A stretch of DNA of 64,000 nt from Trissonchulus latispiculum. Its lineage: Eukaryota; Nematoda; Enoplea; Enoplida; Ironidae. The notes beneath the pieces are model-generated. The model did no database searches. It was not told where the DNA came from and saw only the letters and a program-made list of their open reading frames with translations. Shown here piece by piece: positions 1 through 64,000 of this stretch. The number at the start of each line of letters is the position of its first letter. Position 1 is the stretch's first letter. The translations under genes were made by a program, and so were the position numbers. The stretch is taken from positions 1-64,000 of the forward strand of contig JASAND010028703.1 of the NCBI GenBank assembly GCA_030248195.1. Direction: 5' to 3'.

Positions 1-52
1 AAGTCAGTGTTGGATTCAAAGTACATATATAAGCAAAAGCTAAATGAGCGTC

Positions 53-87
53 AATATGAGCCCAAGAGAAACGTAGCGGCTCATATT
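53..87. repeat. Short perfect inverted repeat
   Basis: AATATGAGCC (53-62) and its reverse complement GGCTCATATT (78-87) can form a 10-bp stem with a 15-nt loop. It lies in a region where the phrase GCTCATATTA recurs about every 50 bp (about 79-200), a degenerate tandem repeat. No function is assigned. Confidence 0.6.
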
Positions 88-230
88 AGCCGTTTACATC
101 TTGTCCTCTACTTATTTAGATGTTGGCTCATATTAAACATTTTAAATCTTGTCCTTGACACATTTAAATGTTGACCATCATAGCTCATATTAACTTTTTC
201 ATGCGACTGCAAGGAGCATTTTTCCTACTT

Positions 231-242
231 GTATATATATAG

Positions 243-302
<60 letters not shown>
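231..302. repeat. Compound TA/TG microsatellite
   Basis: A run of alternating TA (231-266) passes directly into a run of TG (267-302). The histidine/threonine- and isoleucine/tyrosine-rich open frames over it are simple-repeat translations, not genes. Confidence 0.97.
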
Positions 303-304
<2 letters not shown>

Positions 305-395
305 CGCACTTGTGTCCTGCTTATTGCATTGTTCAAGCTCCTTATCTGAATTAGCGCAATGCTAGAAAGGGAACTTTTAAAATGACTGAAGGACA

Positions 396-590
396 AGTAA
401 TATAAATGCTCCTCCGGAGCATGAGAAAGTAATATGTGTGGTGGTGAGGTTGTACAATCAAGAGAGGACTAGTCTTAAAAATATTTAATATAGGTGCTAT
501 TTTCAAAAAAAGAAGAGGACTAGGTTGTGGCTGTGGGCGAATTAATATGGGCACAGCTTTGCCGAGCAACGCATATTCGCGGGCTTTCAC
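396..590 (+). repeat. Dispersed repeat with hairpin tip, copy 1
   Basis: It begins with a hairpin at 406-422 (ATGCTCC, 3-nt loop, GGAGCAT), followed by a conserved body containing AAGAGGACTAGGTTGTG and GAATTAATATGGGCACAGC. Homologous sequence lies at 18022-18200 in the same orientation and, more diverged, inverted at about 1003-1085. The hairpin tip is present in the 18-kb copy with one loop change. Probably a non-autonomous mobile element; class unknown. Confidence 0.6.
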
Positions 591-1002
591 GCTTCGTCAT
601 GGCCATGGCCATTAATGTCAGTCAATAATAGCAATTCCAGCAGTTAAAAAATCGCTACACGTTGCTTGCATAGAAAATTTCATTATCTAGGTATATACGT
701 ATATATATATACGTAAACTATATATAGTAATTTGGTTGTGCTGGACTACGGCAAGCAATGAGAAAAGACCAAGGCTATGATTGTAACACTAACGGTTCAA
801 AAGATATAGAAGATCGTCGGAGAGAGTCCTGAAGTTATTATTGAAATATAGACTTTTCTTATATATAAATGGAGAAAAAACCCACTTTTCAGATATTTGG
901 CCAGAACTTTTTACTGGTTTGAGATATTGAAAGAATGACTATACATACAGACAGCTAGGCCTAGTCGTATATAAGCTTTCTTTTCTCTTTGAACCAACCC
1001 CC

Positions 1003-1085
1003 AGAAAGACTAGTCCTCTCTTGATTTTACAATGTCACCATCACACATTACGTTTTTCACGTTCCAGATGGCATTTTTATATCTT
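1003..1085 (-). repeat. Dispersed repeat with hairpin tip, inverted partial copy
   Basis: The reverse complement of this stretch matches 408-475 (shared GAGAGGACTAGTCTT and a diverged tip). Facing the copy at 396-590, it makes an inverted-repeat-bounded unit of about 690 bp that may be a foldback element. Confidence 0.5.
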
Positions 1086-2850
1086 CTACGTATGCTACGG
1101 TTGCCAAGTCTTCTCACTACCGGCAAACGTTGGAAACGAAAGCAGTATTGACCATGGGTAACCAAAGTGAGGGGGCGAAGGCACGATTCAAGCTAGAGCG
1201 ACATCGCGCCACAGCGCTGCACGGTAGCGCCAAAGCTTGGAAAATGCGTTTTGGAACAAATTGCTATATCAGTTAGCGTCCACGTAAAAGCGCCCGTCGT
1301 GTGCAGAAGACTTGCTCCTAGTGCCCCCCCCATTTGGTGATCTTGCTCTGTTCGGGGTCCCTGATGTCACCTCACCATAAACCCAGGGGCCCTGCTCAAT
1401 TCTCATTCTCATTTTCTCCCTGTATTTACATGATTTTCACTGGAGTTTTGAAAGAATTTGCACTATTTTAGATGAACAGCACTTCATTTCATCAGATATT
1501 ATTTGGTAATGCCAATGAACTATGTCGAGGCCAGGTTTATAGTCACGCCACAGCGAAAAATGTGTGGGTGAGTATAAACTACATTACCATATTGGCGTTT
1601 ACGGTTTTTTCAAGCTCTTCTTGCTTAGTCCAATTGCTTGAACCAGGTGCGCATCCAAAGGGGGGGGGGGCGGGGCAACCGCCCCTGTAACTTGTGAGGT
1701 TTCGAAGGCCAGCAAAATTAAGATGCAGAAAGGAAGGAGGAAAAGCAGGACAAACAAAAGTTTTTGCGCCTTTGGCGCGAATTAACCATTCCTTGTGTGT
1801 TTTGAGGGTAATATGGGGTTGGGTAGGGTGGTTGACTTTCAATTATGTAGACGTTTCGTTCTGCATTGCCGCTGGAGTTAAGGGTCTAAAGGAGCTGCCA
1901 GATCTCATTTTCCAGAAATGAAGACTGGGAGTGCAGTCCAGTTATCTGTTATCTGTTATCGCGTTTTTTTCAGGGCAAATGTTGGTACCAAACGGGGCAC
2001 CCAGTTTTCTTGGGGTGGCGATTTTTTGAGAGGAGAAGGGTGTGTATGGAGGGCCCCCAGTAGGATAAGCCAGCGTTTTGATTTTCATTTCTCTAATTAA
2101 ATACATACGTACGTTTATCTTGTATATAATGGGATACGTGAATGTTGTTATTAAATACGCTATTAAATTTAGGCATGCTATCAGCGAAAGGCCAAACTTA
2201 TTCTAAACGTTGGTCAGGGGGCGGTAAAGTCTAGCGATCAAATAGTGGATCTCTCTGGCTTCGTCTCCGATGCGGGCATCAGGTTGGTTTTAGGCATTGA
2301 CATAATATTTTTTCGACAGTTCCTAACTTGTGACGTTTCCACCTGCAGTGTATTTGACTGGATGGTGGAATTTTTCTATGGAATCCGGGCAGCTTGTTTT
2401 GTTCTGTACTTTAACTTTTTGCCTACGTTGACCATTGAAAACCAAAGGAGGACACAAAAACAGTGTCGTTTTGTTTTTACACAAATTAATATTTCCCTAG
2501 CGGAATTAGGGAACTTGAAGATTATTTCGTATTTAGTATTTAAGTATAAAACTATATTCGCACGTGCAGTAATCAGATGTCTTGCAAAAATGCAAATATC
2601 TTTGCACAGACAATGCAAACAAGTTAAACTTAATTTGCATACAAGAATGCGTAAAAATTTATTTACGAGAATGTTACAGAAAAAACAAAACTTCAACTTT
2701 TCAAAATGTTATGTTTCCGAGTCGTAAAGAATACGTAAACGCTTCACGAACTTTATTTTACAAATGAAAAAAAACTTCATGTTTTCAAAATGTTATGTCT
2801 CAAAGTCTACAAGAAAAGAAGAAGAACTCATCTTGAAAAAGAGAACAAAA
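1086..2850. other. No gene recognised
   Basis: I see no convincing exon, RNA gene or long repeat. It holds a poly-G tract near 1661-1671. The stretch at 1960-2060, rich in GGGCCCCC-type phrases, loosely resembles sequence at 51.9-52.1 kb and 59.8-60.1 kb. The open frames at 1472-2100 and 2245-2727 occur on both strands and have no protein-like composition. Confidence 0.5.
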
Positions 2851-2911
2851 CCTTGACGAACCTTGATCAAGGAAATCGAGAAATTACATGTAAAATCAGT
2901 GTTAAATCTCG
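2851..2911 (+). repeat. Diverged single copy of the satellite core
   Basis: Contains the core of the 7.2-11.1 kb satellite: CTTGACGAA, TTGATCAAG, then a CGAGA...TCTCG stem around a loop containing GTAAAATCAG. Further single diverged copies lie at about 3392-3440, 3572-3660 and 6605-6640. The element therefore also exists outside the tandem array. Confidence 0.75.
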
Positions 2912-2955
2912 TTAAACATCAAGTTTTCAAAATGTTAAGTTCTTGAGTGCGAGCA

Positions 2956-3165
2956 CAGCCTAAAGCAGTCGTAATACATAGGCATATATTGTACAGCGCA
3001 ACAATTTTAACTTAGAAACTGGTTTTCGGATGACTACTTGTTATGTCACAGTGTCTGAGACAGCCTAAAGTAGTCGTAACACATAGGCGTATATTGTACA
3101 GTGCAAGATGTTTAACTTAAAAACTGGTTTTGGAGGGACACCTGTTATATTACAGTGTCTGAGAA
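2956..3165 (+). repeat. Tandem duplication, two units of about 105 bp
   Basis: Unit 1 (2956-3060) and unit 2 (3061-3165) both start CAGCCTAAAG, contain ACATAGGC and TATATTGTACAG, and end ACAGTGTCTGAGA. They differ by scattered substitutions. No coding or RNA function is apparent. Confidence 0.85.
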
Positions 3166-3571
3166 AGTGGAATAAATTTTGCTCTTTCAATAAGCCAGGA
3201 AAAGGGGTTGTATAGTTATCAAAATTGCGTAGAAAGATGACATAGCTCCTGTTTTGACAAAACAAAAGGGGCGTATAATTAACAAATGTGTGATGTTTCT
3301 TCATTTTGCAATTGACTTTGCAATTTGTTATGATGATACGTCTTCAGCTACTAGATAATTCCCTGTGACTTTTACTGTATTTTATGGATTTACAGTGTTA
3401 AATCTCAAATTCAAAATACTGACGATCATCGCGGCGAGCGCCAAACTGAGAAGGAAGATTAGAACTGTCGAATACGAACAAGTCGAAAAATACAAGTAAC
3501 TTTCTTTAAAAAAGATAAATGAAAGTGCTTTCTCGTTCCTTTTTGGAAAAATAAAAAGGAACAACACCTGG

Positions 3572-3660
3572 ACCCATGTTGGTCAAGCAATTCGAGAAAT
3601 TACACGTAAATGCAGTGTTAAATCTCGAATTCAAAATATTGACGATCACCGCGGCACGCG
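3572..3660 (+). repeat. Diverged single copy of the satellite core
   Basis: Shares TTGGTCAAGCAATTCGAGA, ACACGTAA and CAGTGTTAAATCTCGAATTC with the satellite unit. The 9-bp stem AATTCGAGA/TCTCGAATT and the inner ACAC/GTGT pairs are intact although surrounding bases differ. The hairpin thus survives in an isolated copy. Confidence 0.75.
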
Positions 3661-4025
3661 GTAAACTGAGAGGAACAATATAACAATATAGAGACAATTG
3701 AAAATGAGCTTCACAATTGGAAAATATTGAATTTAAGTGCTACTCGCATATGCCACTGCCCCTCCGCGGGGTGAAAAAGGGGTCTTTTCTGCAATATCCC
3801 CCTCAGCCCAGAAATTGTTAACGGCTTTGCAATTAAAGGAAGCACATCTGATAACGGTTTGTGGAATCCATTTTAAATTCTTTCTCTCAGATTTATTGCA
3901 GAGAAATACAGTGTCCCACTTTTCTTCTGTAGCGATACTCGGGATCTTCTTTGCATTCTCTGACGGGCATGATGCACTCAAGCTCCGCTTAAGTGAATTA
4001 ACTAAAAAGGGTTCTTTTATTTTAG

Positions 4026-4146
4026 TAGCGAAGACTACTCCGTTTCTTCAATGGAAAACTTCATTGTTGGCAACGATAGTACTGCAAGTCATACTGACAA
4101 CGGAAGCCCTGGCAATGGAGCTGATGGTACTTATTATGAAGACTAA
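4026..4146 (+). CDS. Candidate exon, acidic Ser/Gly-rich peptide (uncertain)
   Basis: A good splice acceptor (pyrimidine tract ending in AG at 4024-4025) is followed by an open frame reading about 40 codons, rich in S, D, N and G, and ending in TAA at 4144-4146. A possible donor (GATGGTACTT) lies near 4123, which would let it join the exon-like piece at 4447-4516. I do not recognise the domain. The long frame covering 3737-4204 on the same strand has unlikely composition and is not preferred. Nearby acceptor-preceded stretches (near 3806 and 3890) could be further exons but are too short to judge. No start or promoter can be assigned. Confidence 0.25.
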
Positions 4147-4446
4147 AATATATAAAAAATCGTTAATTGTACATTTTGATAATGTTTTATTGCGTGTAAT
4201 TTAGCTATTCAAGTTTATGCTACTATTCCCCAGCTTCCTTGGAAAAATGCAAATTAGTTAGCATTCATTTTGTAAATGAATGAAAACTAATTTGCATACG
4301 CTAATAGGCGACACATATATGTGTAACAATAAGTTTTTCAAATTTTGAATTGCTAGAATTGATTTACACTGCTTATATTTCCCCTGTATCATACTTGTGA
4401 CATACTAACATGAGATGCCTGTTGATGCATCCTTGCATATTCTAGG

Positions 4447-4516
4447 AGGACTATCACACAAAGCTGTTCTTAAGTGTTATCATTCAGCTCAAGCAGCAGA
4501 TGGATTGTGGGAAAGG
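4447..4516 (+). CDS. Candidate internal exon (uncertain)
   Basis: The stretch is bounded by an acceptor (TATTCTAG) and a donor (GAAAG followed by GTGTGT). It is open in one frame, encoding roughly GLSHKAVLKCYHSAQAADG followed by LWER. Composition is protein-like, but the piece is too short for family assignment. It may belong to one plus-strand gene with 4026-4146, or to a decayed duplicate. Confidence 0.3.
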
Positions 4517-4623
4517 TGTGTATAAGTAGATTAAATTTTGTTTATAAAAGATTAATATAAAGTTATTATAAAGTTATAAGTATTTTTAGTTTTCTAAAAT
4601 TTTGAGCATTAATTAAAGCTATA

Positions 4624-6330
4624 TTGATTTATCTGCTATTTTTCATTATGAAGCTTTCAAAAGGAAAAATTAGAATATTGAAATATTTAATTTTGAAAAA
4701 AAAAGAAAACGTTCTTTTAATGTTTACCTTAGAATTGTATTTTTTACCATTGAAGAATATAATAGAAGAAGATTTATTGATTTGTTCCTTGCGAAAATAT
4801 TTTGAAAACAAATTTAGTTTATAATAACAAAACAAAAATTTAATTTTTCTAAAATATTTAGAAAATACGGTTCACCCTTCAAAAAAGAAATAAATCAAAC
4901 TTCCTTCCGCTTTCTAAAAGGCTCAAAACTTTATGATAAAATTCTCTTCATTTGTTTTAAAAAGATTAACAACATTTCAACTTACTGTATAATAAAAAGG
5001 AACAACACATTAAATGTAGATAGATTACCATATGTTCAAAAATTTGAAATACACAAAAACTGCAAGTATAAGTGATAAACAATTTTTGTTTGTTCCCTTA
5101 GGGAACGTTATCCAAAATAAAAGGAAAAACTAAGAGCACAACTAGAAAGTTTGCTATAAGTTCCTTTTAATAAACGAATAGGAAACAATCAAAACTTTCA
5201 GATAGAAAACATTTGAAATTGCAAATGTAACTGATAAACAGATTTTTGTTTATGTTCCCTTTATTGTTTATGTTTAATTACGTATTACGACTTCCATTTT
5301 CTACGAAAATGCAAATAAGGTAGCATTCATTTTGAGAATGTATAAAAAGTAATTTGCATATTGAGAACTGAAAAGAAACGTATATAAGTGAGAAATTTTT
5401 TAAAATTTTTAATTCCATCTTATTTACTAAAACTATATAGTACTTAGTACTAGTACTATATAGTATGATATATCTATATATCTAATGGTACGTTCCCTTC
5501 TTTTTGTTTATGTTCAAAATGTACTTTAATTTAAATTAAATTGAATGTTGAGTTATTAATTTTTTATATTGATTTTTCTGCTATTTTTCGTTATGAAAGT
5601 TTCAAAAGGAAAAACTAAAAAATTGAAATATTTAATTTGGAAAAAAAGAAAATGTTATTTTAATAGTTACATTAGAATTCTATTTTTTACCATAGAAAAA
5701 AATAATAATAGAATAAGATTTATTGCCTTCTTCCTTGCGAAAATATTTAAAACAAATTTAGTTTATAATGATAAAACAAAAATTTAATTTTTCTAGAATA
5801 TTTACAAAATACAGTTCACTGTTTAGAAAAGAAATAAATCAAACTTTCTTCCGCTTTCTAAAAGGCTCAAAACTTTATGATAAATTCTGTTCATTTCTGT
5901 TTTAAAAAAGATCCCTTCTTTTTGATTATGTTCAAAATGTACTTTAATTTAAATTACTTGAATTTTGAGTTATTAATTTTTTATATTGATTTTTCTAATA
6001 TTTTTGGTTCTGAAACTTTCAAAGGGAAAAATTAAAATATTGAAATATTTAATTTGGAAAAAAGAAAATGTTATTTTAATAATCACTTTAGAATTGTATT
6101 TTTTACCATTGAAAAATGTAATAATAGAATAAGATTTATTGCCTTCTTCCTTGCGAAAATATTTAAAACTAATTTAGTTTATAATGATAAAACAAAAAAT
6201 TAATTTTTCTAGAATATTTACAAAATACGGTTCAGTATTTAGAAAAGAAATAAATCAAACTTTCTTTTGCTTTCTAAAAGGCTCAAAACTTTATGATAAA
6301 ATCCTGATCATTTCTGTTTTAAAAAAGATT
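4624..6330 (+). repeat. Three copies of a 350-bp AT-rich repeat
   Basis: Copies at about 4624-4970, 5569-5910 and 5985-6330 share TATTTTTC/GTTATGAA near the start, TTTACCAT in the middle, then CTTGCGAAAATATTT and AAGGCTCAAAACTTTATGAT near the end. Copies 2 and 3 are closer to each other than to copy 1. Lysine- and isoleucine-rich frames across them are AT-richness artefacts. Confidence 0.8.
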
Positions 6331-6604
6331 AACAAACACTCAAATATTTCAAATAGAACAAAAATCAAAAATATAAGTCAAAACTATTTCTTAGAGTTTC
6401 ATATTGCTTTCAAGAAAAAGATAGAAAACATGCAAAATTTTTACGTAGAAAGTTAATAGGAAACACATAATAAGAGGAACAACAAAGGAAAGAGTAAATA
6501 TTACATTATAAAGTTTCTCTCATGTTGCCTTAAACAAAAGAACAAGAAACAATTAAAATTTTGACGTAATTCCTTTTATGTTTCTTTTATGAAAACAATA
6601 GTAA

Positions 6605-7150
6605 ACTTCTGAATTCAAAATATTGATGATCACCAAGGCAGAATTAAGAATCAAAGAAACTTAGAAAGAAAACTAGATACTTTTTTATGTCCTTTTTTAG
6701 TCAAGAAGAGGGAACATCCAAAACTTAGTTTAGAAAATAAACTACATAATTCTTTTGATGTTCCTTTTAAGACAAGAATAAGGAACATCCAAAACTTAGT
6801 TTCGGGCAGAAAAGAAACAAACAAAAAGAAAATAAAATTTCTTTTTCAAAAACGCGACGGGGACAATAACTAGATAGTTGCTTTGATGTTCCTTTTAAAA
6901 CAAAAATAGCGAACATCTCAAACTTAGTTTCGAACAGAAAAGAACCAAATAAGAATACAAAGAAAGTAAAATTTCTTTTCTTTCAAAAACGTGACGGCAA
7001 CAACACGGAAACAGCACGAACATGTTCCTTTTAAGACAAAAATAGCGAACATCTGAAGCTTAGTTTCGGACAGAAAAAACCAAAAAAAGACTTTCAAAAG
7101 TTCAGAATTAGAGAAAGAAAAGGAAACAAAAGAAACACTTATAAAGTGAA
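6605..7150 (+). repeat. Degenerate satellite border
   Basis: Shortened units (about 100-140 bp) keep the GATGTTCC...GGAACATC and AACTTAGTTTCG parts of the satellite but mostly lack the large AATTCGAGA hairpin. This is the decayed edge expected of a tandem array. Confidence 0.75.
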
Positions 7151-10100
7151 GCAAATAGTTCCTTTGATGTTCCTTTTAGGAGAAAATTAGGGAACATCCA
7201 AAACTTAGTTTCGGACAAAAAAGAACCAAAAAAAGAATATAAAATTTCTTTTTTCAAAAACGTAAGGGAACAAGATGGAAAAACCACCTTGACGAATGTT
7301 GATCAAGCAATTCGAGAATTTACACGTAAAATCAGTGTTAAATCTCGAATTCAAAGTATTGACGATCACCAAGCCAAAGTTTAAAGTACATAGTTCCTTT
7401 GATGTTCCTTTTAAGACAAAAATAGGGAACATTCGAAACTTAGTTTCGAACAAAAAAGAACAAAAAAGAAAATAAAATTTCTTTTTTGAAAAAGGTGACG
7501 GGAACAAGACGGAAAAACCACCTTGACGAATGTTGATCAAGCAATTTGAAAATTTACACGTAAAATCAGTGTTAAATCTCGAATTCAAAGTATTGACGAT
7601 CACCAAGCCTAAGTTCAGAATTAGAGAAAGAAAAGGAAACAAAAGAAACACTTGGAAAGTAAAGTAAATAGTTCCTTGATGTTCCTTTTAGGAGAAAATT
7701 AGAGAACATCCGAAACTTAGTTTCGGACAAAAAAGAACCAAAAAAAGAAAATGAAATTTCTTTTTTCAAAAATGTTACGGGAAAAAGACGAAAAAACCAC
7801 CTTGACGAATGTTGATCAAGCAATTCGAAAATTTACACGTAAAATCAGTGTTAAATCTCGAATTCAAAGTATTGACGATCACCAAGCCTAAGTTCAGAAT
7901 TAGAGAAAGAAAAGGAAACAAAAGAAACACTTGGAAAGTAAAGCAAATACTTCCTTTGATGTTCCTTTTAGGAGAAAATTAGGGAACATCCAAAACTTAG
8001 TTTCGGACAAAAAAGAACCAAAAAAAGAAAATAAAATTTCTTTTTTCAAAAATGTCAAGGGAACAAGATGGAAAAACCACCTTGACGAATGTTGATCAAG
8101 CAATTCGAGAATTTACACGTAAAATCAGTGTTAAATCTCGAATTCAAAGTATTGACGATTACCAAGCCTAAGTTCAGAATTAGAGAAAGAAAAGGAAACA
8201 AAAGAAACACTTAGAAAGTAAAGTAAACAGTTCCTTTGATGTTCCTTTTAGGAGAAAATTAGAGAACATCCGAAACTTAGTTTCGGACAAAAAAGAACCA
8301 AAAAAGAATATAAAATTTCTTTTTTCAAAAATGTCAAGGAACAAGATGGAAAAACCACCTTGACGAATGTTGATCAAGCAATTCGAGAATTTACACGTAA
8401 AATCAGTGTTAAATCTCGAATTCAAAGTATTGACGATCACCAAGCCTAAGTTCAGAATTAGAGAAAGAAAAGGAAACAAAAGAAACACTTAGAAAGTAAA
8501 GTAAACAGTTCCTTTGATGTTCCTTTTAGGAGAAAATTAGAGAACATCCGAAACTTAGTTTCGGACAAAAAAGAACCAAAAAAGAATATAAAATTTCTTT
8601 TTTCAAAAATGTCAAGGGAACAAGATGGAAAAACCATCTTGACGAATGTTGATCAAGTAATTCGAGAATTTACACGTAAAATCAGTGTTAAATCTCGAAT
8701 TCAAAGTATTGACGATCACCAAGCCTAAGTTCAGAATTAGAGAAAGAAAAGGAAACAAAAGAAACACTTAGAAAGTAAAGTAAACAGTTCCTTTGATGTT
8801 CCTTTTAGGAGAAAATTAGAGAACATCCGAAACTTAGTTTCGGACAAAAAAGAACCAAAAAAAGAATATAAAATTTCTTTTTTCAAAAATGTCAAAGGAA
8901 CAAGATGGAAAAACCACCTTGACGAATGTTGATCAAGCAATTCGAGAATTTACACGTAAAATCAGTGTTAAATCTCGAATTCAAAGTATTGACGATCACC
9001 AGACTTAAGTTCAGAATTAGAGCAAGAAAAGGAAACAAAAGAAACACTTGGAAAGTAAAGCAAATAGTTCCTTCGATGTTCCTTTTAGGAGGAAATTAGG
9101 GAACATCTGAAACTTACTTTCGGACAAAAAAGAACCAAAAAAAGAAAATGAAATTTCTTTTTTCAAAAACACCAAGAGAACAAGACGAAAAAACCACCTT
9201 GACGAATGTTGATCAAGCAATTCGAGAATTTACACGTAAAATCAGTGTTAAATCTCGAATTCAAAGTATTGACGATCACCGATCACCAGGCCTAAGTTCA
9301 GAATTAGAGAAAGAAAAGGAAACAAAAGAAACACTTGGAAAGTAAAGCAAATAGTTCCTTTGATGTTCCTTTTAGGAGAAAATTAGAGAACGCCCGAAAC
9401 TTAGTTTCGGACAAAAAAGAAACAAAACAGAAAATAAAATTTCTTTTTTCAAAAACACCAAGGGAACAAGCCCGGAAAACCACCTTGACGAATGTTGATC
9501 AAGCAATTCGAGAATTTACACGTAAAATCAGTGTTAAATCTCGAATTCAAAGTATTGACGATCACCGATCACCAGGCCTAAGTTCAGAATTAGAGAAAGA
9601 AAAGGAAACAAAAGAAACACTTGGAAAGTAAAGCAAATAGTTCCTTTGATGTTCCTTTTAGGAGAAAATTAGAGAACACCCGAAACTTAGTTTCGGACAA
9701 AAAAGAAACAAAAAAGAAAATAAAATTTCTTTTTTCAAAAACACCAAGGGAACAAGCCCGGAAAACCACCTTGACGAATGTTGATCAAGCAATTCGAGAA
9801 TTTACACGTAAAATCAGTGTTAAATCTCGAATTCAAAGTATTGACGATCACCGATCACCAGGCTTAAGCTCAGAATTAGAGAAAGAAAAGGAAACAAAAG
9901 AAACACTTGGAAAGTAAAGCAAATAGTTCCTTTGATGTTCCTTTTAGGAGAAAATTAGAGAACGCCCGAAACTTAGTTTCGGACAAAAAAGAAACAAAAC
10001 AGAAAATAAAATTTCTTTTTTCAAAAACACCAAGGGAACAAGCCCGGAAAACCACCTTGACGAATGTTGATCAAGCAATTCGAGAATTTACACGTAAAAT

Positions 10101-11110
10101 CAGTGTTAAATCTCGAATTCAAAGTATTGACGATCACCGATCACCAAGCCTAAGTTCAGAATTAGAGAAAGAAAAGGAAACAAAAGAAACACTTGGAAAG
10201 TAAAGCAAATAGTTCCTTTGATGTTCCTGTTAGGAGAAAATTAGAGAACACCCGAAACTTAGTTTCGGACAAAAAAGAAACAAAAAAGAAAATAAAATTT
10301 CTTTTTTCAAAAACTCCAAGGGAACAAGCCCGGAAAACCACCTTGACGAATGTTGATCAAGCAATTCGAGAATTTACACGTAAAATCAGTGTTAAATCTC
10401 GAATTCAAAGTATTGACGATCACCAGACCTAAGTTCAGAATTAGAGAAAGAAAAAGAAACAAAAGAAACACTTGGAAAGTAAAGCAAATAGTTCCTTTGA
10501 TGTTCCTTTTAGGAGAAAATTAGGGAACATCCGAAACTTAGTTTCGGACAAAAAAGAACCAAAAAAAGAAAATGAAATTTCTTTTTTCAAAAACACCAAG
10601 GGAACAAGACGAAAAAACCACCTTGACGAATGTTGATCAAGCAATTCGAGAATTTACACGTAAAATCAGTGTTAAATCTCGAATTCAAAGTATTGACGAT
10701 CACCGATCACCAGGCTTAAGCTCAGAATTAGAGAAAGAAAAGGAAACAAAAGAAACACTTGGAAAGTAAAGCAAATAGTTCCTTTGATGTTCCTTTTAGG
10801 AAAAAATTAGGGAACATCTGAAACTTAGTTTCGGACAAAAAAAACGAAAAAAAGAAAATGAAATTTCTTTATACAAAAACACCAAGGGAACAAGACGAAA
10901 AAACCACCTTGACGAATGTTGATCAAGCAATTCGAGAATTTACACGTAAAATCAGTGTTAAATCTCGAATTCAAAGTATTGACGATCACCGATCACCAGG
11001 CCTAAGTTCAGAATTAGAGAAAGAAAAGGAAACAAAAGAAACACTTGGAAAGTAAAGCAAATAGTTCCTTTGATGTTCCTTTTAAGAGAAAATTAGGGAA
11101 CACCCGAAAC
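7150..11110 (+). repeat. Hairpin-bearing satellite, about 14 units of 240-286 bp
   Basis: The core CTTGACGAATGTTGATCAAG recurs near 7290, 7530, 7810, 8090, 8370, 8650, 8925, 9205, 9490, 9775, 10060, 10345, 10630 and 10915. Most units are 279-280 bp. Units with a doubled GATCACC are 286 bp. Each unit carries: GATGTTCC/GGAACATC (intact in many units, e.g. 7958-7965 with 7983-7990), the palindrome CCGAAACT-T-AGTTTCGG (e.g. 10252-10268), CTTGA/TCAAG, and a 43-nt hairpin (e.g. 9219-9261) with a 9-bp outer stem AATTCGAGA/TCTCGAATT and an inner ACAC/GTGT stem. The 98-codon frames on the plus strand and 67-codon frames on the minus strand are repeated once per unit and are not credited as genes. Confidence 0.95.
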
Positions 11111-11313
11111 TTAGATTCGAACAAAAAAGAAACAAATAAGAAAAATTTTTTTTCAAAAATGTGACAGGAACAAAACGGAAATTACTCTTTAATGTTTCTT
11201 TGATGTTCCTTTTTGTTCCCACAATGACTTGATGTTCCTTTATAGAACAGAAGGAGTTTAGCGGTCATTATGTATTTTAATGTTACCCTTAATGTAATGT
11301 TTGTATCACCCCT

Positions 11314-11315
<2 letters not shown>

Positions 11316-11383
<68 letters not shown>
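11316..11383. repeat. TA microsatellite
   Basis: Uninterrupted alternating AT. It lies about 200 bp after the last satellite unit. Confidence 0.97.
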
Positions 11384-11384
<1 letters not shown>

Positions 11385-11970
11385 TTACTTAATTTATTTT
11401 ATTATTTTTTAGCACTGTATAGAAACAGCAGACGCCACGGATGATAGAAGTTCGAACTACTTCGGAAAGACGAAAAACAAGAAAAAATGAAAAAACATTA
11501 TTTGCTTTTGTTTTTGTTTTGTTCGTTATGCATACTTCAATATGTTTTTGTTATGCATACTTCAATAAAAACTCATGCACTGATAAATTGCAAATTAGAT
11601 AGAAGTGCATATCTCAAATGAAACCAACTTCTACTATACAATTAAATAGAAAGGAGAGGCCTATTAATAGAGAAGGCCTCTATTAAGACAAGTCTTAGTA
11701 AGCGACACACAAAAGAGGCGCCAGTTTCTCTTGCTTTTATAGCCTTTGAGCTAGTACTGTAAATACTTCTAAAAAGAAATCACGTTTATCATTCCTGAAT
11801 AATACAATGTCAAAATTACTTTAAGCTGACTAATTTCTCCAAATAGAATACATTTTGCGATACAAACGTGAACACAGCGTCAACTATATTTTGTTGCTGC
11901 GCTGTTGCGGAGTTGACTACGAGCCCCTCAATAGGTAACATCCTACATTAGCGTTATAACCTATTCTCAA
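11384..11970. other. No gene recognised
   Basis: AT-rich sequence with a short local duplication (TATGCATACTTCAATA, near 11527 and 11556). Nothing else is supportable. Confidence 0.5.
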
Positions 11971-11971
11971 T

Positions 11972-12047
11972 GTCCGGGGATGTGGCCTAGTGGTAGAGCG
12001 CTCTACTCCAGATCCAAAGCTCGGAGGTTCGATATCCGCCCTGGACA
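11972..12047 (+). tRNA. tRNA-like sequence, probably pseudogene or SINE head
   Basis: The ends GTCCGGG and CCTGGAC can pair as an acceptor stem. An A-box-like TGGCCTAGTGG and a B-box-like GGTTCGATATCC follow in the right order, and a CTTTT terminator-like run comes after the 3' end. The anticodon loop would read CTCCAGA, giving CCA (Trp), but the anticodon stem does not pair and the T-arm is irregular. It is therefore unlikely to be a working tRNA. Confidence 0.5.
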
Positions 12048-12271
12048 CTTTTCTTCAAATCTTTCATTCCTGATTTCAACCTTTCACAATTCATAGACGT
12101 AAAGTAGAGATGTTATCATTGGTGTACTCGGTTTAAACCCTGGTTTGCTTTATATTTATTGGGATACACGCAACCTTATTATCCTGTTGTAGAGGATTGT
12201 GCTACGCTGGATCTACGTTCTAAGTTGTCGAGGCTAAATATGCCAGTGTGGAATTATATCAAATATTTTAG

Positions 12272-12335
12272 GCGTTTCTAATTCAAAATTAATCAAAGGT
12301 GATGCTAACTTCATGAACGGTCAAACTAAAATTGT
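12272..12335 (+). repeat. Segment duplicated at 16788-16850
   Basis: GTTTCTAATTCAAAA, TCAAAGGTGATG and TAACTTCATGAACGG are shared with 16788-16850 in the same orientation. Here the segment leads into the RNase H remnant. At 16.8 kb it does not, so that copy is a truncated second fragment of the same retroelement. Confidence 0.75.
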
Positions 12336-12390
12336 ACTAATTGTTAAATACTCGCAATGGGAGGATCAAGATCAACATGGAGAGTAAAAG

Positions 12391-12700
12391 CCTAAACCTA
12401 TAGCCTATGCTAGTAGATCTTTAGTTGGTGCAGAGAAACGTTATAAAATTGTCGTATTAGAAGTTTTAGCTGTAGTCTGGGTATGTAAGCACTTTCTGCG
12501 TTACCTACGTCATCGACAGTTTACTTGGTACACAGACAATGAAGCCCTGAAATATAATTTTGCAAATGTTGGAAATCAAGGTTATACTGAATTGCAGAGT
12601 GGGCTATAGCACTTTCTGAATTCAACTATCATACTGTACATAGTAATGGCGCAGATAATCCTGCAGCTGATTGCTTGTCTCGCAAACCACAACAGATTGG
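12391..12700 (+). pseudogene. Ty3/gypsy-type RNase H remnant
   Basis: The conceptual product shows hallmarks of the RNase H domain that follows reverse transcriptase in Ty3/gypsy polymerases: PIAYASRSL, then EKRY...EVLAVVWVCKHF, then FTWYTDNEALKY, and after a frame change HSNGADNPAADCLSRKP. The first frame runs 12391-12609 and stops at TAG; the rest reads in another frame, so at least one indel separates them. An in-frame stop also lies just upstream. No intact reverse transcriptase lies before it. This is a decayed, unexpressed pol fragment. Confidence 0.85.
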
Positions 12701-12706
12701 CGGTAA

Positions 12707-13148
12707 ATGGACGACGGTGAAGCTGAAGATACGAATCAAACTAGTAAATCTGTAAATAACTTTCAGTACGCATCCGATGAGTTCGACGTTACCAGTGACA
12801 TGTACCCTCCAGTTTTTGTCATTGAGCAATATACGCATGACCAATGGTCACAAGCATTTAAAACCAATCTCGACTTTAGTGCTGTCACTGATTATCTGCA
12901 AAAAGGTACATTACCTAATAACAATTTAACTTGGACTTTAATACGTGATCAATCAAATTGGACTTAAAGAAAATGGAATGTTGTATCGATTTAGCACTGA
13001 CCTTAACGGTAGAAAGAAAAAGTGTTCTGCGTTAACGTACGTAGCTAGAAAGCTTTGCAACTATATTTTAGAAATGCTTCATTCTGATATTGATACTGGT
13101 GGTCATTTGGATGTAACACAAACTCATTATAAGGTAGCTGTGAAGTGA
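12707..13148 (+). pseudogene. Retroelement pol linker and integrase zinc-binding remnant
   Basis: Continues the RNase H remnant in two frames (12707-12967, then 12945-13148). The second part contains MLYRF and, further on, LHSDIDTGGHLDVTQTHY. This matches the pattern of the N-terminal H2C2 zinc-binding domain of Ty3/gypsy integrases, where a histidine precedes a GH(L/M)G-like motif. The catalytic DDE core is not found downstream. The frame breaks show it is not functional. Confidence 0.7.
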
Positions 13149-13149
13149 A

Positions 13150-14803
13150 GGTTCTGGTTCTAGACGGCTTTCTCACCATCGCTATGTTCCCCCTCGTACG
13201 GCTCTCACCTTGCATATGGACTACCTTGTGGGAGCCTCGGTGGCCCCTTCTGAAGCCCATGGCTCCCCCAGGTCTTGTCGGGTGGAACGGTACGAACGTC
13301 TCTTGGCACACGTGAGGCCAAAATTCTTCATTCGGTGGACTGCATAACCAGCGTGTCACCTCTTCTGGCTTGGGCGCCTTCTCGCCCACCCTCTCCCACC
13401 CGCAATCTACAAAGTCTCGTCAGCAGTTGAACCGTTCCCGCTAGCACAGGCTTCGGCAGCATCTCGTCCGCAGGCTATTTATCCTCCTCCTCAGCATTTG
13501 CCGTTACTTCGTCTTCCAATGCAAATTCAGCCCTTGTCTCCGAAGCCGCTTCCTCCACCACCTCAAGAACGTCACATTGTCTCGGCTGAGGAACACTATT
13601 TTCATCCGTCTATTAAATTTATTCACGCACCGAGGGGTGGGTGGATTACCGGCGATTTTCCTGCTCACACAATGCCTATAGTGACGGTTGATTTGTTGCA
13701 TGAGTATTTAGTTGCACCTCCAGAGGGGCCAGTTTAGGTGAAACGCCACATCAAATACGAAAAATATACCACACCCAGAGTTCGTGAAACAACGCCATGA
13801 GCGTCCACCTATCTCAGTTCATGATGAAATGCCGTATGAGATGCAACCCTTCACAGGACCTCAGGAAATTGGCCCAGCGTTTGGGTCTTCGGTTCATTAC
13901 ATCAGAAACCATCATCCAAATTTTGTTCGATTTGGACTGCACTCAGAACTATATGAACAAATTGCGTATCTTGCTGACCCTCGGTCTACAATTGAATTCT
14001 CACAATCCATATTTTGTGGCTATTTACAACTATTGGTGGGAGCGACTGACTCGTAAAGATCTTCCACTTGCCGTCGGCCTATAAGAACTTTAACGAAAAT
14101 TTAGAAAACTTAATCCCAGGGAGTTTGGTCCACCGCACTCCTACTGAAGAGACGGCTGTTCCTTCAGACGATACGACGTCTTTTACGTTCGATATTCACT
14201 GTTATACCACCACCTTTTATTTTCCGATATCTCTATCGTGATGGTGTTCCAGTATTTGATTCTTTGAGTTTCTAGTGGGTTGGACGATGAATTTCTGCTC
14301 TGATTTTTGCAGATATTAGTATTCGTCCGGTTTATTTTATGAACAAAAGCTCTCTAAACCGTTTTCTTGTCTATCTGGACCGGGTTGAGGAGGGGTCCGT
14401 TTTACCAATTCAATCTGCTATTCACATTGCTCTGTCTCATCCGCCCATGGAGCCGCTGCTTGCCTTGAAGTATCTGCAAGTGGAATACTTCAAGGATCCC
14501 GGCTGTGTTGCTTCCAATTTGTAGAAACCTTGATGATCCGGACTCCGCTTATAGCAGATATGAAGTAAAGAAATTTGGTGCTTCTGAGCTTCTGCACGCA
14601 TACCGTAGCTAAAGGATCGGTACAGTCTCCCTGAGGGGGCGTGGCTAGCATGTCCCCTTTCTGGCAAAATTTGCTGCAGAGGAGTACATGCAGAAGCAGG
14701 TTTCCGCGGGGATCCTGCTTGCGTGCCATTTGGCATTCTACGGAAGAAGAGGGATCCCTGGCGCGTTCTCCAAAACCAAGTTTGCGGCGGCCCATTATTA
14801 ATC
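13150..14803 (+). pseudogene. Unidentified broken coding region
   Basis: A GC-richer tract with protein-like composition in a chain of frames. It includes a basic Ser/Pro segment (13150-13370), a Pro/Gln-rich segment leading to APRGGWITGDFPAHTMP (about 13390-13737), PYEMQPFTGPQE in one frame and YNYWWERLTRKDLP in another (13784-14084), LDRVEEG and ALKYLQVEYFKDPG (14339-14524), and a final stretch ending near ACHLAFYGRRG and a stop at about 14803. Repeated frame changes indicate decay. I do not recognise the family. A retroelement structural (gag-like) protein is possible given the neighbouring pol remnant, but the catalytic motifs needed to say so are absent. Confidence 0.5.
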
Positions 14804-16787
14804 TGTAAATGTGGCGGGGTAGAATTTTGCTGCTGGCGTGCATTGGCAGGCTGTTTTGTGTCACTGATTTGTGTTTGGGGGTATTACTGTTTTTACTACT
14901 GAAGTACCTGTCTGTAGTCAGTTCTATCACCTGTACCGTGTTTTCATTTTCAAATTACATCCTTCCCAATGATTTTCCTTTCAAATCGATAAATTTCGTC
15001 AAAATTTGTGGCTTTCTTGATTCTATTATGTTTACGAAGAGCAGGTACTCGAGGAGTTTCTTATTTATTCCTTTTGTTTTCCCTGTTATTATTTTTTTAA
15101 CCGAAACTATTTACAATTTTATTAGGCAAAGTAGCTTGCCATACCCTGGCGGTCCGTGATTGCTAGCCGCCTGCAATCGCCCTTAGGGTGGCCTTATATT
15201 AGCACTGCAATCTGTTGTGACTTCTTTGTTTTGCTGGTAGGCCTAGCTATCTAGCTAGCTACCTAGCTTTGTGGTTGTTTGCGTAAGTTGTGTCGTATTT
15301 CTTTCCGGATTTGTTTTGCTTCTACTGTTGTTGTTACTACTTGTCCCTCACCCTCTCCTGTTCTCTCTGACTGCCAGTGCTTCTCCGCTGATTACTGTTG
15401 TCATGTACTATTGTCCCCTGGTCACGGTAAGCTACAGGTTATCCTTGGTTCTAAGTGCTTCCATCTAGTTATCGGGTCAGTGATATTTACGGTGATGTAG
15501 TGGTGGTGGTTTAATGTCTATGCCTTGGTCTATCTACCGTACCACCTGTAGAATTCCTGGTGAACTTTTATTTTGAAGTCTATTTTGTGATTGTATGTCT
15601 AAATTTTATGTCTCTAGCCTCGAAAGTCCCCTTCTCCTTTCTTCTTTTGAACTAGTTTTGTTTGAACTTTTGAACCGGCTACCGGCCTAGAGCAGTTTGC
15701 AGTGCAGTTATTATAGCTGATAGACTTTTGGTTGTTATCTTAGAAAATTAGCACAGCATAGCATAGAAAATTAGCATATTAGATTTGGAGTTCACTTTAA
15801 GCTTAGTTGCTCTATTTTGTAAATTTCTGATTGGTGATTTGCATCCCAGCTTTCGGCCCAGCCTTTTCCCAGCCTCAAACACTAATCGCGAATTTATTTT
15901 GTCTAAAAATCTTGTCTATACTTTTTCTGCCATTGTAGCCTTAATACCTTGCCATGTCAACTGCAGCTATTTTTGAATCAAGTGTGCTTTATTTTTGCTT
16001 GCTTTAATACGTGGCATTGTTTAATTTATTTAATGCATGGCATTGTGTATGATTCTGTTTTTTAATCATTGGGGTTCTTGTTTGCTTTGGTGACTGTTCT
16101 CCTGGAGCAGGCCGATCTTACAACTTCCATCTTCGGAGAATGAATTTCGTCTATTCTTGCTATATCAAATATCCAGGAGCTATTTCTTGGTCTTTTTACA
16201 AAGTTTTGTCCATAAAAAGGTGGCTTCCGTACTTTTTGGTTCGTTCTTGGGTGAATGTTTTGAATTTTAGGGTCTTCTCCGGAGTGGAAATTTTGCTATC
16301 TTTCGTCCTCCCTGAGATACTTATTCTGTCTCTTAACGGTGTTTCTATCTATAAATGTAATTCCGATGCCTATTTTTCGGAACCCATTGATGTTGTCGCG
16401 TGTCGCAGAGTACTTTTGTCTTTACGTAGGTCTTTGTCCTGGCTCAAGGGTGTCCCCAGCCGTTCTTGTCCTTGTTTAGTCCGTGTAGTCCGTGTGTATT
16501 TGTCCAGTCTGTGTTTCCCGATATGTTCCGGAGTAGTTTTAGCTGTGTCTGGGAGCATCCGTGTGTAGTAGGTAGGGGCCCTAGTAGTGTTCCGGAGAGG
16601 TCGACCTTGAGGGACACGCATAAATTTTAACGTTCCGTTGATTTCTAAAAACGCATTTTATCTGTGCTAGTAAGGTTCGCTACGTTGGCGAACTCTACTT
16701 TAATACTAAACATTGAGTGCTTGGTCGCAGCGAGGTCGCGGGTTTCAAAAGAAGGGTAATTTGTCGAGTTGTTTCAAGTATTTCAGA
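14804..16787. other. T-rich non-coding stretch, possibly LTR or UTR
   Basis: Long T-rich tracts give spurious hydrophobic frames (14809-15159, 15271-15468, 16140-16568). A local CTAGCTAGCTACCTAG cluster is at 15247-15267. It sits between the broken coding region and the second fragment of the gypsy-like element, so it may be that element's untranslated or LTR sequence. No LTR pair is demonstrated. Confidence 0.4.
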
Positions 16788-16850
16788 TGTTTCTAATTCA
16801 AAAGTATTCAAAGGTGATGTTAACTTCATGAACGGACAAACTAAAACGTT
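16788..16850 (+). repeat. Second copy of the 12272-12335 segment
   Basis: See 12272-12335. The match starts near TTGTCGAG (about 16758) and is lost after ACTAAAAC, so this is a truncated fragment. Confidence 0.75.
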
Positions 16851-17425
16851 ACTGTCGTGTTCGTTCCAAGGCCGGACTTAGCCAATTCACGGTTCTCCTT
16901 CAATTTTGGGCTGGCACAGTTAGGTACGGTAAAGATTTGAGGTACTGAGAGGCAGTTGGGGAAAGCGCCTGTTTTTCATGCTCTGATAGTTTTAGGCGCC
17001 AACAGTTGTTGAATTTGGGTTTGGTGTCTCGCCTTTTCTATTTTAAGACATGCCTTTTGGTGTCTAACCTGACACCGTTCTGGTTAGGCTAAAATTATTG
17101 TCAGTGAAATATATTTTTGTATGGAATCAGTAAATTTGCGTAACTCTTTAGTTTTTTCCAATCTTAATACTCCTATAAAATACCTCCCGAATTTTTCAAT
17201 AGTAAAAACATTAAGCTCAAGGTTTGGTCACACCAGCACGAAGTTTATTGCCTAAGTATGATGGTACGTACGATTACGTACGTACCAAGTACGATTGATC
17301 AGATACGCTATTGTCAGATGAAAGTGCTTTTTATATAGTAGAACAGAAACAAAAAACGCATATAAGACAAAACAGATAAAGAATAACAAATCTTTGAATT
17401 CTACAAAAGCTACATGTTATCTTAC
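16851..17425. other. No gene recognised
   Basis: Mixed sequence with a short CGTACG-rich palindromic stretch near 17265-17295. Nothing else is supportable. Confidence 0.45.
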
Positions 17426-17505
17426 GTTCGTGTACATCGTGTAGCAGCCCTTTCCAAGCAGTTGATGTAAGGCCTCATTCTGTTGCTTGCGGCGTTGCAT
17501 ACGTT
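17426..17505 (-). CDS. Candidate internal exon
   Basis: On the minus strand an acceptor (TTATTTGTAG) precedes an 80-bp open stretch and a strong donor (GTAAGA) follows it. It encodes about 26 residues starting RMQRRKQQNEALHQLLGKGC, with a basic, glutamine-rich, helix-like composition. A possible upstream 23-bp mini-exon (VETFIRSG, around 17588-17615) is also flanked by splice-like sites. The domain is not recognised. Confidence 0.4.
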
Positions 17506-17940
17506 CTACAAATAAATTTACAAATAAAATAACAGTAGCAGAGAAGAGAGCAAAAACTCAAAATCCCGATGTAAGAGTCGCATACCACATACCCGCTGCG
17601 AATAAAGGTTTCAACCTGTGAAAAAATTTTATGTAATGAATTTTTGAAGTTTCTTGTCTTGTTTGGATTTAAAACACCAAATCCATCCACGAGCTCTTAT
17701 AGAGCAGATGTGCTCTTATAAATCTCAGGAAGCTGTTTTAGACTGCGAAGAATCAAAAAGTTAAAGTATATAAGTTAATTTTAGACATCGCCAAGTTTGC
17801 CGTCACTTTCACTCTATTCAAGGAACGTATATCTGAATCTTGTGATTCTGATTATTTTTAAGAGAAATTTATTAGAAATCTTTTAGTATCTGCTTTTAAA
17901 TGAAACATAGAAATTAATCCATCAAACTAGCTCATATATG

Positions 17941-17941
<1 letters not shown>

Positions 17942-18005
<64 letters not shown>

Positions 18006-18017
18006 TATATATATATA
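17942..18017. repeat. TA microsatellite
   Basis: Alternating AT with one AAAT interruption. It immediately precedes the second copy of the hairpin-tipped dispersed repeat, as the TA/TG tract at 231-302 precedes the first. Confidence 0.97.
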
Positions 18018-18021
18018 CAAG

Positions 18022-18200
18022 AAACAAAAATGCTCCTCTGGAGCATGAAAAAAGTAATATGGGTGATGGTGAGGTTGCAAAATCAAGATAGGACTAGCCT
18101 TTAAAATGCTTAATATGGGGCTAGGTTGAAAAATAGAAGAGGACTAGGTTGTGAGCGAATTAATATGGGCACAGCTTCGCCGAACAACCCAATAAGCGTT
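18022..18200 (+). repeat. Dispersed repeat with hairpin tip, copy 2
   Basis: The tip hairpin ATGCTCC...GGAGCAT is at 18030-18046. The body matches 423-570 (GGTGAGGTTG, AAATCAAGA, AGAAGAGGACTAGGTTGTG, GCGAATTAATATGGGCAC). Both plus-strand copies follow an AT microsatellite. Confidence 0.75.
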
Positions 18201-18591
18201 ATTCACCGAGAAAAAAACAAACGCGCGGTAACTATCGCCCAGTGCAAAAATTCGAAGTTTCGAATTCGAACCAAAAGTATGGTGGTACTTGTAGTACTAC
18301 TCGAGTTGTTTACGATGGTAACCTTTTTACCACCGCCGGACCTCTAATTAGCTGGCACCAGGACAACACGGTCTCCAGGGGGCCGCGCAGACGCCTTTAT
18401 ACCCATATTATCTACCCATTATTCGGTCTCTAGCGACATTGCACACGTTGTATAATTAAGTTAAATTGACTAAGGCAGAAAACAGCGAAGAATCAACAAG
18501 ATGATCCCTAAAAGGTGCAATGTTTTACACCTGAGCTTGAAGTGCTGTGCTCGAACACTGATGTTTGATACTAATTTTACTATGCCGTTTT

Positions 18592-19328
18592 GGCCCATGT
18601 CAAGATAAAAGTTAGAACCCCCAGAACCCCCATCAGAAAAAAGGAGGTTCTCAATTTTTTCATGCGTTTGTATCCAGCACTCGGTGACTATGCTACGAGA
18701 CTACGTTGCGGATCTATTCTGTCTGAAACTTTACGTCACGATATGTTTATATTGTATTTAATTGTATCTCAGTCATCAAATATGTGGCATATAACTGGGG
18801 TGTACTTAGGGGGGGGGGGGGTCCTCCTGGCTTCTCTCACAAATTTAGACTGAAAAATCTGAAAAGTTTGTGGAAATAACATTCAATGTGCACAATATGG
18901 GTGTCAATCGGATGCTGACGACAAGATGAACAAGATCGCAATATATATACGTTCAGGCAACGAACCCAGTTTTCAAAATCCCCGCACTCCCTAACCCTCA
19001 GAACCTCCAGCAAACACTTAAAACTAGATAGTAGAGGATCAAATCTCCTGAAAAAAATTTCAGAACCCCCAGAACCCCAAGAACCCCTATCAAAAATTTG
19101 AAACTAAATATATGTAGTTACGGATCAAATCTCATCAAAAAGTTAAGAACCCCCAAGAACCCCCAGAACCCCCATCAAAAAATGAAACTACACATAGTCA
19201 TAGATCTAATCTCTACAAAAAATTAAGAACCCCAGAACCCCAAGAACCCCCATGAAAATAAAAGCTCCAAGAAAAACAATTAGTAGATCAGAACGCATCA
19301 AAAAGTGACTTTTATCTTGACATGGGCC
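18592..19328. mobile_element. Inverted-repeat element with internal minisatellite
   Basis: A perfect 21-bp terminal inverted repeat starts GGCCCATGTCAAGATAAAAG at 18592-18612 and is reversed at 19308-19328. The interior holds a minisatellite (about 18985-19300) of roughly 75-bp units made of AGAACCCCC blocks followed by ATCAAAAA...GAAACTA. No transposase frame is present, so this is non-autonomous. I could not find a clean target-site duplication, so the superfamily is unassigned. Confidence 0.75.
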
Positions 19329-19977
19329 GTAGTTTTTTCATTCAGAAGAATCTGCTTTCTGGCATGACCGCTTCAGCAGTGTGACTTTTGATAACCGAGA
19401 TACGTCAAACTGTCAATGCTTTAAAGTCCAAAACAACTTTGTCTGCGATCTGATCACTGCATCAAATTAAAGTTTTGGCTCAAAATTGTTAATTAGTCAG
19501 GTTTAGATGCATACAAACCTACAGTGGAAAAGATCTTAAATACTATTGAGACCGTTTCTGCAATCCGTTAATCTAGTTTATTTTATCTATTTTAATTTTT
19601 TAGCTAATAATTCGGCCATAATCGAATAATGTAATGTTAATGTAATAGTACGGCTATGCTATATTTGACGTTGGCAGTAGCTTGACTTCACTTTCACTTT
19701 CAAACTTTTTTGCGAAGTACAAAATATAAAAACAGTTGGCGTTTGCGGTTCGGAAAATGAAAATTAGTGCAAGAAACCAGTCGCAATGTTTAAGAACCTG
19801 ACCGGAAATCACCACCGGTGTAATTGATTTAAACAAGTCCCTGGAAATATTAAAGTTGCGGATTTGAAAGCCTTAGGTTTTTCATAAAAGGTCAAGTTTG
19901 CACTTGTATTGCAAGTCAAATGATTTGCGAACTGCAAGCCCGCTTGTACAAAAGCAGTTAGAATATCTTTCTTTATT
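19329..19977. other. No gene recognised
   Basis: Ordinary AT-rich sequence. Its right part may be a strongly diverged continuation of the transposon copy that follows. Confidence 0.4.
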
Positions 19978-20730
19978 CCTGCTGCGCCTCAGCGCAGCAG
20001 GTCTCTTATGTTTACTCGGCCCATGCTCTTACACGCATTTTGCTTGAAAAAGATAGGTTTCTCCACAAAAGCGTGTGTGCAGTGGTTTAAGATAGGGCCG
20101 GCGCCGGCATCTTTTGCGTGTGAATTTCTAATTTCCAATGTTTCTACTTGCAATCAATGTAATTACGCATATGTGAAAGTAAACTGCTTCGCTAATCTGA
20201 CAGTTCCGTATTCTGTATTCTGATGACTCATCAAATTTTTAATTAACTGCTCAGCGAAAATTCTTCTATGCATAAAACAGATGAAGAGATAGCTAGGCAA
20301 ACTACACATTTTTCCATCATTTATCGGTGTATCGGTAATTTGTTCAAATATCTTATAAAAATCATACAACGTTTTGCACGTATAGTGGGTCTTTCCCATT
20401 ATCCCCCCATAGCTTCGTAGAAGTACTGAAGATGCACACTTTGACGGATTGAGTTGAAATTTGGTAGGGGTAGGTTTTCGGACGTGCTGATTTCAAAAAT
20501 GCAAAAATTTTAAAATTTTAAAAAAATGTTTAAAAATTTTAAAATTTTAGTCTGGTAAGGGGGGAACAAGAGGAACCGAAAACTTTTTTAGTTTCTGTTA
20601 ATATGCAGGAAAGCCAGTTATAAACAATTATTGGCTGCGCAGCAGGCTTACAATTTACTAAAATGTTCGCCCAACGGAAACACACCTTTTGCACAAAATA
20701 TTGCTTGTTTTGGACTGTTTTTAACCACAC
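19978..20730 (-). mobile_element. Inverted partial copy of the 60.5-63.2 kb transposon
   Basis: The reverse complement matches 61155-63032 in three blocks. These cover the region around GACCTGCTG and GCAAAATGCGTGT, the region around CCACTGCACACACGC, and the region from GATGCCGG to TTTGTGCAAAAGGTGTGTT. It lacks the two segments that interrupt the 60-kb copy. It therefore records the empty insertion sites at 20076-20077 and 20617-20624. Confidence 0.85.
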
Positions 20731-21341
20731 CTAAGAAACAGTTGTTGTTTAAATAATACATAAATTCCAATTAACTATGAAAACTTGCTTAGCTATTTCC
20801 TCTCGTTGACAGAATTATTAAATATCAGAGTTTCACCTGAACAGTGAATCAGTGTTATGTACTTATAGTACGGCCAAACAATGTGTGTATAAACTTTGAT
20901 CGTTCCTAACAGGTAAGTCTTAGGAGTATACCCCAACAATGTTGTATATTTAGGATTTTCAGGAACTCGAGATATAAATTTTTTCAGTTTTCACCCAATC
21001 TTTAGCGCAATCAAAATTTCGTCCCTCTGCACATTTTGGATCTTTGAAGTTTTTCACAAAAATGCATTCAATTTTCAGCATTCCAGGCTTTTACAGTTTC
21101 CGGATTTTTAGATTTTCTCCAAAACCACAAGCTGGATATCATTATAAATCTCTTAACGAGCTGAACAGCTGTTGTAATACTAGAATGAACTCTTGAAAAT
21201 GCACTCAATCCACGGGATTCGCGAGAACCGGATTTTCTGGAACTTAAAAACTTTTTAAGTACCCCACAATATGTGTAAAATTAGAAAGCTTTTGATGAGG
21301 TGAGCATGTTTGTTAATAGAGCCAGCTCGCAAACAATGCGT
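20731..21341. other. No gene recognised
   Basis: AT-rich. Short diverged similarity to the left part of the 60.5-kb transposon is possible but not secure. Confidence 0.4.
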
Positions 21342-21387
21342 TCACTTTTCGAAACTCACGAAGAACGTCCAAACTAGAGCTTAATCC

Positions 21388-21660
21388 GGAATTCCCAGAG
21401 TTGGTCGTGGGCCGCGGGAACCCGCGGGGCTGGGCGGGTATTGCCAAATTTCAATATCCGCACTACCTGCGCGGGAATTTGTGCGGGCCTAACCTAAAAA
21501 TTTTAACTATTTTTGTCTATAACTAAGTGAAATTTACTAGTTAAACAGAACATACTGCATTTGTATTTTCACCTCTAATTTAGTTATGAAAGTTTTCTGA
21601 ACTGTAATAGTGCGTCTGTGCTGCTTTGCTTGACAGAGCGGACCAGTCATCTCCGCACGA

Positions 21661-21757
<97 letters not shown>

Positions 21758-22507
21758 ATATATATGTTTAAGATGAAAAATGGCCACTACGCACGAAGGC
21801 CAATATAGGCACAGGAACAGCTCCAACGGAACCAAGAACGGGAACATGAATAAGGAACAAAACAGCTTTTTGAAAAAGGAGCGGAAGCCTCATTTTAGGA
21901 TCAGGGGCAAAAACTGGGTTCTGACAAGAACAGGAACGGAGACCTATTTTTCGGAAAGAAATTCATTTTTAGGAGCAGGACCGAAAACAGATGTTTCTTA
22001 GCAGCAACCACAACTCCAGTTTTATTTCAGTTATAGGAACGGGAGTCTAATGTCAAACAGGGTCTATTTTACACCCATAATTTCCAGCTTTAAGCATATT
22101 GGAGCTTGCGGGTGGTCGGTCAATGTATAAAAATCTTATTTGTTAAACTAAATCCGCATTAAGAAAAGTCATAGTGAGATTACATACAAGGTAATATCAA
22201 AGCAGGCCACAAAGAAATGATGATTTTTATTTTTCATTTATCTGTTTTAATTTTCAAAAAATCTAATGCACTGTTTGCTTACAACGCATTTTTACGATTG
22301 CTTCAGAGTATATTTCCCACTTAGAAAGTTAACGATAAAACAGATTTACCTAATAAAATGAAAATTGCGGGTAAAATTGAGTTTTCCACATGAGCGGGGC
22401 GAAAAAATTTTGCGGGTATCTTGCGGGTATCACTTGTCTGCGGGCCACGGGCCGCGGGGCGGCGGCGGGTAGCAAAAATCCGGCACGCGACCAACTCTGG
22501 GAATTCC
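21388..22507. mobile_element. hAT-like non-autonomous element, left copy
   Basis: A perfect 8-bp target-site duplication GGAATTCC (21388-21395 and 22500-22507) flanks an element of 1104 bp (21396-22499). Its terminal inverted repeats start CAGAGTTGGTCG. Subterminal regions are GC-rich with CCGCGGG and CGGGTA phrases in opposite orientations, typical of hAT elements. The interior is AT-rich with a TA microsatellite at 21664-21754 and no transposase. The 8-bp duplication and the terminal sequence support hAT. Confidence 0.85.
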
Positions 22508-23100
22508 TGAATTCTAAAATTCCTGAATTCTGGGAATTCGATGCTTTGCTAGACACAGACGTTGGTTCTAATACAAGATTTGTTCAGCTAATTAAGAGCT
22601 CATATTTATATTGTACGGAATTGGAGAATATTTTTAGTATCCGAAAAATCCGGTTTAATTAATTTAATTTAATTCAATCCGATCTTTTCTTGGCTCAAAA
22701 TTTTCCAGACCGTGTAGCGCACTTCTGGAGTGCGTTGGGTCCCGGATCCCCCTGTTATAGCTCGGGGTATTTGTTCTTCTGCTAGAGCAGGTGTGCCTCA
22801 AAGAGTGTTTTTATTCTTTAAAAGCCCAGCTTAAAGCTGAACCCACAGCTTCAACACAGGCACAGCGTAGTGTAGAATTCGTTGAACTTTGTTACTTATA
22901 CAAATAAGATTGACTTTATTTCAAGCGGCAGCACTTCGAATGTCTTCGAATGTCCGTAATTCTCCGATCAGTAATTCCGCTAATTATATTTTTTGCAGGT
23001 TTTGCTAAGGTATGTATGATACGTAAAGTGTTCTAATTTCATAAAGTATTGTCATCCAGTCTAGCCGATATGACCGGATGCCTGTTACCAATGAACTTAC

Positions 23101-23243
23101 CAGATACACAGCAAACCCTATGATTGCAGTTATCACTGGAGATTGAAGAAGACCCATGACAGCAAACCAACTGGTAACAATGTAGAAATATAGGAATCTG
23201 AGAGCGCAAGCGTAGCGGACTGCTTTGACGAACTGATACAGCT
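23101..23243 (-). CDS. Candidate exon encoding membrane segments, left copy
   Basis: A minus-strand open stretch ends at a strong donor (GTAAGT at 23095-23100). It encodes a hydrophobic peptide with two likely transmembrane segments: around RFLYFYIVTSWFAVMGLL and, directly after, PVITAIIGFAVYL. A short charged start (ELYQFVKAVRYAC) precedes them. The acceptor is weak and the exact 5' border is uncertain. The family is not recognised. The identical stretch in the right A copy is at 39211-39353. Confidence 0.4.
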
Positions 23244-24266
23244 CTGCATCGGTCAAAGCTTAAATACCAGTTCTGTTGGCAACCAAAACTGGTGGATCAG
23301 TAGTAAATCACTGGCCGGGTCACTACAGTAACTACAGCTCCATTTATCACACTCTGAAATTATGGTTGCTTACAACGATGTACCTGGATCGAAATGTTTA
23401 AGCTAGTAATCACTGTTTCTCCAAGCTTGCATATTCAGTCAATTCATTGAAACGCAAAACGGCTAAAGCTTTGCAGAATTATTGATGACTAACAGCTAGC
23501 TGGAATTCTTTTAAAATAAAACATAAATCAAAGGCTTAGTAACCAATTAACATAATCTGTCTGTAGATATGATTAACCACAAAGAATATGCTAAACTTGC
23601 TGCCGTCATTTGTTTTATCCTATTGTTTCGTTGAGGGGGATAACCAACTTCTGGGCAGATCAATCGTGACTTGGAAAAGCTGACTAAGTAGTTTAACAAA
23701 TAATTAACTCAATTCAAGTTTGGTGCATTGGAGCAACAATACATGACATGACAAATAATGGGCTGAAGTGCGCGATTATTGCCTAGTGAGTCCTATTGTT
23801 TTCAGTACCATCATGTACATACCATCCTGTCTGCTACTACTTAGAAGTTGGCCAGAACGATGTTACGAGCAGGTACTAGTCTAGCTGAGGCTTCTGTTGC
23901 GTCCAGGTTTACTGGACCAAGAGTACATAATACGTAAGAGTATGACAAGCGTCATAGGCTATGTGTAGTGCTACGGGTAAAATTAAAAGACTGAAGTTTG
24001 GGTTAATTTAGGCTCCAAAAGCTTGCACTGGTAAGCACTGGTTTTACACTGAAAGTTGAAAAGACTGAGAGGTTACCGGGGTCGGTGGCACCCTGTTCTC
24101 AGCAACACACACTCTAATTTCAAAGCACTAACAGCAGTAGCGAACAGACGAGACGACTCGGTCGACTCTTAGATCCTTCGGACTAAGCAGCCTGGTTTTG
24201 GTCTACCCAATCCGGGATTTGTCCGCGTTAGGTCGTGAGTTCGATTCCTCTAGGCTCCGTTTCCGT

Positions 24267-24638
24267 TCAAGGCCAATACACGTCTAGTGAACAACTGTCG
24301 TGTTCCACAGATGCCCACAGATCAGTACCTTCTGGAATCAGACAGAAGATCAAAACCTCTTGCTCAGTACAACTATCACACTTCCAGGGGAAATATTTGG
24401 GCACAAAGTTCTCGGTGCCTGGAATTGCCTCGTAACCTCCCTCAACAATCTGGTCTACGTTCCAAGGGCGTAGACAGCCGCAAACTACAATAGGATGAAC
24501 TAAACCAAGGGTTTCTTCGCTCAAGTACTGGAATGCCTCTAGCTCAAAACTAACAGTCAACTCTGTACCACAATGCTCGCACTCTAATTCACAGTGAGAT
24601 AATACCGGCACAAACTCTGCCAGCGTGATATAAGCCAA
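24267..24638 (-). CDS. Cysteine-containing hypothetical protein or exon, left copy
   Basis: A 123-codon minus-strand frame without a convincing ATG; an in-frame stop lies two codons before the first TTG. It is therefore either an exon (a GTTAG acceptor-like site precedes it) or a frame with a non-standard start. The product has two CxxC pairs (CEHC at about residues 20-23 and CDSC at about 86-89) plus CGC in the middle, which could bind a metal. It ends at a normal stop. It is unbroken and identical in the right copy (40377-40748), unlike the surrounding transposon genes. Family unknown. Confidence 0.4.
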   Translation of the reverse strand: MAYITLAEFVPVLSHCELECEHCGTELTVSFELEAFQYLSEETLGLVHPIVVCGCLRPWNVDQIVEGGYEAIPGTENFVPKYFPWKCDSCTEQEVLIFCLIPEGTDLWASVEHDSCSLDVYWP

Positions 24639-25497
24639 GTCCTAACTAACGTCCTAAGCAAGACTGAACTGAAACCTAACTAAATCCTAAGATCCTAGCA
24701 GAATGAACCACAGAACCTATAAATTTTAGGATTTAATTTACAACAGTTATGTGCAGACGAAGAGATTAAGAGTTACAGACCGTAGGTAATACAAGTAAGT
24801 AGGTACAGCTTATCAATTATTACTGACTGTGCAGAATAACAAAAATTACCAGGACAATCAGAACAGAGTACAAAATACAAACTAATACAAGAGCAGATAC
24901 AGTAACTTAATCCAACCACAAACACACAGTCAAGACACAGTTGATTATTAAGTCCTAAGGCTCGTACCTAGTTATTTGAACCAAACTTTTGAAGGATTGG
25001 ACCTAGACCTATATAATGACCTAAACCTAACCAGCAGTCTGATGTACAAATTAATCCCTGAATAAACCTTAACGTAGAAACTTTAACCTACTGACTTCTA
25101 GCTAGAACCTGAAACCTATGAAAATTTCGAATGAATTGATTATAGATCGCAAGTCTGGTACAGCTTCTGAACGCTGGATCACTATATTCTGTTTCCTAAC
25201 TATAAGGTATCGAGGGGGTCCGCCTATATGCTTGAGGTGTCCTATGTGCTTTTATTTTAAACGAAACAATCAATATTGCGCGGATTTCCACCCTTTCCCG
25301 GGCACTAGATATTAGTCCTGATATTAGATAACCAGAAGCTAATATCCTACTTCCTGCCTAAGGAAGCGGCCAGAGGTCAATTCGCACGTTTTTGAGAAGT
25401 TTGTCAGGATTTTAGATTTCCCCGAAAGTTTCAAGTCAATCAAAGAAATTTTCAACAAGAACAACGAAAACCGAAAGAGAGACAAAAATTGAGACAA
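24639..25497. other. Non-coding end of segment A
   Basis: Many CCTAA/TTAGG phrases occur, including the inverted repeat TAAATCCTAA (near 24680) with TTAGGATTTA (near 24726). Hairpins GATATTAG/CTAATATC (about 25321-25348) and CTTCCT/AGGAAG (about 25351-25367) follow. No gene is supported. Confidence 0.5.
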
Positions 25498-27855
25498 TGT
25501 GGAATTATGAAATTCTCAGTAAATAATTTGATTTCTCAGTAAAGATTAAAGGTTCGATCTAGAGTGTGTAACATGTCTGATTCTATCCCCACTTAATCGC
25601 TAACCTAAATTAAAATAAACGACACGCCCTAATTTACACGGATTTACTTTCGCAAAAACACCAAAACGCAAACAGGTTCAAAACAAACAATAATCCAAAT
25701 TTGACATAATTTTACCAAACCAGACTCAAACAAAATAAAAGAACTTGGACAAGCACAGAGCTGAATCTACAAAGTTATTAAAGCAATGTGACAAACCGTA
25801 GATCCCCAGCAGACACGTGGGTGTGACCCCAAAATAGTTCCCCCAAAAGACTCCCAAACCAGGCTGGAGAATTGTAGTAGCAAGGATGACGCTCAAAACC
25901 ACCGGCTGTAATGAAGTTTGAAAAACCAGAATGAATAAAATTGTAATCAAAATGGCGGCGAAGATGTATTAGCTATGTACGGCGTTGGACCGTACACAGC
26001 AGTCAAATTTAGATTGATTTTTGATGAAGTTAGCACTCACTTTTGAATAATTTAGGGTAAAATCAAGGAAATATTCTACAGATTACCCCCTCTTTTGAAA
26101 CGCGCGCCCTCGCCGCGGCCCCCAGGCACATAGGTTAGTAATAAAATTTGCGTTAGCCTACGTACCTTAGCTACTAGTAGAGGTAAAAAGCGTTTTAGAA
26201 AAATGGGAAAAATGATGAAAATTTTTCGTATCCCTCGGGGACGTCTTCCCGGGGACACTACTCGGGCCCCACACTTATACACATACTAGGGGATTCCGAG
26301 ACACGGGTAAAACTACGCCGGAACATACCGGGGGTACATTCAACATATAACGGACTTTGCCGACATACAAATACAAAGAAAAGTGGGACAAGCCCTTCAG
26401 CCGCGACTAGAGCGCACACTACAAAACAGGACATAATCCGAAGATATAAATTTATAATATAATATATAGAAATGATATAAACAAAAGCGAGTGCCAACAG
26501 AAGCGCTCGAAAAAAGAGTAGAAAATTTTTGTATTGAAATGTAGAAATAAAGAGAGATTCACATATATAAATTCAAATCTTATAGGGGGAAGGCAGCAGA
26601 CTCTAGGGGAGACTCAATTTCAAATGCTCCCAAGGAGCGAAATAAATCAGAAAGGAGAGTGTTTCAAACTCAAAAGGGCGGTCTCTCCTGAGCACCTGCC
26701 TGCCCCAACATACAAAAATATACTAGAATCTTTACTAAATGCCAAGAATTATAAAGCACAAAAAATAAATCAAACGTTGGCATAGCTGCTTGAAGTAGAC
26801 ATGGCAAATATAAGGCAAAAAATAATGGCAGTATATGTAGAAAATTTTGAATTAAAGTAAACCCGTGACTATTTTTAGAAAGAAAAGTGAAGCAAACACC
26901 ATGTTAAGAGAAACAAGAAGACCCGAAAATGATTAAGCAAAATGGAATAACATACGACACATTTAGAACAGCCAAACTGAGCTAGAGGGAACCCATGAGA
27001 AAAGAATATCTCAGAAATATGAAAGATAGAAGAAACAGAATTTTAATAGAAATTTATGGAATGTTTTAATTCAGGAGAAGAAACCCACGACAATGACCAA
27101 ATGTGGACCCCACCCAACCATGGTTAATGCTAAATCTGTAAAGGACATAAGAATATAAACAGTGAAATAATTGGTTAGCAAAGAGGGAAAGGGGGAGGGG
27201 GGACGGACGAGGTAAAGGGAAATACAACCGGGTTCATAACAGACATCACAAAGTTGACTTAAAATAGTTCAAACAATCATAGATAACTCCAGGCTGCGGG
27301 AGAGATTTCCAATTCCAAGCACCTCGGGAAAAATCCCATGCCATATCACCGGACCGAGACCTCCGGACCACTGGGCGGATGCCCCTCGGCATCAAGCGCC
27401 CGCTCAACCAGGACCAACGCCGCCAGCCTTCCAAATGCCAAACCAGGCCCGTCCAAACACCAGATGTAACCATAGGGGACGACCCGTATCACACATAGGG
27501 GAAATACAGTAGCAACAAACAAACAGTACAACAGGGGAACGCTCGCCGTCAAGAGGGACAGGGGGGGAGGGAAGGGGACAGTAAGTATAATACAGAACAA
27601 GCAAACAAAAATGGAATAATATACGGCATGTTTATATATGGATAAGCATATAGGCATGATGCCTAACAGTGACAAACAAAAATAGTTGGGCAAAAGCCCG
27701 CAATGCATATATATGAGGCCCGATTAATTTAGAGAGTGTAGGCAGAAACCGACGGAACCGTTATCTTCCCTATGGGGAAAACGCAGGCACCGTAGGAGAC
27801 GCCAAATCAGAGAAAGCGGAAAATAAAACTCAAGACTCAAAATTGCCGGTCCGGG
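25498..27855 (-). repeat. LTR, left (3' LTR of the minus-strand element)
   Basis: Matches 35116-37491. Differences include an 18-bp tandem duplication (ACTCGGGCCCCACACTT region, near 35880) present only in the right copy, and a few substitutions. The left edge is TG, as expected for the complement of an LTR end. The true outer limit of the U3 end may lie beyond 27855, because the comparison stops where the right copy stops. Open frames inside (e.g. 27346-27708) are repeated in both LTRs but have no recognisable domain. Confidence 0.9.
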
Positions 27856-29949
27856 GCTGACCGCCCACCATTACCTTCCCTATGGGGATAGCGCAGGCGA
27901 CGAGCAGCCACGAACCCGCCGAGGTGCGGCACGGTGTTTTAGATATCCCAGTACTATTGCTTACATACAGATAAAAAGCATTAAATGACAAAATTCAAAA
28001 TATGAGACGACCAACCAAATAAATAGATTCACAGAAGTATATTTTATCTTGAAAGGTATTTAAAATTGCAGTTCAATACAATTAAGTGAATGAGAAGAAG
28101 CAATTTGCAACTTTTATCCAATAGAGGGAACAATTATTTTGATTTATTAAATCAACGATGGAAAAATTTAATCGTGAAAGAAGGTTACAAAAGTTTATAT
28201 TCAAGAAATAACCATGCAAACTGTTAAAGGTGCTACGAGGAAAGGAAAAGTGAAAAATTTAAACATGCAAGTTCCCTTTTAATAAAATGAGCATTTCAAG
28301 AAATTTTACTTTTATCCAAAATTTATAGAACGACATGAAAAACGAAGACTCTAAGAAAGCTAATTTGGAATTAATTAAGTTAATTCTGGCTTTAGCGTAC
28401 TAGAAGCGTCTGTTCTAAGATAGTAAAAAGCATCATAACCTACAACAAATTGAATTAGAAACTTCCTCCCCAAACCCATGCGGCATAAACATAATAGTCG
28501 TGTTCTTTTTGAAGAATTTTCTCAAAGTCGAGCAAAAATATTTTTAAATAATAGCAAATATTTTTTAAAGTAAACAAAAATTTTAGAATCCCCACCATTT
28601 AAACAATACAAAAGAACAGAAGACATATACCACAATCAGGGGACCGGTGCCAGGAACCCAAGAGAGTAGGAACCTAAAACATAAAACAAAAATAATAAGT
28701 CACAAAATTAATAAAATTATAGGTTAAAACTAGAGGATAATTAAAGCAGCGTTAATAGGTGTACGTGTTTACACAACATGCCTAATCGCAGCACGTGCCT
28801 GACAGACCGGTGGACGGAGTGAACATTGAGCTTGTGCCGAGGTCGGCACAGTAAAACCAGGTGAACAAAATGCAGGGTAAAAGTGAGAAACGGCCTAGGT
28901 CAAGATTTACTGGACCAAAATTGTTCACATTACGATTTTGTAAAATGGCATGTATAGGGTTTCCTGCACACAAAGTTGTAGCCACCCCAGTCCAGTTTCA
29001 TTTTCGACTGTGCCGACCTCGGCACAAAATTTTAAACCTTTTTAGAGACATAGAATTGCTAACAATAAACATCTAAGTGGGCCCCCACAGCGTTCACCCG
29101 TTGTATTACCATGCAAATTTCGATTGGAAGTTGATTAAGTCCTGAACCGACCTAGGCGCCATGGTCGGCCCAAGGGAACACTTCTTGGAAAACAGACATG
29201 AAGATAGACTCATACTTTTAAGAACCCCCCTGTAAAAATAAAATAAATATATCACTTGAAGTAACAAATTTTACCCCTGCCCGGTCCTAAAACGCGTCGG
29301 GCCGTTTGCAACCGGCCCAGCGCGCTCTATCCAAGCATAATAGCAATTCAAAAATTTTTACCAATGCAATCGAAAACTTATGCTAATCCGGGTGGGATCC
29401 GTGAACTTTTGACTCCGTAGAAGACTGTCCATTGCCACCTGCCAACCCGCTGGAAAGAACTGAATGAAAGGCGGAGGAACTTGTACCTGAAATTAAATCA
29501 AAAGTGAAATTTTTTGCACGTGTGATGTGACACTGCGACCAGGCAGCTGTGCGTAAAATGAGGACAAAACATCTACAGTGAAAGTGTGAAGTTGAAAATA
29601 TAAAGTGCCGGTTTAAAATGGGTAGCGAAACCTATAAACCTAAAACTAATAAGAGGCAATAATACTAGGGATATAAAATACAAAATATAGAAATACCTGA
29701 GATTTGTGTACGTACATAAGTACGAAAGACTACATTTTAGAATTTTTAAAGAAGATTATTTAAATCGAATTGAAAAATAAATCCTATAAATTTGAATCAA
29801 ACGAAAAGTAAAAACAAAACGCCTTAAAGAATTTCTTTCAAGAAATATTTTGAAAAAGGACTTTCAAAAAATTAACCGGGCCAAACAAACGACATATTAA
29901 TCATCGGGGTTTACCCCCTCTTTCGAAAATTAACTTGGGACAGGGAGGG
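27856..29949 (-). other. Non-coding internal tract of the LTR element
   Basis: Occupies the place where pol would be expected. It has no reverse transcriptase, RNase H or integrase signature on either strand. A repeat of the LTR phrase TTCCCTATGGGG with GCGCAGGC lies at about 27871-27898. An inverted-repeat pair is at 28831-29031. A polypyrimidine motif TACCCCCTCTTT near 29911 (also near 26084 and 29996) reads as a purine tract on the coding strand and is a candidate polypurine tract. Confidence 0.6.
28831..29031. repeat. Inverted repeat of palindromes
   Basis: TGTGCCGAGGTCGGCACA near 28832 is itself a hairpin (TGTGCCGA/TCGGCACA). Its exact reverse complement occurs near 29011. With flanking bases the inverted match reaches about 21 bp. 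The unit of about 200 bp could be a small inverted-repeat insertion inside the retroelement. Confidence 0.7.
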
Positions 29950-30641
29950 TTAGACTAAATGACTATGAGTTGTAGGAGTTAATGGAGGGGTGTCTACCCC
30001 CTCTTTTGAAATTTCAAGATGCAGGCCTTCTTGTCGGACCCCGGACGGCAAGGGAGGTGGGGGCCGAGCCCCCAAGGATGGAAGTGTCCCCACATTTGTA
30101 TACATCACCGCAGGCGCATCGGCACACCAATTTGCAAAAACTTCCGAGCGAATTTCGTCTGATGACAATAATGGATGGTGTATTCCTTGCATGTTTACTT
30201 CATTAGTAGAAAATAACAAGTCCCAGTGAAAACGTTTCATGAAATCAGTTCCTATTAAAATCTCACGAGAAAAGTTAGGAACCATATGAAAAAACCACCC
30301 ATATTCTTTACGCCCCACCGTGAAAATTATAAAAACTTTGGCAGTAATGTTTAACGGCGTGTCGTTAGATGCCACTGCGGTGATGGGATCCTTTTTCTGA
30401 AATCGAACATTGGCGCCCCCTTCAATATTCTCTTAACTGTCCGGGGACTGACAATGGATATTGCTGCTCCGGAATCAATAATAGTCAAAATTTTAGTCCC
30501 CCCGGAGGTGACGACTATGGCTGGGATACTATCTGCTGCTACCGGTACTGGCTCGGATTCAATTTCGGTGGGCCCTCCCGGCGTTACTGCATCTGATGTT
30601 AGATCTTCTAGTTGGGGTTTTTCAAGCTCCTGCGGTGCCAT
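29950..30641 (-). pseudogene. Retropepsin (aspartic protease) remnant
   Basis: Retropepsins cleave the Gag-Pol polyprotein. The upstream frame (30641 down to 30351) contains the catalytic-type motif DSG (residues 56-58) within ILTIIDSGAAISIVSP. The downstream frame (30375 down to 29950) contains ILIGTDF (residues 39-45), corresponding to the hydrophobic-Gly motif near the C-terminus of the domain. The two frames differ by one base, and the change falls at a G-run (30410-30421, CCCCC on the plus strand). The gene is broken as assembled, although a sequencing error in the homopolymer could mimic this. It lies directly after gag in the element. Confidence 0.85.
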
Positions 30642-30670
30642 TGGACTGACAGCTTCCTCAGTTTCTGTCC

Positions 30671-31726
30671 CTACAGAAACATGTTCGGGCCGGTGGCTTT
30701 AATGGGAGAAAACCCCGCGGTCCAAGAGGGAGGTGATTGTTTTTCGACAAATGAAATAGAGTCGTATTCTGACTGATTTGGACATAGACACTTTAGTAAA
30801 GTTGCCATTTCCTGCATTTGATTTAAAAGAACGTGATAATATTCTTGCATAAAATCAAAAGTATCCCTTTGTATAGCCCACAAGGTAGTAAAATTATGAA
30901 CCACGTTTGAAAAAACATTTGACAATTGTGCCTCTATCATAGTTAAATCAAATTGTGGAGAATTTGATGAAGCGAGTGACTCAGGCGGGTCGGAGCCAAA
31001 TACGGTAGGGTCCACCCCCCCTTTTGAAGCTTCGCCACCAGCCAGATCAGAAACCACCCCGACTTGAAATTGAGTCAGAATTTGATGAACTTGTTCGGCA
31101 GTAGCTCCATGTGAAGCCGGAGCCGCCCTCCTAGGAGCAGAACGTGCAGCAGGAGCTGAAACCCCCGAATCCGAGGTTCGTACAAAATTTTGAGAGAGTT
31201 CCGGAACACCTGCATTTTGGATGTGTACTGTACGTTGGTATGGGGCCGGGGTTGTAGTAGTCGGAGCTGAAATTGGCTTTGGTTGAGAATTTTGTCCTCC
31301 CATATAGCCAACCTGATTTCCCAAGTTTGATGGGTGTGGGAGGGCCGGAGCAGGAGCAGAAAATTGTACTGGGGTCGGGTTGGGAGGTAGGGGGGCGTAC
31401 TGTGACAAAAAAGAAACCGGGGCATAATTTATGGGGGGATATTGCTGCTGGTATGCCGGTAATCCAAGATATTGAACGGGGTAATTATTTGATGAGTGGG
31501 CCACATGATCAACCCTCTCAGGTGGGGGACGGTTTTTATAATTTGGGGGGGCCTTTGAGGGGTATCGTTCCCAACAATTTTCCGGTGCGTGACCGCTTTT
31601 TTTACAGTATTTACACGGGGGCTTTTTCTGTTTTTCTTCCTCCCACTTACTCAAGGCTTCCTGGATATGTTGTTCAAACCAATCTTTTAATTCACGAAAA
31701 CCCAGGCGAGCAGCTGCCACCTCCAA
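30671..31726 (-). pseudogene. Gag C-terminal part with zinc knuckle
   Basis: A 351-codon frame beginning at a TTG that is an internal continuation of gag rather than a start. Residues 38-51 form a CX2CX4HX4C zinc knuckle (C38, C41, H46, C51), the nucleic-acid-binding motif of Gag nucleocapsid proteins. It is preceded by a charged helical segment and followed by a long Pro/Gln/Tyr-rich linker. The frame changes relative to the capsid part near 31765-31780 (runs of A) and relative to the protease near 30690. Product broken as assembled. Confidence 0.85.
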
Positions 31727-32571
31727 ATTAGACTGGGAAGTAGAATCTGAACTTTTTGAGAACTGGCTTTTTTTGTCGGTGCCCCCATCTTCAACGTAAC
31801 TGGCAGGTCATAGGAGAGAGTGTCTCCCTCCGGTGGGCGGGCCTCCCGAGACTCTAAACGATCAATGACCCGACGGACATCTTGCATAGTGGGTCGCTCA
31901 TGGAGAAAAAGAGAAGCCAAAGCTGAAGCAAATTTATCGTGCACCCCCGCAAAAAGTTGTTGAACACATTCTTGTTCACGCTCCTCCCGCGTATCCCACA
32001 GGTCGAGGGCCATAGCCTGTAATTCTGAAATATAGTGTCGAGCGGACTCGTTGTGAAGTTGCTTTCGGTGTGCAAAAGCCGATTGCCGCTCCCGCAACGA
32101 GAGTTGTGGTTTTGGAAATTGCGATTTGATTAAATCCAAAAATCCTGAATAGGACTCGACGACCTGTGGGCCACAGCGAGAAGCAAAAATTTGGGCTTTC
32201 CCCGTTAATTTATTCCAAAGGAGGCGCCCCCACTGCTCCTGAGGCACTGCATGAACTGCCACTGCCGACTCAAATTGGGGTAACCAATCCTCGAAATATG
32301 CGTACTTGGGGTCATACCGGGGGACATCCCGTAAAACTTCCAAATAATACCGAAAAAGACTCGTGTCAAATTTTGGGACCGAAATATCGGTAGCTTCCAT
32401 AGTGGTAGGGGTTGGGTGTCGCGGACTTTTAGGGATTCCCGGTTTTTTACCCACATTATTGACTGAATAATTTGAATGGGTACCCACAGATGAGGGAGGC
32501 TCCGAAAATTTTGAAGGAGGAGGTGAATTTGAATTTTGTTTGGAAGGTGGAGGGGGAGGTGGTGACTGTTC
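31687..32571 (-). pseudogene. Gag capsid-like domain
   Basis: The frame that continues past a TGA at 32572-32574 encodes a retrotransposon Gag-type domain. It has a tryptophan-rich start (YFEDWLPQFESAV), then WGRLLWNKLTGKAQ, a central FLDLIKSQF segment and a C-terminal helical part with REEREQECVQQLFAGV. This matches the order seen in Ty3/gypsy gag (retrotrans_gag family). The TGA separating it from the upstream part is consistent with CGA to TGA at a CpG. The last about 25 residues before 31687 are out of frame. Confidence 0.8.
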
Positions 32572-35087
32572 TCAAGCCGGATTCGGCTGGGCAGGCGCCG
32601 AAGGAGGCCCCGCGACAAAATCGTGCTGTACTGAGGGCGAACCTCCCGAAGAAGGGGCGCCCCCAGCAGGAACCAACGCTACACCTTTACCTTCCCTTAG
32701 GGAAAGCGCGGGTGTGCGCTGCTCTTGCTGCCGCGGAACTTCAGTAGGTCCTGCAAGGCAATTTTCTGAAACGTAGTCAGCCGCACAAGCATGCGAGGCC
32801 ACCATCTCCGCCATATAATAGGGGTTATTGGGGACCTGTTGTGGTAGACGTGGAGGGACTTGTAATGGGGGCAAATTTTGTTGGGACCCCTCCCACAAAT
32901 TATTATTATCCAGTTCACGAATTACTGGATTTTCGAAAATTTGTTGCTCCAGACGGTCATAATTAAAATTTACTGGAGTACGTATAAAATATTGACCTTC
33001 TGGATATTGGGAAGTTGGGGGCTGGTAGCGTAATTGTGGCAGTTGCTGCTGCATATGGGGCTCCGGGGCTGCCATTTGAATACCTTCGTACAAATGTTGG
33101 CCGTAGGACCCCGGATGGACAGGGTAATAGCGTGGATCCCCTTGGTTCAAAAAATTTTGGTTGGCCAATTTTTTTGGGGAGGCCAATGGTGGATTTTGAG
33201 ATGTAGGAGGGGGAATTTGCAAAGGTGGAGAGGGAGGAGGCTGAGTATGATACAAAGGTGGAGCAGAGGGGCCCCCATGACAAATTGGGGTTTTCTGAAT
33301 TTGAACATGGGAAGGGGCAATCTGTTGATTTGGTAGCAAATTTCCGTGCTGGTCCCGGGGAAAAACGATCCCACCAGTATGAGAAGGACGGGGCATTTGA
33401 GTTGCAGACCCGCTTACATACGTATTTTGGAAATTTTGTGAAGTTTGAAAATTTTGGGAATTTTGAAAATTTTGAGAATTTTGAAAATTTTCCCCAGAAT
33501 AAACAGGTCGGGGTAAATACGTAGATAGGGGAGGTATGGGGTCCCCTCCAGTTTGGATCAAAACCACAGAATTTTGGCTGCAAGCAGAATCATACACAGA
33601 TCCTGGTTCGGAATCACCCGAATTAGGGGGAGGTTGGCCACCCGCCACTGGAATTTGAGCAGGTTGAAAAACCCCAGGGTTTTAGGGGGGGGGGCGCCCC
33701 CCCACCTGCCTGTTCAGAAGAAAAACCCACATTATTTCGGAAATTTGCAGGATTTTGCGGTATTCTTGACTGAGAATACGTATTTAAAGAAGGGACAGGT
33801 GATTTCTGGGGGGCTTCCCCCGAGCCCAACAAGGCCGAAACTACTTCTTTAGCTGCCTTTGCAGCGTCAAACCGGGGAGAGATAAATTCGTCAAAATCAC
33901 GTCGAAAATTCGAATTTTCTGAATGTTGGGGGGTAGTGGGATTTTCTACAGGGTGGGGAGTAATTTGTGAGGGTGCAGAGACTGGCCCCCCAATCGTTTT
34001 TACCCGGGTCTCCCGCTGGTCCAGTGTATAATTCTGCTGCAAATTTTGGGGAGGGACAACCCTTGTGGATTGGGGGGAGCGCAAATTTGATAGGTGTAAC
34101 TCAGTGGGCCCCCCCAAGTATTTTGTAAAGCACCAGAAAAATTAAAATTACTGCTGGAGGTTTTCCCTGTGGGCAAAATTTCTCCAGCAGTAAAATTACG
34201 TCTGGTGCGAGGGGGGGTAGGAGGGCGGACACCCCCCCGAAAAATTGTAGGTGAAGGGACTGAATTTTGGGGGAGCCGATTTTCCGAATTTTCGGGGTGG
34301 GGGAGGTTTTGATTTTGGGGGTGGAGCGGCTCCACCTGCAAAGAATCACATTCAGAAACTGGGGGAGGAGACGAAATCAGAACTTGGGGGGGTGCAGATT
34401 GGGGAATCTGCAAACTGAAATGGGGTGGATTATTTGAAAAATTCTGGGGAGAATTTGATGAATTTTGGGGGAGAGTCTGTGAATTTTGAGGGGGGTTCTG
34501 GAAATTTTGAGGAGAATTCATAAAATTTTGGGGGAGATTCTGAGAATTGTGGGGGAGATTTTGCAAATTTTGGGGGGGATTTTGCAAATTTTGGGGGGGA
34601 TTTTGTAAATTTTGGGGGGGATTTTGTAAATTTTGGGGGGATTTTGTCCCCCCAACACGTCCACTGAGGTACACCTAGGCACACCTAAAGCATTATCCAA
34701 CCCCCCAACAGCCCCAGAAATTTGGGGGAGGTAAGAAAAATTTTGGGGGAGATCGTTAGAATTCTGGGGGGGATTCTGGGAATTTTGGGAAAAATTTTGA
34801 AAATTTTGGGGGAGACTCTGTCCCCCCACTTCCCCTACAGACAACCGTACAGGTGCCCCCAAACTGGCACCTGAACCCCCAGCAACCCCAAAATTTTGGG
34901 GGGTTTGAGAACCCCCCAACTCTGTTCCCCCCAAATTTGGTGACCGTCGTTTTTGGAAAAATTGTTGATGTAAAAAACTGTCAGAATTTTCGGGTGCTTG
35001 CCCGCTGGGTAATTCGGAAAAAAGTCGGGCAGTGCCGTCACGTAATTTTTTTAGGTAGCGAGTAAGCCGGGGGGAAGAATCAGACAT
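32572..35087 (-). pseudogene. Gag N-terminal region, Asn/Gln/Pro-rich, multiply frameshifted
   Basis: It starts with ATG at 35085-35087, 25 bp after the primer-binding site, and reads MSDSSPRLTRYLKKLRDG. The frame then moves through segments 35087-34518, 34674-34000, 34117-33623 and 33648-32572, each overlapping the next, as expected for one ancestral gene broken by single-base indels. The product is low-complexity: a PPQNLQN-type heptad repeated about a dozen times (34430-34680) and a shorter SQNFQN repeat (33425-33495). This resembles disordered Asn/Gln-rich prion-like segments. Several breaks fall at G/C homopolymers. Confidence 0.8.
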
Positions 35088-35094
35088 ATTTACT

Positions 35095-35115
35095 CCAAAG
35101 TTACGGTCGCCAGTT
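35095..35115 (-). promoter_or_regulatory. Primer-binding site of the LTR element
   Basis: Directly after the LTR end and a 3-nt spacer, the minus strand reads TGGCGACCGTAACTTTGG. A TGG start is expected for pairing to a tRNA CCA 3' end. The tRNA identity is not determined. Confidence 0.75.
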
Positions 35116-37491
35116 TGTCGAATATAGAAATATTCGGTAAATAATTTGATTTCTCAGTAAAGATTAAAGGTTCGATCTAGAGTGTGTAACATGTCTGATT
35201 CTATCCCCACTTAATCGCTAACCTAAATTAAAATAAACGACACGCCCTAATTTACACGGATTTACTTTCGCAAAAACACCAAAACGCAAACAGGTTCAAA
35301 ACAAACAATAATCCAAATTTGACATAATTTTACCAAACCAGACTCAAACAAAATAAAAGAACTTGGACAAGCACAGAGCTGAATCTACAAAGTTATTAAA
35401 GCAATGTGACAAACCGTAGATCCCCAGCAGACACGTGGGTGTGACCCCAAAATAGTTCCCCCAAAAGACTCCCAAACCAGGCTGGAGAATTGTAGTAGCA
35501 AGGATGACGCTCAAAACCACCGGCTGTAATGAAGTTTGAAAAACCAGAATGAATAAAATTGTAATCAAAATGGCGGCGAAGATGTATTAGCTATGTACGG
35601 CGTTGGACCGTACACAGCAGTCAAATTTAGATTGATTTTTGATGAAGTTAGCACTCACTTTTGAATAATTTAGGGTAAAATCAAGGAAATATTCTACAGA
35701 TTACCCCCTCTTTTGAAACGCGCGCCCTCGCCGCGGCCCCCAGGCACATAGGTTAGTAATAAAATTTGCGTTAGCCTACGTACCTTAGCTACTAGTAGAG
35801 GTAAAAAGCGTTTTAGAAAAATGGGAAAAATGATGAAAATTTTTCGTATCCCTCGGGGACGTCTTCCCGGGGACACTACTCGGGCCCCACACTTTACTCG
35901 GGCCCCACACTTATATACATACTAGGGGATTCCGAGACACGGGTAAAACTACGCCGGAACATACCGGGGGTACATTCAACATATAACGGACTTTGCCGAC
36001 ATACAAATACAAAGAAAAGTGGGACAAGCCCTTCAGCCGCGACTAGAGCGCACACTACAAAACAGGACATAATCCGAAGATATAAATTTATAATATAATA
36101 TATAGAAATGATATAAACAAAAGCGAGTACCAACAGAAGCGCTCGAAAAAAGAGTAGAAAATTTTTGTATTGAAATGTAGAAATAAAGAGAGATTCACAT
36201 ATATAAATTCAAATCTTATAGGGGGAAGGCAGCAGACTCTAGGGGAGACTCAATTTCAAATGCTCCCAAGGAGCGAAATAAATCAGAAAGGAGAGTGTTT
36301 CAAACTCAAAAGGGCGGTCTCTCCTGAGCACCTGCCTGCCCCAACATACAAAAATATACTAGAATCTTTACTAAATGCCAAGAATTATAAAGCACAAAAA
36401 ATAAATCAAACGTTGGCATAGCTGCTTGAAGTAGACATGGCAAATATAAGGCAAAAAATAATGGCAGTATATGTAGAAAATTTTGAATTAAAGTAAACCC
36501 GTGACTATTTTTAGAAAGAAAAGTGAAGCAAACACCATGTTAAGAGAAACAAGAAGACCCGAAAATGATTAAGCAAAATGGAATAACATACGACACATAT
36601 AGAACAGCCAAACTGAGCTAGAGGGAACCCATGAGAAAAGAATATCTCAGAAATATGAAAGATAGAAGAAACAGAATTTTAATAGAAATTTATGGAATGT
36701 TTTAATTCAGGAGAAGAAACCCACGACAATGACCAAATGTGGACCCCACCCAACCATGGTTAATGCTAAATCTGTAAAGGACATAAGAATATAAACAGTG
36801 AAATAATTGGTTAGCAAAGAGGGAAAGGGGGAGGGGGGACGGACGAGGTAAAGGGAAATACAACCGGGTTCATAACAGACATCACAAAGTTGACTTAAAA
36901 TAGTTCAAACAATCATAGATAACTCCAGGCTGCGGGAGAGATTTCCAATTCCAAGCACCTCGGGAAAAATCCCATGCCATATCACCGGACCGAGACCTCC
37001 GGACCACTGGGCGGATGCCCCTCGGCATCAAGCGCCCGCTCAACCAGGACCAACGCCGCCAGCCTTCCAAATGCCAAACCAGGCCCGTCCAAACACCAGA
37101 TGTAACCATAGGGGACGACCCGTATCACACATAGGGGAAATACAGTAGCAACAAACAAACAGTACAACAGGGGAACGCTCGCCGTCAAGAGGGACAGGGG
37201 GGGAGGGAAGGGGACAGTAAGTATAATACAGAACAAGCAAACAAAAATGGAATAATATACGGCATGTTTATATATGGATAAGCATATAGGCATGATGCCT
37301 AACAGTGACAAACAAAAATAGTTGGGCAAAAGCCCGCAATGCATATATATGAGGCCCGATTAATTTAGAGAGTGTAGGCAGAAACCGACGGAACCGTTAT
37401 CTTCCCTATGGGGAAAACGCAGGCACCGTAGGAGACGCCAAATCAGAGAAAGCGGAAAATAAAACTCAAGAGTCAAAATTGCCGGTCCGGG
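35116..37491 (-). repeat. LTR, right (5' LTR of the minus-strand element)
   Basis: Matches 25498-27855 apart from an extra 18-bp duplication near 35880, a few substitutions, and a strongly different first 21 bases at the inner edge (35116-35136). The right end is abrupt: homology with the left LTR stops at CCGGTCCGGG (37482-37491) and segment A' starts at the next base. Confidence 0.9.
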
Positions 37492-37537
37492 TCACTTTTC
37501 GAAACTCACGAAGAACGCCCAAACTAGAGCTTAATCC

Positions 37538-37810
37538 GGAATTCACAGAGTTGGTCGTGGGCCGCGGGAACCCGCGGGGCTGGGCGGGTATTGCCAAATT
37601 TCAATATCCGCACTACCTGCGCGGGAATTTGTGCGGGCCTAACCTAAAAATTTTAACTATTTTTGTCTATAACTAAGTGAAATTTACTAGTTAAACAGAA
37701 CATACTGCATTTGTATTTTCACCTCTAATTTAGTTATGAAAGTTTTCTGAACTGTAATAGTGCGTTTGTGCTGCTTTGCTTAACAGAGCGGACCAGTCAT
37801 TTCCGCACGA

Positions 37811-37867
<57 letters not shown>

Positions 37868-38617
37868 ATATATATGTTTCAGATGAAAAATGGCCACTAC
37901 GCACGAAGGCCAATATAGGCACAGGAACAGCTCCAACGGAACCAAGAACGGGAACATGAATAAGGAACAAAACAGCTTTTTGAAAAAGGAGCGGAAGCCT
38001 CATTTTAGGATCAGGGGCAAAAACTGGGTTCTGACAAGAACAGAAACGGAGACCTATTTTTCGGAAAGAAATTCATTTTTAGGAGCAGGACCGAAAACAG
38101 ATGTTTCTTAGCAGCAACCACAACTCCAGTTTTATTTCAGTTATAGGAACGGGAGTCTAATGTCAAACAGGGTCTATTTTACACCCATAATTTCCAGCTT
38201 TAAGCATATTGGAGCTTGCGGGTGGTCGGTCAATGTATAAAAATCTTATTTGTTAAACTAAATCCGCATTAAGAAAAGTCATAGTGAGATTACATACAAG
38301 GTAATATCAAAGCAGGCCACAAAGAAATGATGATTTTTATTTTTCATTTATCTGTTTTAATTTTCAAAAAATCTAATGCACTGTTTGCTTACAACGCATT
38401 TTTACGATTGCTTCAGAGTATATTTCCCACTTAGAAAGTTAACGATAAAACAGATTTACCTAATAAAATGAAAATTGCGGGTAAAATTGAGTTTTCCACA
38501 TGAGCGGGGCGAAAAAATTTTGCGGGTATCTTGCGGGTATCACTTGTCTGCGGGCCACGGGCCGCGGGGCGGCGGCGGGTAGCAAAAATCCGGCACGCGA
38601 CCAACTCTGGGAATTCC
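37538..38617. mobile_element. hAT-like non-autonomous element, right copy
   Basis: Same element as 21388-22507: body 37546-38609 and right target duplication GGAATTCC at 38610-38617. The left target copy reads GGAATTCA, one base changed. It lies only about 50 bp inside the start of A'. Confidence 0.85.
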
Positions 38618-39210
38618 TGAATTCTAAAATTCCTGAATTCTGGGAATTCGATGCTTTGCTAGACACAGACGTTGGTTCTAATACAAGATTTGTTCAGCTA
38701 ATTAAGAGCTCATATTTATATTGTACGGAATTGGAGAATATTTTTAGTATCCGAAAAATCCGGTTTAATTAATTTAATTTAATTCAATCCGATCTTTTCT
38801 TGGCTCAAAATTTTCCAGACCGTGTAGCGCACTTCTGGAGTGCGTTGGGTCCCGGATCCCCCTGTTATAGCTCGGGGTATTTGTTCTTCTGCTAGAGCAG
38901 GTGTGCCTCAAAGAGTGTTTTTATTCTTTAAAAGCCCAGCTTAAAGCTGAACCCACAGCTTCAACACAGGCACAGCGTAGTGTAGAATTCGTTGAACTTT
39001 GTTACTTATACAAATAAGATTGACTTTATTTCAAGCGGCAGCACTTCGAATGTCTTCGAATGTCCGTAATTCTCCGATCAGTAATTCCGCTAATTATATT
39101 TTTTGCAGGTTTTGCTAAGGTATGTATGATACGTAAAGTGTTCTAATTTCATAAAGTATTGTCATCCAGTCTAGCCGATATGACCGGATGCCTGTTACCA
39201 ATGAACTTAC

Positions 39211-39353
39211 CAGATACACAGCAAACCCTATGATTGCAGTTATCACTGGAGATTGAAGAAGACCCATGACAGCAAACCAACTGGTAACAATGTAGAAATA
39301 TAGGAATCTGAGAGCGCAAGCGTAGCGGACTGCTTTGACGAACTGATACAGCT
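39211..39353 (-). CDS. Candidate exon encoding membrane segments, right copy
   Basis: Identical to 23101-23243, including the GTAAGT donor. See that entry. If A and A' are alleles, this is the same exon twice. Confidence 0.4.
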
Positions 39354-40376
39354 CTGCATCGGTCAAAGCTTAAATACCAGTTCTGTTGGCAACCAAAACT
39401 GGTGGATCAGTAGTAAATCACTGGCCGGGTCACTACAGTAACTACAGCTCCATTTATCACACTCTGAAATTATGGTTGCTTACAACGATGTACCTGGATC
39501 GAAATGTTTAAGCTAGTAATCACTGTTTCTCCAAGCTTGCATATTCAGTCAATTCATTGAAACGCAAAACGGCTAAAGCTTTGCAGAATTATTGATGACT
39601 AACAGCTAGCTGGAATTCTTTTAAAATAAAACATAAATCAAAGGCTTAGTAACCAATTAACATAATCTGTCTGTAGATATGATTAACCACAAAGAATATG
39701 CTAAACTTGCTGCCGTCATTTGTTTTATCCTATTGTTTCGTTGAGGGGGATAACCAACTTCTGGGCAGATCAATCGTGACTTGGAAAAGCTGACTAAGTA
39801 GTTTAACAAATAATTAACTCAATTCAAGTTTGGTGCATTGGAGCAACAATACATGACATGACAAATAATGGGCTGAAGTGCGCGATTATTGCCTAGTGAG
39901 TCCTATTGTTTTCAGTACCATCATGTACATACCATCCTGTCTGCTACTACTTAGAAGTTGGCCAGAACGATGTTACGAGCAGGTACTAGTCTAGCTGGGG
40001 CTTCTGTTGCGTCCAGGTTTACTGGACCAAGAGTACATAATACGTAAGAGTATGACAAGCGTCATAGGCTATGTGTAGTGCTACGGGTAAAATTAAAAGA
40101 CTGAAGTTTGGGTTAATTTAGGCTCCAAAAGCTTGCACTGGTAAGCACTGGTTTTACACTGAAAGTTGAAAAGACTGAGAGGTTACCGGGGTCGGTGGCA
40201 CCCTGTTCTCAGCAACACACACTCTAATTTCAAAGCACTAACAGCAGTAGCGAACAGACGAGACGACTCGGTCGACTCTTAGATCCTTCGGACTAAGCAG
40301 CCTGGTTTTGGTCTACCCAATCCGGGATTTGTCCGCGTTAGGTCGTGAGTTCGATTCCTCTAGGCTCCGTTTCCGT

Positions 40377-40748
40377 TCAAGGCCAATACACGTCTAGTGA
40401 ACAACTGTCGTGTTCCACAGATGCCCACAGATCAGTACCTTCTGGAATCAGACAGAAGATCAAAACCTCTTGCTCAGTACAACTATCACACTTCCAGGGG
40501 AAATATTTGGGCACAAAGTTCTCGGTGCCTGGAATTGCCTCGTAACCTCCCTCAACAATCTGGTCTACGTTCCAAGGGCGTAGACAGCCGCAAACTACAA
40601 TAGGATGAACTAAACCAAGGGTTTCTTCGCTCAAGTACTGGAATGCCTCTAGCTCAAAACTAACAGTCAACTCTGTACCACAATGCTCGCACTCTAATTC
40701 ACAGTGAGATAATACCGGCACAAACTCTGCCAGCGTGATATAAGCCAA
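40377..40748 (-). CDS. Cysteine-containing hypothetical protein or exon, right copy
   Basis: Same 123-codon frame as 24267-24638 with two CxxC pairs; no disruptions. A single A-to-T difference lies just outside the frame near 40783. See the left copy for discussion. Confidence 0.4.
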   Translation of the reverse strand: MAYITLAEFVPVLSHCELECEHCGTELTVSFELEAFQYLSEETLGLVHPIVVCGCLRPWNVDQIVEGGYEAIPGTENFVPKYFPWKCDSCTEQEVLIFCLIPEGTDLWASVEHDSCSLDVYWP

Positions 40749-41607
40749 GTCCTAACTAACGTCCTAAGCAAGACTGAACTGATACCTAACTAAATCCTAA
40801 GATCCTAGCAGAATGAACCACAGAACCTATAAATTTTAGGATTTAATTTACAACAGTTATGTGCAGACGAAGAGATTAAGAGTTACAGACCGTAGGTAAT
40901 ACAAGTAAGTAGGTACAGCTTATCAATTATTACTGACTGTGCAGAATAACAAAAATTACCAGGACAATCAGAACAGAGTACAAAATACAAACTAATACAA
41001 GAGCAGATACAGTAACTTAATCCAACCACAAACACACAGTCAAGACACAGTTGATTATTAAGTCCTAAGGCTCGTACCTAGTTATTTGAACCAAACTTTT
41101 GAAGGATTGGACCTAGACCTATATAATGACCTAAACCTAACCAGCAGTCTGATGTACAAATTAATCCCTGAATAAACCTTAACGTAGAAACTTTAACCTA
41201 CTGACTTCTAGCTAGAACCTGAAACCTATGAAAATTTCGAATGAATTGATTATAGATCGCAAGTCTGGTACAGCTTCTGAACGCTGGATCACTATATTCT
41301 GTTTCCTAACTATAAGGTATCGAGGGGGTCCGCCTATATGCTTGAGGTGTCCTATGTGCTTTTATTTTAAACGAAACAATCAATATTGCGCGGATTTCCA
41401 CCCTTTCCCGGGCACTAGATATTAGTCCTGATATTAGATAACCAGAAGCTAATATCCTACTTCCTGCCTAAGGAAGCGGCCAGAGGTCAATTCGCACGTT
41501 TTTGAGAAGTTTGTCAGGATTTTAGATTTCCCCGAAAGTTTCAAGTCAATCAAAGAAATTTTCAACAAGAACAACGAAAACCGAAAGAGAGACAAAAATT
41601 GAGACAA

Positions 41608-42284
41608 TACATTTCAATTAAGAGTTCAAGAGTTTTAGATCAATCTTCTATATGAAGTTTCTGGGTCCCCAACTCCAAACCACAACCGAAACTTTGGTAG
41701 CCTTGAAACAGGCTCTCAGGGCCGAGAAGCTGCAGAATTTCGCTAAGGACAGCTGTTGATGATCGGTCAGTCGTCTGGTCAAGGGAGCAAGCCTCAACCA
41801 GGGGGGATCGGCAGTGCACTGAGAAGCTGAGCTGTACTGTTGAAGTGGGTGTCGGATAAATCACTAGTGAAGACAAGTTCCTGGCAAAGGGTATCGGATA
41901 AATCACCCTGTGTAGTCAAGATCCAAGGTCAGTGCACTCAGTCCAGCCCTGGCAGACTGTTTATCCCGATAAAAAGAAAGTTACTAGTTTTGGTAGAAGC
42001 ACCTTAGGTTCCGAGACCACTGGATGAAAGAGAAGAGCAGAGAATCCGGGGGATCCACAAGGGAACTCACACCGGTGAGACAGAGATAATTGAGACTGAG
42101 GATCCGGGTCCAAGGGAAGCAAGGAGGACTGGTGAGCAGCAGACGGAGAAGGGGCGGCACGGCAGGCAAGATCCACTGATTGAGCAGCGACGATCAGCAG
42201 GCAGGGCCAGGCAGAGAGAGAGACTGTGATTCAGGAAGGCAAAGGCAGGGCTTGAGCGCAACCTGAATCAAATGGGTTAAAACC
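41608..42284. other. Right flank of the insertion, no gene recognised
   Basis: Contains the direct repeat TCGGATAAATCAC (about 41852 and 41893), two AGTGCACT palindromes (about 41813 and 41931) and a 5-bp hairpin CTCAC/GTGAG (about 42065-42078). Minus-strand frames at 41640-42261 have no recognised domain. Confidence 0.5.
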
Positions 42285-43455
42285 GTTAGGATCTTTCAGA
42301 GAAAGATCCTAACACGATATTTCCTGGGTCCAGGAATGATCCCCAAGAAGCTGAGACGTAAAGTTTGAAAAGTGCGTGAAATTATGTAAAAGTTTAAGAG
42401 TGCGTTCTGTGGTTAGAAATTGAGAAAATTTGCGTGGAAAGTGAAATTTGAGGACTTTTGGGAGAGTTCCCAAAAGTCCAAGCTTCTCAGTGGATTTCCT
42501 TTCGGAAATCCACGCGACCCAGGTAATATCTGAACAGATATTACGAATCAGAATCATTTACAGACAATAAATAAAATGGTCTAATTTAAAGGAGAATTCT
42601 CAGGGGGTATTTTAGAAAAGGACCTCTGGGTCCTGTAAAAATCTCAGAAGCGATTCCCAGAAAAGGAGGGAAATCGCCTTTAAAAAACTAGATAATTGAA
42701 AGAAAAGAAAGGGGGGAAAACCTAAGGTGGGATGTAAACCTAAACCCCCCTTCAAATCTAAAGAACCCCAGAAAATTGACGAGGGGCTAGTGTTAATACA
42801 CTAGCCCCGTTCTGGTGTGGGGGGGAAAATTTGGGCATAGTAACGCCCTATAGTAGAACAAACTAGGGGGAGTGAAGGGAAGTGAAGTGAAGTGAAGGCC
42901 AAAAGCGGCCGTACACGACGAGAGACAAGGTAAGACTGAGGTGCAAAGCAAGTCTACCTGTCAATCACGACAATTTCGGCAATCATTCGTTTGATTGGCC
43001 AAAATTGTCCTCCGCGCAAAAAGGCGCGCACTAAATGATTCTGATTGGGTCAAATTAGTTGTAATCATAACGTGATTTTTGGCAGGCTCTGAAGTGTTTA
43101 CACAAGCGGGGAAAGGGCAATTAAACTAATCCCTTTCCCCTATTGTAAAATTAAGAGAACGATAAAATTAGGAATAACACTTAAGGCAAACGCACTCAGG
43201 CGAGAAATTGACACTACGTCAATTTCTCGCCAAAAGAGAAGAACAAGACGCAACACCTTTCTAAAACCTGGACCAGAGGGTCCCCTTAACTAAGACTTAG
43301 TGACTGCTGATTAGGTAGGTATAATTAATTAAAACTAATAGGTACGAGTCTCTTACAGAATACAATACAAAAATACAAACAATTAAGTAGCTAAGACATG
43401 AATTAAAATTAAAAACTTTCATTAAACTTTTATCAGTTCCCCTCTTTGCTTTTGC

Positions 43456-43485
43456 CTTTGAGTCTCAGCCGAGCTGGACTCAAAG
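43456..43485 (+). other. Bulged CGA-triloop hairpin 1
   Basis: Outer stem CTTTGAGTC/GACTCAAAG (9 bp), single bulged T on the 5' side, inner stem CAGC/GCTG, loop CGA. Confidence 0.85.
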
Positions 43486-43649
43486 AGCGGAGAATTTGTA
43501 CAGTTACAAAAGTATCACATCTGTTACTCCAAATTGGCAATAAGGGAAGACATAAAAGTCTTCCCTTAAATTACAAAACCAAAACTTACAAAAGAGAAAA
43601 ACTTGAAAAGAATTCCACACTAGCTAAGCAAAACTAGTTAAGTTCAGTG

Positions 43650-43673
43650 AAAGGGCAAGCCGAGCTTCCCTTT
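43650..43673 (+). other. Bulged CGA-triloop hairpin 2
   Basis: Outer stem AAAGGG/CCCTTT (6 bp), single bulged C on the 5' side, inner stem AAGC/GCTT, loop CGA. Same architecture as 43456-43485 with different stem bases. Confidence 0.85.
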
Positions 43674-43830
43674 TGCTTTAAAACCAATAAAAACCAGCTT
43701 AATTAAACTTTAAACTTAATTAACTTAACTTTCATTAATTAATTAGCTAGAATATGGATTAACTTAATTAAACGTAAACTTTAATTAAGCTTAAAAGGCA
43801 GATTAAACTACTAATGATCGCAATACTTGA

Positions 43831-43850
43831 GGGACGAGCCGAGCTCTCCC
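43831..43850 (+). other. Bulged CGA-triloop hairpin 3
   Basis: Outer stem GGGA/TCCC (4 bp), single bulged C on the 5' side, inner stem GAGC/GCTC, loop CGA. Same architecture as the previous two. Confidence 0.8.
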
Positions 43851-44959
43851 AGTTGGGTCAGAAAATCGAGTCTGCTGCAAAATCGAACCAAAGAAGCACC
43901 AATTATTTGGGCTTATTTTAAAGAGGAAGACCTGCTGATTTTATTAAATAAAAGTTTTAACCTAATTATTGATGTCAATTAACATGAAACTTTAATTAGA
44001 AACACTGTGACCAACCAAATCTGGAGGCTAACTTGAACTTCAGTATGTGGCTTGTAAATCAGCTTGTAAAATGAAAACGAACCACAGAAACTGTAAATAT
44101 TTTTAGATATTCTGAAAGAGCAAAGCTTGCTGGTTTTAATGATATAAGAATTATACTAATTAATAATGTTAATTAACGAGTAATTAAGCGAAAACCGCTG
44201 ATAATGACAAAACTTGAAAGTGACTTTGTAATCTCCGTATGAAGTTTGAAAATGGCTTGTAAAATTAAAACGAACCACAGAATGGGTTGTTTATCTTTCA
44301 TAAATCGTATGAGTAGGTCTTGATCTATTCAGATATAACAAACCTTGATTGCATTTCGACATACAGTGAGCGAACACTGGCCTTTTTTCCTGACCATGCT
44401 GGGTTGTTTTGGCCATAGTTGCAGAATCCCTTTAATTAACTTAAATTAATGAGTGGACCGTGCTCTGCACTAATCATTGACAGTCGTTCTACACCTGCCA
44501 ATCCGCGTGGCGAGCGGCACCTAACGGGCCTCTACCTAGCTGTCTCGCAACAGCATAATTAGTAAAAGTTAACTGCCAGCTCGAAACAACCCAACTTGAG
44601 CTTGAAACTTCATTACTGTTAATTTTCGCAATTAATTCATGTCTTAGCTATGGCAATAATTAAAGATACAAGGACAGTGGCAATCAGACACATTCATTCC
44701 ATAGATTCCATTCCGTTTTCCAGCAGAACCCAAGATCGAAACTCTATAAGAAACCAAAACTGTTCATCACATATTTAGCCTTTTAGTTTATTTTGGAAGC
44801 CGCTTATTACTCGGATAGATTGTGCAAAGACGTCGTTTTTTGGGCATGTCGTGTCCTAAATTGCGTTCCTTGGTTGGCACGCCGGCCGATTTGGATTGAA
44901 ATACAAATATGATGTTTTATTGAACAAATCCACATGACAAAATATTCATTTTTATTACA
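43851..44959. repeat. Imperfect duplication of about 190 bp, otherwise non-coding
   Basis: The phrase GGCTTGTAAA, then AAAACGAACCACAGAA, occurs near 44048-44097 and again near 44255-44283. A TTAATTAA-rich stretch precedes each. The remainder (44290-44959) shows no gene. Confidence 0.55.
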
Positions 44960-45188
44960 TATGTATTATCAGCTCGCTACATCGGCTGTCCCCCCATAAA
45001 TTGACAAAGAAATCCGCCCCTATGTTTGCACACAACAGACGCACTTTGAACCAACGGACTAGTTGTGTTTTTGAGCTTTAGCATGCAAGTATAGCAATCG
45101 AATTTCCTTTGATAAGGGGGGGGCTGATTTATGGAGGGGGGGGGTAAGCCGATAGCGTGTAGAGGATGTAGCGAGCTGATAATACATA
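44960..45188. mobile_element. Small inverted-repeat element (MITE)
   Basis: TTATCAGCTCGCTACATC at 44966-44983 is repeated perfectly in reverse complement ending at 45182. The flanks TATGTA and TACATA extend the palindrome and could include a TA target duplication. Inner parts also pair (GGCT, CCCCCC and ATAAAT blocks). At 217 bp with no coding capacity, it is a typical MITE. Confidence 0.85.
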
Positions 45189-45260
45189 GCGTATGACGCT
45201 GGTCATACTCTTATATATTATGTACTCTTGACTGGACTTGATTCGCAACGGCCGGCCTTT
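45187..45260 (-). repeat. Dispersed repeat shared with segment A
   Basis: The reverse complement matches about 23895-23964 (and the A' equivalent): TATGACGC, GTCATACTCTTA, TATTATGTACTCTTG and GCAACG are shared with substitutions. Origin unknown. Confidence 0.65.
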
Positions 45261-46110
45261 GGCTTAGCAGCAAGTATGAAGGAATGTTGGTAAAGCTTTC
45301 CAAATCTCAAAAAACTTGGCAATTGAGGCTACCCAGGCATCGCTCATTAGTATTCAAGTATTCAAAAACTTTTTAAACTTAGCAATCTGTGTCCCTAAAG
45401 TGTCATATTTGCCCGGTGGTGTGTTACTACCTTCTCAAGATAGTCCCAGTTTCTTTTGTAATTGTCAATGGCCAGAAACCACTGCATTAGGCTCATCCTA
45501 AAGCTAGCCAGCTAGCTAGATTTTTAACAGCTATTTCTCTAATGGCAAACTCAATGGATTAAAGATAACTCGTTTAACCCGCGGATTAACCAACCTCGGC
45601 ATGATCGGATTAACTACATAATTTTAATCCTTTTAATCCGTTTAATGCAAGATTAAAGAAACAGCTATACTAACGTTTTAATCTAGCAGATATTTTTAAT
45701 CCGTTCAATGTTACTACTTTAATCTATAAATCCAAGAGTAAGCCAAAGATATGATATACTATTTGTAATATTCAAATGAACTGCAGTTAAGATTTATTTT
45801 GGATCGATTGCGGTTTTCGCCAAGCCTTAACAGTTTAGATTTCTTATCAATGACTTGGGGGCATGCTAGAGCATGCTCAGCTCAGTCTTTTTCTTTTTTC
45901 AATCCCTGTCTCTCAAAACTTCAAAGTCATAAAAAAGTTGCAATGAAGCTGCGGGAGGATCAATTTGATACATATACTAGCTCAATTTTGGATGTTCTTC
46001 AAGAAAAAGAAGACTACTAAAATCTTGTATCGGTTAAACAGATACTTATTCAGAACGGGTGGCAATAAATAGGTGGCAGCGTTTGTCACCTGAGACAGTC
46101 ACTTACTTAC
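45261..46110. other. No gene recognised
   Basis: Contains TTTAATCCG-type phrases repeated at 45545-45720 (a degenerate tandem motif) and an open frame at 45799-46020 without recognisable domain. Confidence 0.4.
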
Positions 46111-46495
46111 TAAAGGCAGATTAATTCAAAAATATAAAATTTTAAAAAATTTAAAAACAATTCAAATTTTAAGTTGGTAAGGGAGACCAATGAGACAAAA
46201 AACTTCTGTCCTCAATTTTCAGAAAACTTACATAAAAGGTTTTTAAATATTTAGGCTATCAATTTTTTGTAGAGCAAGAATCTGAAATCCATTTTTCGAT
46301 TCTGGTTTAGCGCAGCATGAGCGTACATTTTTAATGACAACTTTGGCTTATACTGAGCTAACGAAAACCTTACTCGAAAAACTAATTTGAGAATCCTTCT
46401 CAGCACATGTGAAAATCTCTTTTTGCAAGATTTCATAATAATCGAGGAAAAATTTATGTGACCCCTTGCCAACTTAAAATTTTAATTTCAACGCT
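46110..46495. mobile_element. Possible inverted-repeat element
   Basis: TTTTAAGTTGGTAAGG near 46168 is matched in reverse complement near 46462 (CCTTGCCAACTTAAAA). The left border sequence also resembles 20460-20590. No transposase. Confidence 0.5.
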
Positions 46496-46824
46496 TTCAT
46501 GTCTGCATCGGTCCCTCATTGGACAATCCAGTAGAGATAGCATTTCGGCGAATCGGCCTTGCCCTGGCTTCAGGGTTCAGAACAATGTAAATAAACGCTA
46601 TATATACTTCTTCAAAAGTGATTGAAAAGAAATCAAATGGAATTAGCACTAAAAAGTTTTTGTTGTATATGTTACGTACCGTATGAAATATCGTACCGTA
46701 TAGTTCTGTGCGGCCAATTATGTAACGTATCATACGATCCGATTATACCTTCCGTATAATACAGTACAGATTTTTCTGTGCAATATTAAGCGGTACGACC
46801 CGTATTATATTGTACGCTTAGTTT

Positions 46825-47856
46825 TTGTACCATGTCTGTGATCTAAGAGTCTGTTATTCTAATCTAGTCTAAGCTTTACTCAAGTAGTCTCAATTACCAG
46901 TTAATTTCTATTTTTGTATTTATCGTAGTGGTATCCTGTATGAGATCTCGTGTTTACATATTTTTCAACATTTATTTTATGTTTAAAGATTATTAATGTT
47001 GAGTTTAATGTACTTAGTTCTACTACTTTAAAACGGACATATTTTCAGTTAATTTCATAGTAATGAATATTCGTCGGCACATTCCATATTTAGTTGTACT
47101 AGTTCAGTAAATCACTAGATCACTCGGAAATAACTTTATTTTAATAACTCGCCAATTTACTTAACGGAAATTACTCGGAAATTTACTGGTTTAACGTGTT
47201 ACCCAAAATCATGCTTGATGGCAGAAAAGGAATTTTATGAAAAATTGTCAAAGCTTGAAAAAGAACCGAATGTTAGAACACTGACATTATACAATTACAA
47301 CAACCTACTAAAGGATTTAGTCAACCAATTTAGTCAACAAGTTCAGTTACCCACCTAAGCCATGATACAAAGAAAGCCAGTGACAGATACGAAGTCGTCA
47401 AGATAAGCAATCTAGGACGACTGATTCGGAAAATAAAAAATGATGGCAATCCTATGAAATTTGTGGTCCTCTATGAGAAGAGCGCCCTGGAGCTTGTCGG
47501 GTTGGTACGATCGCGGGAAAACTTAGAGTTCTATTGCAAAGAGATCAATTACAGCTAGCTGGGGCGTCCTTCATGACGATTGACAAAGTACCAATTGCAG
47601 AACAATCTTAAATGCAACACGAGATGTCATCGAGGGCAAGGTTGTGAAAACAATAACTAAAAACAAATCGTACCAGAAATTACATGAAAAAACTGAAATC
47701 AAAATAAACTAAACATTCGAAAAGTCTTGAAAGTTGCGAACTAAACTTTGTCTTAAGTTAAAAGTTTGAGAGTTTAAGTTTAAAACTAAACAAAAAGCTA
47801 AAATAAACTTCACCAAGCACTATGTTAACGGACTCTTAGATCACAGACATATGGTT
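46825..47856. mobile_element. Inverted-repeat element of about 1 kb with a broken frame
   Basis: CTGTGATCTAAGAGTC near 46831-46848 is repeated in reverse complement near 47832-47849, with the flanking ACCAT(AT)GT also matching. Inside is a short broken coding sequence (47218-47558). The target-site duplication is not clear, so the superfamily is unassigned. Confidence 0.65.
47218..47558 (+). pseudogene. Broken small protein inside the inverted-repeat element
   Basis: ATG at 47218 opens a frame reading MAEKEFYEKLSKLEKEPNV and on to a stop near 47357. A protein-like sequence continues in another frame with RYEVVKISNLGRLIRKIKND and KFVVLYEKSALELVG, and stops at 47556-47558. One indel near 47355 separates the halves. 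Composition is basic and helical. I do not recognise the family. It may be the element's own accessory or DNA-binding protein. Confidence 0.45.
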
Positions 47857-47859
47857 CAA

Positions 47860-49734
47860 AAGAAACATATATACTACCTAGCCAAGTACCGGCAAAACAA
47901 AACAGATACATTATCACATATGTATAATATATACAAGATTATAAGCAAAAGGAAGAAGGATGTCACTACAGCTCCTCCGTTCCGACCCGAAAAATTAACC
48001 AATGCGAATTCTTTGCACACACATATATACATATATTTTCATAATGTACATATATATGTTAGGTTATATGTTATATATATATGTGAAGAAAATGATTCTG
48101 CTAGCACTGATTAATTTCGGATAAAATACTTCCTTCGAGTTTCCAACCTTGCGCCGTTCACCAATTAGTGTCTCCCTTCCAACGATTAGATTTCACTTCC
48201 GAGTAACAGGGGTCCTACTATCAATGTTCCACCCGACAGATCCAGCAATGGATACTAATTTAGCTGTCACGCACAAAAACGTTATAGCGGTTTCCGGTTT
48301 TGTGGTTTCAAAACGAGTCTTCAGGGGCCTCGCAAATTATGATCCAGATCAGATCTTAATACCTAGTCGAGAACAGATCACTCACTAAACTTTGAGATCA
48401 GTTCTCGTCTCCTACCTAAACTGGGTTTCCGTAAGTAAAACCAAAGTCCGCCCAGTTCTCGAATCAGGTCCCTGTCTAAGAGGGATTCACCCAACGCGCA
48501 ATAGCAACTTAAGTCTCGCTGCTCCTGACACAAGGTTAAGCCTAACAGATTAAAACCAACCAATAATTTTAGGTCATTTAATTTACATCAAGATACTTAG
48601 CACAGTTAGCAAGCCCTCACAAAGTTACTTCGAATAGTCAGACAGCTAATGACAAACCTAGCATATAAGATTTAGGTTTACAGTCAAAATGCGAACAAGA
48701 GCTGGGTTAAAAATAATAACATACGTCAATTTACACAGCGAGTACACGTATAGGATAGTGATCGATCAGACGGTTCAACCCTGTATCGTTTTAAACTTTA
48801 ATCTTATCTCCACTGCTTGAGACCCGGCCTTGAGGATGATGACGTGAAATATCGAACTGCGAATTCGGGTTAGCACAAATAACGAATCACAATGGACTAG
48901 TGTGTACGAGGTTATGAGTCTGGTCACAGGTGTGTACTTCCCAAAACTCTGCAAACGGTCCCTGTCTGGACACAGAATAGTTCACGGCTCTACGGTCACA
49001 CAGCGCAATGCAACAGCCAAACAGGCACAGTAAAATCCAACCGACTCTGATCACAGTCCGACCAAGACTGCCTATATTGTGACGTCAGGCCGGGAACTCC
49101 CTGCCTGTCAATCAAAGAGTGACGTAGCCGGTAAGCCCCGCCTCGTATTACGTGTAGTGTATGTGCGTATGCAGGTGTCTTACGGTATTTCACGTCATCT
49201 CTCCTCTGACTCAGCGGCCTCCCTGGAAGTTCTTTGATGTCTTTGAAACTGTAGCTCTATATTTGATTGATGGGGTTACCTGGGGTTTCAGGTGGTCCCC
49301 TAGAGTCCCAAATTTGACGAAAACAAACCCATTAAGTTAGGAAATTGTGCATACAAGAATCGCTCATATCCTTTCTAAGACCCATTTTCATTAATTTCCA
49401 TAAATCAGAATTAGTATCTTTGTTTCTTCGATTCGAAAAAAGGTTCATCAAATTGCTTAAGTCCTTAGGTCCACAACTAGGAACAATTCAACCATCCCAC
49501 GGTTTAGGAGACAAAACTTTCTGAGTTCACAATTACCCGAACACAACACAAAGACCATTGTCCGACCAAGCAATCAGCATAGGTTAATTGAAATGCAGAA
49601 CACTCATTAGGACTATCACAATTGCACAGTTAAAACAATCACAAGCATATTTTAGGTTAGTCCGCTGCAGCCAGAATTGTAGTTAAAAACAGTAACAAAC
49701 ACATCTCAATTAGTCAGTAAATTCATTGCAATAT
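47860..49734. other. No gene recognised
   Basis: AT-rich stretch with short TATATA runs near 48050-48080, then ordinary sequence. GC rises at 48800-49200. Frames here show no domain. Confidence 0.4.
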
Positions 49735-50025
49735 CCATTTAAGTTAGGCGTTAAAGTATAGCACAGACAAAGCACAAATAAAACATGGGATTCATTGCAG
49801 TCACAAACAAAACACAAGCAAAACAGAAGATTCATTGCAGTTAGGCATTAATGACAAAACGCTAACAAAACATAAGATTCATTGCAGTTAGGCATTAATG
49901 ACAAAACACAAACAAAACATAAGATTCATTGCAGTTAGGCATTAATGGTTAAAGTCACAAACAAGGTATAAACAAAACATAAAATTCGTTGCAGTTAGGC
50001 ATTAATGGTTTAAAGCATAGCAAAA
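49735..50025 (+). repeat. Minisatellite, about five units
   Basis: ATTCATTGCAGTTAGGCATT or a close variant recurs near 49790, 49829, 49878, 49923 and 49984. The units are separated by CAAACAAAACATAA-like spacers of varying length. Confidence 0.85.
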
Positions 50026-50414
50026 TCATGTAACACAGCTAAGATTCGTTGGTGCAAAGCATAGGTAAAAAACAAGCAAGACAGACGAGTAATCCTACTC
50101 AAAATCGATACACTCAAATCAACCTAATATCCCAAATCAACCCAATATCTCAAGAATCAACCCAAGATCTCGACTGAACTCTACCCTACCCTTCACATAT
50201 ACATAGGTTTTCTACGAGTTCAAATATCGCAATAAGTTCTCAATTTAGCAAAATTCGAATTTTAGAGAGGGTATGCTTTTACCCGCGAGTTTGCTGATGT
50301 CTTGTCGTCAACCAGTACATTTATAGTAGTACTATAAACTAAATAATAGGTATAGCTAACTCTGTAAAACCTGGAATAAAATTCCTAGTAACCTGGAAAT
50401 ATCTGTTTTCCTAC

Positions 50415-50556
50415 CGCAACGTTCAAAACAGTTTGGTGCAAAAGTTTGACAGTGAATACGCCATGGCCCCCACAAATCGCCATCAGGATTTAGGCAGTAA
50501 TTCTTTGGCAGTAAACCTGGTCTTTCTCTTCGTAAGATAATCCACATCCTCCAGAT
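50415..50556 (-). CDS. Candidate exon, kringle-like or TSP1-like cysteine-rich segment
   Basis: Flanked on the minus strand by an acceptor (GTGCAG) and a donor (GTAGGA). It encodes KNYCLNPDGDLWGPWRIHC followed by CFERCG. NYC.NPDGD...PW is close to the kringle signature, but the expected Trp-Cys reads Trp-Arg. WGPW followed by spaced cysteines could alternatively be a thrombospondin type 1 repeat. The first part is more protein-like in another frame (CRSGGCGLSYEEKDQVYC), so a frameshift or a different splice site is possible. Either domain would be extracellular. Confidence 0.4.
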
Positions 50557-51025
50557 CTGCACTGTTCGCTATTTTTTGTAGTCAATTTAGTTACATCGTC
50601 CTCTTTGTGGAGTTTAGCAATCTTCATGATCGTCAATCGTCATAGCAATTTTCTACTGTCGCCAACACGGCGAGTGGCTATAACAGTTCAACTGACAATA
50701 GTTGAGTAATTATTTCAAACTTATTGAGTGGTGCGATTGTAAAGCCGATGGATTCTCGGATTACTTGCAGCTCCACTCATCAGAACATTGATTGAGCAGA
50801 TACGGAGACAGTCAAATATCAGTGTGCAAACTGATACCGCGGCCTAGCATGTCATGACGTGTACGAGTCACTCACTTTATGTATACGAGCTGAAGCTCAA
50901 ACTAAAATTTAAAATAAACATTCGAGTGATGCTTCATTACTCTTACTATCAGCGTCAATACTGAAATAATTATAGGTTACTAATGCTACTCAATATTCAA
51001 TAATCAATCTTCAGTTTGACAAGTT

Positions 51026-51346
51026 TTAGCTTTTGATCCGATGGATACCATACGTACCACCTTTCCATTCAGATATGTGGATTACCAGGATAAGAGCAGC
51101 AAACGTAATAGTCGATGGCGTGATTTCTGAAACAAAATCAATAGCTTCCATCAATGGAATTGCAGATTGAAACTTCGCCGAACACTCAGAAGGGCGGAAG
51201 TGAAGAGTCCGTATTTCACTTCTATCCAATCTGAGTAGATATTTCCAATCCAATCCACTCCCACCCAAGCGCAGCCAGGTTTGAATAACAAGCTGTTGAG
51301 CAAGCTTTGTTAGTTTAAACCATCCTAGTTTGCTTGATCTGCGGAT
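51026..51346 (-). CDS. Candidate exon with a hydrophobic segment
   Basis: A minus-strand frame open from about 51346 to the stop at 51026. It reads LTKLAQQLVIQTWLRLGG, then DWKYLLRLDRSEIRTLHF, and a hydrophobic stretch TITFAALILVIHI near the end that could be a membrane segment. A donor (CTGGTAATCC) lies within that stretch, so the coding part may end earlier. Composition is protein-like. Family not recognised. It could belong to the same minus-strand gene as 50415-50556. Confidence 0.35.
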   Translation of the reverse strand: MRRSSKLGWFKLTKLAQQLVIQTWLRLGGSGLDWKYLLRLDRSEIRTLHFRPSECSAKFQSAIPLMEAIDFVSEITPSTITFAALILVIHISEWKGGTYGIHRIKS

Positions 51347-51472
51347 TCAGCAGTCGGTGACAACTTCTGATTTGGATGCAACTGTAATAACAGTACGTCG
51401 GATTGGCTTGAGGGTATAATGTTTCTGTCCCTGACCTTCACTTCGCCGCTTCTTGTCCGTATTTGAAAATTA

Positions 51473-51670
51473 TCTGTGGAGAGAAAACATAATGTCATCC
51501 TTTTTATCCATTGCCGCTGTTGCTAGGTCCTTATCAAAAAGGTTTTTGACCAGTTGTACTTTGCTATTTAGAGTAAAGTTGTCTAAGGATAACTTTGTGT
51601 AGAACTCTCTAGCTGCGTAAAAACTGTGGCTTACAAAATATTTATTCGAAACGCAGTTGGCCAGTCTCAT
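51473..51670 (-). CDS. Candidate first exon or small protein
   Basis: ATG at 51668-51670 opens 66 codons starting MRLANCVSNKYFVSHSFYAA. They run through a charged helical part and end in a stop just after CTCTCCACAG, which itself looks like a splice acceptor. A donor-like TTTTGTAAGC lies after codon 12. Either the frame or a spliced product could be real. No domain recognised. Confidence 0.3.
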
Positions 51671-51699
51671 TAGCTGGATTTTACGTTTGCTACTGGAGT

Positions 51700-52371
51700 G
51701 TAAAGTTTAGGAGACAAGCGAACATGTAACCAAGAGCGCATAATTGCACTATATACATGCACGATTTTTAAGAAATGTTTTGAAACAAATCACTAAAACT
51801 TATTAAAAAATAACCTATTTTTGGTTAAAATCGCTAATGGGTCTATCCTTTTTTCCTTTCTGGACGAGAGGATCTGCCCTTTTTTCCTTTTCGCTGAGGG
51901 GGTCTACCCGTTTTTCGTCGGTCTGGGGGGGTCTGCACCCCCATTCCCCAGGTTATCCTATGGCCACCCAACACCCAATCAGATTCAGCCAATCCTAGCC
52001 TGTCTTGGCGACCCCCACCAAACGGGCTTTCGCCTCTGCCTACCCCTATCCCACAACCAAACGGGGATCACTTTTGGCTACCCGGCTTTTGGCTATGCCA
52101 AGAAGTGAAGCCTCTAGTGGGATTCTCTTCTTCTTAACGAAACAAAATAGTGATAGAAACATAGTACTAAAGTCTGAACAAAATCTTTCTTTCCAAGTAT
52201 CAACTGTCGGCTTACTGTCCGCTAACTAAGCCGATATTTGGTAGGCGAAATTGCTGGCTTTTAGTCAAAGGTGGGACTTAAATTAAGTAAACCCTAAAGA
52301 ATCCTTAGTAAAATGAATCGAGGCCATGATTTAATAATCAAAAACTTACAGCTTATTTATTGGAACAAATA
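51700..52371. repeat. Dispersed repeat similar to 59.8-60.1 kb
   Basis: The stretch 51980-52135 shares ordered phrases with 59940-60125: an AATC(A/T)GATT phrase, CCACCAAACGGG, and GAAG...CCTCTA(A/G)TGG...TTCTCT...CTTCTTA at the end. Probably the same unclassified repeat. No gene. Confidence 0.5.
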
Positions 52372-53174
52372 AAGCCGATTTCACACGATGGTTTATTTTC
52401 GTGGGGATTCCCCAGGGGATTTTCCCATGGGGATCCCCATGAGAACCCAATCAGTCCCCACGGGGATGCCCCATGGGGATTTCTATGGGGATTTTCGTAA
52501 GGATCCCCATGAAAATCTCCATGGGGACGGATTGCTCGCCGAGCAGTTTTCTGTGGGGATCCCCATGAAACAACCAATCAGAGAGAAGCACAATCAGCTG
52601 AATTTTTTGCCAATGTAGTTTTTAGTGTGTTTAACGGAAACTAGAATTGAGTATGTTATCTAACAACGAAAATGAATGCGGTATTAATTAATTTCACGCA
52701 CTTTTATGAGTTGTTGAAAAATTGTAGAAACAAATGTACAAAATAATTCAACAATCTTGTTGGACAATCATTGACAGAACAGTATAAATTGCATGGAAGG
52801 ACTAAATGACGAAGCAATGGATTAAATTATTATATGCTGTTGTCATTATTATTGTTTATTTATTTACGCAATTTTTTGTTAACAATTTTCAATGATCTTT
52901 CGAATTCGTATTTTATATACAATATAATTGTTCGAATTGTTAGAAAAACAGTAAATTCGTTCTAAATTTCACAGGAGTAATGAAATGTTATAGAAGCAAC
53001 ACGTTATCTATAGCAGACATCACCAGGGGATTGTCCCCATCGTGTGAACAGAATTCCCATGAAAAGGCCCCATGGGGATCCCCTGGGGACTTTTGGGAAA
53101 ACTTTCGAATGTTGTGATCCCGGGGATTCCCCAGGGGAATCCCCATAAAAATGCCCATCGTGTGAAATCGGCTT
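52372..53174. mobile_element. Inverted-repeat element with GGGGATCCCC subterminal arrays
   Basis: AAGCCGATTTCACACGATGG at 52372-52391 is repeated in reverse complement ending at 53174. Homology continues inward for about 50 bp (TGGGGATTCCCC blocks). The left subterminal region carries many TGGGGAT/ATCCCCATG motifs (52408-52568), with fewer on the right. TTAA at 53173-53176 on the right edge raises the possibility of a TTAA target as in piggyBac, but the left side reads TAAA. No transposase. Confidence 0.8.
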
Positions 53175-56100
53175 AAGGCAGGCGTAATAATAGTTGAGAG
53201 GTGACCTATCGGCCCGACTGTACGACACGGAAACAATACTAAGACTGACGCAACAATGATGAAAGCACAGACTAGCTAGTTTCTTGCTTATATAATTTGT
53301 TGACTCATAGACATAAGCCAGAGTTGTTACACACAAGCACATCAGTTTAGCGATTTGCATGGAATTTGCATAAAGTTTGGGTGGATTTGTAGACTGAAAT
53401 TGCAAGTATTTAACACAATTGCAGTGCATAAAATGTTTTACAGTGCTATATACTTAATAACGTCCAGCAGCACATCATTTCGGTAGTATTTGTAAATTTA
53501 AACTTGATTCACAAGTTTATGACATGAAATGAAAAATCAATTATGAATGCTTCAGGTCGGAGGTGATGTAGTGATATCATTCTTTCTTCGGTCAATTATC
53601 TTGCGTTCCAGTTGTGTTATCAAAAGCTTAGACGCATTATGCAATTACTCAACGCCAAACCTGGGACCCTGAGTAAGTTTGGTCTGGCGCTACCCCCCTC
53701 GTGAAAGCATCTGGAGTGTGGTACCAAGGGAAAAAGCTTAGATTAGTGCATAACCTCCATTTCGGGCTATAATTTATATGTTCCTCTTTTCTCTTGTCAC
53801 CTGACGCAGATAGAATTCTTTAGTCAATGCTGCGCCTTTACAAAAGACTGGATGAATTTAGTCCATAACTGCCTCCTTTAAACATACATCCTTCACGGTT
53901 CTGAAAAGAGTCAATGAAAGATGCAATTGTTACTGTTCAATGCTTCAACGTCTATTCTATTAATGCATATTAGAGGTAGCCCTCGCCTGAATAGAATTCT
54001 TAAATGTTCAGGTGCCTTCGTCTGCTGTCGAAACATTATAGCACTGCTATGTGCAGACATTGATGCAGAGGTGCATTATTGATGAATATTGCCATTCTTT
54101 AATTCCTGAGGAAATAGTTCGCAGACACGGACGTCTAGCAAAACTTTCTGGATGATAGAATACAAAAGACGACAACATTCCTTTATATATTTCTTACTTA
54201 GTTCAAATGTGCCATACACCAAGTTGCAATACGGTAGACTGTGTGACCTACAATTTGTGACTAATTAAATTATGAGTGCAATCCAAATTATTCTAAAAAA
54301 ATTTGTTTCATAGCTTTGTGTACTTTAGCTTTGTCAATTTTCATCATTCGACTGCAGAGATTAGTGTATAAGTGCTCTGCTTACTGATGAACAATGCAAA
54401 CGCAACTAATACTACGATCAAAATTAGTGCACAAACTTTGTTCCTTCAATACAGATTAACGTTTGAAGCAAACTCCAACAATTATATCTTTTTGGACGAA
54501 AAACAACAGTATTCAGAATTTTGCGCTAAACGTTATCTACAGTAAAAATCTTGTGTCGATCACTGAACAATGCTGGCTTTGTTTGTTCTGAATTTATGTA
54601 TTATCTTTTCAGGACACGCCATTAGACTACCTGAGCTTTTCCAACTTCTGGATTTTAAAACTTTTAAGGCTTCAATTTTCATCAAATATACTTGACTAAA
54701 TATTTTGAAATGAAGTAAAAGCCTTCTCTTTCCCCTTGAAATGAATGAATTGGGAAATGGCACTATGACTTCCGATTGGAGCGAAGTGGAGAATATTATG
54801 TTTTGTATTATAAGACGTTTATCCTAAAAATTATCAAATATTTAACAAGATAAATCATAATAGCGATTTAAGTATTTTAATGCTCCGATAGGTAACACAT
54901 CAACAGCGCACTGTACTACTCCCGTAAGCTTTCTGTCAAACCATAACTGTGAACTGCTCCACTCAGAAATAGCGCAAACCTAAGAATAGCTCGAGAATAC
55001 ACCCGAGTTAATCCTGGAATATGCACAAAATTGCAAAAATGAATTCTCGAGCTTTTCCTCGCCATGGCTAGGCTTAACCCGTGAATTATGACATATCTAG
55101 AGAATTTTGACTGATTACATACATAACATTTTTCACTTCCAGTAAAAACATATTACTTAAAGATAAAACAAACTAGCACGAGAAGACTCAAAGTCTAACT
55201 TATGAAATATTTTTGGTTTTCGACGCGCCAACGACTGCAGCGAGCCGCCATAGCTAAGGCTATTGCTCAGGCTCTTGATAAAAGTGAGACGATATCGGAC
55301 AGATAATCTGTCGTCTCGTCTCTAGTCTGAAGGGGAAGGCTTATGTACCAAATAGAAAGAGCCTGCAATTACAAACCCTTTGTTGCAAAGTAACTACTTT
55401 TATTGTTATAGATAAACACTATTGCCAACAATTGTGCCTTGATGTTTTAATTGGCTACTGGCCTTCAAAGGTGCGCTACTCATTTTCAGAGAGGGTTGTA
55501 GAATGTTACTGGCAACGCCAGTATTGTTGACTTTATCAATAACAACTCTGCCGCTTTTATTCTCCATTCTGTCAGCGCAGGTGTCTTCAATGAGAGGAAC
55601 ACAGGTAATTCCGCACTAGCAGCATTACCAGGCACGAAATAGAGTTGAAAGCTATCCGGCATCTATCTTTGCCATTTCCCCTAAATATTTACGTTCTAGA
55701 AGTAAATCGGGCTTCATTGTATTGACACTATACAAATTTTTCGGTTTAATAGCTTTGTAATAGGGAGACGTTGCGTCTGACCCTTTTGTGAGTTGAGTGT
55801 ATATTTTTAGTGTGTTTATTTTAATGTGAAATTGGAGTGAATACGGTATTTTTGGTGAGAAATGTGTGTTGTGTAAAAGTGTGTGAAATTGTGCTGAAAT
55901 TGATGTATTTTCTATGTTAAAATGGGTTGTGTTTTATTCAGCCCACTTAGCTGCTCGGTGGCGCTGCTTGTCTTTTGAAATTTCTCTGGATGCGCTCTGA
56001 GCATCCCGTCTGTAAAGGGGGTCTCAATATGGACCAATCAAAATTCACTAGGCTCCTCTCTCAGCATCTCACTTAAAAACTAGTCAGTCTTGTCTTTCTG

Positions 56101-57146
56101 TTTACTCTTGTGCGGTCGCGTTTTCTCTACTGCCCATGTCCTGCTTATTTTCTACTGTGTCGCCTTAAAGCCCCTTCTGAATTTCATTGCAGGTCTTTGT
56201 AAGTTATTGATTTGTTTCTTTTTCATACAGACTCCGAGGCGACCTTGTGAGTCCAATCATAGTTTATTAGTGGTTTATTGTATTTAATTTTATTCTGTTT
56301 AAATTAATTAATATTGTGCATTATTTTTAGAAAAGTTTCCAAATGTTATGCTTCACACTGATGTCAGCCGCGACGGCTTAGGGAATTATTGTTGAGACAT
56401 TATTTAGAAATGGACTTGGTGTATATTGGGGGTCAACTTTGTATTGTGTAATTTGTTGTGTTTTCGTGAGAGTGTTTATTCCTGTTCTATCTAAATTTAA
56501 TTTGTTCCTAATTCTCATTTATGCGTGAAATTTCCTCTATTTGTATTTTTACTATAAATGTCGCTCTGTCAAAATTTCCGACATTGTTTTGTAATATTTC
56601 GGGAGTCACTCCCCTTTGCCTATTTAGTCTTTATTAAATGCGGTCTCAGTTACTGAGCCGTTAGGGTGTATTTAGTTAGGTTTTATCAAAACTGTATAGT
56701 CGGTAGGTAGGGTTCTGAGTTATTTCCAGTCTTAGGTAATTTAATTATTCACTGAGCGTGTCTTTAATTTTAGTAAAAGTTCCTTCCGTGGTTGATAGTT
56801 AAGCCTTCATTTGTTCCTTTAGCAAGCTTTGTTTAGTCGTTCGTTAGGTCTAGTTATTCTTGGCGAGATCCTGCCCAGGTCGACTGGAACATAAGTCTCC
56901 TCCAGGTTCGTCGTTTCCATACGCGCACAGTCTCCACCCGTAAAGTTTGGTTAGCTATACCTTTCCAACTTTACAGCTTCCTTAAACTTTGTTGGGAGGA
57001 CATGACTTAAGGAGGGGTCCACCATGAAAAATTTTATAGTCACGGATTCTGCTTATTTTCACACATTGAACAAATTAATAAATATATACTTTAATTATAC
57101 TGATCAACTCTGCAAATAAAAAACTGATATCAAGTTTGTGTTTGTA
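53175..57146. other. Long stretch without recognised gene
   Basis: I see no convincing exon, RNA gene or paired repeat. The interval 55800-57000 is T-rich and could be a solo LTR, but I find no second copy or defined ends. Poly-purine and AATAAA-like signals occur at background level. Confidence 0.4.
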
Positions 57147-57529
57147 GAGATGGACACCAGATATTTTTTCATATCCGGATATCAGCCTATTTTGCGTTAA
57201 CAGATATCCGGATATCCGGTTATCTGCCTATTCAAAACTCAAACTTGAGAAAATTTTTCGATTTTACACTTAAAATTTCAATTTTTCTGGCAATTTTTCG
57301 CTGCCCTGTAAATTTCTATCATAAAAACAAACTACAACCTAGGTTTTGAAAATATTTTAGCCAAAAGTTTGATAAATCTTTTTAAAATTTTATAAGTTTT
57401 GTTAAAATTTCGTAAATTTTTCAATACTTTATCTAATTTGGAAACGGATGTCCGGATATTTTTCTGAAACCGGATGTTATCCGAATATAAAAATTAGCCG
57501 AATATCCGGATATCCCGTGCCCATCACTA
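57147..57529. mobile_element. Probable hAT MITE with GATATCCGG subterminal repeats
   Basis: The left end TAGAGATGGACAC and the right end read in reverse, TAGTGATGGGCAC, match at 11 of 13 positions. Subterminal GGATATCCGG phrases occur at both ends (57175-57220 and 57445-57518). Terminal sequence and motif layout resemble hAT elements. A clean 8-bp duplication is not visible. Confidence 0.65.
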
Positions 57530-58164
57530 GTTCAAAATCCCTTTAAAATTTAATTTTAAATGAAAATTTAGTTCAAATTTAACTTTAAACATGAAAATGT
57601 CTAACCTGAGTTCAATGAAAGCAGTTAACGATAATACGGTTTTTTGGTTCCTCTTGAGACTAATCAAGTTTGAAAAGATTATTTCAGGCAGTTCCTCCCA
57701 ACAAAATTTACAGAAGCCAATTTTTCCAAAGCTTGGCCAATTACATCACGCAGTTATTAAGAATACAGCCTGCTGTGTCTGTGTCTAACAAGAGTTTCAA
57801 GATAAAATTTTATTATTTCACGCAATCAATCAGAATTATGTTCAGGCGAAAGAAGAATCACACATTTCGTTAGATAAAGGAGCCTATTTATCCATCATAT
57901 GTGTTAACTAATAACCTGTACCAAGATACATAATAATCAAGAGTGAGACAAGTTATCTTAGTTGCTGAGCCAGGGCATGACCTGCACGACAATGACTGAC
58001 CTTCACAAATAGGACTGAATTCACCGTTCTCGAGAAATCACTATCCAGTACCCAGTTGTGTACATCCACTCGTTTGTTCGTTCATATATTGAAGCTCGAA
58101 AGTAGTTAGCGGCGTAAGCATACAACCCACACGATTGTGTACTGGGTACAGCTTTGTGAGGAGG
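57530..58164. other. No gene recognised
   Basis: AT-rich. The open frames at 57591-57873 have no recognisable domain. Confidence 0.4.
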
Positions 58165-58422
58165 ATGACTGGTAGTGCTGTTCACCAGCCCAAATTTTCG
58201 TGGACCGGAGATTTATTAAGTTTAAGGCTGAGCTGCAGAAATGTATGAAGTTTAAGGCTGACTAAGCTGCAGAAACTATTATTGGCCGGTCGGCCGCCTC
58301 ACATTTGACCGACCGGCTTGTGACCGGCCGGTCGGCCTGGGTTTAATCGACCGGTCTGTTCTCGGCGGGCGGCCGCCGGCCAGCCTGTCTAGACGGGCCC
58401 GGTGCACAACACTAATGACTGG
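58165..58422. mobile_element. hAT MITE with perfect 8-bp target duplication
   Basis: ATGACTGG occurs immediately outside both ends (58165-58172 and 58415-58422). The 242-bp element (58173-58414) has terminal inverted repeats TAGTGCTGTTCACC and, reversed, TAGTGTTGTGCACC. A GC-rich core carries repeated GACCGGCCGGTCGG-type palindromes (58285-58380). No coding capacity. Confidence 0.92.
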
Positions 58423-60469
58423 GGTCTAATTTGTTGGGTGAGTCTGTCATTATCAAGCGCACGGCCGAATAGCTAAGAGTGTGACTAATGACATGACAGA
58501 GTTAGCTAGCTGGAGATACCTAACATTTAGTTGTACTGTATCAAAATGATGGGCCAAAAACCTCAAACTGTCTTCAAACAATGCTAACGCAGTACTAGCT
58601 TAAACTTGGAGAACCGTCCACACATGAAAAATTTTGGCAGCCCAATGTATTAAACTAATTGAGATCCCAGGAGCTGAAACTTAGTGTAGCCACAATAGCC
58701 ATAGACTCCAAAACCAGTAAATTTGTACAACCTTGACAAATAAACAAAACATTTCTACCCCCCCCCCTCCAAATTATTCCTGAAACAAACCCCAATCAAA
58801 TACCTAAACAGTCAGAAAAAGGCCTTAACGCCCAACACAGGAAATACATAATCACTGTACAGGAAAAGTTTGATCATTATCAATAAGAAACAGTAACTTT
58901 TGAATAAATCAATTATAAGCACTGTAGTTAAGCTCTAAAAGGTCATCTTGCGCAACATGAAAAGGGGAATGGAAAGAAAATAGTGGACACGGGTAATAAA
59001 AACGAAACACTTCGGACTCGTGAAGGTGAGAGTATACTCTTCACAACCGAACACGAAGAGAAATCAAACTTGCAACAAGGTGCAGCACCGAGCAAATCGG
59101 CCAATGAGGTTAACAAAATGGCACTTATAAGATTTTTGATTGGCTCATAGATTTGCCGTCTTAGACTATTTAGCTGATATATTTATAGAAATATAGAGAG
59201 AAGTTCTAAACTTAAGAGCGCCGCCTTGGGACGAGGATGGCTGATAAAGCGATCCCGGCAAGCCGCGATCCCTCCTTCTAACATTGTTACTGATACTGTT
59301 ACTTCTAACTGATAATTTCGACATAGTTTAACAACGATTTCATTTATCGCAAACAAACCATCTTGTAAGAGATGATCTCACCTCAACATATATAAGCCCA
59401 TATTAAATTATACATACCCCACTTAGGCCAAACATAATGTCTCCGCATTACAAAGAGCCAGCCAAAAACCAACGATCAAGTATGTTTGATTAAATGTTTA
59501 CTCATGCCAAACGTAAAACCAAGTCAAAACAGGATGCATACTGATTTCAAAAGAGCGCGGCATTAATTCTTAATTTCGCAGCATAAGAACCTAGAGACAG
59601 GCATATAATTTATGTAGCGTCATTCAAATTGCTTGTTATGTAGCAAAGTAAGGAATTCCGCATGTATGGCCTGCGGAATTCATTAATTAAACCGGTCAGT
59701 CCAGCTTAATTAATGAATTTCGCAGACCAGACTTGCCGAGTTCATTAATGTCAGAATATCGCGTTCTTGACCTTATCGTGAGCATGGTGCTCCGATCACA
59801 ATACACGAGCGTTCTCCCGTTCGGTGTGGGGGGTCGGCAACAATAGCGGGGCAACTAAAACAGCGATTGTTCTGCGACCCCCTCAACCGGAACCCATAAA
59901 CTGAAACGACCGCAATCTTTTGCTCTGCTCCTCCAACCAACTTTGAGGGGGGTCTCTGCAATCTGATTGGTTTTTGGTTTTTGGCTAGCCCAATTAAAAG
60001 GGAACCTGCTTTGGCTCCCCCGTCGACCCTCCACCAAACGGGGGACACAAGGGTATTGTGTTCGGAGCACCATTTTGCAATGTACTGAAGAGAAGTCCTC
60101 TAATGGCTTTCTCTGCTTCTTATGTATAGTGCAGTATGTACTCTTGCTAATATTCTTATTTCAACTTTTTAATAAATTTTTTAGTTTTATAGATAGAAGT
60201 TTTGGACAACCCTATGGAAACTACTGAAATCGCTCGAATGCGCAGAGCCATCATGCAGGACGATAGTAAGCACACTCTTAAAAAATTCCAGTAGAAACTA
60301 CAAGAATAACTTTAGTAGATACTAAGTACGAAACGTTTTGTAGAAAAAAGCTTAGATCTTGTGATTTTTGCAGGACATCGCTGGTAGTTCTTATTGGAGA
60401 TACTTGTGCACAATGTATTAAGTTATGATGTTATGTCATGTCATGATCATTCATGACACTAGGGGAAGT
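58423..60469. other. No gene recognised; one strong hairpin
   Basis: Contains two hairpins near 59650-59725: GAATTCCGC/GCGGAATTC, and AATTCATTAATTAA with TTAATTAATGAATT (14 bp). The right part of the stretch (59940-60125) is the dispersed repeat also seen near 52.0 kb. Otherwise nothing is supportable. Confidence 0.5.
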
Positions 60470-61256
60470 TGCCCAAATATGGCCAAGTGCCTAATATGGC
60501 CAACATTGACTTTGGATAGGTGTGTGGGTTTTTTATCAAAGCCAAATTAAATAAAACTCGCAGAAGATTTACCTGTTGTTATTGGAGACTCCAACTTTCA
60601 GCATTAACTTTCCAGTATTAGATTATTACTAAGAATTCTTTTTTAATTTTATTCAATTTTTAATTTTAAACCAGTTACTTTATGCTGTCGGAAAGTCAGT
60701 TTTTGAAGACAAGGATTCTCAGGACCAGTTAAGTCTAAGCTGACAATTTTTATATCATTTAATAGAGCATTGTATGTAGATTATTTTCCAAAATTTCAAA
60801 ACTTAACGTTTAAAATTTTTTGTGCATCAGAACTAATTTCGGTGCCATTTTCACCAATGAACAGCCGAAATTTTATGAGTGCCCAAATATGGCCAATGTA
60901 AAATCTAAGCTATTTTACGCGTAAACATACGGTTTTTGAGTTGTCAGATCCGGCTAATTTGTGTTGCAAATTTTGATGTGAAAGTTAGTTTTAACCAGTT
61001 CATATATCAACTGTTCAAGTAACTATGCTTAACAAATTTGCTTCAAAACTAATTATTTCAATGAAATTAATCTCATACCATCATAAAACAGGTTTTAGTG
61101 TTAAAACATACTTTATGCAGCATAAAGTAGTCCCAGAGGTTGCATTCAATGTTAAAAACATTGTTTCTAACAAGCTGTATTTTGTGCAAAAGGTGTGTTA
61201 CCGTCAGGTGAACATTTTAGAAAATTGTAAGTCTGCTGCTGCTGCTTCAATAATTG

Positions 61257-61675
61257 CTTATAACTAGGGTTGTGCTGTTAAGAAATTTCCCTGGCCTGGC
61301 CTGGCCGGGGACGGGCCTGCTCAAGCGACCGGGCCGGGCCCGGGGGCCCGATACAGGGCCCCGCAGACCCGGCGGTATACAAGAAACAGTATCATACAAT
61401 AGTTAGTGGTATTTATTACAATTTAGACAACTCCTGGAAGCTTCAATTTCTTTTTTCAGTTTCAGTTGAAAACAATTTTGAAAAATTTTGAAATTTGCAC
61501 AACAAAGATTTGACCGGGCCTCACCGGGCCTGGCCGGGCCTCCGCGGCTGACCGGGACCAGGCCCTAGCAGGGCCTGCCGACCCAGCAACTGGAACCGGG
61601 GCGGCCCGGTGCTGGCCCGGCCCGGGCCGGGGCCCGAGACCCGATTCAGGGCCTGGGCACAACAGTGTTGATAAC
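61257..61675. mobile_element. hAT MITE nested in the transposon
   Basis: The 403-bp element 61265-61667 begins TAGGGTTGTGC and, reversed, CACTGTTGTGC. It is GC-rich near both ends with GGCCCGG phrases in opposite orientation. Flanking 8-mers are CTTATAAC (61257-61264) and TTGATAAC (61668-61675). The copy at 20 kb has TTTATAAC once at this place (20617-20624, minus strand), giving the empty site and confirming an 8-bp duplication. Confidence 0.9.
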
Positions 61676-61989
61676 TGGCTTTCCTGATTATCAACACAAA
61701 CTATACGTGCAAAATATTGTGTAATTTTTATAAGATGTTTGAACAAATTACCGATACACCGATAAATGTGTAATTTACCTAGCTATTTCTTCATCAGTTT
61801 TATGCTTTGAAGAATGTTGGCTGAGCAGTTGATGAAAAAATTTGATGAGTCATCAGAATGCAGAATAAGGAACTGTCAAATTACCGAAGCAATTTACTTT
61901 CACATATGCGTACATTGATTAGAAATAGAAACTTTGGAAATATTAGAAATTCACACGCAAAAGATGCCGGATCTATCTTAAACCACTAC

Positions 61990-62943
61990 ATAGGGTAAAC
62001 TCGTTTATAGTGGACACTCGGGTATAGTTGACAATACTAAGCTTCTGTGCAAATATAATCCTGTAGGAATATTTTCTTCTGCGCAAATTAACAACATGTG
62101 ATAGCGCAAACTTTGGGCTATCTAACGATATCTCATTTGTGATTCTAAGTTTGACACACTGGGAATATGAAGCGTCCAAACATCAAGCATTTTGTGAAAG
62201 TTCAAAAATGCTAAGGATTTTGGCAAAAATACTAAGCTTCAGAGCTTGAGTTCGTGCCCATTTCCGCCAGTGAAGTTGAAAACTTTATGATAATCCGAAA
62301 GAGAATTTTGTGCAGATTAATATAACCTAATAAAAATTAAAATTTCACCTTGCAAAAAATTTTTCTGCATTTTTTCCTATTTTCTATCAAGTTTCAAACA
62401 GCTCGGCCTAAGTTGACAATTTCGCCGGGTATAGTGGACACCCCGAAATCAAAGAATTAGATTCCTTTAAGTCGAAATTTGTTTGCATATTTGAAATCAG
62501 CGCATTGAAAAACATACCTTTGCAAAGTTTCAGCTCAATTGGTTAAGTTGTGAGGCCTACAGGAGCAGGAACTTGACAGGACAAAAAGTCTTGAAACTTC
62601 TCCCGCAAAACTACTAATTTGATCATTTTAACATTTGTTACCTATTTCTTGTTTTTGACTTTTATTGCAGTCTGAAATACGTGTAAAACATATGTGACAA
62701 CATTAGCCGAGTTGTGTCCACTTAGCCCGAACTATGTGTCCACATTATCCGAGCTGTCAAAAATTTAGTACAGTTACGGTTTTGCGAAGAATTTTCCCAT
62801 TTCTCAATACAAAACTACATGTGATATGTCGTTAGAAAGAGGAGAAAACGTTCTTTTGTTTGATATAGAATTTATATGGGGTAGCCGCTGAAAATTTTGA
62901 CTAATTTTTCTCGGAATGACTTTTTGTCAAAAAGTGTCAACTA
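61990..62943. mobile_element. TA-flanked DNA element (Tc1/mariner or pogo-like) nested in the transposon
   Basis: A 950-bp segment (61992-62941) lies between two TA dinucleotides. In the 20-kb copy the flanks join directly at one dinucleotide (20076-20077, now CA on the minus strand). The left end GGGTAAACTCGTTTATAGTG and internal TAGTGGACAC/GTGTCCAC phrases in both orientations resemble pogo/Tigger-type termini. The right end is diverged. No transposase frame. Confidence 0.7.
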
Positions 62944-63292
62944 GACGCTTTTATTGCGAAACCTATCTTTTCAAGCAAAATGCGTGTGAGGTCATGGGTC
63001 AAACCTAAGAGACCTGCTGAGCTGAGGCGCAACAGGAAAATACCATGATTTAGCAGTTTAAGAAAAAAGCTTTGATGTTGTCGCTATGATAAACCGTGTC
63101 TCCATATTTGGGACCCCTTGTCCATATTACGAACCCAGATCTCAATATTAGGCAACTTTTTGCTCCTATCTTAGTGTGATAAATCGGATTTGGCCATATT
63201 TGGGAAACTTCCTCCACTACATTTCAGATTTCAATAACATTACAATCGTTTTAAATGCTCTCAATGCTGCAGTAGAGATTTGTTTTATTCAG

Positions 63293-63631
63293 TGGTGCAG
63301 TACCGAGGATACTACTACTTATTTGGCCTTAACGAAGAAATTTGTTCAGATGCCTGCGGCAGACATGGTATGACCTGCGACTTTACAGACTTCAACTGCG
63401 TCCACAACGATTCACTGTTGGACATATTCAATGCCATATTTGAGAACCATCCGGAGAGTTGTCTTTACTTTACTAACGCTGCCTTAAACAAACCTCAGCA
63501 CCCAACTTATGGCGCAGGTTCTCACTTCTGTGCTGGCTTCAATGGTTTTCCCAAGACAACTACCTGTGAAGGTGTTCCCTACTCCAAGCCTGAGACAAAC
63601 AGTTACGACTGGAGACTGTGCCGATGCAAAA
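63293..63631 (+). CDS. Exon encoding a secreted-type cysteine-rich domain
   Basis: An acceptor (TGTTTTATTCAG, 63281-63292) precedes the exon and a donor (GTGCGT at 63632) follows. It encodes about 110 residues with around nine cysteines in the order EEICSDACGRHGMTC, DFNC, ESC, HFCAGF, TTTC and LCRC, typical of a disulfide-rich extracellular module. It starts at an aromatic segment (RGYYYLFGLN). An aspartate/serine-rich middle and a conserved-looking LCRC end next to the donor suggest one exon equals one domain. I cannot name the family. The rest of the gene would lie outside the window or in unrecognised exons. The reading frame continuing past the donor looks intronic. Confidence 0.65.
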
Positions 63632-63935
63632 GTGCGTTTTGGTTTTGTAGCAGACATGTTTCAACTATATCTCATATTTATTTTACACATAACAAGGAGC
63701 ATTCAGGCAAACATCATTCAACCGTATATTCAACTGTATATATCTCGTCTCGTATATTTTCCACATTGTCCTCGGCGGATTTTTAATGAAAAACTGGACA
63801 GCAACACAGTCAACAAACATTTTGAATGTGTATTTTCTTTTTCACGAAGCAATAGTAAATAAAAATAAAAATTTTTACAAAACCCTTCGAAATAATGTTA
63901 GAAATGAAATTGCCACTTCAGCACCTGAGACCCGA
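63632..63935. other. Presumed intron and spacer
   Basis: T-rich sequence after the donor of the cysteine-rich exon. An AATAAAAATAAAAAT run at about 63857-63873 could be a tail of the neighbouring tRNA-derived repeat read on the minus strand. Confidence 0.4.
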
Positions 63936-63939
63936 AAAA

Positions 63940-64000
63940 TTCGGGCCTCGGGTGGGATTCGAACCCACGACTTTCGGATGAACGCTCCGACGCTCTGCCA
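63940..64000 (-). tRNA. Partial tRNA-like sequence at the window edge, probably SINE head
   Basis: On the minus strand a perfect T-arm (GTGGG, TTCGAAT, CCCAC) with a canonical B-box GGTTCGAATCC follows a perfect anticodon stem TCGGA/TCCGA. The acceptor 3' part CCGAGGC is followed by an ATTTTT terminator-like run. The anticodon loop reads GCGTTCA, giving GTT but with C instead of the nearly universal T at position 33. The 5' part lies beyond 64000. The unusual loop and the hairpin-rich tail (CCCGAATTTTTCGGG) favour a tRNA-derived SINE over a working tRNA. Confidence 0.6.

Follow-up and report, generated by a model that had tools for sequence, protein, structure and literature searches.

We find that the dense series of hairpins at positions 42285-43850 belongs to the interior of a 4.9-kb long terminal repeat (LTR), and not to a host locus. 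By the window we mean the whole stretch of 64,000 nucleotides that was analyzed, and the window copy of this repeat is a solo LTR. We hold with high confidence that the tract is a nucleic-acid fold under selection, because its stems are conserved among copies and because two related LTR families keep the order of the hairpins and a long-range helix with changed letters. There is good reason to think that the folded molecule is RNA rather than DNA. And, leaving its function aside, a selected RNA fold within the LTR is a likely reading of the whole.

Counting perfect, non-overlapping stems of at least 8 bp with loops of 2-15 nt, there are 11 in the tract, to be compared with a mean of 0.43 and a maximum of 4 in 1000 dinucleotide shuffles of the same region. 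At 10 bp or more the tract has 9 stems (shuffle mean 0.03, maximum 1), and at 11 bp or more it has 5 (mean 0.01, maximum 1). These shuffles rule out a chance origin. An earlier sequence-only reading of this DNA had estimated that fewer than one stem of 8 bp or more would arise by chance, and had named dinucleotide shuffling as a check; the shuffled controls do not match the tract. The four stems that it gave as examples (42285-42313, 42452-42479, 43199-43231, and 42783-42808) are all there. Its count of about sixteen hairpins holds when bulged and near-perfect stems are included, and not for perfect ones. Its statement that the stems share no sequence is right for most of them, and wrong for three hairpins that have a common tip.

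The excess of stems is local. Per kilobase, stems of at least 10 bp number 5 at 42001 and 4 at 43001, and no more than 2 in every other kilobase of the window. With stems counted as for the tract, the flanking stretches 41610-42284 and 43851-45416 have none of at least 8 bp, and two further control stretches have 2 and 1, none of them of 9 bp. The predicted fold is strong on both strands: with 20 shuffles per fold, z is -12.7 (plus) and -13.7 (minus) for 42270-43060, and for 43061-43870 it is -6.9 (plus) and -5.4 (minus). In 200-nt windows the excess is patchy within the tract (z from -0.8 to -6.7), and AT repeats and one inverted repeat elsewhere in the window have a fold z equal to or below that of the tract.

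The architecture includes a helix that is absent from the sequence-only reading. P3 is a perfect long-range helix of 15 bp, in which 42546-42560 pairs with 43032-43046, and its arms are 471 nt apart; a long-range pairing of 15 bp was reached in 2 of 1000 shuffles of 42285-43850. Helix P1 (5 bp) is flush with the 3′ arm of P3, and on the opposite side H5 is inserted, so that a three-way junction results. Three of the hairpins have the tip NAGC-CGA-GCTN in common, and in each a single pyrimidine bulges out 4 bp below the triloop; the exact occurrences of AGCCGAGCT in the window are these three CGA hairpins only. Table 1 collects the features.

Table 1. Positions of the tract, its helices, and the surrounding LTR features in the window. 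Fractions out of 30 refer to aligned copies; L166, L167, and L168 are the related LTRs discussed below.
Feature	Positions	Strand	Remarks
Solo LTR, 4886 bp, TG...CA ends	40074..44959	minus	sharp ends common to copies
Cys-rich open frame, 124 aa, no ATG	40380..40751	minus	within LTR
Sense poly(A) signal AATAAA	41361..41366	minus	in low-divergence block
Conserved box at tract edge	42261..42284	minus	24/24 identical in L168; present in L166, L167
Hairpin tract	42285..43850	minus	LTR sense position about 1110 to 2675
H1, 13 bp	42285..42313		all pairs Watson-Crick in 27/30
H3, 12 bp	42452..42479		complete 23/30; counterpart with other letters in L166, L167
H4, 10 bp	42490..42513		complete 25/30; compensated-stem counterparts in L166, L167
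Outer helix P1, 5 bp	42516..43051 (42516-42520 with 43047-43051)		complete 28/30
H5	42523..42544		outer 9 pairs complete 28/30; compensated counterpart in L166
Long-range helix P3, 15 bp	42546..43046		complete 26/30
H9, 11 bp	42783..42808		complete 22/30
H13	42969..43009		outer 8 pairs complete 26/30; shorter CAATCATC-stem counterpart in L166, L167
H16, 14 bp in window	43199..43231		13 inner pairs complete 26/30; all 14 in 2/30
Bulged CGA hairpin 1, bulge T43465	43456..43485		tip 28/30, bulge 30/30
H19, 11 bp	43541..43568		complete 24/30
Bulged CGA hairpin 2, bulge C43656	43650..43673		tip 27/30, bulge C 29/30
Bulged CGA hairpin 3, bulge C43835	43831..43850		tip 29/30, bulge 30/30
Degenerate tandem repeat, unit about 193 bp	43880..44341		adjoins tract

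The sequence-only reading had also raised the question of whether the genome holds other such tracts, and it does. In the 734-Mb genome (21,732 contigs, in which the window contig is labelled C19464), the tract has at least 41 matching rows elsewhere at 85-91% identity. Once split copies are joined and five short self-inverted rows are excluded, there are at least 39 further places among the best 40 of 512 candidates scored. Copies on many contigs rule out an assembly artefact.

To follow the fold across copies, we use an alignment of 30, the window plus 29 other loci out of the 39 further places, in which 21 local stems are tracked, bulged and near-perfect ones included. Divergence is 13.4% in linkers, 7.4% in loops, and 4.2% at stem sites, this last figure omitting 42898-42911, 42604-42769 with 42611-42762, and 42809-42859, and retaining the weak helices 42709-42752, 43013-43028, and 43696-43791. 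Stem sites are thus about threefold less divergent than linkers. Sites with a second letter in at least 3 of the 30 copies amount to 5.1% in stems, 12.3% in loops, and 26.5% in linkers. When the ten perfect window hairpins are the sole stem mask, divergence is 3.5% versus 11.2%; when this mask is shifted circularly, 1 of the 1565 shifts gives as large a contrast. And the pairing depends on register, as 89.7% of the cells are paired in register versus 21-39% when slid by 1-3.

Of the local stems scored over their whole length, H1, H3, H4, H9, H18, and H19 pair completely in 22-27 of the 30 copies. The low whole-stem figure for H16 is due to its outermost pair, which is G.T in most copies. The CGA hairpins keep their bulges in 29-30 and their tips in 27-29 copies. 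Among the weak helices, 42604-42769 with 42611-42762, 42809-42859, 42709-42752, and 43013-43028 are poorly kept. A candidate helix, 42324-42331 with 42516-42523, which resembles a helix of L166, is complete in none of the 30 copies and was dropped. The proposal that tandem units of 190 bp contain all the hairpins did not hold outside about 43.4-44.3 kb; for the tandem repeat at 43880..44341, the number of units seems to differ among copies, judging from overlapping matches.

The repeat that carries the tract has ends, at 40074 and 44959, that were placed by comparing flanks, and TATG stands immediately outside both. In copy C19823 the target duplication is CATA on either side; copy C7718 is flanked by CATA and CATG, an imperfect target duplication; and in three further copies shown the ends were unreadable. 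Contig C11175 has two copies in one orientation, with 13.5 kb between the matched parts and a gag gene in between. The near copy is followed, in sense, by an open gag frame of 959 aa, in which a zinc knuckle can be seen by eye and which PF03732 matches weakly (E 0.0054, short of the curated cut-off). Starting 11 nt after the LTR end (L158), a stretch that begins with TGG is like a primer-binding site (PBS), and by eye it resembles a tRNA 3′ end. Because this PBS-like stretch and gag adjoin the C11175 copy, the repeat is an LTR that reads in sense along the minus strand of the window. Besides gag, L158 has no frame of at least 180 aa, and no pol was seen there. A reverse transcriptase and RNase H frame lies about 1.1 kb past the LTR end of one copy (L164) and may belong to that element. 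The parent is a gag-bearing LTR retrotransposon, probably of the Ty3/gypsy kind.

The sequence-only reading had described a nuclear-looking tract beside a retroelement insertion. There is indeed a junction, at 41608, where a second retroelement broke into this LTR; the tract itself, on the other hand, is part of another retroelement. The second LTR retroelement occupies about 25498-37493 on the minus strand, with LTRs of about 2.4 kb and gag-protease-like frames; no pol frame was seen in it. It is flanked by a 4.16-kb direct repeat (21342-25497 and 37492-41608) that is 98.8% identical, the same value as for its LTR pair, and which looks like a giant duplication made upon insertion, judging from the sequence. 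The first 22 bp of its two LTRs (25498-25520 and 35116-35138) differ at several places, and each of the differing starts can form its own small hairpin. Protein searches found no homologue for parts of this element or for a frame at 63 kb. Elsewhere in the window we observe a satellite array at 6661-11144 (main period 286 bp, about 13 copies), an inverted repeat element at 44961-45187 that adjoins the right end of the solo LTR, and an inverted repeat at 59649-59747 with a strong fold (z -6.8).

A protein-coding tract was rejected: in the standard code there is no stop-to-stop frame of at least 100 aa within 42285-43850, and if TGA is taken as W, the longest frame that reaches into the tract has 142 aa. 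No Rfam family is found in the tract at gathering score, and the best match in 41600-44700 (searched with E up to 5) has E 0.39 and scores 16.6 bits, where the gathering score is 69. A phage origin was also rejected, with one 52-base match only, at E 0.5.

The LTR does hold a 124-aa frame that appears to be constrained, with dS of 0.42-0.55 and dN of 0.03-0.05 against three copies. Of 8 flank stretches upstream of copies, 6 give a tblastn match to it, one of these matches being partial and another containing a stop; L158 and L160 give none, and in L167 part of the frame is matched at 35%. A protein search found no homologue. From its sequence, it may be a protein exon on the U5 side of the LTR under strong constraint.

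Sequence variation across the part of the LTR that is covered changes at the tract edge. In bins of 75 bp, 24 sequences (six of the 29 other loci omitted for short or cut matches) differ pairwise by 8-46% on average, mostly above 22%, at 40.79-42.29 kb, and by 2-20% at 42.29-44.96 kb. The conserved box marks the border between these high- and low-divergence parts, with its 22-mer exact in at least 20 of the 24 aligned copies. We also observe that the box is kept in four LTR families, with sense end ATTCAG after TTTTAACCC; going by its letters, it might be a 3′ splice site, perhaps together with a branch point, or some other signal. The AATAAA at 41361 is present in at least 19 of the 24 aligned copies, counting the six commonest strings, and there is no conserved TATA box at 41120 in these copies. 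The tract is upstream of the likely transcript end, and therefore lies in U3, that is, in the 3′ UTR, or in R if the start is upstream of the tract. Given the conserved poly(A) signal after the tract, it is most likely 3′ UTR (U3) RNA.

Within the window family the stems are nearly invariant, and so offer scant covariation. The conservation described above could partly stem from sequence signals rather than from pairing, a question on which relatives bear. There are many relatives by gag, at 39-54% identity among the best 48 of 1737 candidates scored, and for three of them, L166, L167, and L168, we took the LTR sequence that adjoins gag. Both L166 and L167 have hairpins like H3, H4, H5, and H13 in the order of the window; the other hairpins were not found in either. 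At the place of P3 both have a 12-bp helix of unrelated sequence whose arms, 472 nt apart, come just after H5 and directly after H13. The clearly compensated changes with respect to the window are in H4 and H5, and they rest on three families, that of the window and the two relatives; the L167 counterpart of H5 has one T.T mismatch. L168 has the box and shows none of the hairpins of the domain; none of the three relatives shows the CGA hairpins.

L166 and L167 are 75.6% identical to each other. When their alignment is folded, z goes as low as -9.8 for the sense strand and -6.1 for its complement, and the weakest windows (-1.2 in sense, -0.6 on plus) are no better than control. For eight helices, hand-chosen out of 15, site identity is 94.6% versus 73.3% elsewhere, and only 5 pairs are changed on both sides. 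The L166 LTR recurs in the genome at 39 further places with 86-100% identity, five of them at 99-100%, and on account of those five the family looks recently active. As a side observation, L151:5465-5545, in the flank of another copy, matches the region around the L168 box at 78%, and by that match there may be another LTR of the L168 family there.

The sequence-only reading had proposed that such perfect pairing implies either selection for structure or a mechanism such as template switching. Selection is upheld by stems some three times less divergent than linkers and by two relatives that keep the architecture; recent switching is not, given dozens of copies and a 471-nt helix. If template switching during DNA synthesis wrote the hairpins, they would be neutral, or kept perfect by repeated switching. 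The almost perfect stems would suit such an origin, and switching can create and mend hairpins (PMC8794818). Yet the stems are common to dozens of copies and less divergent than loops and linkers, the fixed bulges of the CGA hairpins would vanish under copying of one arm from the other, and the long-range helix is not local. We regard this explanation as very unlikely; ancient template switching may have helped to make or mend the stems. Chance or an assembly artefact can be practically dismissed, in view of the shuffle counts and the further places in the genome.

With selection on a fold, one can still ask which molecule folds, and where in the transcript. The structure could be one of DNA, with cruciforms or folds of single-stranded cDNA used for integration, for escape from silencing, or by a DNA-bound protein. 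An RNA fold should favour one kind of wobble. The stems are nearly without wobble pairs, and the wobble states that exist lack strand preference (A.C in 9 cells and G.T in 7 for L166/L167, and in the window family shared states of either kind), which speaks for a DNA structure. But a three-way junction closed over 471 nt and short loops are typical of RNA, and the tract, being upstream of a conserved poly(A) signal, should be transcribed. The sense loop of H4, GAAA in 29 of 30 copies, and the higher fold score of the sense alignment also lean to RNA, and specifically to the sense strand. We consider a DNA-level structure improbable. Alternatively, the start could lie upstream of the tract, which would then be within R, therefore present at both RNA ends, and could serve in a 5′ leader for translation start or as a packaging signal. 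A constrained open frame and gag do lie downstream in sense, and conserved stem-loops occur in long retroviral R regions (PMC3601003); however, the R required here would be very long, more than 2.3 kb to the poly(A) signal, and we judge a leader role unlikely.

For a selected RNA fold in U3, we can propose how it might work. The giant LTR of a many-copy element would encode a large RNA with a conserved fold, the tract being its core, and the molecule that folds would be the sense genomic RNA. A full-length transcript ending at the conserved poly(A) signal would carry the tract near its 3′ end, where it would most likely act in cis as a post-transcriptional element, either in nuclear export, in RNA stability, or in packaging. 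Candidate docking sites for a protein are the three bulged CGA hairpins. Export or stability would be our tentative guess for the function; packaging or assembly looks rather unlikely, and a role in translation more unlikely still. By analogy, a conserved non-coding 3′ region with repeated hairpins of one design would fit a control or packaging domain of the CTE, RTE, or WPRE kind. It is possible, although we have our doubts, that the LTRs of an abundant retrotransposon lineage carry a new class of conserved structural RNA, very large at 500 nt or more and perhaps as long as 1.6 kb, with a topology that outlasts its sequence and repeated bulged CGA-triloop hairpins that dock an export or packaging protein. 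If true, one genome would offer, in its copies, a natural series of mutants of a very large retroelement RNA. There would be a reason for some LTRs being giant, and the function of the LTR interior would become testable. And a dense nuclear hairpin tract could be a selected part of a retrotransposon, not necessarily the product of template switching.

We found no description of such an LTR domain by title, in a literature of partial coverage. Very long LTRs and very large size are also found in Ogre of plants, Ty3/gypsy-like with LTRs of 1.9-6.5 kb, and in Burro of planarians (PMC6431247); the likeness is in LTRs of several kb, and the accessible part of that source mentions no hairpin tract for them. 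Dense hairpins in non-coding DNA are known from the organelle genomes of Volvox (PMC2670323), where they are repeated palindromic elements, whereas here mostly unrelated stems are fixed within a nuclear LTR. Retroviral R-region stem-loops likewise conserve LTR sequence (PMC3601003); here, in contrast, the stems are numerous and, together with a long-range junction, extend across 1.6 kb ahead of the poly(A) signal. There is also a likeness, with no sequence link seen, to the known RNA export elements of retroviruses and related elements: CTE, RTE, MTE, WPRE, and the MER11-derived element are multi-stem-loop RNAs near a 3′ end (PMC11379458, PMC1363727). As an example, the MER11-derived element of SERV-K is LTR-derived, with a predicted series of stem loops and transport activity (PMC11379458). 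Compared with these elements, the tract is longer, sits inside the LTR itself, and has a topology common to families whose sequence has turned over, and for the tract export would be a prediction.
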